Source of the DNA: a virus
IMG/VR virus record: IMGVR_UViG_3300043446_002312
Span: 1-54,786 of that record
Strand: one strand, 5' to 3'
DNA length: 54,786 nucleotides
A program made the position numbers and the translations under genes. The notes beneath the pieces were generated by a model. The model was not told where the DNA came from. It made no database searches and saw only the letters and a list, made by a program, of their open reading frames with translations. The stretch's first letter is position 1. Each line of letters starts with the position of its first letter. Shown here one piece after another: positions 1 through 54,786 of this stretch.

Positions 1-324
1 GACTGAACCCCACTCAACAAGTACGGGCTTGCCGTTTTTAACGGCCCAGCCCATCTTCTTACCGTTTACCATTACAGGTTTGTTGCTTTTGACGTCGGAA
101 CCTTGCTTTTTAGCTTCGGCTTCGCCTTCTTCTTCTTGTTTGGTCTTTTTGCTTGAATCAAAGTCTTTTTCCCCGGTTCCACCCCCGACTTTGCGGCAGA
201 CACCAAAGACCATCTTTTCACCCTCCGGACAACCTTGGCCGTCGGCGAAGTTCCAGTCAACTATCTTGTAGTGAACGCCTTCAACCAGATGGTCAACGGA
301 CGGAAAATTAAAATTGCTTTGCAT
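1..324 (-). CDS. Hypothetical protein, C-terminus cut off by window edge
   Basis: An ATG at 324 opens a frame that stays open to the left edge (108 codons). The N-terminal half has a compact cysteine module (GCPEGEKMVFGVCRKV) followed by a Lys/Glu-rich linker (KKTKQEEEGEAEAKKQ) and a short segment NGKKMGWAVKNGKPVLVEW. I do not recognise a named family. Short cysteine modules of this kind recur in the neighbouring genes, suggesting a virion-associated group. It starts 5 nt after the stop of the gene ending at 330, so it belongs to the same transcription unit. Its 3' end and full size are unknown. Confidence 0.75.
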   Translation of the reverse strand, partial: MQSNFNFPSVDHLVEGVHYKIVDWNFADGQGCPEGEKMVFGVCRKVGGGTGEKDFDSSKKTKQEEEGEAEAKKQGSDVKSNKPVMVNGKKMGWAVKNGKPVLVEWGSV

Positions 325-329
325 GGGAT

Positions 330-638
330 TCACCACTTAACTTTGTTGGCCCAATATGCGGCTGAAGATGGCCCTTTCGCGATGTTCTTTGCGTGACGTG
401 CTTTGAAGGCTTCTCTTCTCTTCCTGTAGGATTCTGACTCGCCTTCTTTCTTGGGGGATCCCTTAACGCCAGCTTGACCGAAACGAATTAGTTTCTGCTG
501 ACCGCCGTAGCAAGCTTTGACAACATGGCTGTGTCCGCCTTGTGTGTCCGCTTTAGGTTTGTTGCAGGCTAGATTGGCCTTTTCGGCGTAGTCTCGGTAG
601 AACTGCTCAAGAATTTCCTCAGAGAAAGAGCCCCACAT
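330..638 (-). CDS. Conserved phage small basic protein with RFGQ/FKARH module
   Basis: 102 aa. Residues about 40-102 carry VKACYGGQQKLIRFGQAGVK, then a gap, then FKARHAKNIAKG and SAAYWANKVKW at the C-terminus. I recall this module from other large phages, often fused to structural proteins, but cannot name a Pfam family with certainty. The ATG overlaps the stop of the upstream gene (TGATG), which implies translational coupling. Function is unknown; virion assembly is a guess from the neighbours. Confidence 0.8.
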   Translation of the reverse strand: MWGSFSEEILEQFYRDYAEKANLACNKPKADTQGGHSHVVKACYGGQQKLIRFGQAGVKGSPKKEGESESYRKRREAFKARHAKNIAKGPSSAAYWANKVKW

Positions 639-1198
639 CAGCCTTCCTCACCGAAGCGAATGTAGTCGCCAACACTTGCTAAAGCAACGCCAGCGTTTGC
701 GATCTTGGTAGCAGCCCATGGGGGCAGATTGTCCTCGGGATCGATTATATCGAGCATCGACTCGATTTTTTCCAGAGCAACGCGGAGCTGGGTGATGATC
801 ATTCCGCCATTGTTCTCAGTTGACTGAAGAACTTCGGAATAAGTTGAGTCGTTGACTGAGGCGTGCATGGCGAGTTGACCGTTCTTGTTAGCTGCTTTTT
901 TGATCACTTCCATGCGAGGCATCCGAATCGGTGTTCCCTCGTTCATCTGAGGGTTCTTTTCGTCGCCTTCGCCCGGTTCTTTCGGCAGATAGTTCGGTGT
1001 CATTTCCGCAGTGGCAATGTCACCTTCGCCGTGCTTTGACTCAAGAGGGACACAGTTTGGAACCGTCCTTCCACCTTTCTTCTTTACGCCGATGGCGTGA
1101 TAGCCTTTCCAGCAGGCTTTCTTAAGGCTGTCGCGAGCATCCTCTGAGAAACCAAGGCCCTCGAGCCGTTCCCAGTCGTAATTGTCAGGGTTCATCAT
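638..1198 (-). CDS. Hypothetical protein with CWKGY...VPNCVP module
   Basis: 186 aa. The N-terminal part contains KKACWKGYHAIGVKKKGGR followed by TVPNCVPL, a module I know from proteins of other large phages. A helical C-terminal half (VALEKIESMLDIIDPEDN...) ends in RFGEEG. The ATG at 1198 is chosen because it overlaps the upstream stop (ATGA) and has GGAAGAG about 9 nt upstream; a TTG at 1216 would add six residues. It is coupled to the genes on both sides. Probably virion-associated; no enzymatic motif seen. Confidence 0.78.
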   Translation of the reverse strand: MMNPDNYDWERLEGLGFSEDARDSLKKACWKGYHAIGVKKKGGRTVPNCVPLESKHGEGDIATAEMTPNYLPKEPGEGDEKNPQMNEGTPIRMPRMEVIKKAANKNGQLAMHASVNDSTYSEVLQSTENNGGMIITQLRVALEKIESMLDIIDPEDNLPPWAATKIANAGVALASVGDYIRFGEEG

Positions 1199-1461
1199 GA
1201 GTCTGTGCTCTTCCAAACGATTAGCTCTTTCTGGATATCCTCGACTTTTTCCGATAAACGCAAGTGGTCTTCACGAAGGGTGTACTTGATTGGAAGATCT
1301 GATCTTAGGTTATCAAGAACCATCTCCATCTTTTCCATGTGGCGAATGATCGTTCCGAACCTCTCGTCAATTCGCTTTCCATTTCGTTCTAGGACCCAAC
1401 CGATTCCGGTAACAGTCGTGACAACGGATGCTAAAACGCTTAAAAGAGCAACGGGTTCCAT
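1195..1461 (-). CDS. Small membrane-anchored coiled-coil protein
   Basis: 88 aa. Residues about 3-24 form one hydrophobic membrane helix (VALLSVLASVVTTVTGIGWV). The rest is a charged amphipathic helix with coiled-coil character (IIRHMEKMEMVLDNLRSDL). This architecture resembles XhlA-like or other lysis-accessory proteins, with a membrane anchor at the other end from XhlA. No gene symbol is justified. The stop overlaps the ATG of the next gene. The putative holin lies three genes upstream, so a role in lysis is possible but unproven. Confidence 0.75.
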   Translation of the reverse strand: MEPVALLSVLASVVTTVTGIGWVLERNGKRIDERFGTIIRHMEKMEMVLDNLRSDLPIKYTLREDHLRLSEKVEDIQKELIVWKSTDS

Positions 1462-1462
1462 A

Positions 1463-2170
1463 CTACTCCGGCAGACCTGATTGACCTGAGGCTAGACGGT
1501 CTTTTACGGACTGCGGCAAACCCGACTCCCAGCCGTGTTTCTTCGCGATACGAATGATGTTAGCCATGATTTGACGAGGATTTTTTCCTCTACCTACTGA
1601 AGACCAGGCGGCAGCAACGTCTTCCGGACTCGAGATCGGGAAAGACATCTCAGGGCCGGCGAACTCGCCCTTGACCCCGCCTGACTTGAGCTCCTTACGC
1701 TTCTCGGTGCTCCACTCGCGGTACTCAGCTTCTTTGCGCTTTTTATCGCGACAAACTGGGCAAGTTCCTCCGCATTTGCACTCAGCCATTGCGAAAGGTT
1801 GCGGGATAGCAAGAAGCTCCGAGTCCTGAGAATCGCCTTCGGCGAAGCCATACTCAGCTTGCTTGAGCTCCTTGAAGGAGGCCATTCGAGATTTCTTGCG
1901 ATCAAAAATCTCTTTCATTGCTTTGTTGCCATCGCAATTTTCGCAATACTCGCGGTTAACAAGGTTAGCCCGCTTTTCGCGATTGGCAGCGTTCATTTTC
2001 AGAACGGCCTCGTTGTGATGTGACATCCCGCCAGTAATGTCGGGAGCCCACTTCTTACCGGAGGCGTTCATCTCTTTCAACCTGTCCACGCTAATCGCAT
2101 TCGAGGCGTTAATGTTACCGCCCACGCCAGGAAGCGAAACGTCGGAGAAGTCGAGACGGGATCCGTACAT
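1463..2170 (-). CDS. Cysteine-rich hypothetical protein with a DUF6582-like tail
   Basis: 235 aa from the ATG at 2170. Two cysteine clusters are visible: CENCDGN near residue 85 and CKCGGTCPVCRDK near residue 135, suggesting metal binding. The C-terminal third (SFPISSPEDVAAAWSSVGRG ... IAKKHGW) resembles a helical module seen in phage head-associated proteins (DUF6582-like, from memory). FAE and MAE tripeptides occur between these parts. A TTG at 2188 with AAGGAAAG upstream is an alternative start. ATG 2170 is preferred because the GGGTAAAA element then lies 26 nt upstream, as in other genes here. Confidence 0.72.
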   Translation of the reverse strand: MYGSRLDFSDVSLPGVGGNINASNAISVDRLKEMNASGKKWAPDITGGMSHHNEAVLKMNAANREKRANLVNREYCENCDGNKAMKEIFDRKKSRMASFKELKQAEYGFAEGDSQDSELLAIPQPFAMAECKCGGTCPVCRDKKRKEAEYREWSTEKRKELKSGGVKGEFAGPEMSFPISSPEDVAAAWSSVGRGKNPRQIMANIIRIAKKHGWESGLPQSVKDRLASGQSGLPE

Positions 2171-2196
2171 ACAGGGGGGTAGTGGCAATACTTTCC

Positions 2197-2204
2197 TTTT
2201 ACCC
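2197..2204 (-). promoter_or_regulatory. GGGTAAAA element upstream of gene 1463-2170
   Basis: Minus-strand GGGTAAAA, 26 nt before the ATG at 2170. Its TAA is the stop codon of the gene ending at 2199. Member of the 12-copy set. Confidence 0.55.
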
Positions 2205-2885
2205 TTTCATTGACAAGAGGGCGGCAACTGCGATATCTGAGAGAAGTTCCGCAACTCCGTCGAGGTTTTCCTCCGCAAATGCCATCTCTCGTGGTTTAAC
2301 CAGGGCAAGAAGTTTATTCGTGTCTTCTCTCGACCTTTCGAGTATTCCTTGCACAATCTTTCTGGGGGTGGGCAACTTACCACCTACCACAGCGGTTGTT
2401 ATACCCGTAACTTCCCCCGCCAATACGGGTGCTGCCAGCTGCACGTATTTAGCAGCTTCTGCTGCGTCAAGTGCTGTTTCAAGCCCCCCGTGCGCTGTCT
2501 TACCCAGGTAGGCTGCGGTAGTTTCTGTGATTAACTTCTTAACAAAACCATCCGCGTTTTGAAGATGTTTTGCTTCAAAAGCGGTTGCAGTCACCGCTTG
2601 AATAACAGTTTCTGCAATTTTTGCCGAAGCTTCGCGGGGGATCCCGTAGTGCGACTCCAGAAAACCGGAAACGGCTGGTGCAAGGATTTTCCCGGTCTTC
2701 CAGGCAACTACTCCCTTAGCACCGTGCTCAGCAATGTGAACACCGTGAGTTTTAACATAGTCCCTCATCTTCCCAAGAGAAGAGTTGATCTTCGAGGGGA
2801 AACCATTCTTACACCGTTTATTCTTACTGATACACGTTGCAGCGCAGGATTTACCTTGAGTGCAACGTTTTCTTGCTTTTGCCAT
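2199..2885 (-). CDS. Hypothetical protein with CxxGKxC...C module
   Basis: 228 aa. The N-terminus is very basic and carries a four-cysteine module, RCTQGKSCAATCISKNKRC, also present in the HNH protein at 4363-5967. The middle is Ala-rich and helical. The C-terminus contains MAFAEENLDGVAELL and ends SMKG. This cysteine module occurs in minor head proteins of other phages and bacteria (from memory); its role is not known to me. The stop codon TAA is part of the GGGTAAAA element of the next gene. Start ATG overlaps the upstream stop (TAATG). Confidence 0.78.
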   Translation of the reverse strand: MAKARKRCTQGKSCAATCISKNKRCKNGFPSKINSSLGKMRDYVKTHGVHIAEHGAKGVVAWKTGKILAPAVSGFLESHYGIPREASAKIAETVIQAVTATAFEAKHLQNADGFVKKLITETTAAYLGKTAHGGLETALDAAEAAKYVQLAAPVLAGEVTGITTAVVGGKLPTPRKIVQGILERSREDTNKLLALVKPREMAFAEENLDGVAELLSDIAVAALLSMKG

Positions 2886-3205
2886 TAGGAACCCTCAGGT
2901 TCTTCGTTACTTTTGCGGCGGCGAGTTACTTGCTCGACCACAGAAGCGGCAGCTGCGGGAGCTGCGGGAACCAGAAGCGCCAGTAGAGTTGTTAACGCCA
3001 ATTTACTCGTTTCGGAGAAACTTGCATTCGCTTGGCTGCAGACTAGAGTTGTACGCTCTGCCTCCACAAAACTGTTTGAAAGTTTGAAACAATTGGCGAA
3101 TTGCGCGCCAGTAGATGCGAACTGAATTAAGAAGATAATGACGAGGCTCCGAATCAGAAAGCGCCGCTCATTAAAATTATTCGTCGTCTTCGTCAGCAGA
3201 CCCAT
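2885..3205 (-). CDS. Possible holin-like membrane protein
   Basis: 106 aa with two hydrophobic segments: residues about 19-35 (SLVIIFLIQFASTGAQF) and about 68-90 (LALTTLLALLVPAAPAAAAS). A charged tail follows (TRRRKSNEEPEGS). Size, two membrane spans and a charged C-terminus fit a class II holin, but no family signature is visible and no endolysin was found beside it. GGAGGGAG lies 4-6 nt before the ATG. The gene overlaps the end of the upstream gene by 29 nt. Confidence 0.6.
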   Translation of the reverse strand: MGLLTKTTNNFNERRFLIRSLVIIFLIQFASTGAQFANCFKLSNSFVEAERTTLVCSQANASFSETSKLALTTLLALLVPAAPAAAASVVEQVTRRRKSNEEPEGS

Positions 3206-3539
3206 CGTCTCCCTCCGTTCTAATTTCGTTTAGGATTTCATCAATGAGGGTGTCAATCTCTTCCTCGGAAAGTTCCTCGTCCTCGGAGACTTCCTCACCG
3301 TCGTAGTATGTTTCTGGCTTGAAAGGTTGTTTCAGGTCGTCATCGGGACCTTTTCCGCTAGGGTAACGCCAAAGGCCAGTATGCTCAATCCAGGGAGAAG
3401 TGTTCGAGATTTCACCTGCAGGCAAGCCTGTGAAAGCATCGACGTCTTGATCTTCAGGAGTCATTAAGCGAGAAGCGTAAGCATCGCGAAATGCTTCAAC
3501 GGCGTCCATGTCAAAGTCGCCTCCAATTCTGTTGCTCAT
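3177..3539 (-). CDS. Acidic hypothetical protein
   Basis: 120 aa, strongly acidic C-terminal half (DGEEVSEDEELSEEEIDTL, ending DGSADEDDE). The N-terminal half contains MDAVEAFRDAYASRLMTPED and a Trp/Tyr/Pro-rich part. No family recognised. The acidic tail could be a protein-binding or DNA-mimic tail. It has its own GGGTAAAA element 27 nt upstream, so it may start a transcript with the genes to its left. Confidence 0.75.
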   Translation of the reverse strand: MSNRIGGDFDMDAVEAFRDAYASRLMTPEDQDVDAFTGLPAGEISNTSPWIEHTGLWRYPSGKGPDDDLKQPFKPETYYDGEEVSEDEELSEEEIDTLIDEILNEIRTEGDDGSADEDDE

Positions 3540-3566
3540 TTGTCGGTTGTTGTTGAACTGCCCTTA

Positions 3567-3574
3567 TTTTACCC
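3567..3574 (-). promoter_or_regulatory. GGGTAAAA element upstream of gene 3177-3539
   Basis: Minus-strand GGGTAAAA in a 38-nt intergenic gap, 27 nt before the ATG at 3539. Confidence 0.65.
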
Positions 3575-3577
3575 TTT

Positions 3578-4024
3578 TCAACGTTTCTTTAATTTCCCTG
3601 AGGTGTCTTGAAGTATTTTGCTGTTCCCCATCAATTTTTCCTCATATTCTTTCAATTTCGTCTTAACTTCGGCCTTCATCATGCCTTCCTGCAGAAGCTT
3701 TTCTTTCTTCGCTTCCAGGACCTCTGGTGAATGTGGCTCGTTCTTCTCTCGCTCTTTCTTCGCTTTCTCCTTACCTTTCTGCATTGTCTTCGCAGCTTTC
3801 TCACGCTTGGCAAGTTCATCCTTGTGAACGATGTTTCCTTGCTTATCAAACTCGTGGTCGGTGGGAAGTTCCGGAGGAGTGTACTCCTGGTGAATCTCTT
3901 GCGTTAGTCGGTCAAGAAGTTGATCGTAAGAGTCGCGCAAACGCCGTCTGCAAACGCCGGCAGCAGCCACAGTCATCGGGCCACAGGGAACTCTATGCTG
4001 GGAAATTTCTTCGAGTGCGTTCAT
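3578..4024 (-). CDS. Lys/Glu-rich coiled-coil hypothetical protein
   Basis: 148 aa. Residues about 70-148 are an almost uninterrupted charged helix (LAKREKAAKTMQKGKEKAKK and a Lys/Glu-rich continuation). Residues about 1-50 include a Cys-containing segment (VPCGPMTVAAAGVCRRRLRD). No enzymatic motif and no recognised family. Its position between HNH-type and structural genes suggests a virion or packaging accessory role, which is inference only. Confidence 0.72.
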   Translation of the reverse strand: MNALEEISQHRVPCGPMTVAAAGVCRRRLRDSYDQLLDRLTQEIHQEYTPPELPTDHEFDKQGNIVHKDELAKREKAAKTMQKGKEKAKKEREKNEPHSPEVLEAKKEKLLQEGMMKAEVKTKLKEYEEKLMGNSKILQDTSGKLKKR

Positions 4025-4025
4025 G

Positions 4026-4358
4026 TCAAGCTCCTGATCGTGGGCGAATGCGGCCGTCGTTGTGGTGGTCGTAGTGAATTCCTTTCTTCTTTTCTTTGCG
4101 AGGATTTGAATCTTGACGGTTTGTTTCTCGCATTGACTGGATCATTGTGTCACGCATGTCACGCAATTGTTGTCGAGGCAAGGTGCAATGATCGCTGTCA
4201 CGATAGGAACGATACCACCGACAGACTTCCGAGGGGTCGTCAGCCTGAAGCATCATATTCCACACTCCGAGGGCTTGCGCGTCCGCCAGAGTTCCGGGTT
4301 TCAGTTTGGCCTCAATCTCGTGCCGCTCGGGGCGATTGAATCGGGTGTCTTTACGCAT
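4026..4358 (-). CDS. Hypothetical protein
   Basis: 110 aa from the ATG at 4358, 4 nt after the upstream stop. A TTG at 4391 would overlap the HNH gene and looks less likely. Contains HEIEAKLKPGTLADAQALGV and a Trp/Arg-rich part (VCRWYRSYRDSDHCTLPRQQ). The tail is basic and His-rich (HYDHHNDGRIRPRSGA). I recognise no family. Confidence 0.7.
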   Translation of the reverse strand: MRKDTRFNRPERHEIEAKLKPGTLADAQALGVWNMMLQADDPSEVCRWYRSYRDSDHCTLPRQQLRDMRDTMIQSMRETNRQDSNPRKEKKKGIHYDHHNDGRIRPRSGA

Positions 4359-4362
4359 AATT

Positions 4363-5967
4363 TTACAGGTAGGATCCGAGATTGGGAACAAACTCGTTCA
4401 AGAGGGAGGCAAGACTATCCCCATACTCTTTACTCTTTTGACCCTGCAAACTCAAGCGTGCGGCATTGTCGCCTCTTACGGATGAAGCTTCTGAGTCAGT
4501 TAGAATCCGAGCCTTTCGTAATTCTTCCAGGCGTTCTTTCAGGGACTCGCGTTTAGCTGGGTCAATAGCGGATAGTGCGATAAGAACGGCTGTACTCGGC
4601 TTAACGTTAGTTCCAGGAAGTTTGGGAACGCCATTGTTCATAAAGGCTGGTTTACCGCCCAATCTGTGGTCAAGGTCACGGTCCTGGTGTTGCCAGCCAA
4701 CTCCAGCTGCGCGAACCAAGTAGCGAACTTTATCCCCATATGACTCTACAAGTTTGCGAGTTGTAGCCACACGCTCTTCAGGAGAAGTAGAACTCAGAGC
4801 ATTCGCTAAATCGGTTGGTGCCGCCCCTTTCTTGCCCTTGGTTGCCTCCGATTCCTGTAAAGCGGGTTTGTATATTTCGTTGTCGTAACGGTCTTTACCC
4901 ATTGCCCGGTATTCTTCCAGATTCTTCTTCCAGGTGACGAAGTTGTCGTCCGCCCCCGCCTTCTGGTTGTTAGGTTGAGGCGCCGCCCAAAGAAGATTCC
5001 TGGGCTGATCACCACCACCGCCTTTTGCAAGAGCGTGGGCAAACGCAACCATATGCTCAGGTTCCGCGTTCCGGATATCGATGGGTCTCCCGGTGTAAGG
5101 GTCTAGGCCACCCTGCTCCATCCACCGTTTCACAAGGAAGATTCCCCTTTCCCGTGTAGGTTTGTCAGTAAAGGTTGGGTTTCCATTGCTGTCGTCGCCC
5201 CCGTACATTACGGCGGTTCCCTTCACTGCCCCCGCTTTGTCGATCGCGGATCTAACTTTCGAGGGGAGCATGTAATAGGCGGCTTCGGCAACCTCATCAG
5301 AAATTTCGTGTTTCAGGAAAGTGGACTTAATCAAGTCACCCATTCCGCCTTTCTGGGAGGGATCGAATTTACCGTCCGCGCTGAAAGATTTCTGATACGC
5401 TTGCTCCAAGGCTTCAAGTCTACCGGGCTTGAGTGCAGCCTCGATATCTTCGAAACTCATCTTGCGAACAATATTACGGTCTTGGCCAGGGGTGATAATA
5501 GTGCTGACAAGAAGTTTTGCCACCCCGTCTGCTTCTGAGTCGGTGGCTTTTCCAGAGTCAAGTAAATTCTTAAACGTTGTGAACGCTTTTGTCTGGGATT
5601 GTTCCAGTTCTTTAACTTTTTCTACGACTTCTTCGGCGGTCTCTTCAGTAACTCTGCCGCCTTCCACCTGTTCCGACAGAATCTTGGAAACTCTGCTCAA
5701 GGCAGCCCCAACAGAGGGGCTCAGGCCCACTAAACAGTCATCGTTAATGTGGATACATGTTGCGTTACATTTCTTCCCGATCGAGCATCTTTTCTGCTTT
5801 CCACCAACGGCTTTTTCGTTCGCCTGACGAATAGCAGAAGCAGTTGGACCCTCTGATTTGAGGGAAGCCGCTGGTTTTTCTCTAACCTCGGCCAAGAGGG
5901 CATCCAAATTGTCGTCTGAATAACCTTTTGACCCTGCAAAGTCAAACCAGCGATACTTACTTCCCAT
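4363..5967 (-). CDS. HNH-like nuclease domain protein with N-terminal cysteine module
   Basis: 534 aa. Residues about 58-80 carry the same cysteine module as gene 2199-2885 (RCSIGKKCNATCIHINDDC). Residues about 255-340 look like an HNH endonuclease: GGLDPYTGRPIDI, then AEPEHMVAFAHA with the candidate His, then NLLWAAPQPNNQKAG as the N...N..K helix. The two-Cys zinc knuckle of many HNH proteins is absent. A head-to-tail or packaging-associated nuclease is plausible because terminase and PhoH lie just upstream. The ATG follows the PhoH stop by 5 nt. Substrate unknown. Confidence 0.65.
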   Translation of the reverse strand: MGSKYRWFDFAGSKGYSDDNLDALLAEVREKPAASLKSEGPTASAIRQANEKAVGGKQKRCSIGKKCNATCIHINDDCLVGLSPSVGAALSRVSKILSEQVEGGRVTEETAEEVVEKVKELEQSQTKAFTTFKNLLDSGKATDSEADGVAKLLVSTIITPGQDRNIVRKMSFEDIEAALKPGRLEALEQAYQKSFSADGKFDPSQKGGMGDLIKSTFLKHEISDEVAEAAYYMLPSKVRSAIDKAGAVKGTAVMYGGDDSNGNPTFTDKPTRERGIFLVKRWMEQGGLDPYTGRPIDIRNAEPEHMVAFAHALAKGGGGDQPRNLLWAAPQPNNQKAGADDNFVTWKKNLEEYRAMGKDRYDNEIYKPALQESEATKGKKGAAPTDLANALSSTSPEERVATTRKLVESYGDKVRYLVRAAGVGWQHQDRDLDHRLGGKPAFMNNGVPKLPGTNVKPSTAVLIALSAIDPAKRESLKERLEELRKARILTDSEASSVRGDNAARLSLQGQKSKEYGDSLASLLNEFVPNLGSYL

Positions 5968-5972
5968 TGCAA

Positions 5973-6794
5973 TCAGTCTTCGTAACGGTCTAAGATGTGA
6001 GCGATAACGGAGTTGCGAACGATATCCTCTTTCGAGAACTCTACAATCCCAACTTCCGACAGGTGGCGTAGTCGGTGAATAGCGTCGACCAAGCCATTCT
6101 CCCTTCGAAACACTTCCATATCGGTCTGCTTCGTATCCCCGATCAGAAGGATCTTCGAATCTTTGCCGACACGGGTCAGAACAGTTTTGATTTGAGAAGG
6201 GAGGAAGTTTTGAGCCTCATCCACAATGATGAAAGCCTCATTGAGCGACCGTCCCCGAATGTCTTCCAGGAGAACAGGCTCGATAATTTTCTTGTTCAGC
6301 AGGTACTCGCTTGCGCCATGCGACTTCATGATGCAGGGCAAGTTGTCAAGAACAGGCGCAATCAGGGGTGCGATCTTCTCGGAAAGGTCTCCAGGAAGTG
6401 CTCCGCGCCCACGCTGGAATTCAACACCTACGTCACTTCGAACGTAGTATACTTTGTCGAAATCGCCTGAGGCGACACCAAACAATCCGTAATGCAACGC
6501 AATCAGCGTTTTCCCAGTTCCGGCGCAGCCATGGGCGAGAGTAACAGTGTTTTTCTTGAGGGAATTCCACAGATCTTCTTGCCGCCAAGTCAGAAACTTG
6601 GGAGGCATAACATCCATTCCTTTATGGTAGGATTGTTCTAGCATCTGGGCATTTTCAGCACGGCGGGCCTTGCGCTTTGTCTTTGAATCTAACATGTTTA
6701 AAGGGGTGATACAGTCGGTGGGTAGGTCATACACTTTGCTGCTTAACAGGATTACATCCTTATCACCCCCTTCAGAACTAATGGAACGAGTCAT
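5973..6794 (-). CDS. phoH: PhoH-like P-loop ATPase
   Basis: 273 aa, the usual size for phage PhoH-like proteins. The P-loop GCAGTGKT lies near residue 88 and Walker B (AFIIVDEAQNF) near residue 190. KVYYVRSDVGVEFQRGRGAL and LLIGDTKQTDM are typical of the family. PhoH proteins are RNA-helicase-like ATPases common in marine and cyanobacterial phages; their role in infection is unclear. A GGGTAAAA element lies 27 nt upstream, so the gene can head its own transcript. Confidence 0.9.
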   Translation of the reverse strand: MTRSISSEGGDKDVILLSSKVYDLPTDCITPLNMLDSKTKRKARRAENAQMLEQSYHKGMDVMPPKFLTWRQEDLWNSLKKNTVTLAHGCAGTGKTLIALHYGLFGVASGDFDKVYYVRSDVGVEFQRGRGALPGDLSEKIAPLIAPVLDNLPCIMKSHGASEYLLNKKIIEPVLLEDIRGRSLNEAFIIVDEAQNFLPSQIKTVLTRVGKDSKILLIGDTKQTDMEVFRRENGLVDAIHRLRHLSEVGIVEFSKEDIVRNSVIAHILDRYED

Positions 6795-6821
6795 GGTTGG
6801 AAGGGCAACTCGTACAGTGAA

Positions 6822-6829
6822 TTTTACCC
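6822..6829 (-). promoter_or_regulatory. GGGTAAAA element upstream of phoH
   Basis: Minus-strand GGGTAAAA (context TAGGGTAAAATT) in the 71-nt gap before phoH, 27 nt before the ATG at 6794. Confidence 0.65.
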
Positions 6830-6865
6830 TACAGCATCCACCACTGGTCCCACTCGTTCAATTCT

Positions 6866-7063
6866 CTAATGAAGTCGCTCTGCGAAGTCATCGAATCCAC
6901 CTTTTCCGCCACACCATCGGGAGTATCGATCGTCTGGCACGTTGTATTGTTTGTCCTTTGCTTTTGTCAAATACATGTCAGCCATTGGCGAAGTTGCCAA
7001 TACCACAGTGCCGTGCTCGGCACGCATAATTTCACTGTTAAAGTCAGTCGGATGAATAGCCAT
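6866..7063 (-). CDS. Small hypothetical protein
   Basis: 65 aa from the ATG at 7063 (MAIHPTDFNSEIMRAEHGTV...). A TTG at 7114 could extend it upstream through a segment with CCC that looks non-coding, so the ATG is preferred, although no clear ribosome-binding site precedes it. The C-terminus is Gly/Asp-rich (RWCGGKGGFDDFAERLH). Located between terL and phoH; function unknown. Confidence 0.6.
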   Translation of the reverse strand: MAIHPTDFNSEIMRAEHGTVVLATSPMADMYLTKAKDKQYNVPDDRYSRWCGGKGGFDDFAERLH

Positions 7064-7068
7064 GGTAA

Positions 7069-7084
7069 TCTGTTGTAAACAACA
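7069..7084. other. Perfect inverted repeat / RNA hairpin
   Basis: CTGTTG-TTTA-CAACAG (minus sense) forms a 6-bp stem with a 4-nt loop, between the terL stop and the next ATG. No U-tract follows, so it is more likely an RNA processing or stabilising hairpin, or an operator, than a strong terminator. Confidence 0.45.
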
Positions 7085-7117
7085 GCAACTTTTTAGGCGG
7101 TTACCAATCGCCAAACT

Positions 7118-8851
7118 TCACTCGTAACCGAGCCGACCTCTTCCACCCCGTCTTCCGCTCACGAAAGGTGAACGAGCGTCGACACCCATCGTTGAAGCGT
7201 CGTAGTCCGGGTCGTTAATTGCAGTGTCACCAGAGAACAACTTCTGCCGCCCCGTTCGAATTTCCCCAAAGACTGACTTATCGCCGAGTCCCTCGCGAAG
7301 TAAATCCCCTTTGAATCGTTTGTTCTGAATAATCGTTTCCTGTAGGCCACGATCAACAACGTCCATTTTCATCGCATAGTAAGTGAGCGCCCAAGCAAAA
7401 GCATCCGTACTGTCGTCATGACGAACAAACGGAAATGCGGTCAATTCCTTAATAAATGCGTCGGTCCAGTATCCCTGAACCAGTTTAACTCGGCTGTTCT
7501 CCAGTAAAGGACAAATGGCTTGAAGTCGCGTAGTCTTCGACTTCAGCGGTCGCATCTCTTCGATCGGAACTTTTGCTTCCTTTCGAAGAACTTGAATGAG
7601 TGAGTGACCGGAAGCAGCTTTTTCAATGCAAAGAACTTTTGCCTGATAGTATGTGTAGTTTTGCTTCACGGCTTCAACCAAGTCTGGGAAACCCCATCGA
7701 CCCTTTACGATCTCCCGAATGTATATCACAGTTGGCTCTCGCATGCTAATTCCAGCCACGCAGATCGCCGTTTCATCCGCCATCTGTTTCTCAGAGAAGG
7801 CGCAGTCAGCCGCGAGCCACACAACATCAAGTGGCGGGCAATCTTCCTCGTCTACAACTTCGATCCAACTGTTCTTGACAATCTGCCCTTCTGCGGCAAC
7901 GGGAACGCCTTGATAGAGAGCCGCAAATTTGAAGCTGCCCATGATCTTCTTCTGCGACTCAAGCATCGGCACAGAAAAAGTCGGGTTCTCGGCCCAATGC
8001 GACTCACCAATTTCACGCTGAAGTGGATCCGTAGAGGGGTCTTCGCAAAGTCCTGCAATATTGATCCAACGCCAACCAAACGGGTTGTGAACCTCGTCAT
8101 AGAGACCATCGCCATCCATCAGAACGCCGTGCAGATCTTTCTCGTGGAAACGAGTTGCGATAACCATCTGGCAGTAATGGTTGGTTCTTCGGGTGGATGC
8201 CTGCTCTTGCCACCAAGACTCAAGGTTGTCAAGTGCTTGTTTTGAGTCCGAGGATTTCAGCGGGTCGTCAATCACCATGGCGCCAACGCCAGGGCTGTCC
8301 ATATCCGTTGTTCCGGCGGTGAAACCAGTTAGCACCCCGCCGACGGATGTCGCAAGAATGTAACCTCCGCCGACCATGTCATATTTTGAGTCGGGGGAGA
8401 ATCCAAGCCATTCGGGAAACACCCGCTTGAACTCCTTCGACTTCATCATGTGAACTACTTCACGGTGAAATTTGAAGGAGAGGGACGCACCGTAAGAGGC
8501 AATGACGTGCTGAGTCTTCTGGTCCCTTCCGAGAAGCCAAGCCAGGAACATGGTTGCAAGCATTGACTTTCCCGATCGTGGCGGGCAGGAAACAATCAAT
8601 CGCTTGTATCTTCTCGTAGCAAGATCTTCAAATGCCGAGCCAATCAGCTCGTGAAAAGGGGCAACCTGGAGGTCGCCATGCTTCATGATGTCACAAAAAG
8701 CAAGGAAGCAATCTCGGGCAGCCTTGTATCGAAACTCTTGAATCACCATGCGTGGTGCTTCCATGAGCGTTAGTTCACGTATGCCTCGCTGGTATTTTCT
8801 CCACGAGCTGTGTTCTTCGAGCTGGCTGGCTTTCGTGATGATAGGGCGCAT
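7118..8851 (-). CDS. terL: Terminase large subunit
   Basis: 577 aa ATPase-nuclease that packages DNA into the prohead. Walker A is SCPPRSGKS (Lys about 95), Walker B is GAMVIDDPL (about 200), and a coupling segment QMVIATRFHEKD follows. The C-terminal RNase H-like nuclease shows acidic residues in WLAADCAFSEKQMADETA and RHDDSTDAFAWAL. Length and motif order fit a full TerL. The small-subunit candidate lies directly upstream, the usual arrangement. Start ATG follows the upstream stop by 1 nt. Confidence 0.92.
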   Translation of the reverse strand: MRPIITKASQLEEHSSWRKYQRGIRELTLMEAPRMVIQEFRYKAARDCFLAFCDIMKHGDLQVAPFHELIGSAFEDLATRRYKRLIVSCPPRSGKSMLATMFLAWLLGRDQKTQHVIASYGASLSFKFHREVVHMMKSKEFKRVFPEWLGFSPDSKYDMVGGGYILATSVGGVLTGFTAGTTDMDSPGVGAMVIDDPLKSSDSKQALDNLESWWQEQASTRRTNHYCQMVIATRFHEKDLHGVLMDGDGLYDEVHNPFGWRWINIAGLCEDPSTDPLQREIGESHWAENPTFSVPMLESQKKIMGSFKFAALYQGVPVAAEGQIVKNSWIEVVDEEDCPPLDVVWLAADCAFSEKQMADETAICVAGISMREPTVIYIREIVKGRWGFPDLVEAVKQNYTYYQAKVLCIEKAASGHSLIQVLRKEAKVPIEEMRPLKSKTTRLQAICPLLENSRVKLVQGYWTDAFIKELTAFPFVRHDDSTDAFAWALTYYAMKMDVVDRGLQETIIQNKRFKGDLLREGLGDKSVFGEIRTGRQKLFSGDTAINDPDYDASTMGVDARSPFVSGRRGGRGRLGYE

Positions 8852-8852
8852 A

Positions 8853-9131
8853 TCAATCCCCCGTCAGTTTCTTCAGAAGCTCGCCAACTTTCCCGTCGTA
8901 TGCGACGGCAAGCTCTTGCTCGCTCTTTGAATCAATCTGGGTGAGGGAAACGATGTCCGAAGTAATTTCTCTGTGCGCTTTGATCGCGCTGTTAAAGATG
9001 GAAACCAGGTCACGAGTGGAGCACTCTTCCATCTGATTGGCAAGCTGATCCAGAGCATCTTTCGCCACAAGAAGGGTGTCTTGGGCCAGAATCTCTTTCT
9101 GCTTAATAATGTCTTCGCGTGATTTAGCCAT
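8853..9131 (-). CDS. Putative terminase small subunit
   Basis: 92 aa, all helical, with IKQKEILAQDTLLVAKDALD and a C-terminal LAVAYDGKVGELLKKLTGD. Position immediately upstream of terL and small helical character suggest TerS, but no helix-turn-helix signature is obvious. The ATG overlaps the stop of the 52-aa gene upstream (TGATG). Confidence 0.55.
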   Translation of the reverse strand: MAKSREDIIKQKEILAQDTLLVAKDALDQLANQMEECSTRDLVSIFNSAIKAHREITSDIVSLTQIDSKSEQELAVAYDGKVGELLKKLTGD

Positions 9132-9289
9132 CAGTAAAGCCTCTTTCTACATTTCGAGCAACCACCTCGCGGTGGCGGGGGATTCCCCTTGTAAGCCATA
9201 ATCTTTTGCAAGATCTTTTTCGCTTCCTCCATTTCGCCCCGTTGTACGGCGGTGTGGTAGTTATTCCAAAGTTCTTGGGATGAATTCAT
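9131..9289 (-). CDS. Small protein with CxxC tail
   Basis: 52 aa, read directly from the sequence. It starts with ATG at 9289, overlapping the upstream stop (TAATG), and its stop overlaps the next ATG (TGATG). The N-terminal helix (SQELWNNYHTAVQRGEMEEA) is followed by NPPPPRGGCSKCRKRLY. The CSKC pair could bind metal only with a partner. Tight coupling on both sides and amphipathic coding sequence support a real gene. It may be a terminase accessory. Confidence 0.65.
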   Translation of the reverse strand: MNSSQELWNNYHTAVQRGEMEEAKKILQKIMAYKGNPPPPRGGCSKCRKRLY

Positions 9290-10506
9290 TAGCAAGGAGC
9301 AATGGGACCAGGATTACCCTCACAAGGAAGGCAACCCAACTTCCACAGTGAGTTAATGGAGGCCAGATGGAAAGTATCTTCCAGAATCCAACCTTTTCCT
9401 TGAGGGGATTTCGCTACAAAGTAGAATCTTCCCTTCGGAGTCTGAATGAAAGTTTCCGGAACAATTCCGATCACAGAACCCCCTTCGAGGTACAGTTGTT
9501 TTGCCTCGGGATTAAGTGGGTCGATGTTAAGGAAGGTGTATGCCCCGGCAACAACGGCAAACTCACCGGCATTGATACCAGTAAACCACTCAGCATACTT
9601 CGACGCTCGGTCGGAAATCGGGTCGGCTTTACCTGCAACGTCATTCCACAGTTCGATCGCGTACCTTGCCAGGAACTTTCCGGTCGGAGTGTAGAAGACT
9701 TCTTCAAGGGGCTCAGCGGTCTCAGCGTCCCAAACGGTTACAACTAACCTACCATCTTCAGTATAGCTGTTATTACTCAGAAGATAAATCGGTTGATTCA
9801 ACGGATCCGGAAGGAATACTGTGTCAGGGTCGCAAACAAATACCCAATCTCCCGACTGTGTCGCAGGGTTACTCCAGCGAACTCCGTACGCCGTGGAATA
9901 ATCTTCCGACGGCAGTTTATCGCCGAAATACCATGGAACATAGATCTCACCGCTAGCCGAGTCCACGACACCAGCCAAGGGAAGACGGGTCTCTACATTC
10001 GGTCCTGGGAAGATTTGACGGCAGTCGCCTCGCTGAACGCAAGGGTCAAGAGAGACAAAGGGAAGTGTTTCTTCCGCAGTCAGAACGTAAGTTTGAGTGT
10101 AGGTGTACTGAGATTCTGGGCTCAAGCCTGTAAATAATTCGCTTTGGCAAGTAAATGGTTCGATGACTTGAATTGACGCACCGGAGGGAACACTGCCATT
10201 AACGGTGTTGAAAGCGCCAGCAAGAAGCTGAGTGGCGAAATCGTGACCAGAAGATGTAAGATAGTTCTGACAAGAGAAGTTCAGCTCAAAGCTCATACTT
10301 CTTTCGAAAACCATCGGAATCCGATTCTTAACCGTGTTTGAAGAGCCCGTGTAGCGAACAACGATGTTGTTAGTTTGCTGCACCACGCCTTCATTTTCGA
10401 TCGCATCCGCGAGGCGAAGAACATTCACGCTGATCGGAATCAAGGGAGAGGCAATAAGAGCGTCAACAATGAATTGTTCGATACGGGATATTGTGTTAAG
10501 TTCCAT
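9289..10506 (-). CDS. Structural protein, possibly tail terminator-like
   Basis: 405 aa. The first 130 residues (SRIEQFIVDALIASPLIPIS, then NNIVVRYTGSSNTVK, then SFELNFSCQNYL) resemble small Mu gp37/DUF1834-type proteins that cap the tail. The remainder is beta-rich with PWYFGDKLPSEDYS and several Cys-containing loops, and looks like an added virion domain. Assignment as tail terminator rests on this weak similarity and on the DUF1320-like neighbour. Stop overlaps the next ATG. Confidence 0.5.
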   Translation of the reverse strand: MELNTISRIEQFIVDALIASPLIPISVNVLRLADAIENEGVVQQTNNIVVRYTGSSNTVKNRIPMVFERSMSFELNFSCQNYLTSSGHDFATQLLAGAFNTVNGSVPSGASIQVIEPFTCQSELFTGLSPESQYTYTQTYVLTAEETLPFVSLDPCVQRGDCRQIFPGPNVETRLPLAGVVDSASGEIYVPWYFGDKLPSEDYSTAYGVRWSNPATQSGDWVFVCDPDTVFLPDPLNQPIYLLSNNSYTEDGRLVVTVWDAETAEPLEEVFYTPTGKFLARYAIELWNDVAGKADPISDRASKYAEWFTGINAGEFAVVAGAYTFLNIDPLNPEAKQLYLEGGSVIGIVPETFIQTPKGRFYFVAKSPQGKGWILEDTFHLASINSLWKLGCLPCEGNPGPIAPC

Positions 10507-10509
10507 GGT

Positions 10510-11589
10510 TTACGGGAAATTCGTGTTTGATCCGTCAATATACCACCCACCAGCGTCGTTCGGCTCGGCGGTCTGAAGCGTGCCACCCAGTTCAAGGAAG
10601 TTATTTGCTGTAACCCAGTTGGGGAAGTCGTTGTTCTGGCCGATTGCACCCCAGCCCACCCGGTAATCCGGAGCCTGGTCTCCAGCGGTGTCGGTTGTCC
10701 AGCCTGAAAGACCCTTGCCGGAAACCGAGTTGTAGCGTTGGGGAATACGCCAGGAGCGCATAATTCCCTGCGGAGTATCAACTGCTGAGTCACCATTTCC
10801 TGCGCGAATCGCAGTCATTCCCATCTCGGCCTGCATCTGCTTCAGAGCGGCGTCGTAATCCTTGTAGACGTCTTCTCTGCGGCGAACCGTATCGAGGTAG
10901 TAACGAGCGATTGTTAAAGCGGTGCGCCGGCGATTACTTGTAATCAGCACCATTCCAGCTTTACCCGATTGCTCAATATACGAGTCAATCAGGGAGTTGG
11001 CGTCTTGAATCGCCATGTTCAGCTTTGCCACGTTTACTGTAGTGGCTGCTGCGTCGTCTATGTTTGTAAGCTGAATGGCTTCCTTGAGGCCGAAGGCAAC
11101 AATGAAATCGTCGGGAGAAGCACTTCGTGGATCCGACTTATTGTTTGTAAGTTTTCCTGAGCGATTCTGATAAGGAAAACCGTATCCACCGATTGTTTGC
11201 CCCAAGTTAGACTGAATTCGGGAACCGTCTGTGGATTCATCAGGGGCGAGAGTGTTTCGCGCTGCGACGCGGTAGAAGGCCCGCGTGGCGTTTCGCTTCT
11301 TAACAACGTCGTTCGCCGTGGGGGGAATTGGACCGCGAAGGCAAAGGTTTAGGTCCAAAGGAGGCTCGTATGAGACGAAAGCTTGATCCCAAGGAGTTAG
11401 AGTGCTATCTAACCCAAGGGAGACCATCGCATCCGAGGAATAGACCATGGTTTCCACCCCGTACTGACCGTAATTTACGGTGAAGGAGGTGAGCGGAACC
11501 GGGACATTTGTGTCCAGCGGCGCGTCAAAATACAGAACAACCGTTGTTGGCGTAGAAACTAGAATTTCCTTGATCTTAGGCGCAGCCAT
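10510..11589 (-). CDS. Head-completion (DUF1320/Mu gp36-like) protein with Ig-like N-terminus
   Basis: 359 aa. Residues about 1-100 look like an Ig/Big-type beta-sandwich (IKEILVSTPTTVVLYFDAPL). Residues about 165-260 match the DUF1320 pattern: FIVAFGLKEAIQLTN, MAIQDANSLIDSYIE, RRTALTIARYYLDTVRRRED, YKDYDAALKQMQAEM. DUF1320 proteins such as Mu gp36 sit at the head-tail connector. The fused N-terminal domain and a C-terminal glycine/Trp-rich part are unusual for this small family. Confidence 0.6.
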   Translation of the reverse strand: MAAPKIKEILVSTPTTVVLYFDAPLDTNVPVPLTSFTVNYGQYGVETMVYSSDAMVSLGLDSTLTPWDQAFVSYEPPLDLNLCLRGPIPPTANDVVKKRNATRAFYRVAARNTLAPDESTDGSRIQSNLGQTIGGYGFPYQNRSGKLTNNKSDPRSASPDDFIVAFGLKEAIQLTNIDDAAATTVNVAKLNMAIQDANSLIDSYIEQSGKAGMVLITSNRRRTALTIARYYLDTVRRREDVYKDYDAALKQMQAEMGMTAIRAGNGDSAVDTPQGIMRSWRIPQRYNSVSGKGLSGWTTDTAGDQAPDYRVGWGAIGQNNDFPNWVTANNFLELGGTLQTAEPNDAGGWYIDGSNTNFP

Positions 11590-11597
11590 CAGCTTCC

Positions 11598-12020
11598 TCA
11601 GCTATAAAGGTTAGTACGAGGGTCGTTAGAGAACGGGTGAAAGTATTCGCTAACCCAGAACGAATAGGCATCTTGTGGAACTTCGATAACGTATCCGTCT
11701 AACTGTCGATACTTGCAGTTTTGCAGGTAATTTGCAGCCTGGCGGAGAGGCCATTCGTCCCTCCAGTTCACTTCCCATGAGTCGATTGTGATGAAAAAAC
11801 CGTCGACCGTGTAATCAATGCGACCAACGATTGGTCCGCCGCTTTGTTCTTCATCTGAGTACGGGGGATTACTATAGTCGAAGGATTCTGAGACTCGCTC
11901 GAAAACTTCGCCGTCCCACTTCACCAAAAGATACCGAAGCTGAACCGGGGGATCTTCGTAGTAAAGGAAATCTTGAAAGAGCCACGTGGGCGATTGAATA
12001 CTGGGACGACGAATTGCCAT
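11598..12020 (-). CDS. Hypothetical virion-region protein
   Basis: 140 aa from the ATG at 12020, just after the upstream stop; the frame is open further upstream but overlaps the spike gene. Rich in Trp, Tyr and Phe (SPTWLFQDFLYYEDPPVQLR; VDGFFITIDSWEVNWRDEW). No family recognised. Its place between the spike and the connector gene suggests a baseplate or neck protein. Confidence 0.65.
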   Translation of the reverse strand: MAIRRPSIQSPTWLFQDFLYYEDPPVQLRYLLVKWDGEVFERVSESFDYSNPPYSDEEQSGGPIVGRIDYTVDGFFITIDSWEVNWRDEWPLRQAANYLQNCKYRQLDGYVIEVPQDAYSFWVSEYFHPFSNDPRTNLYS

Positions 12021-12025
12021 AGTTA

Positions 12026-12826
12026 TTAAGGGGGAGCATTCCAGGTAGCTTTTCCGCCAAATGGGTTTGAGCGCGGCGAGGTTCCGTAAGCGGACGATTT
12101 TGGCATCTCTTTGGCTGAAGTCGGAAAGACAAAATCCCACACCGACTGTTCGTTAACTGGTTTCTCGTTGTCTCCGCCACTGTCATTGGGCTGCTTACCG
12201 TCGTTCTCACCTGCGTGACCGTGCTGAAGGTCAACATGGCGTACCCAGATATACTTGCCACTTCGTTTCAGGCAAACACACAACCAATCCGAACTCATCG
12301 GACCACCTTCTTCAATGACTGTGCACCCGTGATTCTCTTTTGATGCGGGGGGAAGGCTCCCAGCCGGATATACCGGAAGGCGCACCATCGTGCTGTTGTC
12401 TGGCATTTTGAGTTTCTTCTCTGCCTTAGACGCTAACAGCTGAGGATCAAACAGGACGTCCTGAAGGATCGCGTACTGGTATTCTCCACTAGAGGGTACG
12501 ATGTTTACTCTTTTGCCAACCAATCCTTTCGGTTGTTTACCTTTGAAGGCAGGCGAGGTGTCAATCCAGTGCGACGGCGCCGCTTGTTCCCCAGGCCGCT
12601 CAGCTGAGAATTCTCCGGTTGCCCCTGTGATTTGAGGTATATCGGTGTTATGATCGTCGAAAATAACCTTTACTCTCCCACGGTTGAGCGGATCATTCAC
12701 GTCCACGATTGTCCCCCGCAAAGTCCCTCTCGGCAGACCTGCGAATTTCATGTTTGTCTCAGTGGCGTTCAGCATTGAAACAAACTGACTCACAAATTCA
12801 GAAGCTCTGAGTTTGGGTGGATGCAT
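12026..12826 (-). CDS. Baseplate spike protein with gp5/gpV-like OB fold
   Basis: 266 aa from the ATG at 12826. Residues about 35-60 (LRGTIVDVNDPLNRGRVKVI) are the typical start of the OB-fold domain of T4 gp5, P2 gpV and VgrG-type spikes. The rest includes KRVNIVPSSGEYQYAIL. A Pro/Ser/Asn-rich C-terminus follows. No lysozyme domain and no clear triple-stranded beta-helix repeat are visible, so a separate tip protein may exist. Likely located at the baseplate hub. Confidence 0.65.
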   Translation of the reverse strand: MHPPKLRASEFVSQFVSMLNATETNMKFAGLPRGTLRGTIVDVNDPLNRGRVKVIFDDHNTDIPQITGATGEFSAERPGEQAAPSHWIDTSPAFKGKQPKGLVGKRVNIVPSSGEYQYAILQDVLFDPQLLASKAEKKLKMPDNSTMVRLPVYPAGSLPPASKENHGCTVIEEGGPMSSDWLCVCLKRSGKYIWVRHVDLQHGHAGENDGKQPNDSGGDNEKPVNEQSVWDFVFPTSAKEMPKSSAYGTSPRSNPFGGKATWNAPP

Positions 12827-12828
12827 GC

Positions 12829-13092
12829 TCAATTACCGTTGCGAGGTTTCGAAAATTTGGGGATGTTTCGCGGATGGCGTTTGGGAGGGGGAGAAAGAGG
12901 AGGGGGAGTGCGAACTCCTGTGGGCTGAACCGGCTCCGCTGGTTTTGGCTCTTCAATCGTTGGCTCTTCGATTACCAGAACTTCCGGAATAATCTCGTTA
13001 ACTTCTTCTTGATCGAGTGGTAGTTCTTCTTCCATTGGTTCGAGTGAGTTCACTTTAGGTTGCGTCGATGGTTTACGTCGTCTGGTAGCCAT
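12829..13092 (-). CDS. Pro/Glu-rich low-complexity protein
   Basis: 87 aa, basic N-terminus (MATRRRKPSTQPK), acidic proline-rich middle (IEEPTIEEPKPAEPVQPTG) and basic proline-rich end (PPPLSPPPKRHPRNIPK). Intrinsically disordered; no family recognised. It has a GGGTAAAA element 22 nt upstream and lies directly before the spike gene. Confidence 0.65.
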   Translation of the reverse strand: MATRRRKPSTQPKVNSLEPMEEELPLDQEEVNEIIPEVLVIEEPTIEEPKPAEPVQPTGVRTPPPLSPPPKRHPRNIPKFSKPRNGN

Positions 13093-13114
13093 ACGTTGGT
13101 TAGGTACTAGAAAG

Positions 13115-13122
13115 TTTTACCC
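13115..13122 (-). promoter_or_regulatory. GGGTAAAA element upstream of gene 12829-13092
   Basis: Minus-strand GGGTAAAA, 22 nt before the ATG at 13092. Its GGG TAA are the last codon and stop of the 968-aa gene. Confidence 0.6.
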
Positions 13123-16023
13123 GTTCGAAGGAAGAAGGTATAAAGTCTCCGGCTGGGTGACAGCAACTCTCCAGGCTGCTTCTTCTTGCGGATCAAAGAA
13201 ACCGTCCTCAGCAGAGGAAGCGTCAGCTATAAAATACGCGTAGCAAATCTTGTAGTTGTTTGCGTCTACGTTGTAAGTCTTCGACGGATTGTCGCATGTT
13301 GGGGGACACTTGTAAATACTGGCATCCCAGAGTGGAGCTTCAATCGGCTCCATCGCTCCAACAAGGATGTCGTTTACGTAGTAGCCCGATAAGAAGTTAC
13401 ATGCGCTAATGTTCAGGTATATGCCTTCCCAATTCCCGAATCCTTCCTTTGAAAAATCAACCGAGCGGCTGTGGAGAGGGTCGTAATCAATAAACTGTGC
13501 TTCCGAGAATTCATCGTAGTTCTCATCTGCAGTTGGTCGAACGGCAGCGTTAGTGTAAGAAGCATCTACAAACGAAAAGTCGTCGTATATCGCCGTAGAA
13601 TATAGGTACGGCTCAGAATACACATAGGTGTAGTCGGTTCGGTCATTGGCTAGAACCACTTCCTCATAAATCTTAGGAAGGCTTGCCTCTGGAGGGCAAT
13701 TCATCTTTTCGGTCTCGATATTGCTACCATAGTATGCAAAATCTTCGCAAATGAGTGCTGCCTTCTGCCAAGCTGCTCCGTTACGCCCGTAGTCTAACGG
13801 CATACGAACGAAGAAACGCTGCCAATTATCAAGGGCAGGGCCATTGTTCTGGTCGGCTACAAGCGGGTTTTGATAGATTTCTCGATCAAGAAGTTCCGTT
13901 GTGTTTGCAACTTGAAGGTGCTGACTTGCCCACAACCGAAGTGGAGTTTCTGCATCGTAAACGTTGGGGGACATCGTGTAGGTAATCCCGCTGAACACAA
14001 TAGAAGAAATGTCCAGCTGGTAAGAAGATGTAAGAGAATCCGAAATTTCGATCTTCGGGAAATTTGTTTTTCCAGTCAGAGACAGAGGTCGGTAGGTTAC
14101 GGTATAAAGACCGTTAACCGGATCGGAAGTGTAAGAGAACTCGTAATCGTCGGTAAGTAAACCGACTCCGTTTGTTAACAGATTCCCGTCACAGTAGAAA
14201 AGAACGGTCCCTAGATTTAAAGGTGCAGGCGGAGAAGAAAGCGAGGCATTCTGACTGATGGATACCCAAGTAGAATCGTAGTACATTAAAGCACCTCGAT
14301 TCCCCGGCGTGGTATTTGCGTAATCCCACCAGAGCTCCCCTTCGAACGGGCCTCCAAACAATGAACTATTGGCGATAAACTTCAGAATTGAGTCTGGGAA
14401 AAGGGTCCACGTTGTTGGCCCATTTTCTTTGGCAAGAACAGTCTTGTAAGCTCCGGAAACAGTGATATCAAGATTGTCAATAGTGTAGTTCGTACCCGCA
14501 GGGTCTAACCCGTTTGAATTTAGAATATAGGTAGGAACATTGAAAGGAATGTTTACGCACCCTACGTCAAAAGCTAAAACGTTAGCAAACTCAAACCGAA
14601 TTGGAACCCAATACTGAGTATCTGGCTGACGGTAGAGGTACACTCGTCCTGCCCCCGCAAAAGTTCCCTCGATGTTTAGAACGTTGGCAGCTGACGAAAG
14701 TCCTGTGATATTGGCAATAAAGACACTAATTGTGCTAGGTGGAACTAAACTCTGGTTCGCAACAAAAGTTGCTACATCCGGAAACACTATCTCAGGAATA
14801 AGTTCTTGATCCGGCTCTTCTCGGTAAATCACCTCAGCCCAAAACGGGCATTTCTCCTCTTGAACGAACATAGTTGCCAGAACTCCCGTGGCGCTATTCC
14901 ACCACAGTTTACCAGGCGGAAGTATCCCCGAGATGGCCGCGTCGACCGTTGCCCTTTGCGCGTAAACCATGTCAACAATTTCGTTGAACGGAAGTTCGCG
15001 CTCAATTACGGGAAGGAAGAGAGATTTATTTTCATCAAATCCGTGCAGAGATAGGCTATCAAAAGCCAGATTGAACGGGAGAGGGCCTCCTTTGTTCCCC
15101 CACGCGCCCAGGAAATTTTCTAAAGTTTTCGCAGAGTTCCAGTCAGAGGGATCACTCCAATCTTGAATCTTTACCTGGATAGTCGAGTTGGTAGGCGTTG
15201 TTTTGTTTGAATAGGCCCACACAAGAAACGCAGTCACACCTGGCGAGTTCTCCCCAAGACTTTCGGGAATGCTCAAAACCCAGCGCTCAGAATCCTCGTT
15301 GTACGTCGGGGAAACGTCTACAGACAAAGTGTCGGAGTAAGATAGATATAAGGGCTTATCAAAGGCGTAAGATGAGCCTGCAAAAAGTATCGGGAACAGA
15401 TAAGGGAACAGGCCAGTTGTGTCGTAACCCGGAAAAAGAGTTAGAGAGCCGTTATTGTCTTTACAATTGAAAGTGTTGTCACCAGCGACTCCGATTTCAG
15501 GTCTGTAAAAGGGAGCCGGTCTTGCGCCCGGGATATCAATCCGAAGTTGCGTGTTGTTGTTGATCTCTGTAAAAAACGTATCATCAACTTCACCAAAGTT
15601 GAGAACCATTCCGGCAGCGGTTTCCGTTAGAGAGAGAATCGGATAAGCATAAATGTCAAGATAAGCAATCTGACCGGCTTTAATTCGATCGTCCTTCTCA
15701 ATTTCTACAATCGCTACCCAAGGCGAAGTAAAATCCTCGATATTCTCCCAAGTTTTTACAGACAGGACTCGAGGGAGAATGAAACTGTTATAGACTCCGT
15801 AGGTTCCCCCAAGGAGCTGCCTCTTTTGCGAAACCGTCGCGGGAAGGTTAGTCCAGTAGTTACTTCCGCTCCAACCTAGCAGCTGAGCAATAAAATCTAA
15901 CTGCCCATTAACCCTGGATTCAGTTAGGGATACTTGTTCCGCTTGATCGGGAGAGAGGTATTTGTTTGTATAATTACGAAGCTCAAACTCGCTTGCGCTA
16001 AAACTGGGATTCGCTACAGTCAT
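13117..16023 (-). CDS. Large virion protein (baseplate/tail-fibre type)
   Basis: 968 aa, beta-rich, with many Ser/Thr/Asn/Tyr and few charged residues, typical of tail or baseplate proteins. Recurrent patterns WWNSATGVLATMF and LWWDYANTTPGNRGALMYYD are of the kind found in carbohydrate- or fibre-associated domains. A late cysteine group (KCPPTCDNPSKTY) is present. It follows the baseplate J and 438-aa genes in one run with 0-4 nt gaps, so it is probably part of the baseplate or a fibre attached to it. No enzymatic motif recognised. It ends in Gly-stop inside a GGGTAAAA element. Confidence 0.65.
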   Translation of the reverse strand: MTVANPSFSASEFELRNYTNKYLSPDQAEQVSLTESRVNGQLDFIAQLLGWSGSNYWTNLPATVSQKRQLLGGTYGVYNSFILPRVLSVKTWENIEDFTSPWVAIVEIEKDDRIKAGQIAYLDIYAYPILSLTETAAGMVLNFGEVDDTFFTEINNNTQLRIDIPGARPAPFYRPEIGVAGDNTFNCKDNNGSLTLFPGYDTTGLFPYLFPILFAGSSYAFDKPLYLSYSDTLSVDVSPTYNEDSERWVLSIPESLGENSPGVTAFLVWAYSNKTTPTNSTIQVKIQDWSDPSDWNSAKTLENFLGAWGNKGGPLPFNLAFDSLSLHGFDENKSLFLPVIERELPFNEIVDMVYAQRATVDAAISGILPPGKLWWNSATGVLATMFVQEEKCPFWAEVIYREEPDQELIPEIVFPDVATFVANQSLVPPSTISVFIANITGLSSAANVLNIEGTFAGAGRVYLYRQPDTQYWVPIRFEFANVLAFDVGCVNIPFNVPTYILNSNGLDPAGTNYTIDNLDITVSGAYKTVLAKENGPTTWTLFPDSILKFIANSSLFGGPFEGELWWDYANTTPGNRGALMYYDSTWVSISQNASLSSPPAPLNLGTVLFYCDGNLLTNGVGLLTDDYEFSYTSDPVNGLYTVTYRPLSLTGKTNFPKIEISDSLTSSYQLDISSIVFSGITYTMSPNVYDAETPLRLWASQHLQVANTTELLDREIYQNPLVADQNNGPALDNWQRFFVRMPLDYGRNGAAWQKAALICEDFAYYGSNIETEKMNCPPEASLPKIYEEVVLANDRTDYTYVYSEPYLYSTAIYDDFSFVDASYTNAAVRPTADENYDEFSEAQFIDYDPLHSRSVDFSKEGFGNWEGIYLNISACNFLSGYYVNDILVGAMEPIEAPLWDASIYKCPPTCDNPSKTYNVDANNYKICYAYFIADASSAEDGFFDPQEEAAWRVAVTQPETLYLLPSNG

Positions 16024-17340
16024 TTAAGTTAATTCCACTCCGTAAGTTTCAAGAGCTAAATATTCTTGACGAACACACACAACAGGGCTCATCCAAAGGG
16101 TAGAGTAACCCTTCACTTGCTCGTAAAAGTCAATTAAATCTTCGTCAAAAGGCCTCGTCAACCAGTCGGCAATCGGTTTGTATTCTCTATGAATGATCGG
16201 CCGAATGTCCTGAATATCCTGCAGCTCAAAATTGAAATCCACATCAATATATGCAAGATTGCAGTAGGTTGCCGGAATTTCTTCCCCCTGAGAGTTAAAC
16301 ACGGTAGAAGGTACAGCTTCTGCCGGATATACGGCCAAGGCGCAGCGAGTGGAAGGCTCAGCTTGGCGGGTGACTTTTGTGATTACACCTGAAACTGTTA
16401 TGGACTGAATTTTCATACTCAGCTCCGTGAAATCTACTCGCCATCCAGTCTGCAGACTCGGTGAAACGATGTTGAACTCGAAATATTGACTCGTTTCATC
16501 AGCGGATACGGTTGACGTTGTCACTTCTGACGTTCCTGAGGGATCTACATAACTTAAAGTCGCACTACCGGAATAGCTCGTTCCAGCCGGGCAGCGTAAA
16601 ACAACCTTCGAATAAGCGGATGGCAGAATTGTTTCCGGAAAGACCGGGGCACTTTGGAAAGTTTCATTACTTTCCCACTGAATAAATGACGTGGCGGGTT
16701 GAGCAAAACCTGGGAAATAATTGTCGCTGTTTGACCAATAGGTGGTCGAGTTTAGGAAAGCGTTCACTGAAGGATACCTCCAACCAATAATCCCATCGCT
16801 GCTCGAAGTTATGATGAGTTTAGTCCCCGCCAACGAGTAATCTTCTACTTTATAGTAATTTTCAGCAGGAGCATCGTCATATACCAGCTGGTACGCGACA
16901 AGATAACGACCGCTGCCAATATCGAGTTCTTTTAAGTTTAGAATGGCAGGAGGAACAACGGTTGTTCCATACTTCCAAACGATTTGACCTGCTTTTATGA
17001 TTAGGTTCTCGTGCGAGTCCGAGGCGATCGCTTCCGCCGAGATAGGGCCAAATATCCCTTCGCCCCAGGGAATATACACGTAACCTACGTCCTGAGTCCC
17101 ACCAAGTTGAATGGCAGTATTTGTGGCCGGAAGTATATCGAAGAAGTTTGTTTGATAAGTTTCGCTTACAGCCGGCAATCTGCGGTATATGGGTCTTCCG
17201 TAAATTTCCCACTCTGTAGGGCGATTCTTTAGGTTCTTGACCTCGATATACTGAACTGACGGAGTGTTTACGCTCCTTCTTTCCGTGGAGGTTCGAAGGG
17301 TTTGAATTCCCCCGCTAATTGGGACAAGCTGCTGACTCAT
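16024..17340 (-). CDS. Virion protein (baseplate/tail)
   Basis: 438 aa. N-terminal SGGIQTLRTSTERRS, a middle beta-rich part, and a C-terminal helical segment with IRPIIHREYKPIADWLTRPF. The neighbour downstream also begins with a segment typical of bulky tail proteins. The ATG overlaps the stop of the baseplate J gene by 4 nt. Likely a baseplate wedge or fibre-connecting protein; this is inference from order and composition. Confidence 0.6.
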   Translation of the reverse strand: MSQQLVPISGGIQTLRTSTERRSVNTPSVQYIEVKNLKNRPTEWEIYGRPIYRRLPAVSETYQTNFFDILPATNTAIQLGGTQDVGYVYIPWGEGIFGPISAEAIASDSHENLIIKAGQIVWKYGTTVVPPAILNLKELDIGSGRYLVAYQLVYDDAPAENYYKVEDYSLAGTKLIITSSSDGIIGWRYPSVNAFLNSTTYWSNSDNYFPGFAQPATSFIQWESNETFQSAPVFPETILPSAYSKVVLRCPAGTSYSGSATLSYVDPSGTSEVTTSTVSADETSQYFEFNIVSPSLQTGWRVDFTELSMKIQSITVSGVITKVTRQAEPSTRCALAVYPAEAVPSTVFNSQGEEIPATYCNLAYIDVDFNFELQDIQDIRPIIHREYKPIADWLTRPFDEDLIDFYEQVKGYSTLWMSPVVCVRQEYLALETYGVELT

Positions 17341-20162
17341 AGACCCATAGTCCCATTTCTATAGTTCGGTGGCGAGTAAGAGTAGGTGGTTCCTGTAAAC
17401 CACGAAAGTTGTGGAGTTTCCGATGTAGTAGCGGCATTTTCCCAAACATAAGTGTAAGCAGCTGACGAGTTGTTAAACCGCTCTTCGCTCTTGGGGATCA
17501 GGGTAACTTGTGCGATTCCAAGCTTGATCGCAGAAATATCGCGACCGAACTGCGACTTAATCTGCTCATCGCAAGAATACATATTCACGTAACGAAGAAG
17601 GTTTCCAGCGTATTCCTGTATTCTAGCAGTGTTGGTAGCAACTGTATTCGTCCAATCCGTAACCGTTGGGAGAGGCGAGAAAGCCCGTAAAACGCGGTAA
17701 AGATTTCTCCCATCTTCGGAGAGAATCGTGTCTTCCGAGTAAAGAGCGTAAGAGGGGTTGAAGTAAGAAATATAGGGAAGAGTTAAGAACTCCCCCTCTG
17801 TGAACTCTGAGGTGAGTACGAACACCCCGTTCTCCACATACACCGAAAAGTCAAAGAGTGGACTAACATTAGTCGTTGCTGTGTAAGACAGAACGGTGCT
17901 ACCTTGCCGGAAGATTGTTGTGTCCCCTCTGAAGAACCGGAACATTCGAGTTGGTTCGGTTACAGTTCCGTCAAAGAGCGCCTCCGTTAGCTGAAGGTTC
18001 TGCTCGGAAGTGTAAGCTAGAGGGATCACTAAAGCTTCGGCTAATAGATCGTTGATCTGTGTGCTATCCGGTGTGAAATATTCAGCGGCGATGAAGTATT
18101 GCGGACTCGAAACACTTGTTTCTCTGTACTCCAGGTATGTTCCAACGGGGAACCGTGGCTTATACTTGAAGATAGGAAGTCCGGTATCTGAGTTCCGGAC
18201 AATTATTTCTTTTATTATGCCGAGTTCAACCAGCTGATCAAAATAGTCTTTGGTAGAGAGGCCATTCGGCTGATACGTAAAACTTTGCAGAACATACGCA
18301 AACTTGCTAACTCCGCCCTCCATTGGGTCAACATAGTTATAGTATGGGTCGGCAATAGCGTTCGGACCCGGACCAATCTGAGGCGTAGTTACCCACTCTC
18401 CAGGGGAGTACGTGGTACCTGCGATCAAGTTAAGAGGAGTAACTGCTGGCCCAAGTAAACCAGCTGACAAGGCGCTTGTAACATTGTTTGAGGCTTGCTC
18501 CAGCGTGAAGTCCTGCGAAACAACCCACGCCAATGCCCCAGGCCTCTTCTCAAGCGGGACTGAAGAAGTGGGGTCCGGAATAAACTGTCCATCGCCAGTA
18601 ACGTAGTCGTACTGAACGATCTCTGGATCGTATACACTGCTCGGGGCGACAGTATAAGTGTTCCCGACTACCCACGCCGAGTATGTTTTTACTCCGGAGA
18701 TTTTACCTTCCGCAATCAAAACGGGAATTTCCGTCTTAGAACCGATATTCACGTTGTCTAGAATAACATGGAGTTCCCCGTCTCCCCCTTCACTTGGGCT
18801 CCAGTATACGATGTCGCTCTGGAGATAGCTCCCTGCCTGAAGCAGCTGGATCTGCTTCATCGTCAGGTTACCATAAAGTGTTTGATCTTTCTTATTGTCC
18901 GAGTACGGAGTGAAAGAAGTCACCACTGGATAGTAAACCTTTGACGGTATGGTCTGGAGGACCAACTCATCTTGACTCAGCAATTCCTCGGAAGGTTCGA
19001 AAGTGTAAACCTGTGTGTAAAGGGCTGCGGAGGTCGCAAGTTGAGGCGGAGTATTAAACGCCTTGGCAGATGAAATTCGAGGGTTTACGTATCGGTCGGG
19101 GGTATCAAAGGTTAGGTTAAAAGCAGAATCTACATCACTAACGCTTGGGTCTGTGTAGGCAGGGAAAACGTTTCCGGGCTGTAAGATATCGTATATCCGA
19201 TTTCTGAAATCGAGCGAAGAATTTCGAAGGTTAACTCCGTATGAGCTGTTGGCATCAACCTCAAGGGTGATGTCGTACTGAACTTGGCTAAGTGTAAGCG
19301 GGTATAGATGCCCTGTTGTTCCGATCGGTACTGAGAAATTGACAACATTCTGTCCTCTGCTCAGCTGCTCATCGGTCAGCTCCACCCCATCCGGCCCAAG
19401 AACGAAGAACGAAACTTGACCACTAGGTAAAATGTAGTCGGTTAAATAATTGTAAGAGTACTCGGAACCTCTGTTTGGCTGAACTGAAGTTTGTGTTCCA
19501 ACCCCGAAAAAATCGACAAAGAAATCTTGCCAGTCTTGGCTGCTAACTGGGTTCTTTCTGCGAATAAGTGTGAAGAAACGCTCTTGAACTTCTTGATATG
19601 TCTCTACATCTGAACCACCGGTCGAAGGTTGAGGATTCGTCGAGGATAAGCCAGCTACGTTTATGGCGGAAGAACCGACAATAGAGTTAGCAGGAACGTT
19701 GTAAATTGTTCCAACAAACTCAGAATAAACAGTGACATATAAAACGGTTTCCCCCGGAGGAAAAGTATTCGCATCTGCGGTAACAAAGTTGAAAACTTCA
19801 CCACCAGTGATGTTGGGGTCAGTGGTAAAGACGGAACCAGCTGGAATCGTGACAGGAGCGTTTGACGCAGGTATTGTTAAAACAAGACGCGCAACTGAAG
19901 CTGTTCCCAGTCGGCGCATAGCACCCAAGAAAGGTCCTATCCACTCATTAAGGATCTTTTGAGGAAGTTGGTTGAGCCAAAACAGGAATTCACCCTGCGC
20001 AAAGACTTGCCCTTCCAGCAAGGCTGCCAGAGGGTTACCTGAACTAAAATCGTTAAGAGTTTGATTTGAAGCGTAATAGACCCTTTGCGAAGCTGCTTGA
20101 ACAAGTTGCGCTTCGTTTCTGGGATCAAGAGAAACAGAGGGCAGTGGAGCGTATCTAGGCAC
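17337..20162 (-). CDS. Baseplate J-like protein
   Basis: 941 aa, much longer than P2 gpJ (about 300) and closer to T4 gp6-size wedge proteins. Residues about 90-190 show the baseplate J signature: VARLVLTIPASNAPVTIPAG, SVFTTDP, then VTVYSEFVGTIYNVPANSIV. Residues about 205-245 contain ETYQEVQERFFTLIRRKNPV, SQDWQDFF. This family forms the wedge ring that closes the baseplate. The C-terminal half is a species-specific beta-rich extension. Confidence 0.8.
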   Translation of the reverse strand: MPRYAPLPSVSLDPRNEAQLVQAASQRVYYASNQTLNDFSSGNPLAALLEGQVFAQGEFLFWLNQLPQKILNEWIGPFLGAMRRLGTASVARLVLTIPASNAPVTIPAGSVFTTDPNITGGEVFNFVTADANTFPPGETVLYVTVYSEFVGTIYNVPANSIVGSSAINVAGLSSTNPQPSTGGSDVETYQEVQERFFTLIRRKNPVSSQDWQDFFVDFFGVGTQTSVQPNRGSEYSYNYLTDYILPSGQVSFFVLGPDGVELTDEQLSRGQNVVNFSVPIGTTGHLYPLTLSQVQYDITLEVDANSSYGVNLRNSSLDFRNRIYDILQPGNVFPAYTDPSVSDVDSAFNLTFDTPDRYVNPRISSAKAFNTPPQLATSAALYTQVYTFEPSEELLSQDELVLQTIPSKVYYPVVTSFTPYSDNKKDQTLYGNLTMKQIQLLQAGSYLQSDIVYWSPSEGGDGELHVILDNVNIGSKTEIPVLIAEGKISGVKTYSAWVVGNTYTVAPSSVYDPEIVQYDYVTGDGQFIPDPTSSVPLEKRPGALAWVVSQDFTLEQASNNVTSALSAGLLGPAVTPLNLIAGTTYSPGEWVTTPQIGPGPNAIADPYYNYVDPMEGGVSKFAYVLQSFTYQPNGLSTKDYFDQLVELGIIKEIIVRNSDTGLPIFKYKPRFPVGTYLEYRETSVSSPQYFIAAEYFTPDSTQINDLLAEALVIPLAYTSEQNLQLTEALFDGTVTEPTRMFRFFRGDTTIFRQGSTVLSYTATTNVSPLFDFSVYVENGVFVLTSEFTEGEFLTLPYISYFNPSYALYSEDTILSEDGRNLYRVLRAFSPLPTVTDWTNTVATNTARIQEYAGNLLRYVNMYSCDEQIKSQFGRDISAIKLGIAQVTLIPKSEERFNNSSAAYTYVWENAATTSETPQLSWFTGTTYSYSPPNYRNGTMGL

Positions 20163-20174
20163 GACGAGACCTCA

Positions 20175-20732
20175 TCAGAGCGGGCAAACAGTTTCGGAAT
20201 TTCCTGGGCCTACAGAATAATTCTTACAAGCGTTATCTTCTTCCGAGTAGTAAACTCCGTTGTCGATAACGAGGTTTTCCAACAAATCATCAATTTGATC
20301 TTTTAGGACTAGTTTGGTGATCAGGTCCTCACTATCCAGACCCGCAAATTTCTGAGCAATCGTTGGGGAGGGGTAACCGGCAGGATAGTTATATTTGTCG
20401 TTTGTCGTGAAACTTTTAGGAGCGTTCTCCTTGATGTTGGCAGGGTTGGTGAGGCCAGGGCCAGTTTCGTAACCAAAATTCCACACCCCCGTGACAACTT
20501 TGGAACCAGATATAGCAATCCCGCTAATTAACTGACCGCCTTCCACGTTTGGTTGTGGGGTCGTTAAGGTGATGTACCGAGAGTCTAGACCGTTAGGTCC
20601 TGCTGTCACAAGGGAATTCAGGCCAAGCGGCGGGTAATGCCAGTCGAGGTCTTGCCCGTCAAATGAAATTTGCTTGGCGCCATTTAGCCACTGGCTTGTA
20701 ACGATGACACCACTAGAAAAAGTTGTCTTCAT
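20175..20732 (-). CDS. Hypothetical tail/baseplate protein
   Basis: 185 aa. N-terminus MKTTFSSGVIVTSQWLNGAK followed by Asp/Gly/Pro-rich loops (DGQDLDWHYPPLGLNSL), a pattern I associate with the first part of tail-fibre or collar proteins. It is the first gene after a strong terminator and has a GGGTAAAA element 30 nt upstream, so it probably heads the transcript of the baseplate genes. Confidence 0.65.
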   Translation of the reverse strand: MKTTFSSGVIVTSQWLNGAKQISFDGQDLDWHYPPLGLNSLVTAGPNGLDSRYITLTTPQPNVEGGQLISGIAISGSKVVTGVWNFGYETGPGLTNPANIKENAPKSFTTNDKYNYPAGYPSPTIAQKFAGLDSEDLITKLVLKDQIDDLLENLVIDNGVYYSEEDNACKNYSVGPGNSETVCPL

Positions 20733-20762
20733 GAATCCCTACGGATTGCCTTCTTACACTGG

Positions 20763-20770
20763 TTTTACCC
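20763..20770 (-). promoter_or_regulatory. GGGTAAAA element upstream of gene 20175-20732
   Basis: Minus-strand GGGTAAAA (context TAGGGTAAAACC) right after a terminator, 30 nt before the ATG at 20732. The terminator-promoter arrangement is the best support that this octamer starts transcription. Confidence 0.7.
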
Positions 20771-20773
20771 TAC

Positions 20774-20800
20774 AAAAAATCCCCAGCCGAAGCCGGGGAT
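20774..20800 (-). terminator. Rho-independent terminator after the tail tube gene
   Basis: Minus sense: ATCCCC-G-GC, loop TTCG, GC-T-GGGGAT, then TTTTTT. A GC-rich stem with a UUCG tetraloop and a U-tract is a textbook intrinsic terminator. It ends the capsid/tube transcript before the baseplate operon. Confidence 0.88.
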
Positions 20801-20822
20801 AAGTAACTCTGAAACTGACAGA

Positions 20823-21266
20823 TCAGGTACGTTCCCAATAGTTAACTGTGAACACACACTCGATCGTCTGAACGTTTCCGCTTTCACGGTCGACGTCAGC
20901 GGTTGTAACTGACTTGTACTGACATCCGTAAAGAACGTATTGGCCGCCTGCAGGAGCAGAACCAGCACCGACACAATCTTTGGGGGTCACGGTAACTGTG
21001 ATCTCTTCACAGTTATATGAAAGCCAGAATTGCTCGAGTTGTTTGAAGATGGTGGGGTCGTACGGGGCCTCTAACGTTACGTCGTCTGCGGTTCTAGGTC
21101 CAATAACGTGGTACAGTCTGTTGCCAGATCCGTTGGCATACCGGCTGTCCTCGGCTGAATCTTTGACACCGCTGAACTTAGTGAACACCGCTGTGAAAGT
21201 GGGTCCACCAAGAGCTGTGAATGAAACTTCGTACTGCGATTTGGTAATCGGTCTTAAAATAGCCAT
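20823..21266 (-). CDS. Tail tube protein
   Basis: 147 aa, the size of many contractile-tail tube proteins. Starts ILRPITKSQYEVSFTALGGP and contains KFSGVKDSAEDSRYANGSGN and VTTADVDRESGNVQTIECVF, the tube-like beta-barrel pattern seen in T4 gp19-type proteins. AAGGAGGTG lies just before the ATG, an unusually strong ribosome-binding site that fits a high-copy protein. It follows the capsid gene and is ended by the terminator at 20774-20800. It is far from the sheath gene (28260-31970). Confidence 0.72.
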   Translation of the reverse strand: MAILRPITKSQYEVSFTALGGPTFTAVFTKFSGVKDSAEDSRYANGSGNRLYHVIGPRTADDVTLEAPYDPTIFKQLEQFWLSYNCEEITVTVTPKDCVGAGSAPAGGQYVLYGCQYKSVTTADVDRESGNVQTIECVFTVNYWERT

Positions 21267-21294
21267 GATGACACCTCCTTAAGTATTTCTTGGA

Positions 21295-22347
21295 TCAACC
21301 AAGAATGTTGGAGATCATCGCGCCAGAACCGATAAGACCAGTGGCACCAAGACCAACCAGGTTAACAACACGCTCAACAGTGATTTCAGCACGAACCACG
21401 CGGCGCTCACGAATGTAGTACTCGGGGCGAACAGCAGGAGTGCCGGTCAGCTGATAGGTGTAAGCGAAAGCGGGGGTAGCAGCATTAGCACCGCCAGCAG
21501 GCATTACGCTATCTGAAGGACCATTGGGGCTGTAGAACAGCAGGATTCCGTTTGCAGGGAACACAGGCTGCAGGGTGCCATCGGTGGCAAGATAACGGCC
21601 CTCAGCAACGCGCAGACCACGCTCAAGACCGAAGTAACGGGCAAGCAGATCTGTGTCGATTGAATCGGCAGTGGTGTACTTGATACGCTCAAGGATAGCC
21701 TGGTTGGTCAGCAGTTGATCAAACACGGCAGTTCCCAGAACCATCGAGTTCGGGCGAATACCGATTTGGTTGGCAACCGAACGCTTCAGGGTCAGGATAT
21801 CTTCGATCGGGTTGGAAGTCAGTGAAGACCAAGCCGAAGGACCAGCGGCAGAACCGTAGGCGGTCTGGAAGTTAGTCCAGCTGGTGAAACCAAGACCAGT
21901 CTGGGAACCGGCACCGGCGCTGGGCTCGTAAGGGTTGTAACCACCGGTTACAGTCACAGCCTGGCTTACGGTGTACTCGTAAGCGTTCATCAGGCGGGAC
22001 ATGGCGTTGCGAGTTTCGATCGCGCGCAGGTCAACCTGGGCAGGACCTTCGCCAGCGTTCTCGATGACTTCTTCGGGCAGTTCCCAAGCCACGACTTCTT
22101 GCTCAAGCGCATAAGGCTCGGCATCGTAACGGCTCTGAACGAATGGAATGTTGGTTCCGTATGCGCGACGGAAATCGTTGATGGCGAACTGCTCTTTGCC
22201 GAAGCGCAGAATGCGGCCAGCACGAGTCGGGGTGTCAACAACGGGGGCAATAAAGTTGGCGATATTTGTCGCCGGAAGCATGAAACCTTGAGCGAGCGTA
22301 GTCAGAATCGGATCTACGCCAGCATAGGTTTGCTGGAGGTTCATCAT
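21295..22347 (-). CDS. Major capsid protein
   Basis: 350 aa. N-terminus QTYAGVDPILTTLAQGF, then NIANFIAPVVDTPTRAGRIL and FGKEQFAINDFRRAYG, followed by EAYALEQ-like P-domain sequence and a C-terminal YYIRERRVVRAEITVER. This is the pattern of HK97-fold major capsid proteins in Mu-like and 'capsid E'-like groups. No delta-domain cleavage signal is visible at the N-terminus. Position after protease/scaffold and decoration genes is canonical. GC content looks higher and codon use more uniform than in neighbours, as expected for a highly expressed gene. Two adjacent ATGs (22347, 22344) are possible starts. Confidence 0.88.
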   Translation of the reverse strand: MMNLQQTYAGVDPILTTLAQGFMLPATNIANFIAPVVDTPTRAGRILRFGKEQFAINDFRRAYGTNIPFVQSRYDAEPYALEQEVVAWELPEEVIENAGEGPAQVDLRAIETRNAMSRLMNAYEYTVSQAVTVTGGYNPYEPSAGAGSQTGLGFTSWTNFQTAYGSAAGPSAWSSLTSNPIEDILTLKRSVANQIGIRPNSMVLGTAVFDQLLTNQAILERIKYTTADSIDTDLLARYFGLERGLRVAEGRYLATDGTLQPVFPANGILLFYSPNGPSDSVMPAGGANAATPAFAYTYQLTGTPAVRPEYYIRERRVVRAEITVERVVNLVGLGATGLIGSGAMISNILG

Positions 22348-22395
22348 GGGAGGGAGGCTCCGAGATAGTTAAACGACTTCAAATGGTGTGAACCA

Positions 22396-22429
22396 CAGTT
22401 GGGACTTACACCCGAAGGATGCCCAACTG
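22396..22429 (-). other. Hairpin between decoration and capsid genes
   Basis: An 8-bp perfect stem (CAGTTGGG / CCCAACTG) closes an 18-nt loop containing GGGTGTAAG, a near relative of the GGGTAAAA element. No U-tract. It may act as an RNA processing or stability site that raises capsid mRNA levels, or it may mark a degenerate promoter. Confidence 0.45.
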
Positions 22430-22439
22430 AGGTTAATTA

Positions 22440-22913
22440 TCAGGCAAAGCTGACGAGAACGAACTTGCGACCGCCGATTCCGATTTGCTCGCGAATCAGA
22501 GGTGTGGTGCCGTCTAGGGTAACGGCGGTGCCGTCGCCGACGCCAACAGCTTGACCCAGGTCGTTGATTTCGAGCTGGGTGTTCAGGGTCAGATCGGTCA
22601 GAGTTGCAGCGGGGGCAACTTCAACCAGCAGAAGACCGGAGGTAGCAACGGTCAGCTGACGAGCGGTGTAAGGTTGAGCCAGAGCGGTAGGCATGTAAGC
22701 CTGGTTGATACCGACGATTGTCTCAGGCTGAACGGTGAAAGCGTCACCGGCAGCGGCGAAATTAGGGCCAGCCCAGGTAGCATAGGAAACGGCACGGAAT
22801 TCGCCGATTTCCACTACGCCGGGATCGCCGGCTTCGTTGTCAGCAGGAGCTTCGAAAGTTTCTGCGTAACGGATGTACTGACGGCCGTATACGGGACCTG
22901 CGTTTGTAGCCAT
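22440..22913 (-). CDS. Capsid decoration/cement-type protein
   Basis: 157 aa from the ATG at 22913, which has GGAG 6 nt upstream; a TTG at 22925 would add four residues. The Ala/Thr/Val-rich, Cys-free sequence (VEIGEFRAVSYATWAGPNFA, TLNTQLEINDLGQAVGVGDG) looks like a small beta-barrel in the DUF2190-like decoration group. Its position directly before the capsid gene fits a cement protein. Confidence 0.6.
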   Translation of the reverse strand: MATNAGPVYGRQYIRYAETFEAPADNEAGDPGVVEIGEFRAVSYATWAGPNFAAAGDAFTVQPETIVGINQAYMPTALAQPYTARQLTVATSGLLLVEVAPAATLTDLTLNTQLEINDLGQAVGVGDGTAVTLDGTTPLIREQIGIGGRKFVLVSFA

Positions 22914-22987
22914 GGAATTCTCCAAAGTATGAGGACTTCAATTTGTTTACTCTGGGACTTGTTTTTACACCCAGTTAAACTGAATGG

Positions 22988-22995
22988 TTTTACCC
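22988..22995 (-). promoter_or_regulatory. GGGTAAAA element upstream of decoration gene
   Basis: Minus-strand GGGTAAAA one nt after the stop of the MuF-like gene, 74 nt before ATG 22913. A related GGGTGTAAAAA lies about 50 nt before the ATG. The spacing is longer than in most copies. Confidence 0.5.
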
Positions 22996-23649
22996 TTATC
23001 GGTAGTCAATACTACACCGGCAGCGGTCGTAGCATTGGCATTGTTTACCTGGCATGGGGAGGGTTCCCAGTGGTTGCCAACCAAGTCGACCGAACATTAC
23101 ACAATCGGGACAAGTTCTTGAGTCAAGTTTTGGAACTCGCCTCATCTCCCGGTATCCCTGATCTTGTCGAACATAGTATTGGCCAAGGTTGAAGAAAGAA
23201 TAGGACGGGTTTGCTAAATAGCGAATAACGCGAATCAGCAGCCCTGGCCAACTCTTAACTTCACCAAAATCTTGTGTTTTGTCGCCCAACAGAATACCTC
23301 CGTTGTCGAGTGCGTCTTTTGTTTCAACCAAAAATTCATGCAAAGGTGGGAGCATTTCGCCAACGATGGTTGGCCACGCCCGCTCCATTTTACCGCGAGG
23401 GTTGATATCTTCGGCGCCGAGGTTGACAGCGGCAAGCGCAGAGATGAGAGTTTTGTCGAGTAGAGATCTCTCGTACTCCTCCCACCTCATTTGCTTATCC
23501 CGAAGACCTTTCACCAAAACTTTCGACTCATCTGTCATGCGCTCTTCAAGCTCAGCTTGTGAGTTCACTTTCTTTCTTAGAGCCTCGGCTTGGGTGAAAT
23601 AATCTCCCCTCCGTTTCGTGGCCATGCCAATCAGAGAGAGGAGATCCAT
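22996..23649 (-). CDS. MuF-like head morphogenesis protein
   Basis: 217 aa. N-terminal helices are followed by a Cys-rich C-terminal part: VPKLDSRTCPDCVMFGRLGW, then LGTLPMPGKQCQCYDRCRC. This C-terminal pattern is typical of Mu gpF-type minor head proteins. MuF proteins sit near the portal and help head assembly. GAGG lies 6 nt before the ATG, and the protease gene ends 8 nt upstream. The order portal-protease-MuF-capsid fits Mu-like heads. Confidence 0.68.
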   Translation of the reverse strand: MDLLSLIGMATKRRGDYFTQAEALRKKVNSQAELEERMTDESKVLVKGLRDKQMRWEEYERSLLDKTLISALAAVNLGAEDINPRGKMERAWPTIVGEMLPPLHEFLVETKDALDNGGILLGDKTQDFGEVKSWPGLLIRVIRYLANPSYSFFNLGQYYVRQDQGYREMRRVPKLDSRTCPDCVMFGRLGWQPLGTLPMPGKQCQCYDRCRCSIDYR

Positions 23650-23657
23650 TTCAAACC

Positions 23658-25967
23658 TCAGTTATACATTGTGCGCTTGATAGCTTCCACGTAGTCGATT
23701 CCTTCGGACTCAACCAGTTTCAGAGCTTTTGAGTGGGGGTCAAGATCTTCCTCAGCAAACTGGAAGGTTCCGCCAGCGATCTCGCTGTAGGAAACCATCG
23801 GAGGAAGCTTGCTCAGCAGGCCAAGCAGCTTCGTGGCAGCCGTTTCACCCTCGGAGAACTCCAGGGTTCCGAAGTCAAGACCTTCGCAGTAGCTTTGCAG
23901 TTCGGACTGAGGCATAATTCCGTCGGTCAGGCGGCCATCTTCGTAAAGTGACTCAACGAATGAGGCGATCTTGGCCTTGCGGGCGCTCATCTTCTCTTCA
24001 GCGTAGCGACGCTGCAGTTCAGAATGCTCTTTCTTCAGGCGATCCAGCTCTTCAAAGATGGCATCCGGGTAACCAGCAGGCTTAGCCTGGCTCATTGAAC
24101 CCATGCCGCAATGATCGGCAGAGAACTCGTTGTACTCCTCTTCGTCGGCATCGTCATCGCCGTCTTCGTCGTAAGTAGAACCGAACCCAGTCTTAGTGTA
24201 GGGATTCTTTTTCTCACCGTGCTCTTCAGCGAAAGCGCCTTCGGGGCCGACAACCTGGGCAGCTTCGTCAGTCTCGTCCATAGCACCAGGAGTCAGGTGC
24301 TTATTTGAGGCTTTCTTCTCACCCTTGTAACCTTCGGCGAACACACCGTCGGGACCGGTAACTTCGGCAACGCCACCCTCGAACTGACCAGGCTCTAGTT
24401 GACCTTTCTTGATCTTGGCCTTGCCTTGAGTCAGGTCATCGACTTCGCCCATGGCAGTTACGCCCAGCTCGGAAGTTACCTCATCTGCCTCAGGCTCGGC
24501 GTGATCAATCTTACCGCCTTTGGTGGCTTGACGACCGTCGCTGCTCTTTTGACGCATTACGCGCATGCTTCCATCAGACATAACGTTGATGGTGCTGACT
24601 GCGAACACTTCGTTGTCGGGTGACTCTTCGGTCTCGGTAGGAACCTTGGTGTCAGCATCTTCGCGACCGGCAGGGTTAGCGCCAGAAGCGGTCTTAGGCT
24701 GATTGGGTTCAGGATAGCTCTTAGCGTCGGCGTCGTACTGATCACCGTTCATGGTGCGATCTTCAGCATCCGCTTGACCAGCCCAGCGTGATTCGCCAGT
24801 GGCGTTATCAGAGCCGTCTTTCGCAGTTTTCTTGCGGTCAGCGTCTTGCTCCGAACTTTCAGCTGTATTCAGACGGTCTGCATCTTGCTCACCGCTCTTG
24901 GCAGTGTTCATGCGGTCTTCGCCAACGCCGCCTTTTCCTCCCTTGCCGGATTTGATTCGATCGGCGTAGCCATTGTCGGAAGAACGAGCTGTCTCGTAAC
25001 GACCGGACTCATCATAGTCCATTTCGTCGCCTTCCTCCATTTCAACCTTTTCGCCAGGGTGAGCCTTGGCTTTGGCCTTCATTTCTTCGGCTTTCTTCTT
25101 GAGTGCCGGGGGCAGCTCTTTGTGTTGCTCGTCGTAGACGTTTTCTACAACCTGCATTACTTGGCCGTGGGCACCTTTGGCGTGCTTACGGCTGATTTTT
25201 CCGTCTTCCATAAATTGTTCCTCTGGGAATTGGTCTTCAAGTTCAGCCGTCTGCTGAGTGATTTCGTTGGTTTTGATGCCTTGCTTGGAGCCCTCCGTGA
25301 ATTGTTGGTTTTCTTCGGGGCTGGCGATTTCAGCTGGAGCTTTTGCACCAGCCGCTTGATCCACGTCGGTTTCCTTTTGAGTGTCGACAGAATCTTGAAG
25401 ATCTTTGACAGCGGATGAAACATCTTGTCGAACTTCCTCAAGTTTCTCGCGAAGAACCTCAAGTGGGCTTTTCTCAACGAGCAAGGTTGGGCCAAGTTCG
25501 TCGTCAAAAATTTGGTCCGGAGACAACGTCACTGCGAAGTCAAAGCATCCTTCCATCTCGTTGAATGAGAAGGGTTCGAGACCTTTAACCGCAGGGGGTG
25601 ACGCCCCCAGCAAGGCAAGGTGCCTTGCACTCCATTTCCCCCCGTGCGGGTTGATTTGACTATCCGGGGAGTAGAAGGAAATCGATACTTTTCGATAGTG
25701 ACCATTCTTGACTAAATCTTTCGCAGTGTCCGTGAAAGAGACATCGGCGTAAAGGTTTTGTCCCTCTCTCGTAAATCCTTGGATCCACCCAAAAGAAGGC
25801 AAACTGTCGTTATCACCCTGGTGGCCAAGAACTATAGGAGCTTCATGGACCGAAGGGTCATATGTATCGACAACTTGCTGAAGATCTTCCGGAGAGAATG
25901 TCCGCTTAATTCCTTGAGCAGAGGTCTGATCACCCGCACGAAATACGTGAATTCTTTTAGTGAACAC
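23658..25967 (-). CDS. Prohead protease (Mu I-like) fused to a long scaffold region
   Basis: 769 aa, GTG start at 25967. Residues about 1-150 are a Mu gpI-type protease domain: TFSPEDLQQVVDTYDP, EAPIVLGHQGDNDSLPSFGW, KVSISFYSPDSQINPHG, HLALLGASPPAVKGL; the conserved His (GHQ) and Ser (SISF) are candidate catalytic residues. Residues about 200-600 are charged and low-complexity with short repeats (DRxNTAxSxEQDA, three copies) and two copies of GP(D/E)GxFAE. Residues about 620-769 form a coiled coil plus helical tail, as in scaffold proteins. In Mu, I and Z encode protease and scaffold; here one ORF covers both. No start other than GTG is available near the N-terminus. Confidence 0.78.
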   Translation of the reverse strand: MFTKRIHVFRAGDQTSAQGIKRTFSPEDLQQVVDTYDPSVHEAPIVLGHQGDNDSLPSFGWIQGFTREGQNLYADVSFTDTAKDLVKNGHYRKVSISFYSPDSQINPHGGKWSARHLALLGASPPAVKGLEPFSFNEMEGCFDFAVTLSPDQIFDDELGPTLLVEKSPLEVLREKLEEVRQDVSSAVKDLQDSVDTQKETDVDQAAGAKAPAEIASPEENQQFTEGSKQGIKTNEITQQTAELEDQFPEEQFMEDGKISRKHAKGAHGQVMQVVENVYDEQHKELPPALKKKAEEMKAKAKAHPGEKVEMEEGDEMDYDESGRYETARSSDNGYADRIKSGKGGKGGVGEDRMNTAKSGEQDADRLNTAESSEQDADRKKTAKDGSDNATGESRWAGQADAEDRTMNGDQYDADAKSYPEPNQPKTASGANPAGREDADTKVPTETEESPDNEVFAVSTINVMSDGSMRVMRQKSSDGRQATKGGKIDHAEPEADEVTSELGVTAMGEVDDLTQGKAKIKKGQLEPGQFEGGVAEVTGPDGVFAEGYKGEKKASNKHLTPGAMDETDEAAQVVGPEGAFAEEHGEKKNPYTKTGFGSTYDEDGDDDADEEEYNEFSADHCGMGSMSQAKPAGYPDAIFEELDRLKKEHSELQRRYAEEKMSARKAKIASFVESLYEDGRLTDGIMPQSELQSYCEGLDFGTLEFSEGETAATKLLGLLSKLPPMVSYSEIAGGTFQFAEEDLDPHSKALKLVESEGIDYVEAIKRTMYN

Positions 25968-25993
25968 AGTCTATAAGGGGATCTGATAACATT

Positions 25994-26001
25994 TTTTACC
26001 C
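25994..26001 (-). promoter_or_regulatory. GGGTAAAA element upstream of protease/scaffold gene
   Basis: Minus-strand GGGTAAAA, 26 nt before the GTG at 25967. GGG TAA are the last codon and stop of the portal gene. Confidence 0.62.
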
Positions 26002-27393
26002 TTCTTGCTCAGCAATCTGGGCTTCTTGCTGATCGGCTGGCTCCGCTTCAGGAAGGGCAGCCGCTTCGGGCGCAGCTGCACTTTCATCCCCGAAAATTGA
26101 ACCGAACAGGTCTTGATCTTGTTCTGGATTGTAAGTTGTGGCAGAGGTGTTGTCGGCTGGTCCACCACTTTCCTTCTTGTCTTCCAGTTCAACGCGGAAG
26201 TGCCGCTCCAGCCACTCTTTCTTCGGTGTGAAGCCAGACTGAATGAGCAGAGAGACGTCCGGCATCGTGAGAGTTGACTCCTCGATCCGGAACTCCCGAG
26301 TAAGAACGGGAGCAGCCACATCAGTTCCAAAGTTTAGATCAACGATCCAACGGATAAGAGTCTGAGTTAGAGTTTGCGAGATAATTTCCGAAAGTTCCGA
26401 AGCTTTCACCACGCGAACGACGTTCGCAACCTGAGAAGAAGCGCGGGAGCCAGCTTCAGCTTGCCCTGCCTCGTTCTCTCCGCAAATCAGCACGCTGATT
26501 TCTTTGTCAATGTAGTCAATCAGATTCTTGAATACGTCAGGGCTTCCGGTTGGCGTCACGAACTCTAGCTCGTAACCCTCTGGGAGGATCATTGCCGTTT
26601 CTTGACTCAAGTTGGAAAGATGGTCGTACAGTGTATCGATTTCTTTCGTGCTTGCGCTCAAGGGTGCCTTCGCAACAGCGGTCGGAGTTGCGTACCGATC
26701 CCCGTAAAGAACATACGATTCAATCGCTCTGCGACGAAATTTGACGAGGGGATACAGAATACGACCCAACGATGAACCGTAAGGGTCACCATTGTGTGAT
26801 ACCCAGTAACGATTCACAATGAATTTCCGTGTAGGGAGTTCCACACCCTCGAACATTCGGTTGAATGTTAGACAGCGCATTGTGAAGCCCGTCTGAGCAT
26901 CTTCTTTTTCTTGGAAAACAAAACGGCGCTGGTCACGCATCCGAACGTCAAACGGAACGACTCCTCTTTTCGTCTTCTTCCACATCACTTCCCCGACGGA
27001 GAATCCTGTGATGATTGCTTCCGCCAGTCCTTTGTAAATATCGTCTAACGGAATCTCCTCAAGAACTTCGCTCACGAAGTCGCGTACTGCTACGTCGCCG
27101 GGTTTATCACTGTACTGCTCGATATACCAGGGTCGAGACGTAATTTCTTGAACAAGTTTGGCAAAACAGCCCTGAACCTGCTCGTCATAAAGTAGGCGCT
27201 GGTATACAACTAGGGCACGGTTTCCGCCTTTCTGAATGAGGAGGTCGTCGTTCGGCCTGACGATTGTGTTACCTTGACCAGTGAACGGGCTGCTAGACCC
27301 GAACATGTAGATCGAAGATAGATTATAGGGGTCAGAAGTATAACGAGCTACCTCTCCCGATGGCACTGGGGCTGTCTTAAATCTTTGAGCCAT
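25996..27393 (-). CDS. Portal protein (DUF935/Mu gp29-like)
   Basis: 465 aa, normal portal length. Visible family features: VYQRLLYDEQVQGCFAKLVQ, PWYIEQ, ITGFSVGEVMWKK, VNRYWVSHNGDPYGSSLGRI, FRRRAIESYVLYGDRYATP, VLICGENEAGQAEAGSRASS, QTLIRWIVDLNFG. These match the DUF935 portal group of Mu-type phages. The dodecameric portal forms the DNA channel at the head vertex. The tail is Ala/Glu/Gln-rich. AGAGGA lies about 5 nt before the ATG. Confidence 0.9.
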   Translation of the reverse strand: MAQRFKTAPVPSGEVARYTSDPYNLSSIYMFGSSSPFTGQGNTIVRPNDDLLIQKGGNRALVVYQRLLYDEQVQGCFAKLVQEITSRPWYIEQYSDKPGDVAVRDFVSEVLEEIPLDDIYKGLAEAIITGFSVGEVMWKKTKRGVVPFDVRMRDQRRFVFQEKEDAQTGFTMRCLTFNRMFEGVELPTRKFIVNRYWVSHNGDPYGSSLGRILYPLVKFRRRAIESYVLYGDRYATPTAVAKAPLSASTKEIDTLYDHLSNLSQETAMILPEGYELEFVTPTGSPDVFKNLIDYIDKEISVLICGENEAGQAEAGSRASSQVANVVRVVKASELSEIISQTLTQTLIRWIVDLNFGTDVAAPVLTREFRIEESTLTMPDVSLLIQSGFTPKKEWLERHFRVELEDKKESGGPADNTSATTYNPEQDQDLFGSIFGDESAAAPEAAALPEAEPADQQEAQIAEQEG

Positions 27394-27410
27394 CCAATCC
27401 TCTGGTAGTT

Positions 27411-27590
27411 CTAATCCTTATCTCTATTTTTACCCTCAGGCGAATCAGGGAAATTCTGAAAGAGGTAATTTTCCAGCTTGGTCAAGATCCGAGAGTACTC
27501 ATCGTAGGTGTACTCGCTTGAAGTTTGGCTCATGTAGTGCCGGCAAGCTGAGATTAGCCGGTAGATATCTTTTTCTTGTAAAGAGTACAT
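27411..27590 (-). CDS. Small acidic/aromatic protein
   Basis: 59 aa, read directly. The ATG at 27590 overlaps the stop of the gp25-like gene (TGATG). Sequence begins MYSLQEKDIYRLISACRHYM and includes SSEYTYDEYSRILTKLENYL. Ends EGKNRDKD. The GGGTAAAA element before the portal gene lies inside its last codons. Function unknown. Confidence 0.62.
   Translation of the reverse strand: MYSLQEKDIYRLISACRHYMSQTSSEYTYDEYSRILTKLENYLFQNFPDSPEGKNRDKD
27428..27435 (-). promoter_or_regulatory. GGGTAAAA element upstream of portal gene
   Basis: Minus-strand GGGTAAAA inside the end of the 59-aa gene, 34 nt before the portal ATG at 27393. Confidence 0.58.
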
Positions 27591-27967
27591 CAGTTTGCTA
27601 AAGTAAACTGCATCGGCGGTTGAGGAACCCCATTTACGGAATACTGAATAAAAACATGGTATACCCCGTCATCGCCTTGTGTTTGCCAATCACCGGTTAC
27701 GCTTAAGTCGGACAACCCCGAAACATTGGCATAGATTGAAGCTTGAAGCTCAGAGTTGATCTGACCGGGATTTAAAACGTCTAAGATTTGATCGGCTATA
27801 CCGTAGTTTGCTCTCATAACTCGCTCGTAGTAACGAGTTTCCACTACGCTTCGAATTTGCTGCGTAATCAAGGCGTAGTCTACGCTTGTCCCCAAGTTAC
27901 CATTAACTATGGTCAAAGGGTATGTTAGCCCGCGAATACTTGACGATAAAGGCTCTGTTACGCTCAT
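27590..27967 (-). CDS. gp25/gpW-like baseplate wedge protein
   Basis: 125 aa. Shows the gpW/gp25 pattern: YALITQQIRSVVETRYYERV, then MRANYGIADQILD, ELQASIYANVSGLSDLSVTG, and a beta hairpin at the end. The conserved R.MRPxFG-like turn is here RVMRANYG. These proteins join baseplate to sheath. ATG overlaps the upstream stop by 4 nt. Confidence 0.82.
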   Translation of the reverse strand: MSVTEPLSSSIRGLTYPLTIVNGNLGTSVDYALITQQIRSVVETRYYERVMRANYGIADQILDVLNPGQINSELQASIYANVSGLSDLSVTGDWQTQGDDGVYHVFIQYSVNGVPQPPMQFTLAN

Positions 27968-28254
27968 CGGTATCTACGAGAAATTTCAAATTCTAGAGTG
28001 TTCAACCTTCTGCGAATCTCTTCGGCTGGAAGGGAACTTTCAATAACTTTGTTCACCTCTTGTCGCATTCCGCTGTGACTCAGGGAGCGATAGTAGGAAG
28101 GATCCACCAGATCCTCTTCTTGTTTTACGCTGGAAAGAAGGGAGAGGCAAAGGGTCTCAATTGAAACCCCTTGCGCTCTAGCCCTTAGTTCAAGCTGTAG
28201 TAGAAGAGAGTCAGGAATCAGTAACGTTAATTCCTTGTTCATTATGACTCTCAT
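27964..28254 (-). CDS. Small ribbon-helix-helix-like protein
   Basis: 96 aa. Residues about 6-45 (NKELTLLIPDSLLLQLELRA, then GVSIETLCLSLL) look like a ribbon-helix-helix unit. A helical C-terminus follows (EEIRRRLNTLEFEISRRY). Such proteins are usually DNA-binding regulators, which is unusual between sheath and wedge genes; alternatively it is a structural helper. A second ATG at 28242 is possible. Confidence 0.55.
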   Translation of the reverse strand: MRVIMNKELTLLIPDSLLLQLELRARAQGVSIETLCLSLLSSVKQEEDLVDPSYYRSLSHSGMRQEVNKVIESSLPAEEIRRRLNTLEFEISRRYR

Positions 28255-28259
28255 TTGGC

Positions 28260-31200
28260 TCAGAAGCCGGTGTTGTTAGTTCCTAGTCCTTGAGCATTCA
28301 GCTCATTCTGCATCTGACCAACGGCAACCCGGATCAGATCGATCTGGATTCTCTCCAGGGTCGGAACAGGAGTTACGAACACCTTGGCGTTGATAATTCC
28401 GTTCTCGAGTGAGGCAGGAGGGTTAATCCGAGCATCACAGATAACCTGGAAGGCGTCGCTTGGGCGAGCACCGAACAGAGCACCACGTGAGTACAGCTGG
28501 TTTAGAACGCTATTGCCAACCGAGATGATCTGGTTGAACGCCACGCCGAAGCCGTCGATGACGTTGAAGATCTGGTTATCGAAAGCATTTCTCAGTGAAC
28601 CGTAGACAACGTTCAGAATGACGCGAGTGTTTACGAACTGATACAGGCGCTGCTGAGCGTCTGCAGTGTTAACGCGAGTTCTTCCACCCCAGACAAACAC
28701 CGCGCTGGTTGGGTAACCAGGCAGAGTACGGATTGCGTTGCAACCGTCAGGGTTGAGCAGGTTCTGCTGAGCCGAGTTGATCGGAATCTGAGCTGAAACA
28801 GCGTCGGCAAGTTGATACTTGACGCCAGCAGGCGGGAATTGATAACCTTCAGCGCGGTAGCGACGCAGAGCGATTCCAGTCACGTAAGGTGAAGGTGGAA
28901 TCCACTGACCTGAAGCGTTCTCGATGTAAGGGCCGTAGTAAGCGATAAAGCCAAAAGGCTGGAAGTATCTTTGGCTATCGGTGTACAGACGGTTGACATT
29001 GTCAACGCCAGCCTCGATAAACTCGGCTTGAGGAACACCGTTGAACCCAACACCACGAATAGCATCGCTGATGATTTCGGTGGAGGTGATTGGGTCAAAA
29101 CGCCAGAGAACACTCGGAGGAGTTGTCTCAGGAGTAAAGTTCAGGCCAACTTGTGAGCCGTAACAAGGTTGACCGACAGCGATTAAGCCCGTATCATCTA
29201 GAGGATCTGGAGCAGCAGGGACAACCACCCAGTCGTAAGTTGTTCCGTTGTAAGTTACGGCAATACGGTCGTTAGCAACAACTTCTGTTACTCCATCAGG
29301 GGCAACAAGGGTTCCAGGACCAACGAAAGACGGAATTGTGAAGTAAACACCGACAAGGTTTGCAATCCTGTCTTGAATATCGGTCCCCGATGAACCAACA
29401 TTCAGACCGTCTACGGCATCAGCGTAATCAGTAATAGCAGAGATTGATCCCCCAGCAGCAGTTATATCAGGGTCGTAAGTTCCGCCATCGATAGCGTCAA
29501 TTGAAGGAACCAGGAATGCTTGTGAGGCATAATTCTGATCAACAGTTGGGGTGCAATACCAGTTCTCAAGAGTTGTTGAGGGAGAACCGGGAGCCTCCAG
29601 AGTTAACTTCGGCAGCCAGCCAGCGGTGGAATCCTCACCGAAAGGCGAAATCAAGCCGATACCCAGGGTTGTTAAGCTGTTGTTGAAGAAAATTGAGGCC
29701 CCAGGATTGCTAGAGGAAGGCGCGGGTGAAGTGTCAGCCGCAGAAGCTTCTTCTGCGATTAAACCACTATTCAGACCGTACTTTCTGCCACGGACAAACG
29801 GAATAACCGATAGCTCAGCGAGAGTGGCCGAAGTTGCTTCACCACCGAGAACTTTCGTGTAGAAAATTGTGGGGTTAGAAACCAGGGAAGCTGTTCCGCC
29901 TGGAATTGCAACGAAAGCACCACCCGTGTAAGCAGTTAGGCTTTCAGCTAAGCAGAAAGTATCTGCATCAATCACTTTAACGTAGTAAACTGTTTCAGAA
30001 GCTTTGGTTGTTGCCCGGAAGAGGCTCGCCCCAGTATCTGTCTTGACTGCTTGAGTGAAATACAGTTTTTGACCATTGGTTAAGCCGTGAGCAACACACG
30101 TGATTCGTGCGGTGCCTGCATTTCCGTTAGTACCCCCGGCGCCAGCAATAGAGCCAGTAGCTCCAAGGCCAATTCCGTTAGGATCAAAAATCGTACGAGA
30201 TACGAAATTCAGGCGGTAGTTAGCAGTGGCATCCTGAAGGCTTGCAGGAAGGTGCAGTGTGTTAACGTACTGAGCGGTTCCAGTAATGTTTTGAATGAGG
30301 TTTGAGGTTTGCCCGTTGATTGTCTGAGGCAGGCTGTAAAAAGGAACAACGTAAGTAAGATCAACGCTTCCTGTGGTGCTGGGGAACAGAACCGCATCCG
30401 CAGGATTAGTTACAAACTGGGAACCTCCTCCTGCAATAACCTCGTTCAGAACTGAAACAGCCCGAGGGGCGTCAAACGCAAAGAAAACGTAATTGTAAGG
30501 GTAATCACCGAACACTTCGGTGTTGTAAGGAGGTGCAACTACAAAGATGGTTCCGTCTTCCGCTAAACCTTCGCTGTTAAAGGCTGTTAAGATAGCACCT
30601 GTAGCATTGCTATAAGTAACTTCTTGAATTTGGTAGGAAACAGGCCAGTAATTGGCAGAATCTAACTCAAGACGTTTTAGGTCGGTTGGTTCAATCGTGT
30701 CATTAACGGTGTACCTGGCCGAGTCCAGAAGACCAACCTTCTCCCCAGCAGCTACAGGAGTAGCAGTCTTAGACTGAGATACAGCGGTTGCTGCAGTCGG
30801 CGAAGCAATCAGAGCTTGGTAAGTGAGCTTGTCGTAGGATACATCAGTTCCAGTCCACTCGTAAATGGCGTTGTCGACCAGATACTTACGGCCGGTAACT
30901 AAATCAGCAGCAGGCTCGTGAGGTGTGAACTCGCTATACTTGTTGACATCGGTCACAAGGAAAGGACCTGGATCAGCAAGAGCCATCCACTTGTAGTTGT
31001 TGCTGGCGCAATGGTCAGCGGCAGCAGCTCCGATAGCAGCACGGCCATCAGCGTCGAACTGAGCGTACGCAGTCGGTGTGATTAGGTAACCCTGATCTTG
31101 TTGACCATCGAAAGCAGTGTTGATGCACTGGATGTAGTCCTGGGGGACTCTCAGAAGATTCTGCTGTTGACCTACGATATTTTGAATGTCATAGACATTC

Positions 31201-31970
31201 TGCATCATGACGTACTCAGCACCAACCGGAAGAACCAGCGGAACAACGTTTACATTAGCGTCAAATGTTGCGGCGGCAATGCTTACGAAAGCATTCTCTG
31301 AGTTCGACAGGGGATCAAGGGTAGTAACAAGGCCGTAATCGCGAACGTAAACAGAGCTACGAACACTTGGGTTGCTTTCGATGGCTTCTGCGATCGCGGT
31401 TGCGATGGCCGAGGAAATTCTACGGTTGTTAACTTCGTCACCAGCAATATAATCCACTGGAATTGTAACCGGAACACCCAGCCACTCTCCATCGGCGGTG
31501 TAACCTGTGGAACCGTCACCGGCTACAAGGCGGTTTCCGTTGATAACAAGCTGCGCGTAAACAACGTCTCCAGCCTCGAAATTCGAGGGAAGACCAGCGT
31601 TACTCTGCTTGGTTCCGTTGGGAAGAATCTCGATCTCAACGATTTGATCAGGTGTGCCGACGCGAACGACGCGAAGATCGCCAACTTGAGCGTTCTGAAA
31701 GAACTCGTTGATGCAGTTGTAGCTCAGTAAGGGAATCCGATTCTCGGGAACGCTTCCGCCAACAAGGGCGAAATAATCGTTCAATGAAGTGATCGGAATA
31801 GGTGTGTTGTAAGGGAATACTGTAACCGGAACCGTTTCTTCGGTCTCCACCAGCATGTAAACAGTGCTAAAATTAGCAACGTCGGCGTTAGCAACAACAC
31901 CGGCACGTTCGTTGATGTATACACCAGGAGCGCCGGGGGTTGTTCCACCACCTAGGGAGAATGTGGCCAT
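28260..31970 (-). CDS. Tail sheath protein, unusually long
   Basis: 1236 aa from the ATG at 31970 (MATFSLGGGTTPGAPGVYIN), the canonical sheath N-terminus. Alternative TTG at 32015 has AGGAG 6 nt upstream and would add 15 residues. The C-terminal sheath domain is clear: VFVWGGRTRVNTADAQQRLY, QFVNTRVILNVVYGSLRNAF, SVLNQLYSRGALFGARPSDA. Typical sheaths are 350-700 aa; the excess lies in the middle and includes a module (VAHGLTNGQKLYFTQAVK ... DADTFCLAESL) resembling FCCH-type beta domains of phage fibres. The inserted domains may decorate the tail surface. Confidence 0.88.
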   Translation of the reverse strand: MATFSLGGGTTPGAPGVYINERAGVVANADVANFSTVYMLVETEETVPVTVFPYNTPIPITSLNDYFALVGGSVPENRIPLLSYNCINEFFQNAQVGDLRVVRVGTPDQIVEIEILPNGTKQSNAGLPSNFEAGDVVYAQLVINGNRLVAGDGSTGYTADGEWLGVPVTIPVDYIAGDEVNNRRISSAIATAIAEAIESNPSVRSSVYVRDYGLVTTLDPLSNSENAFVSIAAATFDANVNVVPLVLPVGAEYVMMQNVYDIQNIVGQQQNLLRVPQDYIQCINTAFDGQQDQGYLITPTAYAQFDADGRAAIGAAAADHCASNNYKWMALADPGPFLVTDVNKYSEFTPHEPAADLVTGRKYLVDNAIYEWTGTDVSYDKLTYQALIASPTAATAVSQSKTATPVAAGEKVGLLDSARYTVNDTIEPTDLKRLELDSANYWPVSYQIQEVTYSNATGAILTAFNSEGLAEDGTIFVVAPPYNTEVFGDYPYNYVFFAFDAPRAVSVLNEVIAGGGSQFVTNPADAVLFPSTTGSVDLTYVVPFYSLPQTINGQTSNLIQNITGTAQYVNTLHLPASLQDATANYRLNFVSRTIFDPNGIGLGATGSIAGAGGTNGNAGTARITCVAHGLTNGQKLYFTQAVKTDTGASLFRATTKASETVYYVKVIDADTFCLAESLTAYTGGAFVAIPGGTASLVSNPTIFYTKVLGGEATSATLAELSVIPFVRGRKYGLNSGLIAEEASAADTSPAPSSSNPGASIFFNNSLTTLGIGLISPFGEDSTAGWLPKLTLEAPGSPSTTLENWYCTPTVDQNYASQAFLVPSIDAIDGGTYDPDITAAGGSISAITDYADAVDGLNVGSSGTDIQDRIANLVGVYFTIPSFVGPGTLVAPDGVTEVVANDRIAVTYNGTTYDWVVVPAAPDPLDDTGLIAVGQPCYGSQVGLNFTPETTPPSVLWRFDPITSTEIISDAIRGVGFNGVPQAEFIEAGVDNVNRLYTDSQRYFQPFGFIAYYGPYIENASGQWIPPSPYVTGIALRRYRAEGYQFPPAGVKYQLADAVSAQIPINSAQQNLLNPDGCNAIRTLPGYPTSAVFVWGGRTRVNTADAQQRLYQFVNTRVILNVVYGSLRNAFDNQIFNVIDGFGVAFNQIISVGNSVLNQLYSRGALFGARPSDAFQVICDARINPPASLENGIINAKVFVTPVPTLERIQIDLIRVAVGQMQNELNAQGLGTNNTGF

Positions 31971-31976
31971 GTCAAT

Positions 31977-32074
31977 AAGTAAGTGTTCCTTCTTTCCCTC
32001 CAGTAGTGCAGGCAAGGATGACTCCTACGTGGTCTCCGTAGAGCTACTGTTGGGACACGAATGTGTACTTACTT
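31977..32074 (-). promoter_or_regulatory. Structured 5' leader of the sheath gene
   Basis: An 8-bp inverted repeat (AAGTAAGT at the 5' end, ACTTACTT 6 nt before the ATG) brackets the leader. It would close a large hairpin next to the start codon. The upstream arm overlaps the GGGTAAAA element. Confidence 0.4.
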
Positions 32075-32080
32075 TTACCC
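32073..32080 (-). promoter_or_regulatory. GGGTAAAA element upstream of sheath gene
   Basis: Minus-strand GGGTAAAA one nt after the upstream stop, 102 nt before ATG 31970 or 57 nt before TTG 32015. Confidence 0.5.
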
Positions 32081-32081
32081 G

Positions 32082-32444
32082 TTACTGGACTCCAGTAATT
32101 GCTGGCACGCTATCGAAATTGTAACCGTTAAGGGATTCTCTTAGGACCACACCTTGCAAGGTGTACCGATCTAAGGAAGCAATATACTGGCTCTCTGAGT
32201 CAAAAGGGAAGATTGCATCAGAATCTGTCCCCTCCGGGTTTGCGGAAATGAACGTAGCTTGTTGAAGGCTCCCCGAAGGGCTCTCAGGGTTGGGCAGAAG
32301 AAGTTGCGCACCGAGTGGGGGAAGTTCGGTAACTTCCCACTGTGGATTCAACTCAAGAACTGCGCGGTACTCAAGGGAATTGGTGTAGTACTGGTACCCA
32401 AGTTTCCTCCAGGTGAACTGAGGCTGAAAGGGGAGGGTAATCAT
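32082..32444 (-). CDS. LysM-type tail protein (gpX-like)
   Basis: 120 aa. Residues about 15-55 (LGYQYYTNSLEYRAVLELNP, then QWEV, then PPLGAQLLLPNP) match the short LysM-like fold of tail protein X. This protein binds the baseplate hub in P2-like tails. The C-terminal half is unassigned. Stop is followed directly by the sheath promoter element. Confidence 0.68.
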   Translation of the reverse strand: MITLPFQPQFTWRKLGYQYYTNSLEYRAVLELNPQWEVTELPPLGAQLLLPNPESPSGSLQQATFISANPEGTDSDAIFPFDSESQYIASLDRYTLQGVVLRESLNGYNFDSVPAITGVQ

Positions 32445-32446
32445 CT

Positions 32447-32860
32447 TCAGACCATCTTACGTGAGCGAGCTAGGAGGCGAGCGCCAATCGATGTTCCTCG
32501 GTTAAGGTCGAAACCTTCTTGCTCCGCAACCTTCTTAGCAGCAGCCTCAAGAACAGCGGGGCTGGTAGGAACGAAAATATCGTCTTCCTGGGAACGGTTT
32601 AGAAGTTTCTTGCGAACATCGGTCTCAATATGTTCTTTCTGGACAGCGGGGGCAGCGGCAACAGGCTCCTCGCTTGGCATCTGAACTTCAATCTTTGCTG
32701 GCTCGGGTTGTGCTTCGACCTTTGCCTCTGTTTTAACTTCGACTTCGGGAGTCACTTTTGTTACTTCCTCGGTTTGCTCGTAAGCCTCATTAACAAGAGG
32801 AGTCGAAGGATCATCGGCGGTGAAAGTTCCGTCTTCGTTGTGAGCTCTTCTTCTAGCCAT
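32447..32860 (-). CDS. Disordered hypothetical protein
   Basis: 137 aa from the ATG at 32860 (MARRRAHNEDGTFTADDPST). Glu/Val/Pro-rich middle (VTPEVEVKTEAKVEAQPEPA), C-terminal helix GTSIGARLLARSRKMV. Low complexity; no family. The ATG is 2 nt after the upstream stop. Confidence 0.65.
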   Translation of the reverse strand: MARRRAHNEDGTFTADDPSTPLVNEAYEQTEEVTKVTPEVEVKTEAKVEAQPEPAKIEVQMPSEEPVAAAPAVQKEHIETDVRKKLLNRSQEDDIFVPTSPAVLEAAAKKVAEQEGFDLNRGTSIGARLLARSRKMV

Positions 32861-32862
32861 GA

Positions 32863-33276
32863 TTAACGTTTTTGTGTGAGAATGTTTTTCCAAGCGATTG
32901 GGACAATCTGCTTGAGTGACTTGTCGGGAACGCCAACCCACGGCCTCGCAGCCATTCGTGAGGTTCCAAACTGGTGATATACACCGTAGGGAGCGGCTTT
33001 CACCTCGAAGCCTTCCCCTTTCGGTAAGATCTTGGCTTCGTCTTGCATATACCCGGTTGCCCGTAAGATAGGCTGCCCTGGGTATTTGCGTAGTTTCGCG
33101 ATTGCGTATTTAGGGGTCAAAGAAGCCCAAGGTCTTCCCGTTGTAGGGTCAGCTTCTTGGCGCCAGGGAACAGCGTGATCCTTCAAGAGAACAGGTGCCC
33201 ACTCTTTTTGTGTGGGCTTCCACCAATTCAAGTTGAACTGAAGGAAGCCGCTCTTCTTGACTTCAAAACTGATCAT
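32863..33276 (-). CDS. Tail completion/virion morphogenesis protein (Mu gpG-like)
   Basis: 137 aa. Contains WASLTPKYAIAKLRKYPGQP, ILRATGYMQDEAKI, APYGVYHQFGTSRMAARPWV, GVPDKSLKQI. The sequence Y..YHQFGT...ARPWVG is the hallmark of phage virion-morphogenesis/tail-completion proteins. It overlaps the frameshift extension ORF by 4 nt. Confidence 0.82.
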   Translation of the reverse strand: MISFEVKKSGFLQFNLNWWKPTQKEWAPVLLKDHAVPWRQEADPTTGRPWASLTPKYAIAKLRKYPGQPILRATGYMQDEAKILPKGEGFEVKAAPYGVYHQFGTSRMAARPWVGVPDKSLKQIVPIAWKNILTQKR

Positions 33277-33695
33277 CTTCGCCTTGAGCTCTTCTTAATC
33301 TCTTGCTCTTGCTTTTCTGCAAAATCCTCAACAATGCTGATCATTGTAAGAACTTTGCTCATCGGTTGTTTCTCTAACCAGTCTACAGTGCTATCCCAAC
33401 GTTGTTTGCACAGGTGAAAAGAAACTTCAAGCCAATTTTCAACTGTTAGAACTTTTTCGTTGATGACCTCTTCTCCGATCCACTTGAAGATTTTTTCCGT
33501 TTGAGGGAGAGTAAAATACGCCAAGTCGTCTGTGTTCTGAATTAGGCGAGAAATTAAAGGGATCATTCCCGTCTCTTTGCTTCTTAAGATTTGCGCAAAA
33601 TAAAAGTCTTTCGGGCAAATCTCTCGAACATGAACAGAGACGTCCTCGCCAAAACTCAGAAGGTAGGTGAAATCTTCAAGATCTTCAACGATTAG
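33273..33695 (-). CDS. Frameshift extension of the tail assembly chaperone
   Basis: Open -1 frame that begins at the CTA following the slippery site and runs through an internal ATG (33566) to 33273. It adds 140 residues (LIVEDLEDFTYLLSFGEDVS ..., ending KSSRRR) to the 109-aa chaperone to make a 249-aa fusion. There is no start codon with a good ribosome-binding site at the head of this frame. The arrangement equals G/GT of lambda and E/E' of P2. The internal ATG could give a 97-aa protein, but no Shine-Dalgarno is seen. Confidence 0.75.
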   Translation of the reverse strand, partial: LIVEDLEDFTYLLSFGEDVSVHVREICPKDFYFAQILRSKETGMIPLISRLIQNTDDLAYFTLPQTEKIFKWIGEEVINEKVLTVENWLEVSFHLCKQRWDSTVDWLEKQPMSKVLTMISIVEDFAEKQEQEIKKSSRRR

Positions 33696-34021
33696 TTTGG
33701 GTCAGCGTCCTCCTCATCAGTTCCGCTTGCTTTGGCAACAAGGTCGCTAAGCTTCTTGAAATCTTTTACGCCGAGGTCAAGAATCTCATCGTAGGTGATC
33801 TTGTCAGAGCCCACAATCAGGCGCTCAATGATCTTCATACCACGCTCAACGTCACCGGCTTTGCCGAGTTCTTTCTCCATATACAGGAGGTCGCGGCCAG
33901 TCATTTCGCGGATTTGAATCTCACGACCGTCGGAAATCGTGGTGGAGAATGTTTCGAGTTTCTTTTGTTTTGGTTCCGCTGCCGGAGTTGGTTGTCCAGC
34001 ATCTGTTGAAATGGTTCGCAT
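33692..34021 (-). CDS. Tail assembly chaperone (gp41/gpE-like)
   Basis: 109 aa. Contains FSTTISDGREIQIREMTGRD, LLYMEKELG, MKIIERLIVGSDKITYDEIL, DLGVKDFKKLSDLVAKASG, which matches the short helical tail assembly chaperones of Mu/P2-type phages. The last codons CCA AAC TAA hold the slippery heptamer for a -1 shift. A GGGTAAAA element lies 26 nt upstream. No tape measure gene follows, although it normally does. Confidence 0.75.
   Translation of the reverse strand: MRTISTDAGQPTPAAEPKQKKLETFSTTISDGREIQIREMTGRDLLYMEKELGKAGDVERGMKIIERLIVGSDKITYDEILDLGVKDFKKLSDLVAKASGTDEEDADPN
33695..33701 (-). other. -1 ribosomal frameshift site C CCA AAC
   Basis: Perfect X XXY YYZ heptamer (CCCAAAC) in the correct phase, immediately before the zero-frame stop TAA. 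The -1 frame stays open for 140 codons beyond it. Confidence 0.8.
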
Positions 34022-34029
34022 AGTAATTG

Positions 34030-34248
34030 CTAAGTAAATCTGTCAAGTTTTACCCTCGCCTGGAATAAAGCACTCTCGAGCTCTTCGTCCCCCTCTCCCG
34101 GAGGCAAGGAAAGGTAAATTCCCTGAGCTGTTTTCCAACTTTGGTTGGCCCCTTCAATATCCTTCTCAATCCGTTCGGCTACGTCACCTATCCAGGCCCA
34201 CACCACTTCTCGTCGAAACTGAGGATCAATTGGAAGGGGAAACGGCAT
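34030..34248 (-). CDS. Small hypothetical protein
   Basis: 72 aa: PFPLPIDPQFRREVVWAWIG, then ERIEKDIEGANQSWKTAQ, then GEGDEELESALFQARVKLDR. ATG overlaps the upstream stop (TGATG). The GGGTAAAA element of the chaperone gene lies within its coding end. Function unknown. Confidence 0.65.
   Translation of the reverse strand: MPFPLPIDPQFRREVVWAWIGDVAERIEKDIEGANQSWKTAQGIYLSLPPGEGDEELESALFQARVKLDRFT
34048..34055 (-). promoter_or_regulatory. GGGTAAAA element upstream of chaperone gene
   Basis: Minus-strand GGGTAAAA inside the end of gene 34030-34248, 26 nt before the ATG at 34021. Confidence 0.6.
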
Positions 34249-34436
34249 CAGAGGGCTCGAGACATCGTGAAAGCTTGCTGAGGCGAGAAATACTCTGAGT
34301 TGTAAGCGCAGTGGACTGAGGAAGGGATTTCCCGTCCTTTCTTATCATAGGGAGTGACTAAATAGTAAACTCCGGCAATTCCAACCATGGTTTCCAGCGA
34401 AGCGGAGGCGACACGTGACTTGCGTGACTTTTTCAT
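34248..34436 (-). CDS. Small hypothetical protein
   Basis: 62 aa. Basic N-terminus (MKKSRKSRVASASLETM), hydrophobic-aromatic GIAGVYYLVTPYDKKGREIP, ends SPQQAFTMSRAL. Start overlaps the polymerase stop (AAATGA) and its own stop overlaps the next ATG. Looks like a small single-domain protein; no family known to me. Confidence 0.65.
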   Translation of the reverse strand: MKKSRKSRVASASLETMVGIAGVYYLVTPYDKKGREIPSSVHCAYNSEYFSPQQAFTMSRAL

Positions 34437-37228
34437 TTGATTAGGCCTTTCTTGATTGCGTTGAAGCGAGTGTGGAGCTTTTCGATCGCACCGATCTCAG
34501 AGAGTTCTTGCATCGAGTATTCCACGCCGGATGGCTCTTTGTCGCCACCAGGGTTAGACGGAGTGACGGTTTTTTCCTTGGGTGACTTGCGAATCCGGTT
34601 GTCGATTGCCACACTAGAGAAGTAAGCTCGCGACAGTGGGAGTTCAGGAATCCCAACTGCCGATTGAAACAAGGACCAGGTGTACATATGAGCGATTTGA
34701 AAGAGAACAGCGAACTGCTCTGCATAACGGTCTGGCGTCATAAACCAGATCTCGTCATGAATACTCAGAATGAACCGTGCCGGAATCTTATATTCCTTGG
34801 TGAGCCAGTGGATTGAGGTCAGGAAGATCGAAAGAATCTCGGCACCCGAAGATTGAATCGTCCAGTTGACTCGCCCGGTCTTGAAGTCGTCGCCCACAGC
34901 AGCTGGGCGCATCGCGGTCGAGATCTTGGTGCCCAGGCAAGGGAGCTGGGGCACACGAGTTCGCATTGCGATCTCTTCCATATAGTTGAAGCAACCGGAG
35001 TCCGAGCCACCTTCATACAGCCCTGACCGTTGTTTACCCTTCTTTCCCTCCAAGATTCGGTAGGCGAAGTTCTTCACCTCTGTTGGTGACTTCTCAGGGT
35101 ATTTGCGGCGAATGTAGGTCTGCACAGCACGGACACCAGCTCCGTACAGGACAGCGAAGCCGGCGATCTTAGCCGTATCCCGATCCACTCCAGCCAGCTT
35201 GGCGAGGGCGCTGTGTGGGTCCGTGCCTGCCTCCTTCGAGCCACTCAGAACGTTGTAACCAAAAGGTGAACAACCGACGTGACCGCCTTCCCACTTGTCA
35301 CTGTAGATTGAGGCAATCTGCATTTCCTGACCGTCAAAGTCTGCACCCACAATCTTCCAGCCATCTGGAGCTTTGACTCGCGTTTTGAGTTCAGTGCCGA
35401 TGCGCCAGTTCTTCGTGGAGCACATCGTAACCATCAGCGATTCCACAGTTCTGCGAGTAACTGTGCCATGGCAAAGAATCTCGGGCAGAGTAACCAGCGA
35501 GTCCTCACCGTAAGGGTTGTTGGCACGCAGGAAGATGCGGTCCATCACACGCTTGCGCACCGAAGTCCAGTAGGATACAGAGTTGGCAATCTCGAGTGCT
35601 CGTTTCGCCTCGGGGAGATCACTGCTGAGGCGACCAACCGCCATATCCTCGACGAAATCTTTACTCAGCACCCCGCCAACGTTGTCGCCATTTCCTTTCG
35701 GGTGTGGGATCTTCGTTAGGTTGCCATCCTCGTCGTGGTAGCACCACCCGTCATTCTTGGTGAAGATCATCGGGCTCCCCTCGTACTTGAGCTTCAGCAC
35801 TAGGTGAGCCAGGTTGGACTTCACACCAATATGCTGATTCTCGTCTTTGAGGAAAGGGCGAACCCAGTTCGGAATGTGGGCATATTTGCCTTTCGCAGAC
35901 TTGATTTCCCAGTCGAGCTGAGAAACCCACGGATCTTTGCGCACCCACTGCTGAGCCTTGGCAGGATCGTTGAGGTAGAGAACGCGCCAGTCCTCGTAAG
36001 TTTTCCACACCAGATCCTTACAGATCTGCGTCATTTCGTCGTTGTATTCCTTGTAGACGCGCTCAACATCCTCAATCCACTCCGACCAGTTATCCACAAG
36101 CGGAATGATCGAACCGTTCAGATGGTAGTGACCGCAGAGGGCAACCATCGAGGGAGTGCTATCCAAGTACTTTGGCCACAACGCCTGAAAGAGTTCGGCA
36201 GTGTAGTAAGCATCTTTCAGAGCGTAGTCAAGAGCCTCAGTTAGAACTTGGCGGATCTGAGAAAGATGGGTCGCATCAACGAAGATGTTACGGATCTTTT
36301 TATCCACTTCGCCCAGCTCTTTCACGTCCTCACCGAAATACTTTCGGACGGCTGCAACGTGGAAGTTGTAACACTGCACAAGGCTATTCGTGGCGCCTTT
36401 GTCTAGCCACTTCGGAGCATAGCGCAGTTTGCGCTTCTCTTCAGGCGTCAGACTCTCTGGGTCTTTTCCAGCAAGAACGTACAGCCAGCGTTGACCACGG
36501 GCCAATCCTGACACACCGATGTGAGCAGACAGTGTGTCAAAGTAAAAGTTTTCAGGAGTGGTTTGATCGAGCGTGTAACCCTCACGAGCACGAACACGGT
36601 CGTAGCTGATGTTGTGACCAGGAATGAAGCGGTTGGTTCCGATTGGAATCAGCTCGTGTTGATCCCATTCACTCTCGGGGAGAGTTGGATCAATTAGTTC
36701 GGAAGCTAGCCACACATACGCAGCCTTATCACTCAGAGCGGTTCCGATGATCGGAAACGCACCGCCGTGCACGTAGGTCTCGGTATCGAACGTGAACGCT
36801 TCCTCTTCAGGGAAATCAACTTTCTCGATGTACCATCCGCCAGCAGCGTCATTTTCAACCCACTCATACCGGGTCCAGCCGGATTCAAACCGGAACTCCT
36901 CAGGCGGGGGAAGCGGGGGCAGCTTGCAGCGAGAAAACTGATCGCCAAGCTCCTTATACCTGCCAACTTGATCGCTGGCAATCTTTTCGAAGTGATCGCG
37001 CAAAAAATCACCCTTCAAGTCTGGAAGCGGCAAAGGGCCATCATACAGACCTGCAGGGTGATCTACAGGAACAGAAATATCAAATTCTTTCAGCAGGTTT
37101 TCTGCTTTCTGAATGGACAGACGAGACATTTTCTGTGGCTTTTCTGTGCCAAAGATTTTGTCGTGCAGGTCGTCTGACAGAACGGGGTATCCAAGTTGTG
37201 TTTTCTTCACGGACGTTAGGTTTTTCAT
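34433..37228 (-). CDS. Family A DNA polymerase, mitochondrial POLG-like
   Basis: 931 aa replicative polymerase with 3'-5' exonuclease. Exo I is FTFDTET (147-151), Exo II PGHNISYDR, Exo III YALKDAYYT. Polymerase motif A is VGADFDGQE (Asp630), motif B DTAKIAGFAVLYGAG (687-696 region, with Phe where POLG and T7 have Tyr), motif C SIHDE (824-826). From memory it is collinear with human POLG over nearly all its length: GWTRY, FDTLSAHIGVSGL, DPWVSQLDWE, GTVTRR.VE, GTD.HS, VNW..QSS, and the C-terminal FS.V.ID...RK...TPSNP.G. Transcribed from a leaderless-type promoter directly upstream (37229-37261). Not adjacent to a helicase or primase in this window. Confidence 0.92.
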   Translation of the reverse strand: MKNLTSVKKTQLGYPVLSDDLHDKIFGTEKPQKMSRLSIQKAENLLKEFDISVPVDHPAGLYDGPLPLPDLKGDFLRDHFEKIASDQVGRYKELGDQFSRCKLPPLPPPEEFRFESGWTRYEWVENDAAGGWYIEKVDFPEEEAFTFDTETYVHGGAFPIIGTALSDKAAYVWLASELIDPTLPESEWDQHELIPIGTNRFIPGHNISYDRVRAREGYTLDQTTPENFYFDTLSAHIGVSGLARGQRWLYVLAGKDPESLTPEEKRKLRYAPKWLDKGATNSLVQCYNFHVAAVRKYFGEDVKELGEVDKKIRNIFVDATHLSQIRQVLTEALDYALKDAYYTAELFQALWPKYLDSTPSMVALCGHYHLNGSIIPLVDNWSEWIEDVERVYKEYNDEMTQICKDLVWKTYEDWRVLYLNDPAKAQQWVRKDPWVSQLDWEIKSAKGKYAHIPNWVRPFLKDENQHIGVKSNLAHLVLKLKYEGSPMIFTKNDGWCYHDEDGNLTKIPHPKGNGDNVGGVLSKDFVEDMAVGRLSSDLPEAKRALEIANSVSYWTSVRKRVMDRIFLRANNPYGEDSLVTLPEILCHGTVTRRTVESLMVTMCSTKNWRIGTELKTRVKAPDGWKIVGADFDGQEMQIASIYSDKWEGGHVGCSPFGYNVLSGSKEAGTDPHSALAKLAGVDRDTAKIAGFAVLYGAGVRAVQTYIRRKYPEKSPTEVKNFAYRILEGKKGKQRSGLYEGGSDSGCFNYMEEIAMRTRVPQLPCLGTKISTAMRPAAVGDDFKTGRVNWTIQSSGAEILSIFLTSIHWLTKEYKIPARFILSIHDEIWFMTPDRYAEQFAVLFQIAHMYTWSLFQSAVGIPELPLSRAYFSSVAIDNRIRKSPKEKTVTPSNPGGDKEPSGVEYSMQELSEIGAIEKLHTRFNAIKKGLIK

Positions 37229-37261
37229 GGCTTAGTATAGCTTTGTTACCTCGGCGGTAAA
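37229..37261 (-). promoter_or_regulatory. Promoter of the DNA polymerase gene, leaderless type
   Basis: Minus strand: -35 TTTACC (37256-37261), 16-nt spacer, -10 TATACT (37234-37239), then 5 nt to the ATG. Transcription would begin at or next to the start codon. A short inverted repeat GTAAAC/GTTTAC overlaps the -35 and the stop of the preceding gene. CCCCTGAGTTTAC is shared with the promoter at 47386-47413. Confidence 0.72.
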
Positions 37262-37262
37262 C

Positions 37263-37616
37263 TCAGGGGTTTACGTAGGCCAGGGTATCGATCGGCGGGG
37301 GCTCAGGGAATCCTGAGTATAGGGACGGGGTGATTGCCCTAACAGGGATTGCTCCAGCACCGTTCCAGGTGTTTGAGGGTCGCACAGGGAACCACCGGTA
37401 GATCGGTGTCCCGTTGTTGTACCCGTACACGCAAGGCTGAGCCATGAACGGGTTGCCAGCTTGCCAAGTGGGATCCGGTGGAACCTGTGTGTAATAATTC
37501 ACACTGTTGTTAGCCCAGCTTTTATAGAAGGGGGCAAGAACATTTCCAAGCAGATCTACATCCACAGTACCGGCATCAACTACGGCTTTCGCCATCTGAA
37601 CAGCACGAGGGTTCAT
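37263..37616 (-). CDS. Hypothetical protein, virion type
   Basis: 117 aa from the ATG at 37616 (MNPRAVQMAKAVVDAG). Pro/Asn/Tyr/Trp-rich second half (NNGTPIYRWFPVRPSNTWNG). An upstream TTG frame overlaps the previous gene and is rejected. GGGTAAAA lies 24 nt upstream. No family recognised. Confidence 0.65.
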   Translation of the reverse strand: MNPRAVQMAKAVVDAGTVDVDLLGNVLAPFYKSWANNSVNYYTQVPPDPTWQAGNPFMAQPCVYGYNNGTPIYRWFPVRPSNTWNGAGAIPVRAITPSLYSGFPEPPPIDTLAYVNP

Positions 37617-37640
37617 ACAAATCCTATGACCATAGGTGTA

Positions 37641-37648
37641 TTTTACCC
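37641..37648 (-). promoter_or_regulatory. GGGTAAAA element upstream of gene 37263-37616
   Basis: Minus-strand GGGTAAAA directly after the upstream TGA stop, 24 nt before the ATG at 37616. Confidence 0.62.
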
Positions 37649-37906
37649 TCAAAAGGTGCAGTCCCAGCAAAGTTTCCCGGGGTTTTCATCAAAGAGACCG
37701 AGATTTCGAGCTTCGTTGATTGCCTCCAGAACCTTCACATCGTTATTCAAACGTCGGTGAAGACGAAGACGCCACAGGGTGTATTCTCGGGCATTTCTGT
37801 CGGTAGGATCAGCGAGGTATTTCTGGTATTTGGTTTCGACTGTTTGAACAATGCCGATACCAACCTTCTCGATGAGGTGGTCAACTTTCTGAAGAGCCCG
37901 TGCCAT
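37649..37906 (-). CDS. Hypothetical helical protein
   Basis: 85 aa. VDHLIEKVGIGIVQTVETKY, REYTLWRLRLHRRLNNDVKV, ending GKLCWDCTF. Helical and basic; no named family. ATG overlaps the upstream stop (TAATG), so it is coupled to the coiled-coil gene. Confidence 0.65.
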   Translation of the reverse strand: MARALQKVDHLIEKVGIGIVQTVETKYQKYLADPTDRNAREYTLWRLRLHRRLNNDVKVLEAINEARNLGLFDENPGKLCWDCTF

Positions 37907-38712
37907 TAGTTTGCAGAATTGAAGGAGAACATTTTGAGCTCAAAGTTGCGAACACCGGAGCTTTCGTAGACGATATCTTTGTTCTTCTTGTAGATCTCGT
38001 AGGCGTCGAACACCGAAGAGAAGTGCAGCGGGCGATCAGCGGGGCTGCTTCGCCAAAGGAGCATTTCCTGAAGAGAGAGCGGCACATCGATGTCCCACTG
38101 TTCATCTCGCGAAGAGTACAGAAGTGGCAGAGCGTCATTCCGCCACCAGTCGCAGATCTGCGGGCTGTATTCATCCCAAGCCAGGGGATCTGTCAGGTGG
38201 GTGTCGCAAGTTTCTCGGATCCAGTTCACGTACTGGCGGCCACGCTCAACGACGAGATTGGCGCTCGTAGGAACTTCATCCAGAAAGTAAGCTTCCTCGT
38301 CGCCCCTAACAACCCGCTCGATAACTGCAGGGAATAGGAAGGATTCGGAGATAAGCCGGAAGTCTTCGGCACCCTCGCTAACGGAGCGCAAAACAACCTC
38401 AAGAATTGACATGGTGGTAGCAATCTGAAGTTCTTCGCCCGAAGCAGGAATCTTTGGTTTCTCGTTTGATAAACCTTTTCTCAAAAGGCTTAATTCTCTC
38501 TCAAGACGACGAACTTCTCTACCCATCTCCCGTTCAAGCTTGCTCTTGTAGATCTCGGACTGAGTAACTAAATTGTCAAATTTAGTATCAAGTTTTTCTA
38601 ACTCAGCGTCAAATTGCTCTACAGATATTTTGAGGTTGGATAGTTTCTTTTTGAGGGAAGTGACCGAGGAACGTATAGAGTTGGTTGCAAAAATTAAGTT
38701 GTCAGCAGTCAT
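37906..38712 (-). CDS. Coiled-coil hypothetical protein
   Basis: 268 aa. Residues about 14-80 form a long coiled coil (VTSLKKKLSNLKISVEQFDA ... EMGREVRRLERELSLLRKGL). The remainder is acidic and Trp-rich (REYVNW-like IRETCDTHLTDPLAWDEYSP). A structural or replication-accessory role is possible; no family seen. Start overlaps the stop of the previous gene. Confidence 0.65.
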   Translation of the reverse strand: MTADNLIFATNSIRSSVTSLKKKLSNLKISVEQFDAELEKLDTKFDNLVTQSEIYKSKLEREMGREVRRLERELSLLRKGLSNEKPKIPASGEELQIATTMSILEVVLRSVSEGAEDFRLISESFLFPAVIERVVRGDEEAYFLDEVPTSANLVVERGRQYVNWIRETCDTHLTDPLAWDEYSPQICDWWRNDALPLLYSSRDEQWDIDVPLSLQEMLLWRSSPADRPLHFSSVFDAYEIYKKNKDIVYESSGVRNFELKMFSFNSAN

Positions 38713-39266
38713 CAGATCGGGCGAATCGTTGCTCTCAGTTGGTCTGTGTTGACGTCGATGACTTCAACGTTAAACGAGTATAGGCTCTCAGGGTCGCTCA
38801 GTAAATGGAAGCTTCCTTCAAACCGATCACCATCCCGGGAGCGCAGATAGAAGTTTCCGGGGGTAGGCGGGGAGCAGAGTGCAATATTACCTGCAAACTC
38901 GGGGTTGGATTCCTCGATCGCTGTAACAAGTCTCTGGTAGATTGCGGAGGCTGCCGCCATCTCACTATCATTTGAAAACTGAGCTCTCAGTTCGCCTTCG
39001 ATCGCTTCAAGGCTGGCTGCAATTCCGGTGTCAAGCACGATCTCGAAAGTCGCGCCTTCTTCCCGAGTCAGAAAACAAACTTCCTCAGAGTCAAAGTTTA
39101 AGTCATCCGGGTCTTCAAACGCTTGAAAACCATGCTCCAGAAGCTCGTAGAAGGTGTCTTTGATTGTTTCCGCGTCGGGACCGCCGAGGTAGTTGGCGAT
39201 GGCGTGGAAAATCCGAGGGTTGGCAAGCAAACGCGCCACCGGGTAAATCAGCTGTTGTTCGTTCAT
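38712..39266 (-). CDS. Hypothetical protein
   Basis: 184 aa. LIYPVARLLANPRIFHAIAN, KDTFYELLEHGFQAFEDPDD, then TREEGATFEIVLDTGIAASL. Ends with an alternating beta pattern (DRFEGSFHLLSDPESLYSFN). A GGGTAAAA element lies 58 nt upstream, and a TATACT sequence lies within the leader. Function unknown. Confidence 0.65.
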   Translation of the reverse strand: MNEQQLIYPVARLLANPRIFHAIANYLGGPDAETIKDTFYELLEHGFQAFEDPDDLNFDSEEVCFLTREEGATFEIVLDTGIAASLEAIEGELRAQFSNDSEMAAASAIYQRLVTAIEESNPEFAGNIALCSPPTPGNFYLRSRDGDRFEGSFHLLSDPESLYSFNVEVIDVNTDQLRATIRPI

Positions 39267-39324
39267 TACAGTGCTCCGCCGAAGCAGTATAGCGATCGCG
39301 TCGTTTGGTAATCGTTTAGCATTG

Positions 39325-39332
39325 TTTTACCC
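39325..39332 (-). promoter_or_regulatory. GGGTAAAA element upstream of gene 38712-39266
   Basis: Minus-strand GGGTAAAA in the gap after the topoisomerase gene, 58 nt before the ATG at 39266. It is the rightmost copy of the set. Confidence 0.5.
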
Positions 39333-39337
39333 GGCAT

Positions 39338-41332
39338 TCACAGTTTGACTTCTTCAAGGTTGGCCACCTTGATTCCTTTTGCTCCAGGGCGACCTTGCTT
39401 CACAGTGCTGATGCTAAGCTCCACCTTCTTCTTGCGCGGGGAAACCCAGGGCACGGGGTAAGAGCCTTCACCAAGGTATACAAACTCGGCTTCGGCAGGT
39501 AACCAGAGCTTCCCCTTGCTAGTTGCTTTGCACAGGTCTTCACCACTCAGCACAACAGCCTTAAGTTGATCTTCCAGTTTGAAGACACAGAGGTATTTCC
39601 GCTGAGAAACTTCAGCTTCCCGTTTCGCAAGAGCCACAGGACCGTAGCCCGTGGAGATTGGGCCCTTGAAAGTTGCCCCAACTTTCTTCAAGAAGCCATC
39701 ATGGGTCATTAAAACCAATTTTTCTTTCGCGTCGACGACCATTGCACCCCGTGGGCCCTTGGCCTGCTCAACAACACCCTTCTTCAAATCAATCTTCAGG
39801 AACCGGGGCCTAGGGGGGGCGGGGGGCCTCTTCTGCCCTGCCCTCGGGCTGGCGGCCACGCTTCCAGCCGGAGGCTCCACCAGGGCGCTCCTGCGGGCCT
39901 CACCGTGGCGTTTGGCGAGCTCAGTGATCTGTGTGTACACCCACTTCTGGCGCACCTCTTTGTTCTTTACCAGCTCGTCAAGGGTCTTCAGGCGGTCCTC
40001 CAAGGTTTGCTTCTCGGTTTCCAGTTCAGCCTGGTCAAGACCTGTGAGTTGACGAAGGCGCATCTCAAGGATTGCCTCGGCTTGATCTCGAGTGAACTTG
40101 AACGGGCGGTCCACAAGGGCAACCAGAGCCTCCTTCTTTGATGCCGACTCCTTGATCTTCTTGATGATCGCATCAATCTTGTTGATGGCTTTGATGAAGC
40201 CAATCACGATCTCAAGACGCTGCTCAGTAAGGTCTAGCTCTTGGGAGAACTTTCGCTCCAGGCGAGCCATTCGCCACGAGAACCATTTCTGACAAATTTC
40301 AACTGGGCTGAGCTCGACGGGTCGCGTACCGTCAATAACCAGCGTTTTTGCTGAATAACGAGTGTCGAGATCGGTGTATGCGTAGAGTTGCTCAACCAGC
40401 TGCTCAGTTCCAACATTGGGCTTCGCAACAATCGTGACGCGGTCTCCGGTGAGATCAGACTCGTCGATAACTTCTGCGATTCCATCGAGTTTTCCTTTCT
40501 CTAGAGCGTCACGAACTTGTTCACCGAGTTTCTCAGGGTTGACCCCAGGCGGGAAATGCGTGAATGTAATTGTGAGGCGATCTTTTGCCTTGCCGCTTCG
40601 TTTCTGTACGCCTGTCTCGTGCTTAGCGCGGCAGCGAATGTTGCCAGAGCCTGTTTCTTTGTACCTCTTGAGTTCTTCGTCATTGACAATGTCGCATCCA
40701 GTCGGAAAGTCGGGGATTAGGAGTTCGCGTGCTTTCGCCTCCTTTGGCGCTTTGAACTCGCACGCAAGTTTGGTGGCCTCTACAACTGCTCGCAGAGAGT
40801 GGGGAGCCAGCTTCGTTGAGAACCCCACGGCAATACCTGTGTCGCCATTCAGCAACACCGAAGGAATCGCAGTGTTAAACCGCTCTGCCTCCTGACGGGA
40901 TCCGTCGTAGTTCGGCCTCGTTTCCCAGGTGGCTTTGTCCTGCAGAAGCAATTCAACAGCGGAGGGTCGCAGTTTACACTCGGTATAGCGAGCGGCTGCA
41001 GGGCCGTCAACGGTGCTACCGAAGTTTCCGTGACCGTCAACCCACGGAACGTTGTTGTTCCAGGTTGTGGCCATGTTGACCAGAGTGCCGTAGCAATCGC
41101 CGTGCGGGTGGTAGTAACCCATCGCAAGGCCAGTTACGCGGGCGCACTTCACATAGCGTTTGTCTGGCATCAACCCTTCCTCAAACATCGTCTGAAGGAC
41201 GCGACGCTGGGCTGGTTTCAAACCGTCATACATGTCTGGGATGGCTCGCCCAAGAAGGACGGCCATCGAGTAAGCCATGTAATCCTCCTTCATTTGGGAG
41301 GTTAGATTGGTCGTTGTAAGGTTTTCCGTCAT
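39338..41332 (-). CDS. DNA topoisomerase/gyrase subunit A-type protein
   Basis: 664 aa from the ATG at 41332 (MTENLTTTNLTSQMKEDYMA), which overlaps the upstream stop. Residues about 20-480 are the GyrA/ParC breakage-reunion domain: GLKPAQRRVLQTMFEEGLMP, HPHGDCYGTLVNM, catalytic Tyr116 in AAARYTECKL, GIAVGFSTKLAPHSLRAVVE. The C-terminal 140 residues are a short pinwheel-like domain. A GC-rich linker of about 30 residues (SVAASPRAGQKRPPAPPRPR) separates them. T4-type phages split topoisomerase II into subunits; the ATPase (GyrB-like) partner is not in this window. Relieves supercoiling in replication. Confidence 0.88.
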   Translation of the reverse strand: MTENLTTTNLTSQMKEDYMAYSMAVLLGRAIPDMYDGLKPAQRRVLQTMFEEGLMPDKRYVKCARVTGLAMGYYHPHGDCYGTLVNMATTWNNNVPWVDGHGNFGSTVDGPAAARYTECKLRPSAVELLLQDKATWETRPNYDGSRQEAERFNTAIPSVLLNGDTGIAVGFSTKLAPHSLRAVVEATKLACEFKAPKEAKARELLIPDFPTGCDIVNDEELKRYKETGSGNIRCRAKHETGVQKRSGKAKDRLTITFTHFPPGVNPEKLGEQVRDALEKGKLDGIAEVIDESDLTGDRVTIVAKPNVGTEQLVEQLYAYTDLDTRYSAKTLVIDGTRPVELSPVEICQKWFSWRMARLERKFSQELDLTEQRLEIVIGFIKAINKIDAIIKKIKESASKKEALVALVDRPFKFTRDQAEAILEMRLRQLTGLDQAELETEKQTLEDRLKTLDELVKNKEVRQKWVYTQITELAKRHGEARRSALVEPPAGSVAASPRAGQKRPPAPPRPRFLKIDLKKGVVEQAKGPRGAMVVDAKEKLVLMTHDGFLKKVGATFKGPISTGYGPVALAKREAEVSQRKYLCVFKLEDQLKAVVLSGEDLCKATSKGKLWLPAEAEFVYLGEGSYPVPWVSPRKKKVELSISTVKQGRPGAKGIKVANLEEVKL

Positions 41333-41598
41333 TCGGCCTTCGGTAGAGAGCGAATTCGCTCGATCAAGGTGTCTACAGCGTCCACTGTGCAAAACCGAAT
41401 CACATCGTTGGTGATCTCAGTTTCGTACGTCAGGTGCGCGTGCTTGCCCTCATTATGGCTCAGGACGGCCACTTCGTAAAGCGCATTCTCGCCGATCTCG
41501 TATTCAGGGATAACAGAGATTCCGTAACCGTTGTCAAACAGCTCCTTATGCTGGAGTCCAAGAGGATGGGGGAAGAGTTTAAGATCTTCGAGTTTCAT
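41329..41598 (-). CDS. Small hypothetical protein
   Basis: 89 aa: MKLEDLKLFPHPLGLQHKEL, DNGYGISVIPEYEIGENALY, then VTYETEIT-like TYETEITNDVIRFCTVDAVD. Short alpha/beta protein; resembles conserved phage hypotheticals but I cannot name a family. Coupled to both neighbours through 4-nt overlaps, directly upstream of the topoisomerase gene. Confidence 0.7.
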   Translation of the reverse strand: MKLEDLKLFPHPLGLQHKELFDNGYGISVIPEYEIGENALYEVAVLSHNEGKHAHLTYETEITNDVIRFCTVDAVDTLIERIRSLPKAE

Positions 41599-41801
41599 TC
41601 TTCAAAAAGCTGTGCGTATTCTTCTTCGGTGACATTGTCTTCGATCTCACCGATTAGTTCTTCGTCGGTGTAACTGCCGATGTAATCTAGTTGGATATCA
41701 GCGAAGAACCGTTCAAGGTCTCGAGTAGACATTCCATCCAGGTAGCGTTCAACGAGCCATTCCACAAGATAGGAACGCTTTTCGGGGGATAATCCAGTCA
41801 T
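41595..41801 (-). CDS. Small acidic hypothetical protein
   Basis: 68 aa: SPEKRSYLVEWLVERYLDGM, STRDLERFFADIQLDYIGSY, TDEELIGEIEDNVTEEEYAQ. All-helical, acidic C-terminus. Overlaps both neighbours by 1-4 nt. Function unknown. Confidence 0.68.
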   Translation of the reverse strand: MTGLSPEKRSYLVEWLVERYLDGMSTRDLERFFADIQLDYIGSYTDEELIGEIEDNVTEEEYAQLFEE

Positions 41802-41965
41802 CAGTAGTTAGAAACAGTGGTGAAAATAGTGCCAGTATGGTTGTAACGGAGATCCACATCGCACTGGTACTCTTCACTCAAGTCGTACGCAAGATCGTAT
41901 GCACGATCAAGGTCAGTCGTAGTGTTTTCCCAGGGAGCAGCGGGACAGATCACGTCGATTCGCAT
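41801..41965 (-). CDS. Small hypothetical protein
   Basis: 54 aa, read directly. ATG at 41965, with GAGAG upstream; stop overlaps the next ATG (TGATG). Sequence begins MRIDVICPAAPWENTTTDLD and includes AYDLSEEYQCDVDLRYNHTG. Function unknown. Confidence 0.62.
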   Translation of the reverse strand: MRIDVICPAAPWENTTTDLDRAYDLAYDLSEEYQCDVDLRYNHTGTIFTTVSNY

Positions 41966-41981
41966 AAGGTTCTCTCTTGTC

Positions 41982-42314
41982 TCAGTTAGCCTTCAGAACC
42001 AGGCGGTCGGCAGAGGTGCCAACGCGGAACGCACCGTTCCAGAGGTAAGCACCCCAGAAGTAGGGATCCTTACCGGAAACATTCTGAAACTCGGCGGTAA
42101 TCGAGCCGTACTGCTCTTGACGATCAACCTCAAACTCCAGGTCACGCAGGTTGCGAACTCCGAAGAACTCCTTCAGGTCTTGCAGTTTGCTGAAGTACAG
42201 GTCGCCGACTTTGAACCCAACGAAACGGTTGGCATCGGTCAGGTCTGCGCCTTTGCGAACGTAGCCGGCTTTGACGACTTGGCCGGCGGTGAGGTTGGAA
42301 ACGGTTTTCTTCAT
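41982..42314 (-). CDS. Hypothetical protein, leaderless gene
   Basis: 110 aa: MKKTVSNLTAGQVVKAGYVR, DANRFVGFKVGDLYFSKLQD, QEQYGSITAEFQNVSGKDPY, AFRVGTSADRLVLKAN. Beta-rich, no family known to me. The gene is preceded at zero distance by the 44-nt promoter block, so its mRNA should be leaderless. Confidence 0.72.
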   Translation of the reverse strand: MKKTVSNLTAGQVVKAGYVRKGADLTDANRFVGFKVGDLYFSKLQDLKEFFGVRNLRDLEFEVDRQEQYGSITAEFQNVSGKDPYFWGAYLWNGAFRVGTSADRLVLKAN

Positions 42315-42355
42315 GTAATTACTATAGCGCCTTTTGCCCGTTTTCGAAAGGGGGC
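42312..42355 (-). promoter_or_regulatory. 44-nt leaderless promoter block P1
   Basis: Minus strand: GCCCCCTTT at the 5' end, GCAAAA in the spacer (weak -35 at 42344-42349), -10 TATAGT (42321-42326), 6 nt, then ATG. Aligns without gaps to the blocks at 48280, 48617 and 51021. Confidence 0.7.
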
Positions 42356-42370
42356 AGGCCGAACTATACG

Positions 42371-42388
42371 GTTCGGGTATCCGAACTC
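42371..42388 (-). terminator. Hairpin after the kinase gene
   Basis: Minus sense GTTCGG-ATAC-CCGAAC, a perfect 6-bp stem two nt after the stop. No U-tract is seen; it may terminate or protect the 3' end before promoter block P1. Confidence 0.45.
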
Positions 42389-42389
42389 C

Positions 42390-42869
42390 TCACTCGTTAA
42401 CCAGCACAGCGTGCTTGTATTTATTGCGCAGGTTCAGTATGCGTGTTGCCATACCTTTTTGCCACGATTCACTTTGTGCTTCCCCTCTGCCAGCGTGACG
42501 TTTTGCCAACTCTTTCTCACTCACAGTGACAACAATTAACTCCATGTCGCCGTATTCAAACATAGCATCTAGGTTGGGATTGTTGCTCAAGCGTTCACCT
42601 TCTCCTAGTATAGTCCAGTCCGGGTGAGACTGCGACATTGAGGCCAACCACTCTCTGAATTTAGGACCTACACCTTTGCTCCACCTGTCTGTACCGCTAA
42701 AAACTTGCTCGTCGTATATGCCCAGCACGATTGTCTTCGATGTTTCAAATTTATGGTAAACCACCAAACCTTCTTTCACCAAGGTTGACTCACCTAGGGA
42801 CTTCATACGCTCACGCATCAAGGTGCTTTTACCAACCCCAGGACGTCCAATGTAGTACTGAATTTTCAT
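42390..42869 (-). CDS. P-loop kinase, 5-hydroxymethyl-dU DNA kinase-like
   Basis: 159 aa from the second ATG at 42869, which has AGGAGA 6 nt upstream. The P-loop GRPGVGKST spans residues 8-16 (Lys14). The C-terminal half reads ILGEGERLSNNPNLDAMF, then SEKELAKRHAGRGEAQSESW, then GMATRILNLRNKY. That order (EG.R...., R..RG..Q, K....KI.NL) is the pattern I know from phage P-loop kinases that phosphorylate 5-hydroxymethyl-dU in DNA as the first step of thymine hypermodification. The helical partner domain sometimes fused to it is absent. Adjacent to the pyrophosphorylase-like gene. Confidence 0.62.
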   Translation of the reverse strand: MKIQYYIGRPGVGKSTLMRERMKSLGESTLVKEGLVVYHKFETSKTIVLGIYDEQVFSGTDRWSKGVGPKFREWLASMSQSHPDWTILGEGERLSNNPNLDAMFEYGDMELIVVTVSEKELAKRHAGRGEAQSESWQKGMATRILNLRNKYKHAVLVNE

Positions 42870-42902
42870 GAACATTCTCCTTGTTTGAGATAAAGAATTA
42901 CG

Positions 42903-42914
42903 CGCTCTAGAGCG
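42903..42914. promoter_or_regulatory. Palindrome in the leader of the kinase gene
   Basis: Perfect 12-nt palindrome CGCTCTAGAGCG in the transcribed leader, 34 nt before the kinase start codon. It could be an operator or a leader hairpin. Confidence 0.4.
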
Positions 42915-42948
42915 GAAACTGTGTCGCCACGACTACGATTACATTGAC

Positions 42949-42977
42949 AGTATAGCCCGCTTTAGCCTACGTGTAAA
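42949..42977 (-). promoter_or_regulatory. Promoter upstream of the kinase gene
   Basis: Minus strand: -35 TTTACA (42972-42977), 17-nt spacer, -10 TATACT (42949-42954). Unlike the leaderless set it leaves a leader of about 75 nt with AAGGAGA. Just after the -10 lies ATGTAA, a start directly followed by a stop. The promoter abuts the stop of gene 42985-44049. Confidence 0.65.
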
Positions 42978-42984
42978 GGTCGGG

Positions 42985-44049
42985 TTACCGAACCGGGTAG
43001 TGGAAAGTGCCAGAATCATGGAACAGAAACATTTTCTGTTTGTCCACGATAGCCCCCTCGGGAGCCAGTAGATCCCCTATTACCTCTTTTCGTGCCTGAT
43101 GCAAAACCTTCCACTCAATGCCTTGCCAACCGTCTTTCTCTGCTTGAGAGATTTCTTCTGACTGTCTATCCAGGTAATAACCCATGTACCGACCCTTCTT
43201 AGTCCGGAACAATTTTTTGTAGGAGCACAGGCAAGTTTCCAGAGAGAAGTTGTCTATGTGACTGGCCAGGTGTGGATGACGCATTTTGCTCTCTCGAAGC
43301 ACCTCCGCCCCAAATCCTTCCAACCAATCATACTCAGTTGCAGTAAGTTTCTGATTGACCCACTCGTCTTTGCCGGCTGCGAAGCACAAACCATTTCGGT
43401 GACTTTTGCTTCCTGAATAGTCGTTGAGGAAGAGTGTTGGACACTCCAAAGGTATGCCGCAGGTGTGCTTTAAAGTTTGTAGGTAAAAGAACGCCGTGTA
43501 CCTTCCAAACTTGTACCAGCTACCTTTGACAATGTTCCACAGTTTAGCAAAGTTTTCTTCTGGTGATCCTAAACAAATGGCGTTAAACTTGCTATACTGA
43601 CTGCGACCCCGAAGCCAATCCTGATAAGACTCATACATGGCAGGGAGGTGCCCCTTACTCCACTTCGTGTCGACTTGATATCGAAGGCGAGGGTAGTTTT
43701 CGTTATTCCACTTTGTAAACCTCTCAACAGAGGCCAATTCTTCATCGGGGAACTCTTGCTTGTAGACCCAAGCTGTGGGTAAGTTGTATGTGTGATACAG
43801 CCAAGCGAACCACAATTTTTCCTCGACGCTGTGCTCGTATCGCTGATTTAAATAGTTCATCAACCACAACGCAGGGTCGCAGTCTCCGTTCTCAACCGAC
43901 CAAGCGTACCATCGAATAAAACCTTCCCGCCTGTTCCCTAACTCACGGTAATCATGACCAACGTTCTCTTCATCTGCACGGGTAACATCAACCGCAGCGC
44001 CTCTGCTCACGTTATTCTCGAGGCCCATAGTTCTGCTCATAAAGTTCAA
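42985..44049 (-). CDS. Putative amino acid:DNA transferase (aGPT pyrophosphorylase-like)
   Basis: 354 aa from the ATG at 44049 or 347 from ATG 44028. Contains RREGFIRWYAWSVENGDCDP, LWFAWLYHTYNLPTAWVYKQ, WSKGHLPAMYESYQDWLRG, GSWYKFGRYTAFFYLQTLK and RYMGYYLDRQSEEISQAEKD. The central part looks like a DNA-glycosylase-type helical (HhH) fold, and the whole resembles the alpha-glutamyl/putrescinyl-thymine pyrophosphorylases, which replace a pyrophosphate on hydroxymethyl-dU with an amine. This assignment is from memory of the family and from the adjacent kinase, not proven. About 95 nt of its 5' end overlap the opposite-strand phosphatase gene, so the true start is uncertain. Confidence 0.5.
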   Translation of the reverse strand: MNFMSRTMGLENNVSRGAAVDVTRADEENVGHDYRELGNRREGFIRWYAWSVENGDCDPALWLMNYLNQRYEHSVEEKLWFAWLYHTYNLPTAWVYKQEFPDEELASVERFTKWNNENYPRLRYQVDTKWSKGHLPAMYESYQDWLRGRSQYSKFNAICLGSPEENFAKLWNIVKGSWYKFGRYTAFFYLQTLKHTCGIPLECPTLFLNDYSGSKSHRNGLCFAAGKDEWVNQKLTATEYDWLEGFGAEVLRESKMRHPHLASHIDNFSLETCLCSYKKLFRTKKGRYMGYYLDRQSEEISQAEKDGWQGIEWKVLHQARKEVIGDLLAPEGAIVDKQKMFLFHDSGTFHYPVR

Positions 44050-44361
44050 TCATGTGGTACGGGTAAGGTGGCTCCTTCGCATCGTAAGATCCCGAGAAAA
44101 ATGCGAGAAGTTTTGGAGAATCTTGGATACTATCCGCACAACCATCGTTCCCAAGGCATATCGGCAGATTTGCTGGATTGGGCGGACGTCATCGTCTGCA
44201 TGGGCAATGTTCACGAAAAGTATATGACTGTGCACTACCCGCAGCACTGCCACAAAGTGACAAATTGGCTTGTAGATGACCCTCACTTTGCTGTTGGCAC
44301 AGAAAAACATTACTCCGTTGCCAAACAGATCGAAGAGCTCGTTCTCAGCCGATTTTGTTGA
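43954..44361 (+). CDS. Low-molecular-weight protein tyrosine phosphatase-like protein
   Basis: 135 aa, the only recognised gene on the plus strand. VLFICTGNINRSASAHVIL is the CX5R signature P-loop (Cys8, Arg14) of LMW phosphatases, and LVDDPHF near residue 107 is the general-acid Asp-Pro loop. Length is slightly short of the usual 150 aa. It overlaps antisense with the start of gene 42985-44049 and with the last 17 nt of the amidoligase gene. Family members remove phosphate from tyrosine or small phosphorylated molecules; the substrate here is unknown. Its strand suggests later insertion or separate regulation. Confidence 0.85.
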   Translation: MTNVLFICTGNINRSASAHVILEAHSSAHKVQSCGTGKVAPSHRKIPRKMREVLENLGYYPHNHRSQGISADLLDWADVIVCMGNVHEKYMTVHYPQHCHKVTNWLVDDPHFAVGTEKHYSVAKQIEELVLSRFC

Positions 44362-45283
44362 TCCACTCTTCAACTTGCTTCGCAGAGCATTGCTCTAGGT
44401 TCAAGTCTTTTCTCATGTTGTTTAACCGTTCTGTAACAACTTTGCGCGAGTTTTTATCAAAATTAGTATATTGATAACCAACCTCCATGCTGTGGTTGTA
44501 AGGCAAAAATGTCGGAAATTGGTAATTGTATGCATTCACTATCTCACTAGGTGGTGGATTATCCCAGACTCGAGTCATAAACTCAAACACCCAAACAAAG
44601 CAAGAAGTGATTTCAAAAGAGTCGAGGGTGTTAGTAAAGTGACGGAATTCCACCGTGTCTGTTTCTTTCAACTGCAGCAAATTGATACCTGCCCGTGTTG
44701 TCAAACCCCAGGCGGGTTCGCCATACTTGTCTTGAGGGGCGTGTGCAGCCAGGAACTCCTCTACCGATGCCGCGTTCAAAGCTCGCTCAACCCTGTCTCG
44801 AGGTACAGCATACTGGTGTGAAACTTTGCGGCGGCGGTAACGTTTCATCGCACCTTGGTACTCCTTTTTTGTTTCAAACTGGTCACGGCACGGAACGGGA
44901 ATCGGCTCAATTGCTTCATAAATTGCGTTCTGATTTTCATCAACATACCGCAGCAGAGTTTTCAACGCTTTCAGGTCTTCGGACAACCCTGGGACACGAA
45001 CATGCAAATGCAGGTTCGTACGGTAATTCAGTTGCGGCCCGATACCTGCAGCCATCAAAGCATCAAAGAAGTCGACTTGCTCTGCAATTGTTTCCGTCGG
45101 TCGTGAGTTAATTTCACCACCTTTTGTGTACAACAACCCTTTAGGGTCGTTGGCGATGCCCGTCGAACTCACGATCGAGTAATCTTTTTTGTTCCAACTT
45201 AGACCATCGGGCAGCTTTGCTTTGCGATCGATGTCACCGTACTCGTATTCCGCACCGAACGTAATTTTCTTGGGATCAATCAC
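44345..45283 (-). CDS. Amidoligase (Amidoligase_2-like, glutamine synthetase fold)
   Basis: 312 aa, GTG start at 45283 overlapping the amidotransferase stop (GTGA). Shows family features: ITFGAEYEYGDI near the N-terminus, YTKGGEINSRPTETIAEQVD, NYRTNLHLHVRVPGLSED, TRAGINLLQLKETDTVEFRH, FTNTLDSFEI. These match COOH-NH2 ligases of the Amidoligase_2 group, which use ATP to join a carboxylate and an amine. The upstream neighbour is a glutamine amidotransferase, a known pairing for this family. Within the island it may amidate or extend an amino acid attached to DNA; a peptide or small-molecule substrate is possible. Confidence 0.8.
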   Translation of the reverse strand: MIDPKKITFGAEYEYGDIDRKAKLPDGLSWNKKDYSIVSSTGIANDPKGLLYTKGGEINSRPTETIAEQVDFFDALMAAGIGPQLNYRTNLHLHVRVPGLSEDLKALKTLLRYVDENQNAIYEAIEPIPVPCRDQFETKKEYQGAMKRYRRRKVSHQYAVPRDRVERALNAASVEEFLAAHAPQDKYGEPAWGLTTRAGINLLQLKETDTVEFRHFTNTLDSFEITSCFVWVFEFMTRVWDNPPPSEIVNAYNYQFPTFLPYNHSMEVGYQYTNFDKNSRKVVTERLNNMRKDLNLEQCSAKQVEEWINKIG

Positions 45284-45942
45284 GGCACAAGCTCCTTAAC
45301 CTCAATAATTTTATGCAAAGTGTGGGGCCGATAAACGATTCCTGGCTCGCAGCGTTTTGCGCCTTGCAAGCCGGCCCTGCGAGCAATATCTGCTGTACTA
45401 CAGATAAACCACCCGTTCTCAACTTTGACCTGATAGAGAGGGCGTTTCCCGTTACGGTACCAAGCCAAACCTTCTTTCGCATGCAGTTCGGTCACGGCCA
45501 TGCTTGCTTCAGAGAATTCTTCAAGGGGTTGCTTACCTACATGCCGCGCTTGGTACAGCAATTCAGAGTCGTTACACGTGGTTAGTTCGTAACCGTATTC
45601 TTCCCAGTATACTGGGCTCCTTTGATCTACCACCCCGTTATGAGCTATTGCCAGGTCGTCAAAAACCTGGATTGGTTGGTTATATTCGAGGTCGGAAGTT
45701 GAGTAGCGAGTGTGCCCGATCAGTTGCAAAAGGTGGTCGCCTGGTTGAACCTCCGCAAAGTGCATTCGAATAAACCACTCAGCCGAGATTGGCGCCTTGC
45801 GAGTAATGACCTTGTTGTTTTGAACTAACGAATAGCCCGTTGCATGCTTACCTCGAATGCGAGACTCATAGAATAAACGCTTGAGCGTTTCGATTTGTTG
45901 TCGAGAGGGGCTCTCAAGATAAGCCCCGACGATGCCACACAT
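45280..45942 (-). CDS. Class II glutamine amidotransferase
   Basis: 220 aa. Starts MCGIVGAYLE: Cys2 is the N-terminal nucleophile after removal of Met. RGKHATGYSLV, IGHTRYST, IAHNGVV and the NDSE segment (CNDSELLYQA) are the class II (GlmS/PurF-type) glutaminase motifs. No synthase domain follows, so it supplies ammonia to a partner, most likely the amidoligase with which it is coupled by a 4-nt overlap. The ATG overlaps the dioxygenase stop (TAATG). Confidence 0.88.
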   Translation of the reverse strand: MCGIVGAYLESPSRQQIETLKRLFYESRIRGKHATGYSLVQNNKVITRKAPISAEWFIRMHFAEVQPGDHLLQLIGHTRYSTSDLEYNQPIQVFDDLAIAHNGVVDQRSPVYWEEYGYELTTCNDSELLYQARHVGKQPLEEFSEASMAVTELHAKEGLAWYRNGKRPLYQVKVENGWFICSTADIARRAGLQGAKRCEPGIVYRPHTLHKIIEVKELVP

Positions 45943-47366
45943 TAGTTTTCGGTATACCAGTAGTTCGTTCGAGAAGCTTGCGGACAGTGCCTAGCCCGGT
46001 ACTCGTCCCACTCATCACTTACCCACATGGAAGGGAAGACACCACTAAATTTGCCACCGTCATTTTTACGGTAGCGGTCTTCATACTGCTTTTGAGAGTA
46101 AGCGATGAACTCTTTGCGGCAGCACTCAGCTTGATAATCGTCGAGCTTAGCCATGCCATCACGGGCGTAGAACACCAGTACAACACTCTCAGCGGTTCCG
46201 GTTTTATCTACAAACTCGGTCTGCCCATGCACTCGGTTGCAGTTGTCTCCTACGAAGAAATCCCCATGACGAAGGTTAAAGGCTAAACGGAACTCTCCCA
46301 TAACAAAATACTGGCCGTCATACTTCTCTCCATCGTGTTTTTCGTTGGTGATGTTCGTTAGAACAGCAACACCGCGAGGGTTGTTCTTACCGTCCAGGTG
46401 CCAAAAGGTGGAGAAATTGTGGTTGATTGTAATAGTCGAGAAAGTTTTAGTTCCCAGAAGGGTGTAACGATCATCCTTACAATCTTTCATCACATTGTGG
46501 ATGTAATTCCACTCCTCCGGCATTGTTTCTTTGTACAAGTCGGATGCTTGCTGATACAACGCTTGATGAGCAACAAAATCATCATAGCGTTTTTGGGTGG
46601 TGGCAGACAGCCTTCCAAAAGGGTTCCGAGCAGAGCGATCCATGAACCCCAGGATGTTACTGTAGACTTTGTTTGCCCTGGTTTGAATGCTTACAAAGTT
46701 TTTATAGGACTTAGCTGCATAAGCGATCTGATCCTCAGCAGTTGCCCACAACTCCAACCAATTGTCAAACCACTCTTGACGCAGCTGATCCCGTTCAGCC
46801 AAGACTGCTTCTTTTTCAGCCTGTGGGGTTTTCTTCTTGCGGGCAATAGATTCCAGTTCAAGAATCCGGTCTTTGTTGACCAGTCCGGAATCTAAAATCT
46901 TTTTAACGTACAGTGAAAACCGTGCGAAGCCGGTGTGCTTGGAGACGAGGTCCTGGGCCTCCTGCAGCGTCGTGATGTTACCCTTGGCTGCTTCCCGGAA
47001 GAAAGCCACTTGGCCATTGGTCAGGCGGGCAGAGGTGTCTGTAGTGAGCTCTTTACCCCCTACCAGGCCTCGTTGGTCAGAGTAGAGATCTTTGCTGACC
47101 CATTTCCAGAAGTTATAACTTTCAGAGTTTGCCTCAATTTTAGTGACTTCGGAGAGAGCACTCTTCAAGAATACAATTGCCCTCTTACCGTTCAAGTATA
47201 CGATTGTATTTCCGTCGATAACTCGATCGTAGTCCTCTTCGGTAGGACGATCCCCGAGACGCTCTTTCTCGAAGGGGAACATTTCGTCAAATTCTATAAC
47301 CTCGCACTCGTAACTTCCAGTACAAGTTTGAATGGTTTCTGTCTTGGTCAAAGTGGATGTGGCCAT
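45942..47366 (-). CDS. TET/JBP-like 2OG-Fe(II) dioxygenase
   Basis: 474 aa from the ATG at 47366, with GAGAGG 4-5 nt upstream; an upstream ATG at 47390 lies in the promoter -10 and is rejected. The C-terminal double-stranded beta-helix shows HxD in NFSTFWHLDGKN (His323, Asp325), a distal His in NCNRVHGQTEF (His380) and the 2OG-binding Arg in VVLVFYAR (Arg402). The order, spacing and DQRGLVGGKELT (97-108) fit TET/JBP enzymes, which hydroxylate the methyl group of thymine or 5-methylcytosine in DNA. Residues about 110-290 are helical and specific. First gene of the dioxygenase-amidotransferase-amidoligase operon. Confidence 0.75.
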   Translation of the reverse strand: MATSTLTKTETIQTCTGSYECEVIEFDEMFPFEKERLGDRPTEEDYDRVIDGNTIVYLNGKRAIVFLKSALSEVTKIEANSESYNFWKWVSKDLYSDQRGLVGGKELTTDTSARLTNGQVAFFREAAKGNITTLQEAQDLVSKHTGFARFSLYVKKILDSGLVNKDRILELESIARKKKTPQAEKEAVLAERDQLRQEWFDNWLELWATAEDQIAYAAKSYKNFVSIQTRANKVYSNILGFMDRSARNPFGRLSATTQKRYDDFVAHQALYQQASDLYKETMPEEWNYIHNVMKDCKDDRYTLLGTKTFSTITINHNFSTFWHLDGKNNPRGVAVLTNITNEKHDGEKYDGQYFVMGEFRLAFNLRHGDFFVGDNCNRVHGQTEFVDKTGTAESVVLVFYARDGMAKLDDYQAECCRKEFIAYSQKQYEDRYRKNDGGKFSGVFPSMWVSDEWDEYRARHCPQASRTNYWYTEN

Positions 47367-47385
47367 GGTTCCTCTCGTTTTGGTA

Positions 47386-47413
47386 AGCATAGACTAGGCG
47401 CCACCGGTGTAAA
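47386..47413 (-). promoter_or_regulatory. Promoter of the dioxygenase operon
   Basis: Minus strand: -35 TTTACA (47408-47413), 16-nt spacer, -10 TATGCT (47386-47391), then 19 nt with GAGAGG before the ATG. This transcript has a leader with a ribosome-binding site, unlike blocks P1-P4. Confidence 0.68.
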
Positions 47414-47430
47414 CTCAGGGGTGGCCCTGA
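47413..47430 (-). terminator. Hairpin after the SprT-like gene
   Basis: Minus sense CTCAGG-GCCACC-CCTGAG, directly after the stop and overlapping the -35 of the next promoter by one base. No U-tract. May end or protect the upstream mRNA. Confidence 0.5.
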
Positions 47431-47431
47431 G

Positions 47432-48034
47432 TCACTGGTGGTACTCGTACTTGGTATCAAACGCAGCTCGAATTATAGACTGGAGTCTGCGGGCCATGTC
47501 CAGGTCTTTGCCACAGTAGATTGTAGTCTTGAGCAAGTCGCTGTAGACTTCGGGCTCGTCTTTGGTGACGGGGACGTCGTAGAAGTTGACTCGGTAGGCC
47601 ACACCCAAGTCTGCACACTTGGCGTTGATTCGGCTTGCTTCTGCAATGAAGTTGGGGCCATGGCCCTTGATTCCGTCGTCACGATTCGTTTGATCAAGGT
47701 AAGCGTGAACCATTTCGTGCAGCAGCGTGCTGCGAACCTGAATCGGGTCGTCAGCACACCTCCGGGCGATCTTGATTTCACCCGTCCCACGGTTGTTCAG
47801 TTTATATGTTCCCCATTTCGTTTTATAGCGACCTTCCCACTTCAGCGTCGGGTATTTCCTCCACGTTTCCCCGTTCTCGTCTACACGCTCGATTACTCGA
47901 AGAACTCGAAGATTTCCGTCGAAATACTTCGCATTGAATTCGGCATACAGCTCACCGAGATCAAACATTACAGTTGGATCGGGGCAGAACCGCTTGAAGA
48001 ATTTGTTAGAAACAGTTGTTTTGAATTCGGTCAT
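47432..48034 (-). CDS. SprT-like zinc metalloprotease
   Basis: 200 aa. HEMVH at 106-110 with a third ligand candidate His125 (GIKGHGPNF) is the SprT-family arrangement; LGELYAEFNAKYFDGNLR near the N-terminus is also typical. In cells SprT/Spartan proteases degrade proteins crosslinked to DNA; the phage role is unknown. The usual zinc-ribbon tail is missing. ATG overlaps the upstream stop (TGATG). Confidence 0.85.
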   Translation of the reverse strand: MTEFKTTVSNKFFKRFCPDPTVMFDLGELYAEFNAKYFDGNLRVLRVIERVDENGETWRKYPTLKWEGRYKTKWGTYKLNNRGTGEIKIARRCADDPIQVRSTLLHEMVHAYLDQTNRDDGIKGHGPNFIAEASRINAKCADLGVAYRVNFYDVPVTKDEPEVYSDLLKTTIYCGKDLDMARRLQSIIRAAFDTKYEYHQ

Positions 48035-48282
48035 CAGTCGCGAGCGGAAGTGGGTTGAGCGGCGTAAAAGCCTTCGAGCTCACCAAACGTGGCGACGAGG
48101 CAGTTTTCTTCCAGCGAGAAAGTTGTAACAACTTTGCGGCCTTTGCGGTAGAAGTTGTATTCGGTGTACCACTTCTTGTAGGCTTTGCCTTGGTTGTCCC
48201 AGGCTTGGTGCCAGAGGGTGTTGCGGCCCACCTGGTAGGTCCTGCCGGAGAAGGGTGAGGTGTAGCTAGTGATGTTTTCCAT
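48034..48282 (-). CDS. Hypothetical protein, leaderless gene
   Basis: 82 aa: MENITSYTSPFSGRTYQVGR, YKKWYTEYNFYRKGRKVVTT, FSLEENCLVATFGELEGFYA. Small beta-rich protein, no family recognised. The promoter block at 48280-48323 ends in its start codon. The SprT-like gene follows in the same mRNA. Confidence 0.7.
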   Translation of the reverse strand: MENITSYTSPFSGRTYQVGRNTLWHQAWDNQGKAYKKWYTEYNFYRKGRKVVTTFSLEENCLVATFGELEGFYAAQPTSARD

Positions 48283-48323
48283 GCCTTAATTATGGCTCAT
48301 TTTGCTGCGTTTGTAAAGGGGGC
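48280..48323 (-). promoter_or_regulatory. 44-nt leaderless promoter block P2
   Basis: Minus strand: -35 TTTACA (48312-48317), 17-nt spacer with GCAAAA, -10 CATAAT (48289-48294), 6 nt, then ATG. Upstream lies a GGGGC-GGTTT-GCCCC hairpin. Confidence 0.78.
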
Positions 48324-48355
48324 AAACCGCCCCTCCGAGGTACGGTTAACCGCCC

Positions 48356-48619
48356 TCACATCCACCAGCCGATCTCGCGAACGCCATCCATCTGCTCCAG
48401 CTGGTAATCGTGGAAGGTTTCGCAAATTTCACTAATGGAAGCCCCGACCGGAAGTTCATCACGGCAGATGACATAAACTTCAGCATACAGGAGGTCAAAA
48501 GATTCTTTGTCGGCGTCGTAACCGGCGTAGCAAGCGTCATTAAGAAGCTCCGAGTGAAGCTGGATGCTGGCGGCGAGGGCTTTCTGAGAGGTGGCCAGGG
48601 GGAAGGCGGTTTTGTTCAT
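48356..48619 (-). CDS. Hypothetical protein, leaderless gene
   Basis: 87 aa: AFPLATSQKALAASIQLHSE, DKESFDLLYAEVYVICRDEL, SEICETFHDYQLEQMDGVRE, ending IGWWM. Helical. No family known to me. Directly downstream of promoter block P3. Confidence 0.68.
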   Translation of the reverse strand: MNKTAFPLATSQKALAASIQLHSELLNDACYAGYDADKESFDLLYAEVYVICRDELPVGASISEICETFHDYQLEQMDGVREIGWWM

Positions 48620-48660
48620 GCTATAACTATAGCTGGTTTTGGCACGAAAGTAAAGGGGGC
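48617..48660 (-). promoter_or_regulatory. 44-nt leaderless promoter block P3
   Basis: Minus strand: -35 TTTACT (48649-48654), 17-nt spacer with CAAAA, -10 TATAGT (48626-48631), 6 nt, then ATG. Hairpin-forming GGGGGCGGTTTGCCCCC lies just upstream. Confidence 0.78.
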
Positions 48661-48690
48661 AAACCGCCCCCTCAGGTACGGGAAACCGCC

Positions 48691-48918
48691 CTAGGCCAGC
48701 TTGGATTCGGGTTCGTTGAACTGATCCAGCAACTCTGGAGCGTAATCTTCAGCCAGGTCCCACAGATCCGTCCAGTCTTGCCAAACGATATGTTCGTAGT
48801 GCATATCCCAAACAGCTTGACGAATCTGTTCTAGCGTCATCTGAGCGACCACTCCATCTACGATTGTAGAAACAATCTCGTCGCGGTCCTCTTCAATCCA
48901 CTCGGTTGGTCGATTCAT
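48691..48918 (-). CDS. Small acidic hypothetical protein
   Basis: 75 aa: MNRPTEWIEEDRDEIVSTIV, LEQIRQAVWDMHYEHIVWQD, DLAEDYAPELLDQFNEPESK. Acidic, helical, Trp-rich. Coupled to the upstream 51-aa gene by a 4-nt overlap. Function unknown. Confidence 0.65.
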   Translation of the reverse strand: MNRPTEWIEEDRDEIVSTIVDGVVAQMTLEQIRQAVWDMHYEHIVWQDWTDLWDLAEDYAPELLDQFNEPESKLA

Positions 48919-49070
48919 ATGCCTTGCTCTCTGACTTGAGAGTAAATGGTGTTAATGAAGATTTGGCCTGCTAAGTAACCGTAATACAGACCTCTTTCCT
49001 TCAGTTTTTCGATCTCTTTCTCGGTAAACTGAGAGTCAATAAAAGCTTCTCGAGATTCTTGCGGAGTCAC
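48915..49070 (-). CDS. Small hypothetical protein with GTG start
   Basis: 51 aa, read directly. GTG at 49070 overlaps the upstream stop (GTGA) and its stop overlaps the next ATG (ATGA). Sequence TPQESREAFIDSQFTEKEIE, then KLKERGLYYGYLAGQIFINT, then IYSQVREQGI. A short helical peptide; coupling on both sides supports it. Confidence 0.6.
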   Translation of the reverse strand: MTPQESREAFIDSQFTEKEIEKLKERGLYYGYLAGQIFINTIYSQVREQGI

Positions 49071-49357
49071 ATCAAAGCCCCGTAATCAAATCTGGATTGC
49101 TGAATCAAGGCGACTCTGTACAGCACTAAGTACCCAATCAGGTCCGAGATCACATCTTCGTCTTCGTCGTTCTGGGCATTCCTCAGCCGAGAAAGTTTAT
49201 CGTCCAGGCGAACTTTGATCTGCTCAAGGGTGCTTGCTTTGCTAAAGACTCGGACCGGATTCAAGGCGGAGTCCCCGTATTTACGGTTCTTTTCGAGAAG
49301 TAGTTCGCGTATATCGTCGCAAACCTGGGCTATGTCTTGTTGGGACTGACTGATCAT
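49067..49357 (-). CDS. DUF1599/Nmad1-like protein
   Basis: 96 aa. ELLLEKNRKYGDSALNPVRV, FSKASTLEQIKVRLDDKLSR, then DVISDLIGYLVLYRVALI. This is the pattern of DUF1599, which I recall being renamed nucleotide modification associated domain 1, in the MazG-like all-alpha group. Such proteins may act on modified nucleotides. Its presence 2 kb from the base-modification island fits, but the function is inferred only. Confidence 0.7.
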   Translation of the reverse strand: MISQSQQDIAQVCDDIRELLLEKNRKYGDSALNPVRVFSKASTLEQIKVRLDDKLSRLRNAQNDEDEDVISDLIGYLVLYRVALIQQSRFDYGALM

Positions 49358-49497
49358 TGCTGAGGCAGAATTGAACGGTAGTATGCTTGGTAACGGGCGA
49401 ATCTGTGGACGGAAGGCTCAAACCCCAGCGACCAGCAACATTCACAGTAGGAGAGAAACTCGAACCACGGAGTTGTTGGATCTAAGGCAGGCTTCAC
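49354..49497 (-). CDS. Small hypothetical protein with GTG start
   Basis: 47 aa, read directly. GTG at 49497 overlaps the upstream stop (GTGA); its stop overlaps the next ATG. KPALDPTTPWFEFLSYCECC, then WSLGFEPSVHRFARYQAYYR. Cys- and aromatic-rich. Function unknown. Confidence 0.55.
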   Translation of the reverse strand: MKPALDPTTPWFEFLSYCECCWSLGFEPSVHRFARYQAYYRSILPQQ

Positions 49498-49706
49498 AGT
49501 TTTCCACCAACCACGCTATCATAGCTTTTGCTACTGTCTGGAAACCCGTCCTGCTCAGCTTTCAGGTACCACCGTGTTGCTTCCACACACTGATCCTCGG
49601 AGAGGGAAGTGATTAGCGATTTTCCATTCTTATCCACAGAGACAAAAGTTCCCCAGCGTTGTTTCTTGATGTAGAAACAGTCGTCAATCAGTGTTTCCTC
49701 AATCAT
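49494..49706 (-). CDS. Small hypothetical protein
   Basis: 70 aa from the ATG at 49706 (GGAG 5 nt upstream). MIEETLIDDCFYIKKQRWGT, FVSVDKNGKSLITSLSEDQC, VEATRWYLKAEQDGF. A beta hairpin followed by a helix; same general plan as gene 48034-48282. Overlaps the upstream gene by 8 nt. Confidence 0.65.
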   Translation of the reverse strand: MIEETLIDDCFYIKKQRWGTFVSVDKNGKSLITSLSEDQCVEATRWYLKAEQDGFPDSSKSYDSVVGGKL

Positions 49707-50055
49707 GCTGTCTCCAGTCGCTTTCTTTGTCTTGTCGGAACCATTCAGCCAAATCCACAGGGTTCTGTGGGCCAATTAGGTGATTGGTAGGGTCAGGGTC
49801 GCCCAGGTCCATCCCGTCGAGAAGTTCATCCAGTGAGCCTCTTTCGGGCTCGCCGTTGATTGCCCGACGCCGCGCCCTCCTTAGAATTTCAGCAGCCGAG
49901 CGGTTCGCATTCGCCCATTTCTGGGCAAATTGCATTTCTTCGAAGGAGACGCTCAAACCACCCGAAATGCGAGCGGCAATGTCTTCAAGGCGAATCCGTG
50001 TTTGAGTTGAGAGCATTTTGCTTTTCCCGTTGGATAATTTTACCTCAGTAGTCAT
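49699..50055 (-). CDS. Hypothetical protein
   Basis: 118 aa. Starts MTTEVKLSNGKSKMLSTQTR; the middle is basic and helical (NRSAAEILRRARRRAINGEP), the end acidic and Trp-containing. I have seen similar starts in cyanophage hypotheticals but cannot name a family. Overlaps neighbours on both sides. Confidence 0.65.
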   Translation of the reverse strand: MTTEVKLSNGKSKMLSTQTRIRLEDIAARISGGLSVSFEEMQFAQKWANANRSAAEILRRARRRAINGEPERGSLDELLDGMDLGDPDPTNHLIGPQNPVDLAEWFRQDKESDWRQHD

Positions 50056-50666
50056 TTTGCTTGGTTTGCGGCTTCAAAAGCGTCACGGAAACCTTCCCAA
50101 CGAAGTTCGTACTCACCTGTGCCGTACTCCCCGTACTTCTCGTAGTAGGCTTTCAGTGCTGGAGACAGTGAGTACTTTACGCAGTAATCCTCGTAGAGAT
50201 CGGTTAATTTCTTCTCTACACTTTCAAAGAGTCTCACTGCGTCAAAATCTGTAACTGCAGGGGCAAGACCCTCATGGAATTCCTGAATGAGGTCCAAAGA
50301 TTCATGAAGAAACCCAACCTCATCCTCGGTCAGCCTTAAGGTAATCTCTCCTTGCTCGTAGCTGGGCGTTAACTCTTCTTCCAGTTCCGCGTCAGTCATG
50401 ACTGGGCTCAAACTCGTCAAATACTGCGCCACTTCTTTGCTTTGCTCTTTGATGTTTTTTTGCGCTCTTGCCATCGCGATTCCTTTGGCGAGGTAACCCC
50501 AGTCGCGCACTTCGGTAACGGGTTTTGTTTTACCGCAAACCTCACATCGCCCTTCATAACTGCTTGAGCAACCGACAGAATACTTGCCGTACGCCTGACC
50601 GCAATCTTTGCAGACGACGTCAGCTTGGGTCAACCTTGTGAGCAGGTCTTCACTTAGAGTTTTCAT
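50052..50666 (-). CDS. Zinc-ribbon hypothetical protein
   Basis: 204 aa from the ATG at 50666, overlapping the upstream stop. Residues about 18-46 hold CKDCG and CEVCG, a two-CxxC zinc ribbon. The remainder is acidic and helical (EDEVGFLHESLDLIQEFHEG; FESVEKKLTDLYEDYCVKYS). Could bind nucleic acid or protein; function unknown. Confidence 0.7.
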   Translation of the reverse strand: MKTLSEDLLTRLTQADVVCKDCGQAYGKYSVGCSSSYEGRCEVCGKTKPVTEVRDWGYLAKGIAMARAQKNIKEQSKEVAQYLTSLSPVMTDAELEEELTPSYEQGEITLRLTEDEVGFLHESLDLIQEFHEGLAPAVTDFDAVRLFESVEKKLTDLYEDYCVKYSLSPALKAYYEKYGEYGTGEYELRWEGFRDAFEAANQAK

Positions 50667-50818
50667 CGTTCTTGTTCTTTGAGTTGGTCGTAGTAGTACG
50701 GAAAAAGTTTCGTGAGAATGCGATCGCAGGCGTTGTAAGTCTTTCCGCCAACTTTGCAATCTTCGAGTTGATATCGACGGACCATCTGGTGAAGCAGACG
50801 GTATTCTTCTCTAGTCAT
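50663..50818 (-). CDS. Small hypothetical protein
   Basis: 51 aa from the ATG at 50818, inside the end of the upstream gene. TREEYRLLHQMVRRYQLEDC, KVGGKTYNACDRILTKLFPY. Basic, helical. An upstream start is rejected because it would overlap the previous gene by 110 nt. Confidence 0.6.
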   Translation of the reverse strand: MTREEYRLLHQMVRRYQLEDCKVGGKTYNACDRILTKLFPYYYDQLKEQER

Positions 50819-51023
50819 TTTCAGGCAGGATAAAGTCAATGTCAGAGGCGATTGCGTTGAGAATCGCGGTCTCTTCCCACAGCAGAGTGCCGTAGTCGCG
50901 GGAACCCTTCTCGCAGGCACGATTGCACTCGTGGGTCAGATTGTGCGCCTCGTTGCGGAGGGCTTGGATCACACGCTCCCAATCGGCGCGGCAGAGGGTG
51001 AAGGTGTAGAGGTCGTTTTCCAT
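50811..51023 (-). CDS. Small hypothetical protein, leaderless gene
   Basis: 70 aa: MENDLYTFTLCRADWERVIQ, ALRNEAHNLTHECNRACEKG, TLLWEETAILNAIASDIDFI. Cys/His-containing helical protein. Promoter block P4 ends in its start codon. Confidence 0.68.
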   Translation of the reverse strand: MENDLYTFTLCRADWERVIQALRNEAHNLTHECNRACEKGSRDYGTLLWEETAILNAIASDIDFILPEND

Positions 51024-51064
51024 GCTTTAACTATAGCGCCTTTTGCCCCGGAAGCAAAGGGGGC
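51021..51064 (-). promoter_or_regulatory. 44-nt leaderless promoter block P4
   Basis: Minus strand: -35 TTTGCT (51053-51058), 17-nt spacer with GCAAAA, -10 TATAGT (51030-51035), 6 nt, then ATG. Follows the stop of gene 51076-51240 with a GGGCGGTTTGCCC hairpin between. Confidence 0.78.
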
Positions 51065-51075
51065 AAACCGCCCTG

Positions 51076-51240
51076 TTAGGTAGGGGAAACCGTACCTCGC
51101 AAGGGGCCATCGCCTTTACCTTCCAGAGACTTTACAAGCAACTCGGTAAATTTTTCTTGGGCGTCAGCGTCGTACGCCATCATATTGTCGTTCAGCTCTC
51201 GAAGTAATTCGGTCAGATCCTTCCACTCCTCTTGCTCCAC
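51076..51240 (-). CDS. Small hypothetical protein with GTG start
   Basis: 54 aa, read directly. GTG at 51240 with TTGAGGA 7 nt upstream. EQEEWKDLTELLRELNDNMM, AYDADAQEKFTELLVKSLEG. The last codons extend into the repeat region upstream of P4. Function unknown. Confidence 0.58.
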   Translation of the reverse strand: MEQEEWKDLTELLRELNDNMMAYDADAQEKFTELLVKSLEGKGDGPLRGTVSPT

Positions 51241-51253
51241 GTTGCGTCCTCAA

Positions 51254-51532
51254 TTAAAAAACATCGTTTGGTGTGAATACTAGGCTAACGTCTGCTGCCC
51301 ACTCCACGATTCTATCCCCCAAGTCAAGTGCTTCCTCCGGGGATAAAAGGATCTCCTCAAAGTCACCATACTCAGACCGCCGCCCCAGAATATAGCGAGC
51401 AGCGTGTACAACTCGCTTCCAGAATGGCAACGGGCTTAGGTGTATTTCGATAAACAGGTCCTCGGTGTCCGAGGTAACTACGAGCGAATGCTGAATACTT
51501 CCGCAGCGGCAAAGGTATAGCGTTCGCTTCAT
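51254..51532 (-). CDS. Small hypothetical protein
   Basis: 92 aa. N-terminus MKRTLYLCRCGSIQHSLVVT with CxC, middle PFWKRVVHAARYILGRRSEY, end EALDLGDRIVEWAADVSLVF. Alternating beta and helix; no family. Start overlaps the HAD gene stop. Confidence 0.66.
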   Translation of the reverse strand: MKRTLYLCRCGSIQHSLVVTSDTEDLFIEIHLSPLPFWKRVVHAARYILGRRSEYGDFEEILLSPEEALDLGDRIVEWAADVSLVFTPNDVF

Positions 51533-51921
51533 CGCTTCACATGAATTACAGGAACGTTGTTCCTCTGCAGCATCTCGATATTTCCAGCGTTATCGTCAGC
51601 CCAAACAAGCGGATCGCCGTGGAACGAACGGATCCTGTTCAGGTGATCTTCCTTGATTACGTGATCCGGAACTCCCTCTTGATCGTCTGGGCGCATAAAG
51701 ATTTGAATCGGAAGAAGGCCGCGCATCTTCAACCATTCGGTTGTTTGTGGGCGCAGTCGTTCAGGGCGAGCGGTCGAGATTAGCAGAGGACGTTCAGCCT
51801 GGAGGGCGATTGCCACAAGAAGCATCGCGGCGTTTTCTCCCAGAGTCAGGAGGTTGTCCTCGTCGTAATGCTCCGAGGTAAGGGTACCATCGATATCAAA
51901 AACAACAGGTTGTCTTTTCAT
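51529..51921 (-). CDS. HAD-superfamily phosphatase
   Basis: 130 aa. VVFDIDGTLT (Asp9, Asp11) is HAD motif I, LLISTARPE motif II, and PLVWADDNAGN the acidic motif IV; VIKEDH gives the motif III Lys. The size and motif set match the phosphatase domain of PseT-type polynucleotide kinase/phosphatases and small phage nucleotidases. No kinase domain is attached. Could remove 3' phosphates or dephosphorylate nucleotides. Confidence 0.82.
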   Translation of the reverse strand: MKRQPVVFDIDGTLTSEHYDEDNLLTLGENAAMLLVAIALQAERPLLISTARPERLRPQTTEWLKMRGLLPIQIFMRPDDQEGVPDHVIKEDHLNRIRSFHGDPLVWADDNAGNIEMLQRNNVPVIHVKR

Positions 51922-52175
51922 ACCAGTTTTGCTTGCAGTTTGTCAAGAGTTTGGAGGAGAGTGTTCATTCGGTTTGCCTCTTGCTGAGCCTCGTCCAGTT
52001 GCCCCCTCGTAACGTAGGTGGCGATTGTTTGCGAGTGTTTCACGCGATAAGTTTCAGCGTAGGAGTCGGCGCATAATGCTAGAATGGCCCACTGCTCGTT
52101 GGTTAGGGTTACCGACCGGCTAATCTCGTTCTTCGGCTCCCCCGCAATAACAACCAGCTCCGTGTTAGTTAGCAC
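51918..52175 (-). CDS. Hypothetical protein
   Basis: 85 aa: MLTNTELVVIAGEPKNEISR, TLTNEQWAILALCADSYAET, QLDEAQQEANRMNTLLQTLD. Helical. No family known. Overlaps the neighbours at both ends. Confidence 0.62.
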   Translation of the reverse strand: MLTNTELVVIAGEPKNEISRSVTLTNEQWAILALCADSYAETYRVKHSQTIATYVTRGQLDEAQQEANRMNTLLQTLDKLQAKLV

Positions 52176-52404
52176 TGTCTCGCTCCTTGATGAATTCCGC
52201 TGCTATTCTGTCTGCGTTCCGCTTTATTTCGTAGCGAACCCATGGGCTGTCAGGATGGTGACGAACTCTGAACCAGAGGCGTTGAAGTTCGATACGAAAG
52301 AGCTTGGATTGCAACACTAACCAGTCATACACGTTGCCATCTTGAACAACAACGTAAACGAGGCAAGCGCCAATCGTGAACCAAGTTAGTGTTGCTAAGT
52401 TCAT
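52165..52404 (-). CDS. Small membrane protein
   Basis: 79 aa. One N-terminal membrane helix (residues about 3-22, LATLTWFTIGACLVYVVVQD) and a basic amphipathic remainder (KLFRIELQRLWFRVRHH). Likely inner-membrane anchored. Function unknown. Confidence 0.66.
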   Translation of the reverse strand: MNLATLTWFTIGACLVYVVVQDGNVYDWLVLQSKLFRIELQRLWFRVRHHPDSPWVRYEIKRNADRIAAEFIKERDSAN

Positions 52405-52586
52405 CAGATTACTGAGGAATCAACTGCAACAAGGCTCGAGCCGATTGCGGTCAGGAACGTGTTCAGAAGTTTTTGAAGCTTCGCGTCATCAACGTGTTCG
52501 CCGTTGATACTTACGCTAAGGTCCGTGTCGTGATTGTCGTTGTAAGACCGAAAGGAAAAATCAACGTTGTTCTTTTCAGAATCCAT
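52404..52586 (-). CDS. Small hypothetical protein
   Basis: 60 aa from the ATG at 52586: MDSEKNNVDFSFRSYNDNHD, TDLSVSINGEHVDDAKLQKL, LNTFLTAIGSSLVAVDSSVI. Upstream extension has no start codon of quality. Overlaps the previous gene by 11 nt. Confidence 0.62.
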   Translation of the reverse strand: MDSEKNNVDFSFRSYNDNHDTDLSVSINGEHVDDAKLQKLLNTFLTAIGSSLVAVDSSVI

Positions 52587-52848
52587 TTTGTTTCTTGATG
52601 TTGAGGAGGAGAAGGAAACCTTCGTATTTTGAAAAGGTGGGAACCGGTTGCCAGTGGCACAGATACGCTGTGGACAGCCACCATTCACCGCCTTTCTTGT
52701 AGACGCGCGCAATCGGCGTCCCGTTGTAAGCGTTGGAGTAAACGATCTCAGTCTCGGACGAGGAGACGATCCACAATGGTGACTGGTAGTCCACGGGTTT
52801 ACCGTACTCGACGAATGTTCTCCCAGTAAGGAGAGTCTGGACGTTCAT
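52576..52848 (-). CDS. Hypothetical protein
   Basis: 90 aa: MNVQTLLTGRTFVEYGKPVD, LWIVSSSETEIVYSNAYNGT, WWLSTAYLCHWQPVPTFSKY. Beta-rich, Trp/Tyr-rich. No family recognised. Overlaps the previous gene by 50 nt. Confidence 0.66.
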   Translation of the reverse strand: MNVQTLLTGRTFVEYGKPVDYQSPLWIVSSSETEIVYSNAYNGTPIARVYKKGGEWWLSTAYLCHWQPVPTFSKYEGFLLLLNIKKQNGF

Positions 52849-53107
52849 TGGGTTGAACCTTGATTGGAGCGAGAGTTGCTTTGCGACGCTTAAGAATTTC
52901 CCAGAGCCCAGCTTTTAATCGCGGGTCGGTCGTGGTATTATAGGCGATTACGAGCTTCGTAAATGCCTCGTCACGCTCGGGAATGCGAAGGTTTTCACGC
53001 GAAAGAATGTCTTTCGTGAGGTCAAGATCGCCCGGTTTTCCCTGAACTTTCGGTTTACCGAAGTTTCCAGTGTGAATGCCTGTAGTGCGAAGACCGTGAT
53101 TTGCCAT
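52799..53107 (-). CDS. Hypothetical protein
   Basis: 102 aa: HGLRTTGIHTGNFGKPKVQG, LDLTKDILSRENLRIPERDE, TTDPRLKAGLWEILKRRKAT. Basic, mostly helical. Overlaps the next gene by 50 nt. Function unknown. Confidence 0.62.
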   Translation of the reverse strand: MANHGLRTTGIHTGNFGKPKVQGKPGDLDLTKDILSRENLRIPERDEAFTKLVIAYNTTTDPRLKAGLWEILKRRKATLAPIKVQPNERPDSPYWENIRRVR

Positions 53108-53394
53108 CAGTCAAAAACCTTCAGCTCGGAGGCGACGGCACGTTCTGCTAAAAACTTGCCGACTGGATCATTTGCATATCCCCAGTTGCGAGCTTCGGTG
53201 GCACTCTGAAATGGTCCTTGAAAGTAGTGAAAGTTTGGGAGACTGCAGGCTTCTTGCCGTTGCACCCATGCTCCATCCTTGAATCGAAGAACATCTACGG
53301 TATCTTCTTCCCACGGAGTTCCCCAAGAAACGAGGATTGCGTACCATCCGTCAAGCACTGCATCGCCATTGTCTCTATCCTGCCAATCACTCAT
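53107..53394 (-). CDS. Hypothetical protein
   Basis: 95 aa from the ATG at 53394: SDWQDRDNGDAVLDGWYAIL, WGTPWEEDTVDVLRFKDGAW, SATEARNWGYANDPVGKFLA. A small alpha/beta protein with conserved-looking Trp residues. The ATG overlaps the upstream stop (ATGA), so it is coupled to the paralog cluster. Confidence 0.68.
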   Translation of the reverse strand: MSDWQDRDNGDAVLDGWYAILVSWGTPWEEDTVDVLRFKDGAWVQRQEACSLPNFHYFQGPFQSATEARNWGYANDPVGKFLAERAVASELKVFD

Positions 53395-53630
53395 TCGGCA
53401 CCCTCCAGCTCGGCGGCGATGGCGAGGAACTTGGCGCGTACTTCTCTTGCTGAAATCATTGGAGTCAAAGTTGAGTTCCATGGTGTTGTGGTTTCCGGCA
53501 CCACCTGATCAGCAGCAGCTCGCAGGGCGGCGGCAGCGAGAGGGCGAGCACGGATTATTTCGCCTTGAAGCTGAATGCAGCCAGCTAGGGCAGCATCAAC
53601 TGCGATTGCGGCGGGGGAGAGGTTAGTCAT
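53391..53630 (-). CDS. Picocyanobacterial-type small paralog A
   Basis: 79 aa from the ATG at 53630: MTNLSPAAIAVDAALAGCIQ, AAAALRAAADQVVPETTTPW, VRAKFLAIAAELEGAE. The AALRAAADQ and AIAAELE segments recur in two neighbours and in many Synechococcus and cyanophage proteins I know; their function is not established. It is more diverged than the other two copies. Confidence 0.7.
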   Translation of the reverse strand: MTNLSPAAIAVDAALAGCIQLQGEIIRARPLAAAALRAAADQVVPETTTPWNSTLTPMISAREVRAKFLAIAAELEGAE

Positions 53631-53701
53631 CGGAGGTAGGCGTAGATCGATAGGGCGAGTGAAGTGCAAGCGAAGATCAGTGAGAAGTGTTTAAGGGTCA
53701 T
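53627..53701 (-). CDS. Possible 24-aa membrane micropeptide
   Basis: ATG at 53701, stop overlapping the next ATG (ATGA). MTLKHFSLIFACTSLALSIY, then AYLR. One hydrophobic segment with a basic start, enough for a membrane helix. Junctions are coupled on both sides, but the short length leaves doubt. Confidence 0.4.
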   Translation of the reverse strand: MTLKHFSLIFACTSLALSIYAYLR

Positions 53702-53948
53702 CACTAAACCACTCCAGCTCCGCTGCAATAGCACGAAGGTGTTCAGCAGCGGCGACTTGTCCGCGGTCGAAAATTAAATGGCTATCTCCGTGGTATGAAG
53801 AAGGGACAAAAAGGTTTTCAACCTGATCTGCAGCAGCACGCAGGGCGGATGCAATGGCAGGCAGGTAGTGCCAGTCATCGGGCTTGCCACTGGCAGCACG
53901 GTTGAACTCCCAGAACACCTGCTGCGCATGGGGGGAGAGGTTAGTCAT
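53691..53948 (-). CDS. Picocyanobacterial-type small paralog B
   Basis: 85 aa from the ATG at 53948: MTNLSPHAQQVFWEFNRAAS, GKPDDWHYLPAIASALRAAA, then LRAIAAELEWFSDD. Nearly the same N-terminal half as paralog C. Ends 7 nt inside the next start. Function unknown. Confidence 0.7.
   Translation of the reverse strand: MTNLSPHAQQVFWEFNRAASGKPDDWHYLPAIASALRAAADQVENLFVPSSYHGDSHLIFDRGQVAAAEHLRAIAAELEWFSDDP
53851..53939 (-). repeat. Duplicated segment, copy 1
   Basis: About 85% identical over roughly 89 nt to 54104-54192, in the same orientation, coding for the shared N-terminal part of paralogs B and C. Confidence 0.75.
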
Positions 53949-54240
53949 CGGAGCCCTCCAGCTCGGCGGCGATGGCGAGGAGTTTGCCATGCGCTTCAAG
54001 GAGAAACTCGTAATACCACATCTCCGCAGGGGCGCTGTAGACGTAACCGGGAGGAAGCTTTTCCGTCTCAAATAATTGATCCGCAACAGCTCGCAAGGCG
54101 GCGGCGATAGCAGGTAGGTAATGCCAGTCGTCCGGCTTGCCGCTAGCGGCACGGTTGAACTCCCAGAACACCGCCTGCGCGTGGGGGGAGAGCGAACTTC
54201 TAATTTGGCGATCATTAGGAGTTGGTTTGGAGTCAGTCAT
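53941..54240 (-). CDS. Picocyanobacterial-type small paralog C
   Basis: 99 aa from the ATG at 54240: MTDSKPTPNDRQIRSSLSPH, AVFWEFNRAASGKPDDWHYL, PAIAAALRAVADQL, LLAIAAELEGSDD. Shares an 89-nt near-identical segment with paralog B, so the two are a recent duplication. Start overlaps the upstream stop. Confidence 0.7.
   Translation of the reverse strand: MTDSKPTPNDRQIRSSLSPHAQAVFWEFNRAASGKPDDWHYLPAIAAALRAVADQLFETEKLPPGYVYSAPAEMWYYEFLLEAHGKLLAIAAELEGSDD
54104..54192 (-). repeat. Duplicated segment, copy 2
   Basis: Partner of 53851-53939; most differences fall at third codon positions, so both copies appear selected as protein. Confidence 0.75.
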
Positions 54241-54437
54241 CGAAAGAGTTTGCGAAGTAGCAGGGTGACAATCACGGCAGGCCATAGCAGGGCCACGACA
54301 AACTGGCCCAGGCTTTCCCAGAACTTCTCGCTCGCTGACAGCCAAGGTGCGGAGTAAGGCTGCGCCATCCACGTGCAGGCAACCATGAAGCTATAGCCGT
54401 AGGCGACTACAAGAGCGGTCGTGTGTTTGTCAGTCAT
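54237..54437 (-). CDS. Small membrane protein
   Basis: 66 aa with two hydrophobic helices: TALVVAYGYSFMVACTWMA and VVALLWPAVIVTLLLRKLF. Resembles small phage membrane proteins; a holin role cannot be excluded but the location in an early-type region argues against it. Start overlaps the upstream stop. Confidence 0.65.
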   Translation of the reverse strand: MTDKHTTALVVAYGYSFMVACTWMAQPYSAPWLSASEKFWESLGQFVVALLWPAVIVTLLLRKLFR

Positions 54438-54786
54438 CGAGTTGCTCCAGGAGATCGGCGGCGCGATGGAAACGCTTAAAAGTCGCAGTAGCGGCCTTCT
54501 GTAAGGCGTAGTCGGCGTTATACCTCAACCACACCACCAACTCAGCCACTTCTCCACTGGCCTGCGGCTCGGGCTGGGCCACAGCACCATGAGCGAACAA
54601 TCTGATGGCACCACGGCACAAGTCCACTGGGTCTACCTCGGTTCGTTCTGGGTTGCTGTTGAACCAGTCATCGCAGTATTGGCGAAGCACCACGTCTGAC
54701 GGGAAGTTGAGGCCACCCTCGTCGAAGACAACACGGGCTAGCACCTGTTCCTGCGGCTCGGGCTGGGCCAGAGCGGCGCGAGCGCG
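54430..54786 (-). CDS. Hypothetical protein, N-terminus cut off by window edge
   Basis: The frame is open to the right edge (118 codons visible). Contains QPEPQ twice, GLNFPSDVVLRQYCDDWFNS and ATFKRFHRAADLLEQLDD. QPEPQ spacers and AADLLE endings are typical of small picocyanobacterial and cyanophage proteins in my memory. Function unknown; true start lies outside the window. Confidence 0.65.
   Translation of the reverse strand, partial: RARAALAQPEPQEQVLARVVFDEGGLNFPSDVVLRQYCDDWFNSNPERTEVDPVDLCRGAIRLFAHGAVAQPEPQASGEVAELVVWLRYNADYALQKAATATFKRFHRAADLLEQLDD

Follow-up and report, generated by a model that had tools for sequence, protein, structure and literature searches.

Six adjacent genes in the virus record IMGVR_UViG_3300043446_002312 (54,786 nucleotides, all of which is referred to below as the window) form an island which, to judge from its gene neighbourhoods, is a functional unit and not a chance assembly, and which very probably is an operon for thymine hypermodification. 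The model that we favour, and on balance think probable as a whole, is a post-replicative one in which thymine would be oxidized in DNA before any other step.

Gene content of the island

All six open reading frames were found intact at positions 42390–47390 in the list of ORFs of the record, and their families are those that an initial annotation of the sequence had guessed. Five of the proteins exceed curated HMM cut-offs, and the amidoligase was assigned through its relatives and a structural model. The genes, with one neighbour, are as follows.

45942–47390, minus strand: TET/JBP-family 2OG-Fe(II) dioxygenase (TET), 482 aa, PF12851
45280–45942, minus strand: class-II glutamine amidotransferase (GAT-II), 220 aa, PF13522, PurF-like glutaminase
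44345–45283, minus strand: GS-fold carboxylate-amine ligase (amidoligase_2 group), 312 aa, predicted from relatives and an AF2 model
43954–44361, plus strand: LMW phosphatase, 135 aa, PF01451
42985–44010, minus strand: ADDT, amino acid:DNA transferase (aGPT-PPlase clade 2), PF18724, phrog_3271
42390–42875, minus strand: P-loop nucleotide kinase 3 family, 161 aa, PF18751
47432–48034, minus strand: SprT-like metallopeptidase adjoining TET, PF10263 (7.8e-13)

The minus-strand order is thus TET, GAT-II, amidoligase, ADDT, kinase, with the phosphatase on the plus strand between amidoligase and ADDT. The SprT-like metallopeptidase, which neighbours TET only in close relatives and in S-CBWM1, is probably outside the pathway. 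A promoter scan of the island gave a signal no higher than that of shuffled sequences.

Catalytic residues and structural model

The TET protein matched Tet_JBP (PF12851) with an E-value of 1.6e-14 (53.9 bits, cut-off 34.9), and 95% or more of 107 homologues keep its iron ligands, H331-x-D333 and H388. GAT-II matched GATase_6 (PF13522; 2.2e-8, 34.6 bits, cut-off 27) and had purF as its top NCBIfam model (3.6e-10); C2, the N-terminal cysteine nucleophile, R79, N102-G103 and D125 are kept in at least 95% of 117 homologues. The LMW phosphatase, 59–96% identical to its relatives, matched LMWPc (PF01451) at 5e-16 and has a conserved C8-X5-R14 loop and general-acid D109-P110. The kinase matched PF18751 above the cut-off (1.6e-11), and Walker A is present in 143 of 145 homologues.

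ADDT matched PF18724 (2.8e-20) and phrog_3271 (1e-59); the profile search that had been proposed as a check on the 354-aa protein therefore placed it in the ADDT family and not in an unrelated one. That 354-aa frame is the longest ADDT ORF and starts with TTG at 44049; the 5′ end of the phosphatase gene overlaps it. An overlap analysis showed that its first 32 codons have the evolution pattern of the phosphatase, not of ADDT. An in-frame GTG at 44010 is conserved, and we give it as the putative, still uncertain, start.

The amidoligase by itself gave a weak profile match (phrog_2443, 0.005), and a sequence-profile search of solved structures with it yielded nothing useful. Amidoligase_2 (PF12224) was matched by 35 of 39 aligned, diverse relatives, at best with 7.5e-9. 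Structure prediction, which the initial annotation had recommended, gave a glutamine synthetase-like fold: in the AlphaFold2 model (pLDDT 95.4) the top Foldseek alignments were to glutamine synthetase, glutamate-cysteine ligase, YbdK, PafA and Dop, with weak E-values, and VIA-align gave Z scores of 8–9.5 to GS, GCS, YbdK and PafA (up to 9.5, with an rmsd of 4.7 over 219 residues). Residues E12, E14, E57, H92, H94, E212 and R214 are invariant or almost so. According to the model, then, the protein is a glutamine-synthetase-fold carboxylate-amine ligase.

Conservation of the gene order

The island is kept in close relatives, mostly at 91–98% identity (GAT-II 71%, SprT 80%), and is retained in more distant ones at 59–75% for most genes, with GAT-II and TET lower in one of them. 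IMG/VR contigs with as little as 59% amino-acid identity show the same neighbourhood. Profile-guided scans of IMG/VR, with amidoligase, ADDT and GAT-II as seeds, returned more than 200 loci; with these seeds the sample leans towards the closest relatives, and many of its contigs are incomplete. The order TET-GAT-amidoligase-ADDT-kinase was found in 67 of the 69 IMG/VR loci that have all five genes, TET being at the opposite end in the other two, and it was kept in 13 of 14 clusters when amidoligases were clustered at 70% identity. A recurring neighbourhood with a fixed order in more than 60 loci places the set far beyond chance. Families, catalytic residues and conserved order all agree with the DNA-base hypermodification pathway that had been proposed from the sequence.

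It is very improbable, in our view, that the substrate of GAT-II, amidoligase and phosphatase is a cell-wall component, a protein or a small molecule, and that their adjacency to TET, ADDT and kinase is incidental. There is precedent for such a role: amidoligase with GAT-II was previously known in LUZ24-like and OM43 phages, where a cell-wall or metabolite function was supposed (PMC3890496, PMC10580990), and in LUZ24-like phages, tf for one, amidoligase and GAT-II come with ATP-grasp and a GGCT-like gene and have no DNA-modification genes nearby (PMC3890496); cell-wall or superinfection roles have been proposed (PMC10580990). However, 28 of 32 independent amidoligase clusters have the kinase and an ADDT with them, two of the others lie beside deazaguanine genes, and the genes are interleaved in order. 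LUZ24-type amidoligases are too distant for tblastn detection, and unlike the LUZ24/phiEco32 cassette, with its ATP-grasp and GGCT-like partners, the island genes give no ATP-grasp or GGCT match.

Entry step and target base

Among 22 whole records, TET was found in 10 and a TS homologue in seven, and no record had both. Wherever the residue aligned with N177 of E. coli ThyA was readable in an operon TS homologue, it was Asn, as in uracil-type (dUMP) enzymes, whereas an aligned CMP hydroxymethylase has Asp. Since TET is exchanged for a dUMP-type TS homologue in these records and never found with one there, thymine/uracil is, on this indirect evidence, probably the base handled. From this pattern TET appears to replace dUMP hydroxymethylation, and it very probably is the source of 5-hydroxymethyluracil in DNA. 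Neither the window nor a 118-kb relative, both of which are fragments, gave a match to dUMP hydroxymethylase (PF00303), in line with the earlier proposal that the dioxygenase is the entry step. A search of positions 36001–54786 with a profile built from Simon-type members found no HMUDK_hel kinase; the resident kinase belongs to PF18751.

The initial annotation had named thymine or 5-methylcytosine as the target. The choice of thymine stands, and cytosine was dropped, on the exchange with dUMP-type TS homologues and on the absence of C5 cytosine methyltransferase (PF00145) from the window and from 10 related or compared records; the claim that the window lacks a DNA methyltransferase held for this family. 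Action of the dioxygenase on 5-methylcytosine, with cytosine as the decorated base, has in its favour that some operons carry the TET-associated glycosyltransferase PF20691, and that Burke 2021 reportedly describes phage TETs acting on 5mC, with glycosylation. It is nevertheless the least probable of the readings considered here, because sister operons have these downstream genes behind a dUMP-type TS homologue, and because ADDT and the hmdU kinases are families of the thymine pathway.

Proposed amination by GAT-II or FAD oxidase

An FAD oxidase (DAO) is limited to records of the TS type and never occurs together with GAT-II. Recombinant loci with TS and GAT-II but without DAO were found in two forms. 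One (L172/L075) has the order kinase, GAT-II, ADDT, phosphatase, amidoligase, with TS about 7 kb upstream; the other (L251) has the order GAT-II, ADDT, amidoligase, phosphatase, HD, kinase, HMUDK_hel, TS, in an otherwise Simon-like layout in which the HD label is a reading from sequence. A scan of bacterial genomes gave a single MAG contig, the recombinant locus L251. The mutual exclusion, together with the recombinants, indicates that GAT-II and DAO seem to do equivalent jobs; as the exclusion patterns are drawn from related phages and partial contigs, they represent few independent events, two GAT-II/TS recombinants and two QueF cases (below).

PaMx11 is reportedly among the phages studied for N-alpha-glycyl-thymine and 5-aminomethyl-dU, to judge from the title of Wen 2024, cited in PMC11946847. 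As PaMx11 has DAO and is reportedly a 5-aminomethyl-dU phage, the shared outcome of the two routes would be 5-aminomethyl-dU, which we give a little less than an even chance of being the intermediate here. The GAT-II route may be likened to PurF, in which ammonia from the glutaminase displaces pyrophosphate in PRPP. Gene fusions bearing on the ammonia route were sought, and none was informative. 5-Aminomethyluracil is listed among natural phage bases (PMC11550810).

Proposed acylation by the amidoligase

The PaMx11 operon reads ADDT-DAO-GNAT-kinase-HMUDK_hel-TS, and in phage Simon (ADDT-DAO-amidoligase-phosphatase-kinase-HMUDK_hel-TS) amidoligase and phosphatase take the place of the GNAT. In TET operons the GAT-II/ADDT slot holds amidoligase and phosphatase, amidoligase and GNAT, GNAT alone, or amidoligase and phosphatase with glycosyltransferases, one of which is of the TET-associated family PF20691. 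A GNAT is present in all 29 GAT-II loci without amidoligase. Among 111 amidoligase loci, phosphatase is present in 80, GNAT in 26 and both in none. The phosphatase thus goes with the amidoligase, and the idea of it as a partner of the kinase was dropped; its alternation with GNAT suggests a putative phosphatase step after the ligase.

Amidoligase also occurs without GAT-II, in the Simon-type (FAD-oxidase) operons. GAT-II and amidoligase are therefore not an obligate pair, and GAT-II belongs to the TET-ADDT-kinase core. Outside thymine operons, amidoligase lies beside QueF in Vibrio phage 2.275.O and, in locus L073, in the order QueF, a 99-aa protein, amidoligase, phosphatase, followed by a radical-SAM gene that we read as QueE. 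QueF makes 7-aminomethyl-7-deazaguanine. The common factor of the thymine-operon and QueF-linked amidoligases, as read from gene context, is an aminomethyl group on a base.

Because the amidoligase shares its slot with GNAT, it most likely acts on the same amine, and its place in the acetyltransferase slot speaks for an amine being acylated, not for a carboxylate being amidated. That this amine is the one of 5-aminomethyl-dU we regard as an even chance. GS-fold ligases habitually use the gamma-carboxyl of glutamate; by analogy gamma-glutamyl may be the donor, a specific guess that is more likely wrong than right.

The earlier suggestion that amidotransferase and amidoligase amidate or extend an added acid fits poorly with these arrangements. 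Stated fully, ADDT would attach an amino acid via its alpha-amine, and the amidoligase would amidate the free carboxylate with ammonia from GAT-II, or extend it, giving for example glycinamide or glutaminyl thymine. Two points count for this and against our own model: ADDT is named for the transfer of amino acids, not ammonia, and GAT-II, which directly precedes amidoligase in many loci, could serve the ligase where both occur. Joining of an amino acid to a base also has a precedent in CmoY, which links glycine to a base carboxylate (PMC12783734). We nevertheless hold this amino-acid route to be unlikely, since the 29 loci with GAT-II but no amidoligase all have a GNAT, amidoligase replaces the PaMx11 GNAT in FAD-oxidase operons that have no GAT-II, and the QueF encoded next to amidoligases provides an amine and not an acid.

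Proposed pathway

From the gene identities, intact catalytic residues, conserved order and substitution pattern we infer the chemical steps, substrates and product of our preferred model, thymine hypermodification by way of an aminomethyl group, as follows. TET would hydroxylate thymine in DNA to 5-hydroxymethyluracil, and the P-loop kinase would activate the hydroxyl as phosphate or pyrophosphate. ADDT would then displace the activated group with an amine nucleophile, the nitrogen being supplied by GAT-II through hydrolysis of glutamine, to leave 5-aminomethyl-dU, as in the PaMx11-type FAD-oxidase route. With ATP, the GS-fold amidoligase would join a carboxylate (by fold analogy the glutamate gamma-carboxyl or similar) to the amine, at the point where other operons use an acetyltransferase, and the LMW phosphatase would remove a phosphate connected with the ligase step.

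The class of base predicted in this way, offered tentatively, would carry on the thymine methyl an aminomethyl nitrogen that comes from glutamine, with pyrophosphate as the group displaced by ADDT. Acylation of this nitrogen by the GS-fold ligase would give an aminoacyl or gamma-glutamyl aminomethyluracil of isopeptide-like kind, and in other phages the cassette of ligase and phosphatase would serve again on 7-aminomethyl-7-deazaguanine. We know of no base of the acylated (perhaps aminoacylated) aminomethyl-thymine kind. Its purpose is presumably protection from restriction.

Comparison with known systems

Rhodococcus phage Tonitrus has a TET-ADDT-kinase trio published as a predicted thymidine hypermodification set (PMC11955845). 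Like the island it has TET, ADDT (PF18724) and P-loop kinase 3 (PF18751) in the same order and no nearby TS homologue; unlike the island, the region lacks GAT-II, amidoligase and LMW phosphatase. With this trio already published, it is the extended set that looks new. In Caulobacter phage Cr30, TET (30%), ADDT (27%) and a kinase homologue also lie within about 10 kb, but they are dispersed, GAT-II and amidoligase are missing and a TS gene is present as well.

PaMx11-type operons share ADDT, P-loop kinase and the amine-tailoring slot with the island. They differ in the entry through free nucleotide by a TS homologue (dUMP hydroxymethylase), in having HMUDK_hel, and in using FAD oxidase instead of GAT-II and acetyltransferase instead of amidoligase and phosphatase. 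Of the enzymes of the ViI/M6/PaMx11-type pathway, the island has ADDT; it has TET in place of dUMP hydroxymethylase, and its kinase is of PF18751 and not of the HMUDK_hel family. Phage Simon (PQ683277), the closest isolated phage carrying both amidoligase and phosphatase, resembles the island in these two proteins (40% and 33%, respectively) and in having a kinase and the ADDT family, but it has a TS homologue, HMUDK_hel and FAD oxidase, and lacks TET and GAT-II. The Simon record is unannotated, and its operon was identified in the present analysis.

CmoY, of the CmoA/CmoX/CmoY 5-carboxymethylcytosine-glycine system, is a proven case of amide ligation to a phage DNA base (PMC12783734). Like the island ligase as we propose it, CmoY makes an ATP-dependent amide bond on a phage DNA base; there, however, the base is cytosine and carries the carboxylate, and the ligase is an asparagine-synthetase homologue, not of GS fold. 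The island has no CmoXY-type cytosine C5 carboxymethyltransferase (C5-MTase fold), as judged by PF00145. Amidoligase combined with thymine hypermodification was not found in the literature searched, and an earlier description in Iyer 2013 or Lee 2022 is possible. The class of system is known, and the architecture of the island and its end product look new.

If the model is correct, the chemistry of phage genomes would gain oxidation of thymine within DNA, amination that depends on glutamine, and ligation by a GS-fold enzyme, and phage amidoligases and LMW phosphatases formerly unassigned or assigned to the cell wall would have a probable function. With interchangeable entry, amination and acylation modules, the function of each enzyme can be read from its replacement; several different new bases are predicted in uncultured phages, and the enzymes could become tools with which to put amines and amino acids onto DNA.

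Other features of the record

A near-DNA search of a phage collection with the record gave zero matches. The 684-aa protein encoded immediately downstream of the island is taken, from its sequence, as topoisomerase subunit A. The record encodes a family A DNA polymerase with a mitochondrial-type exonuclease, and a virion of contractile-tail type with Mu-type portal, protease and Gp36 proteins, a baseplate J protein and weak sheath matches.

Amidoligase-type operons in other viruses

A complete thymine hypermodification operon of the amidoligase type was identified in the unannotated genome of the sewage phage Simon, which is a useful experimental system. The island of a relative has two TET genes and, beyond the six genes, also encodes a group 1 glycosyltransferase and an ATP-grasp ligase of the R2K family (PF18299). 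A 437-aa protein of family c15, without any Pfam match, was found again in more than 20 operons that combine amidoligase with GNAT, and is a putative tailoring enzyme of these operons. Elsewhere amidoligases lie with QueF and other deazaguanine genes, which suggests phage DNA with acylated preQ1-type bases.

L001:8849-16528, operon of phage Simon (PQ683277.1)
L010:1877-10308, relative's island
L115:3328-4641, 437-aa protein
L073:7237-10283, amidoligase, deazaguanine genes including QueF, phosphatase
L002:9866-14126, amidoligase, deazaguanine genes including QueF and QueC, GAT-II

Gene boundaries and annotation

The LMW phosphatase gene and the ADDT ORF overlap in a head-to-head arrangement; among the compared loci the inverted form of the phosphatase gene is confined to the window's wider clade. 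Because substitutions among relatives in the overlap fit the phosphatase frame, the ADDT N-terminus given by the longest ORF appears to be spurious or short. PHROGs (phrog_800) and the records of PaMx11 and of mycobacteriophages label the P-loop DNA kinase terminase small subunit, a name that is probably wrong. SprT-like proteins immediately precede TET in the window and in Synechococcus phage S-CBWM1, whose record labels its copy transcription elongation protein.

Window 43954-44049, phosphatase (inverted)/ADDT overlap
L255:8284-8853, PaMx11 kinase (gp49)
Window 47432-48034, SprT-like protein
L003:2725-3342, S-CBWM1 SprT-like protein
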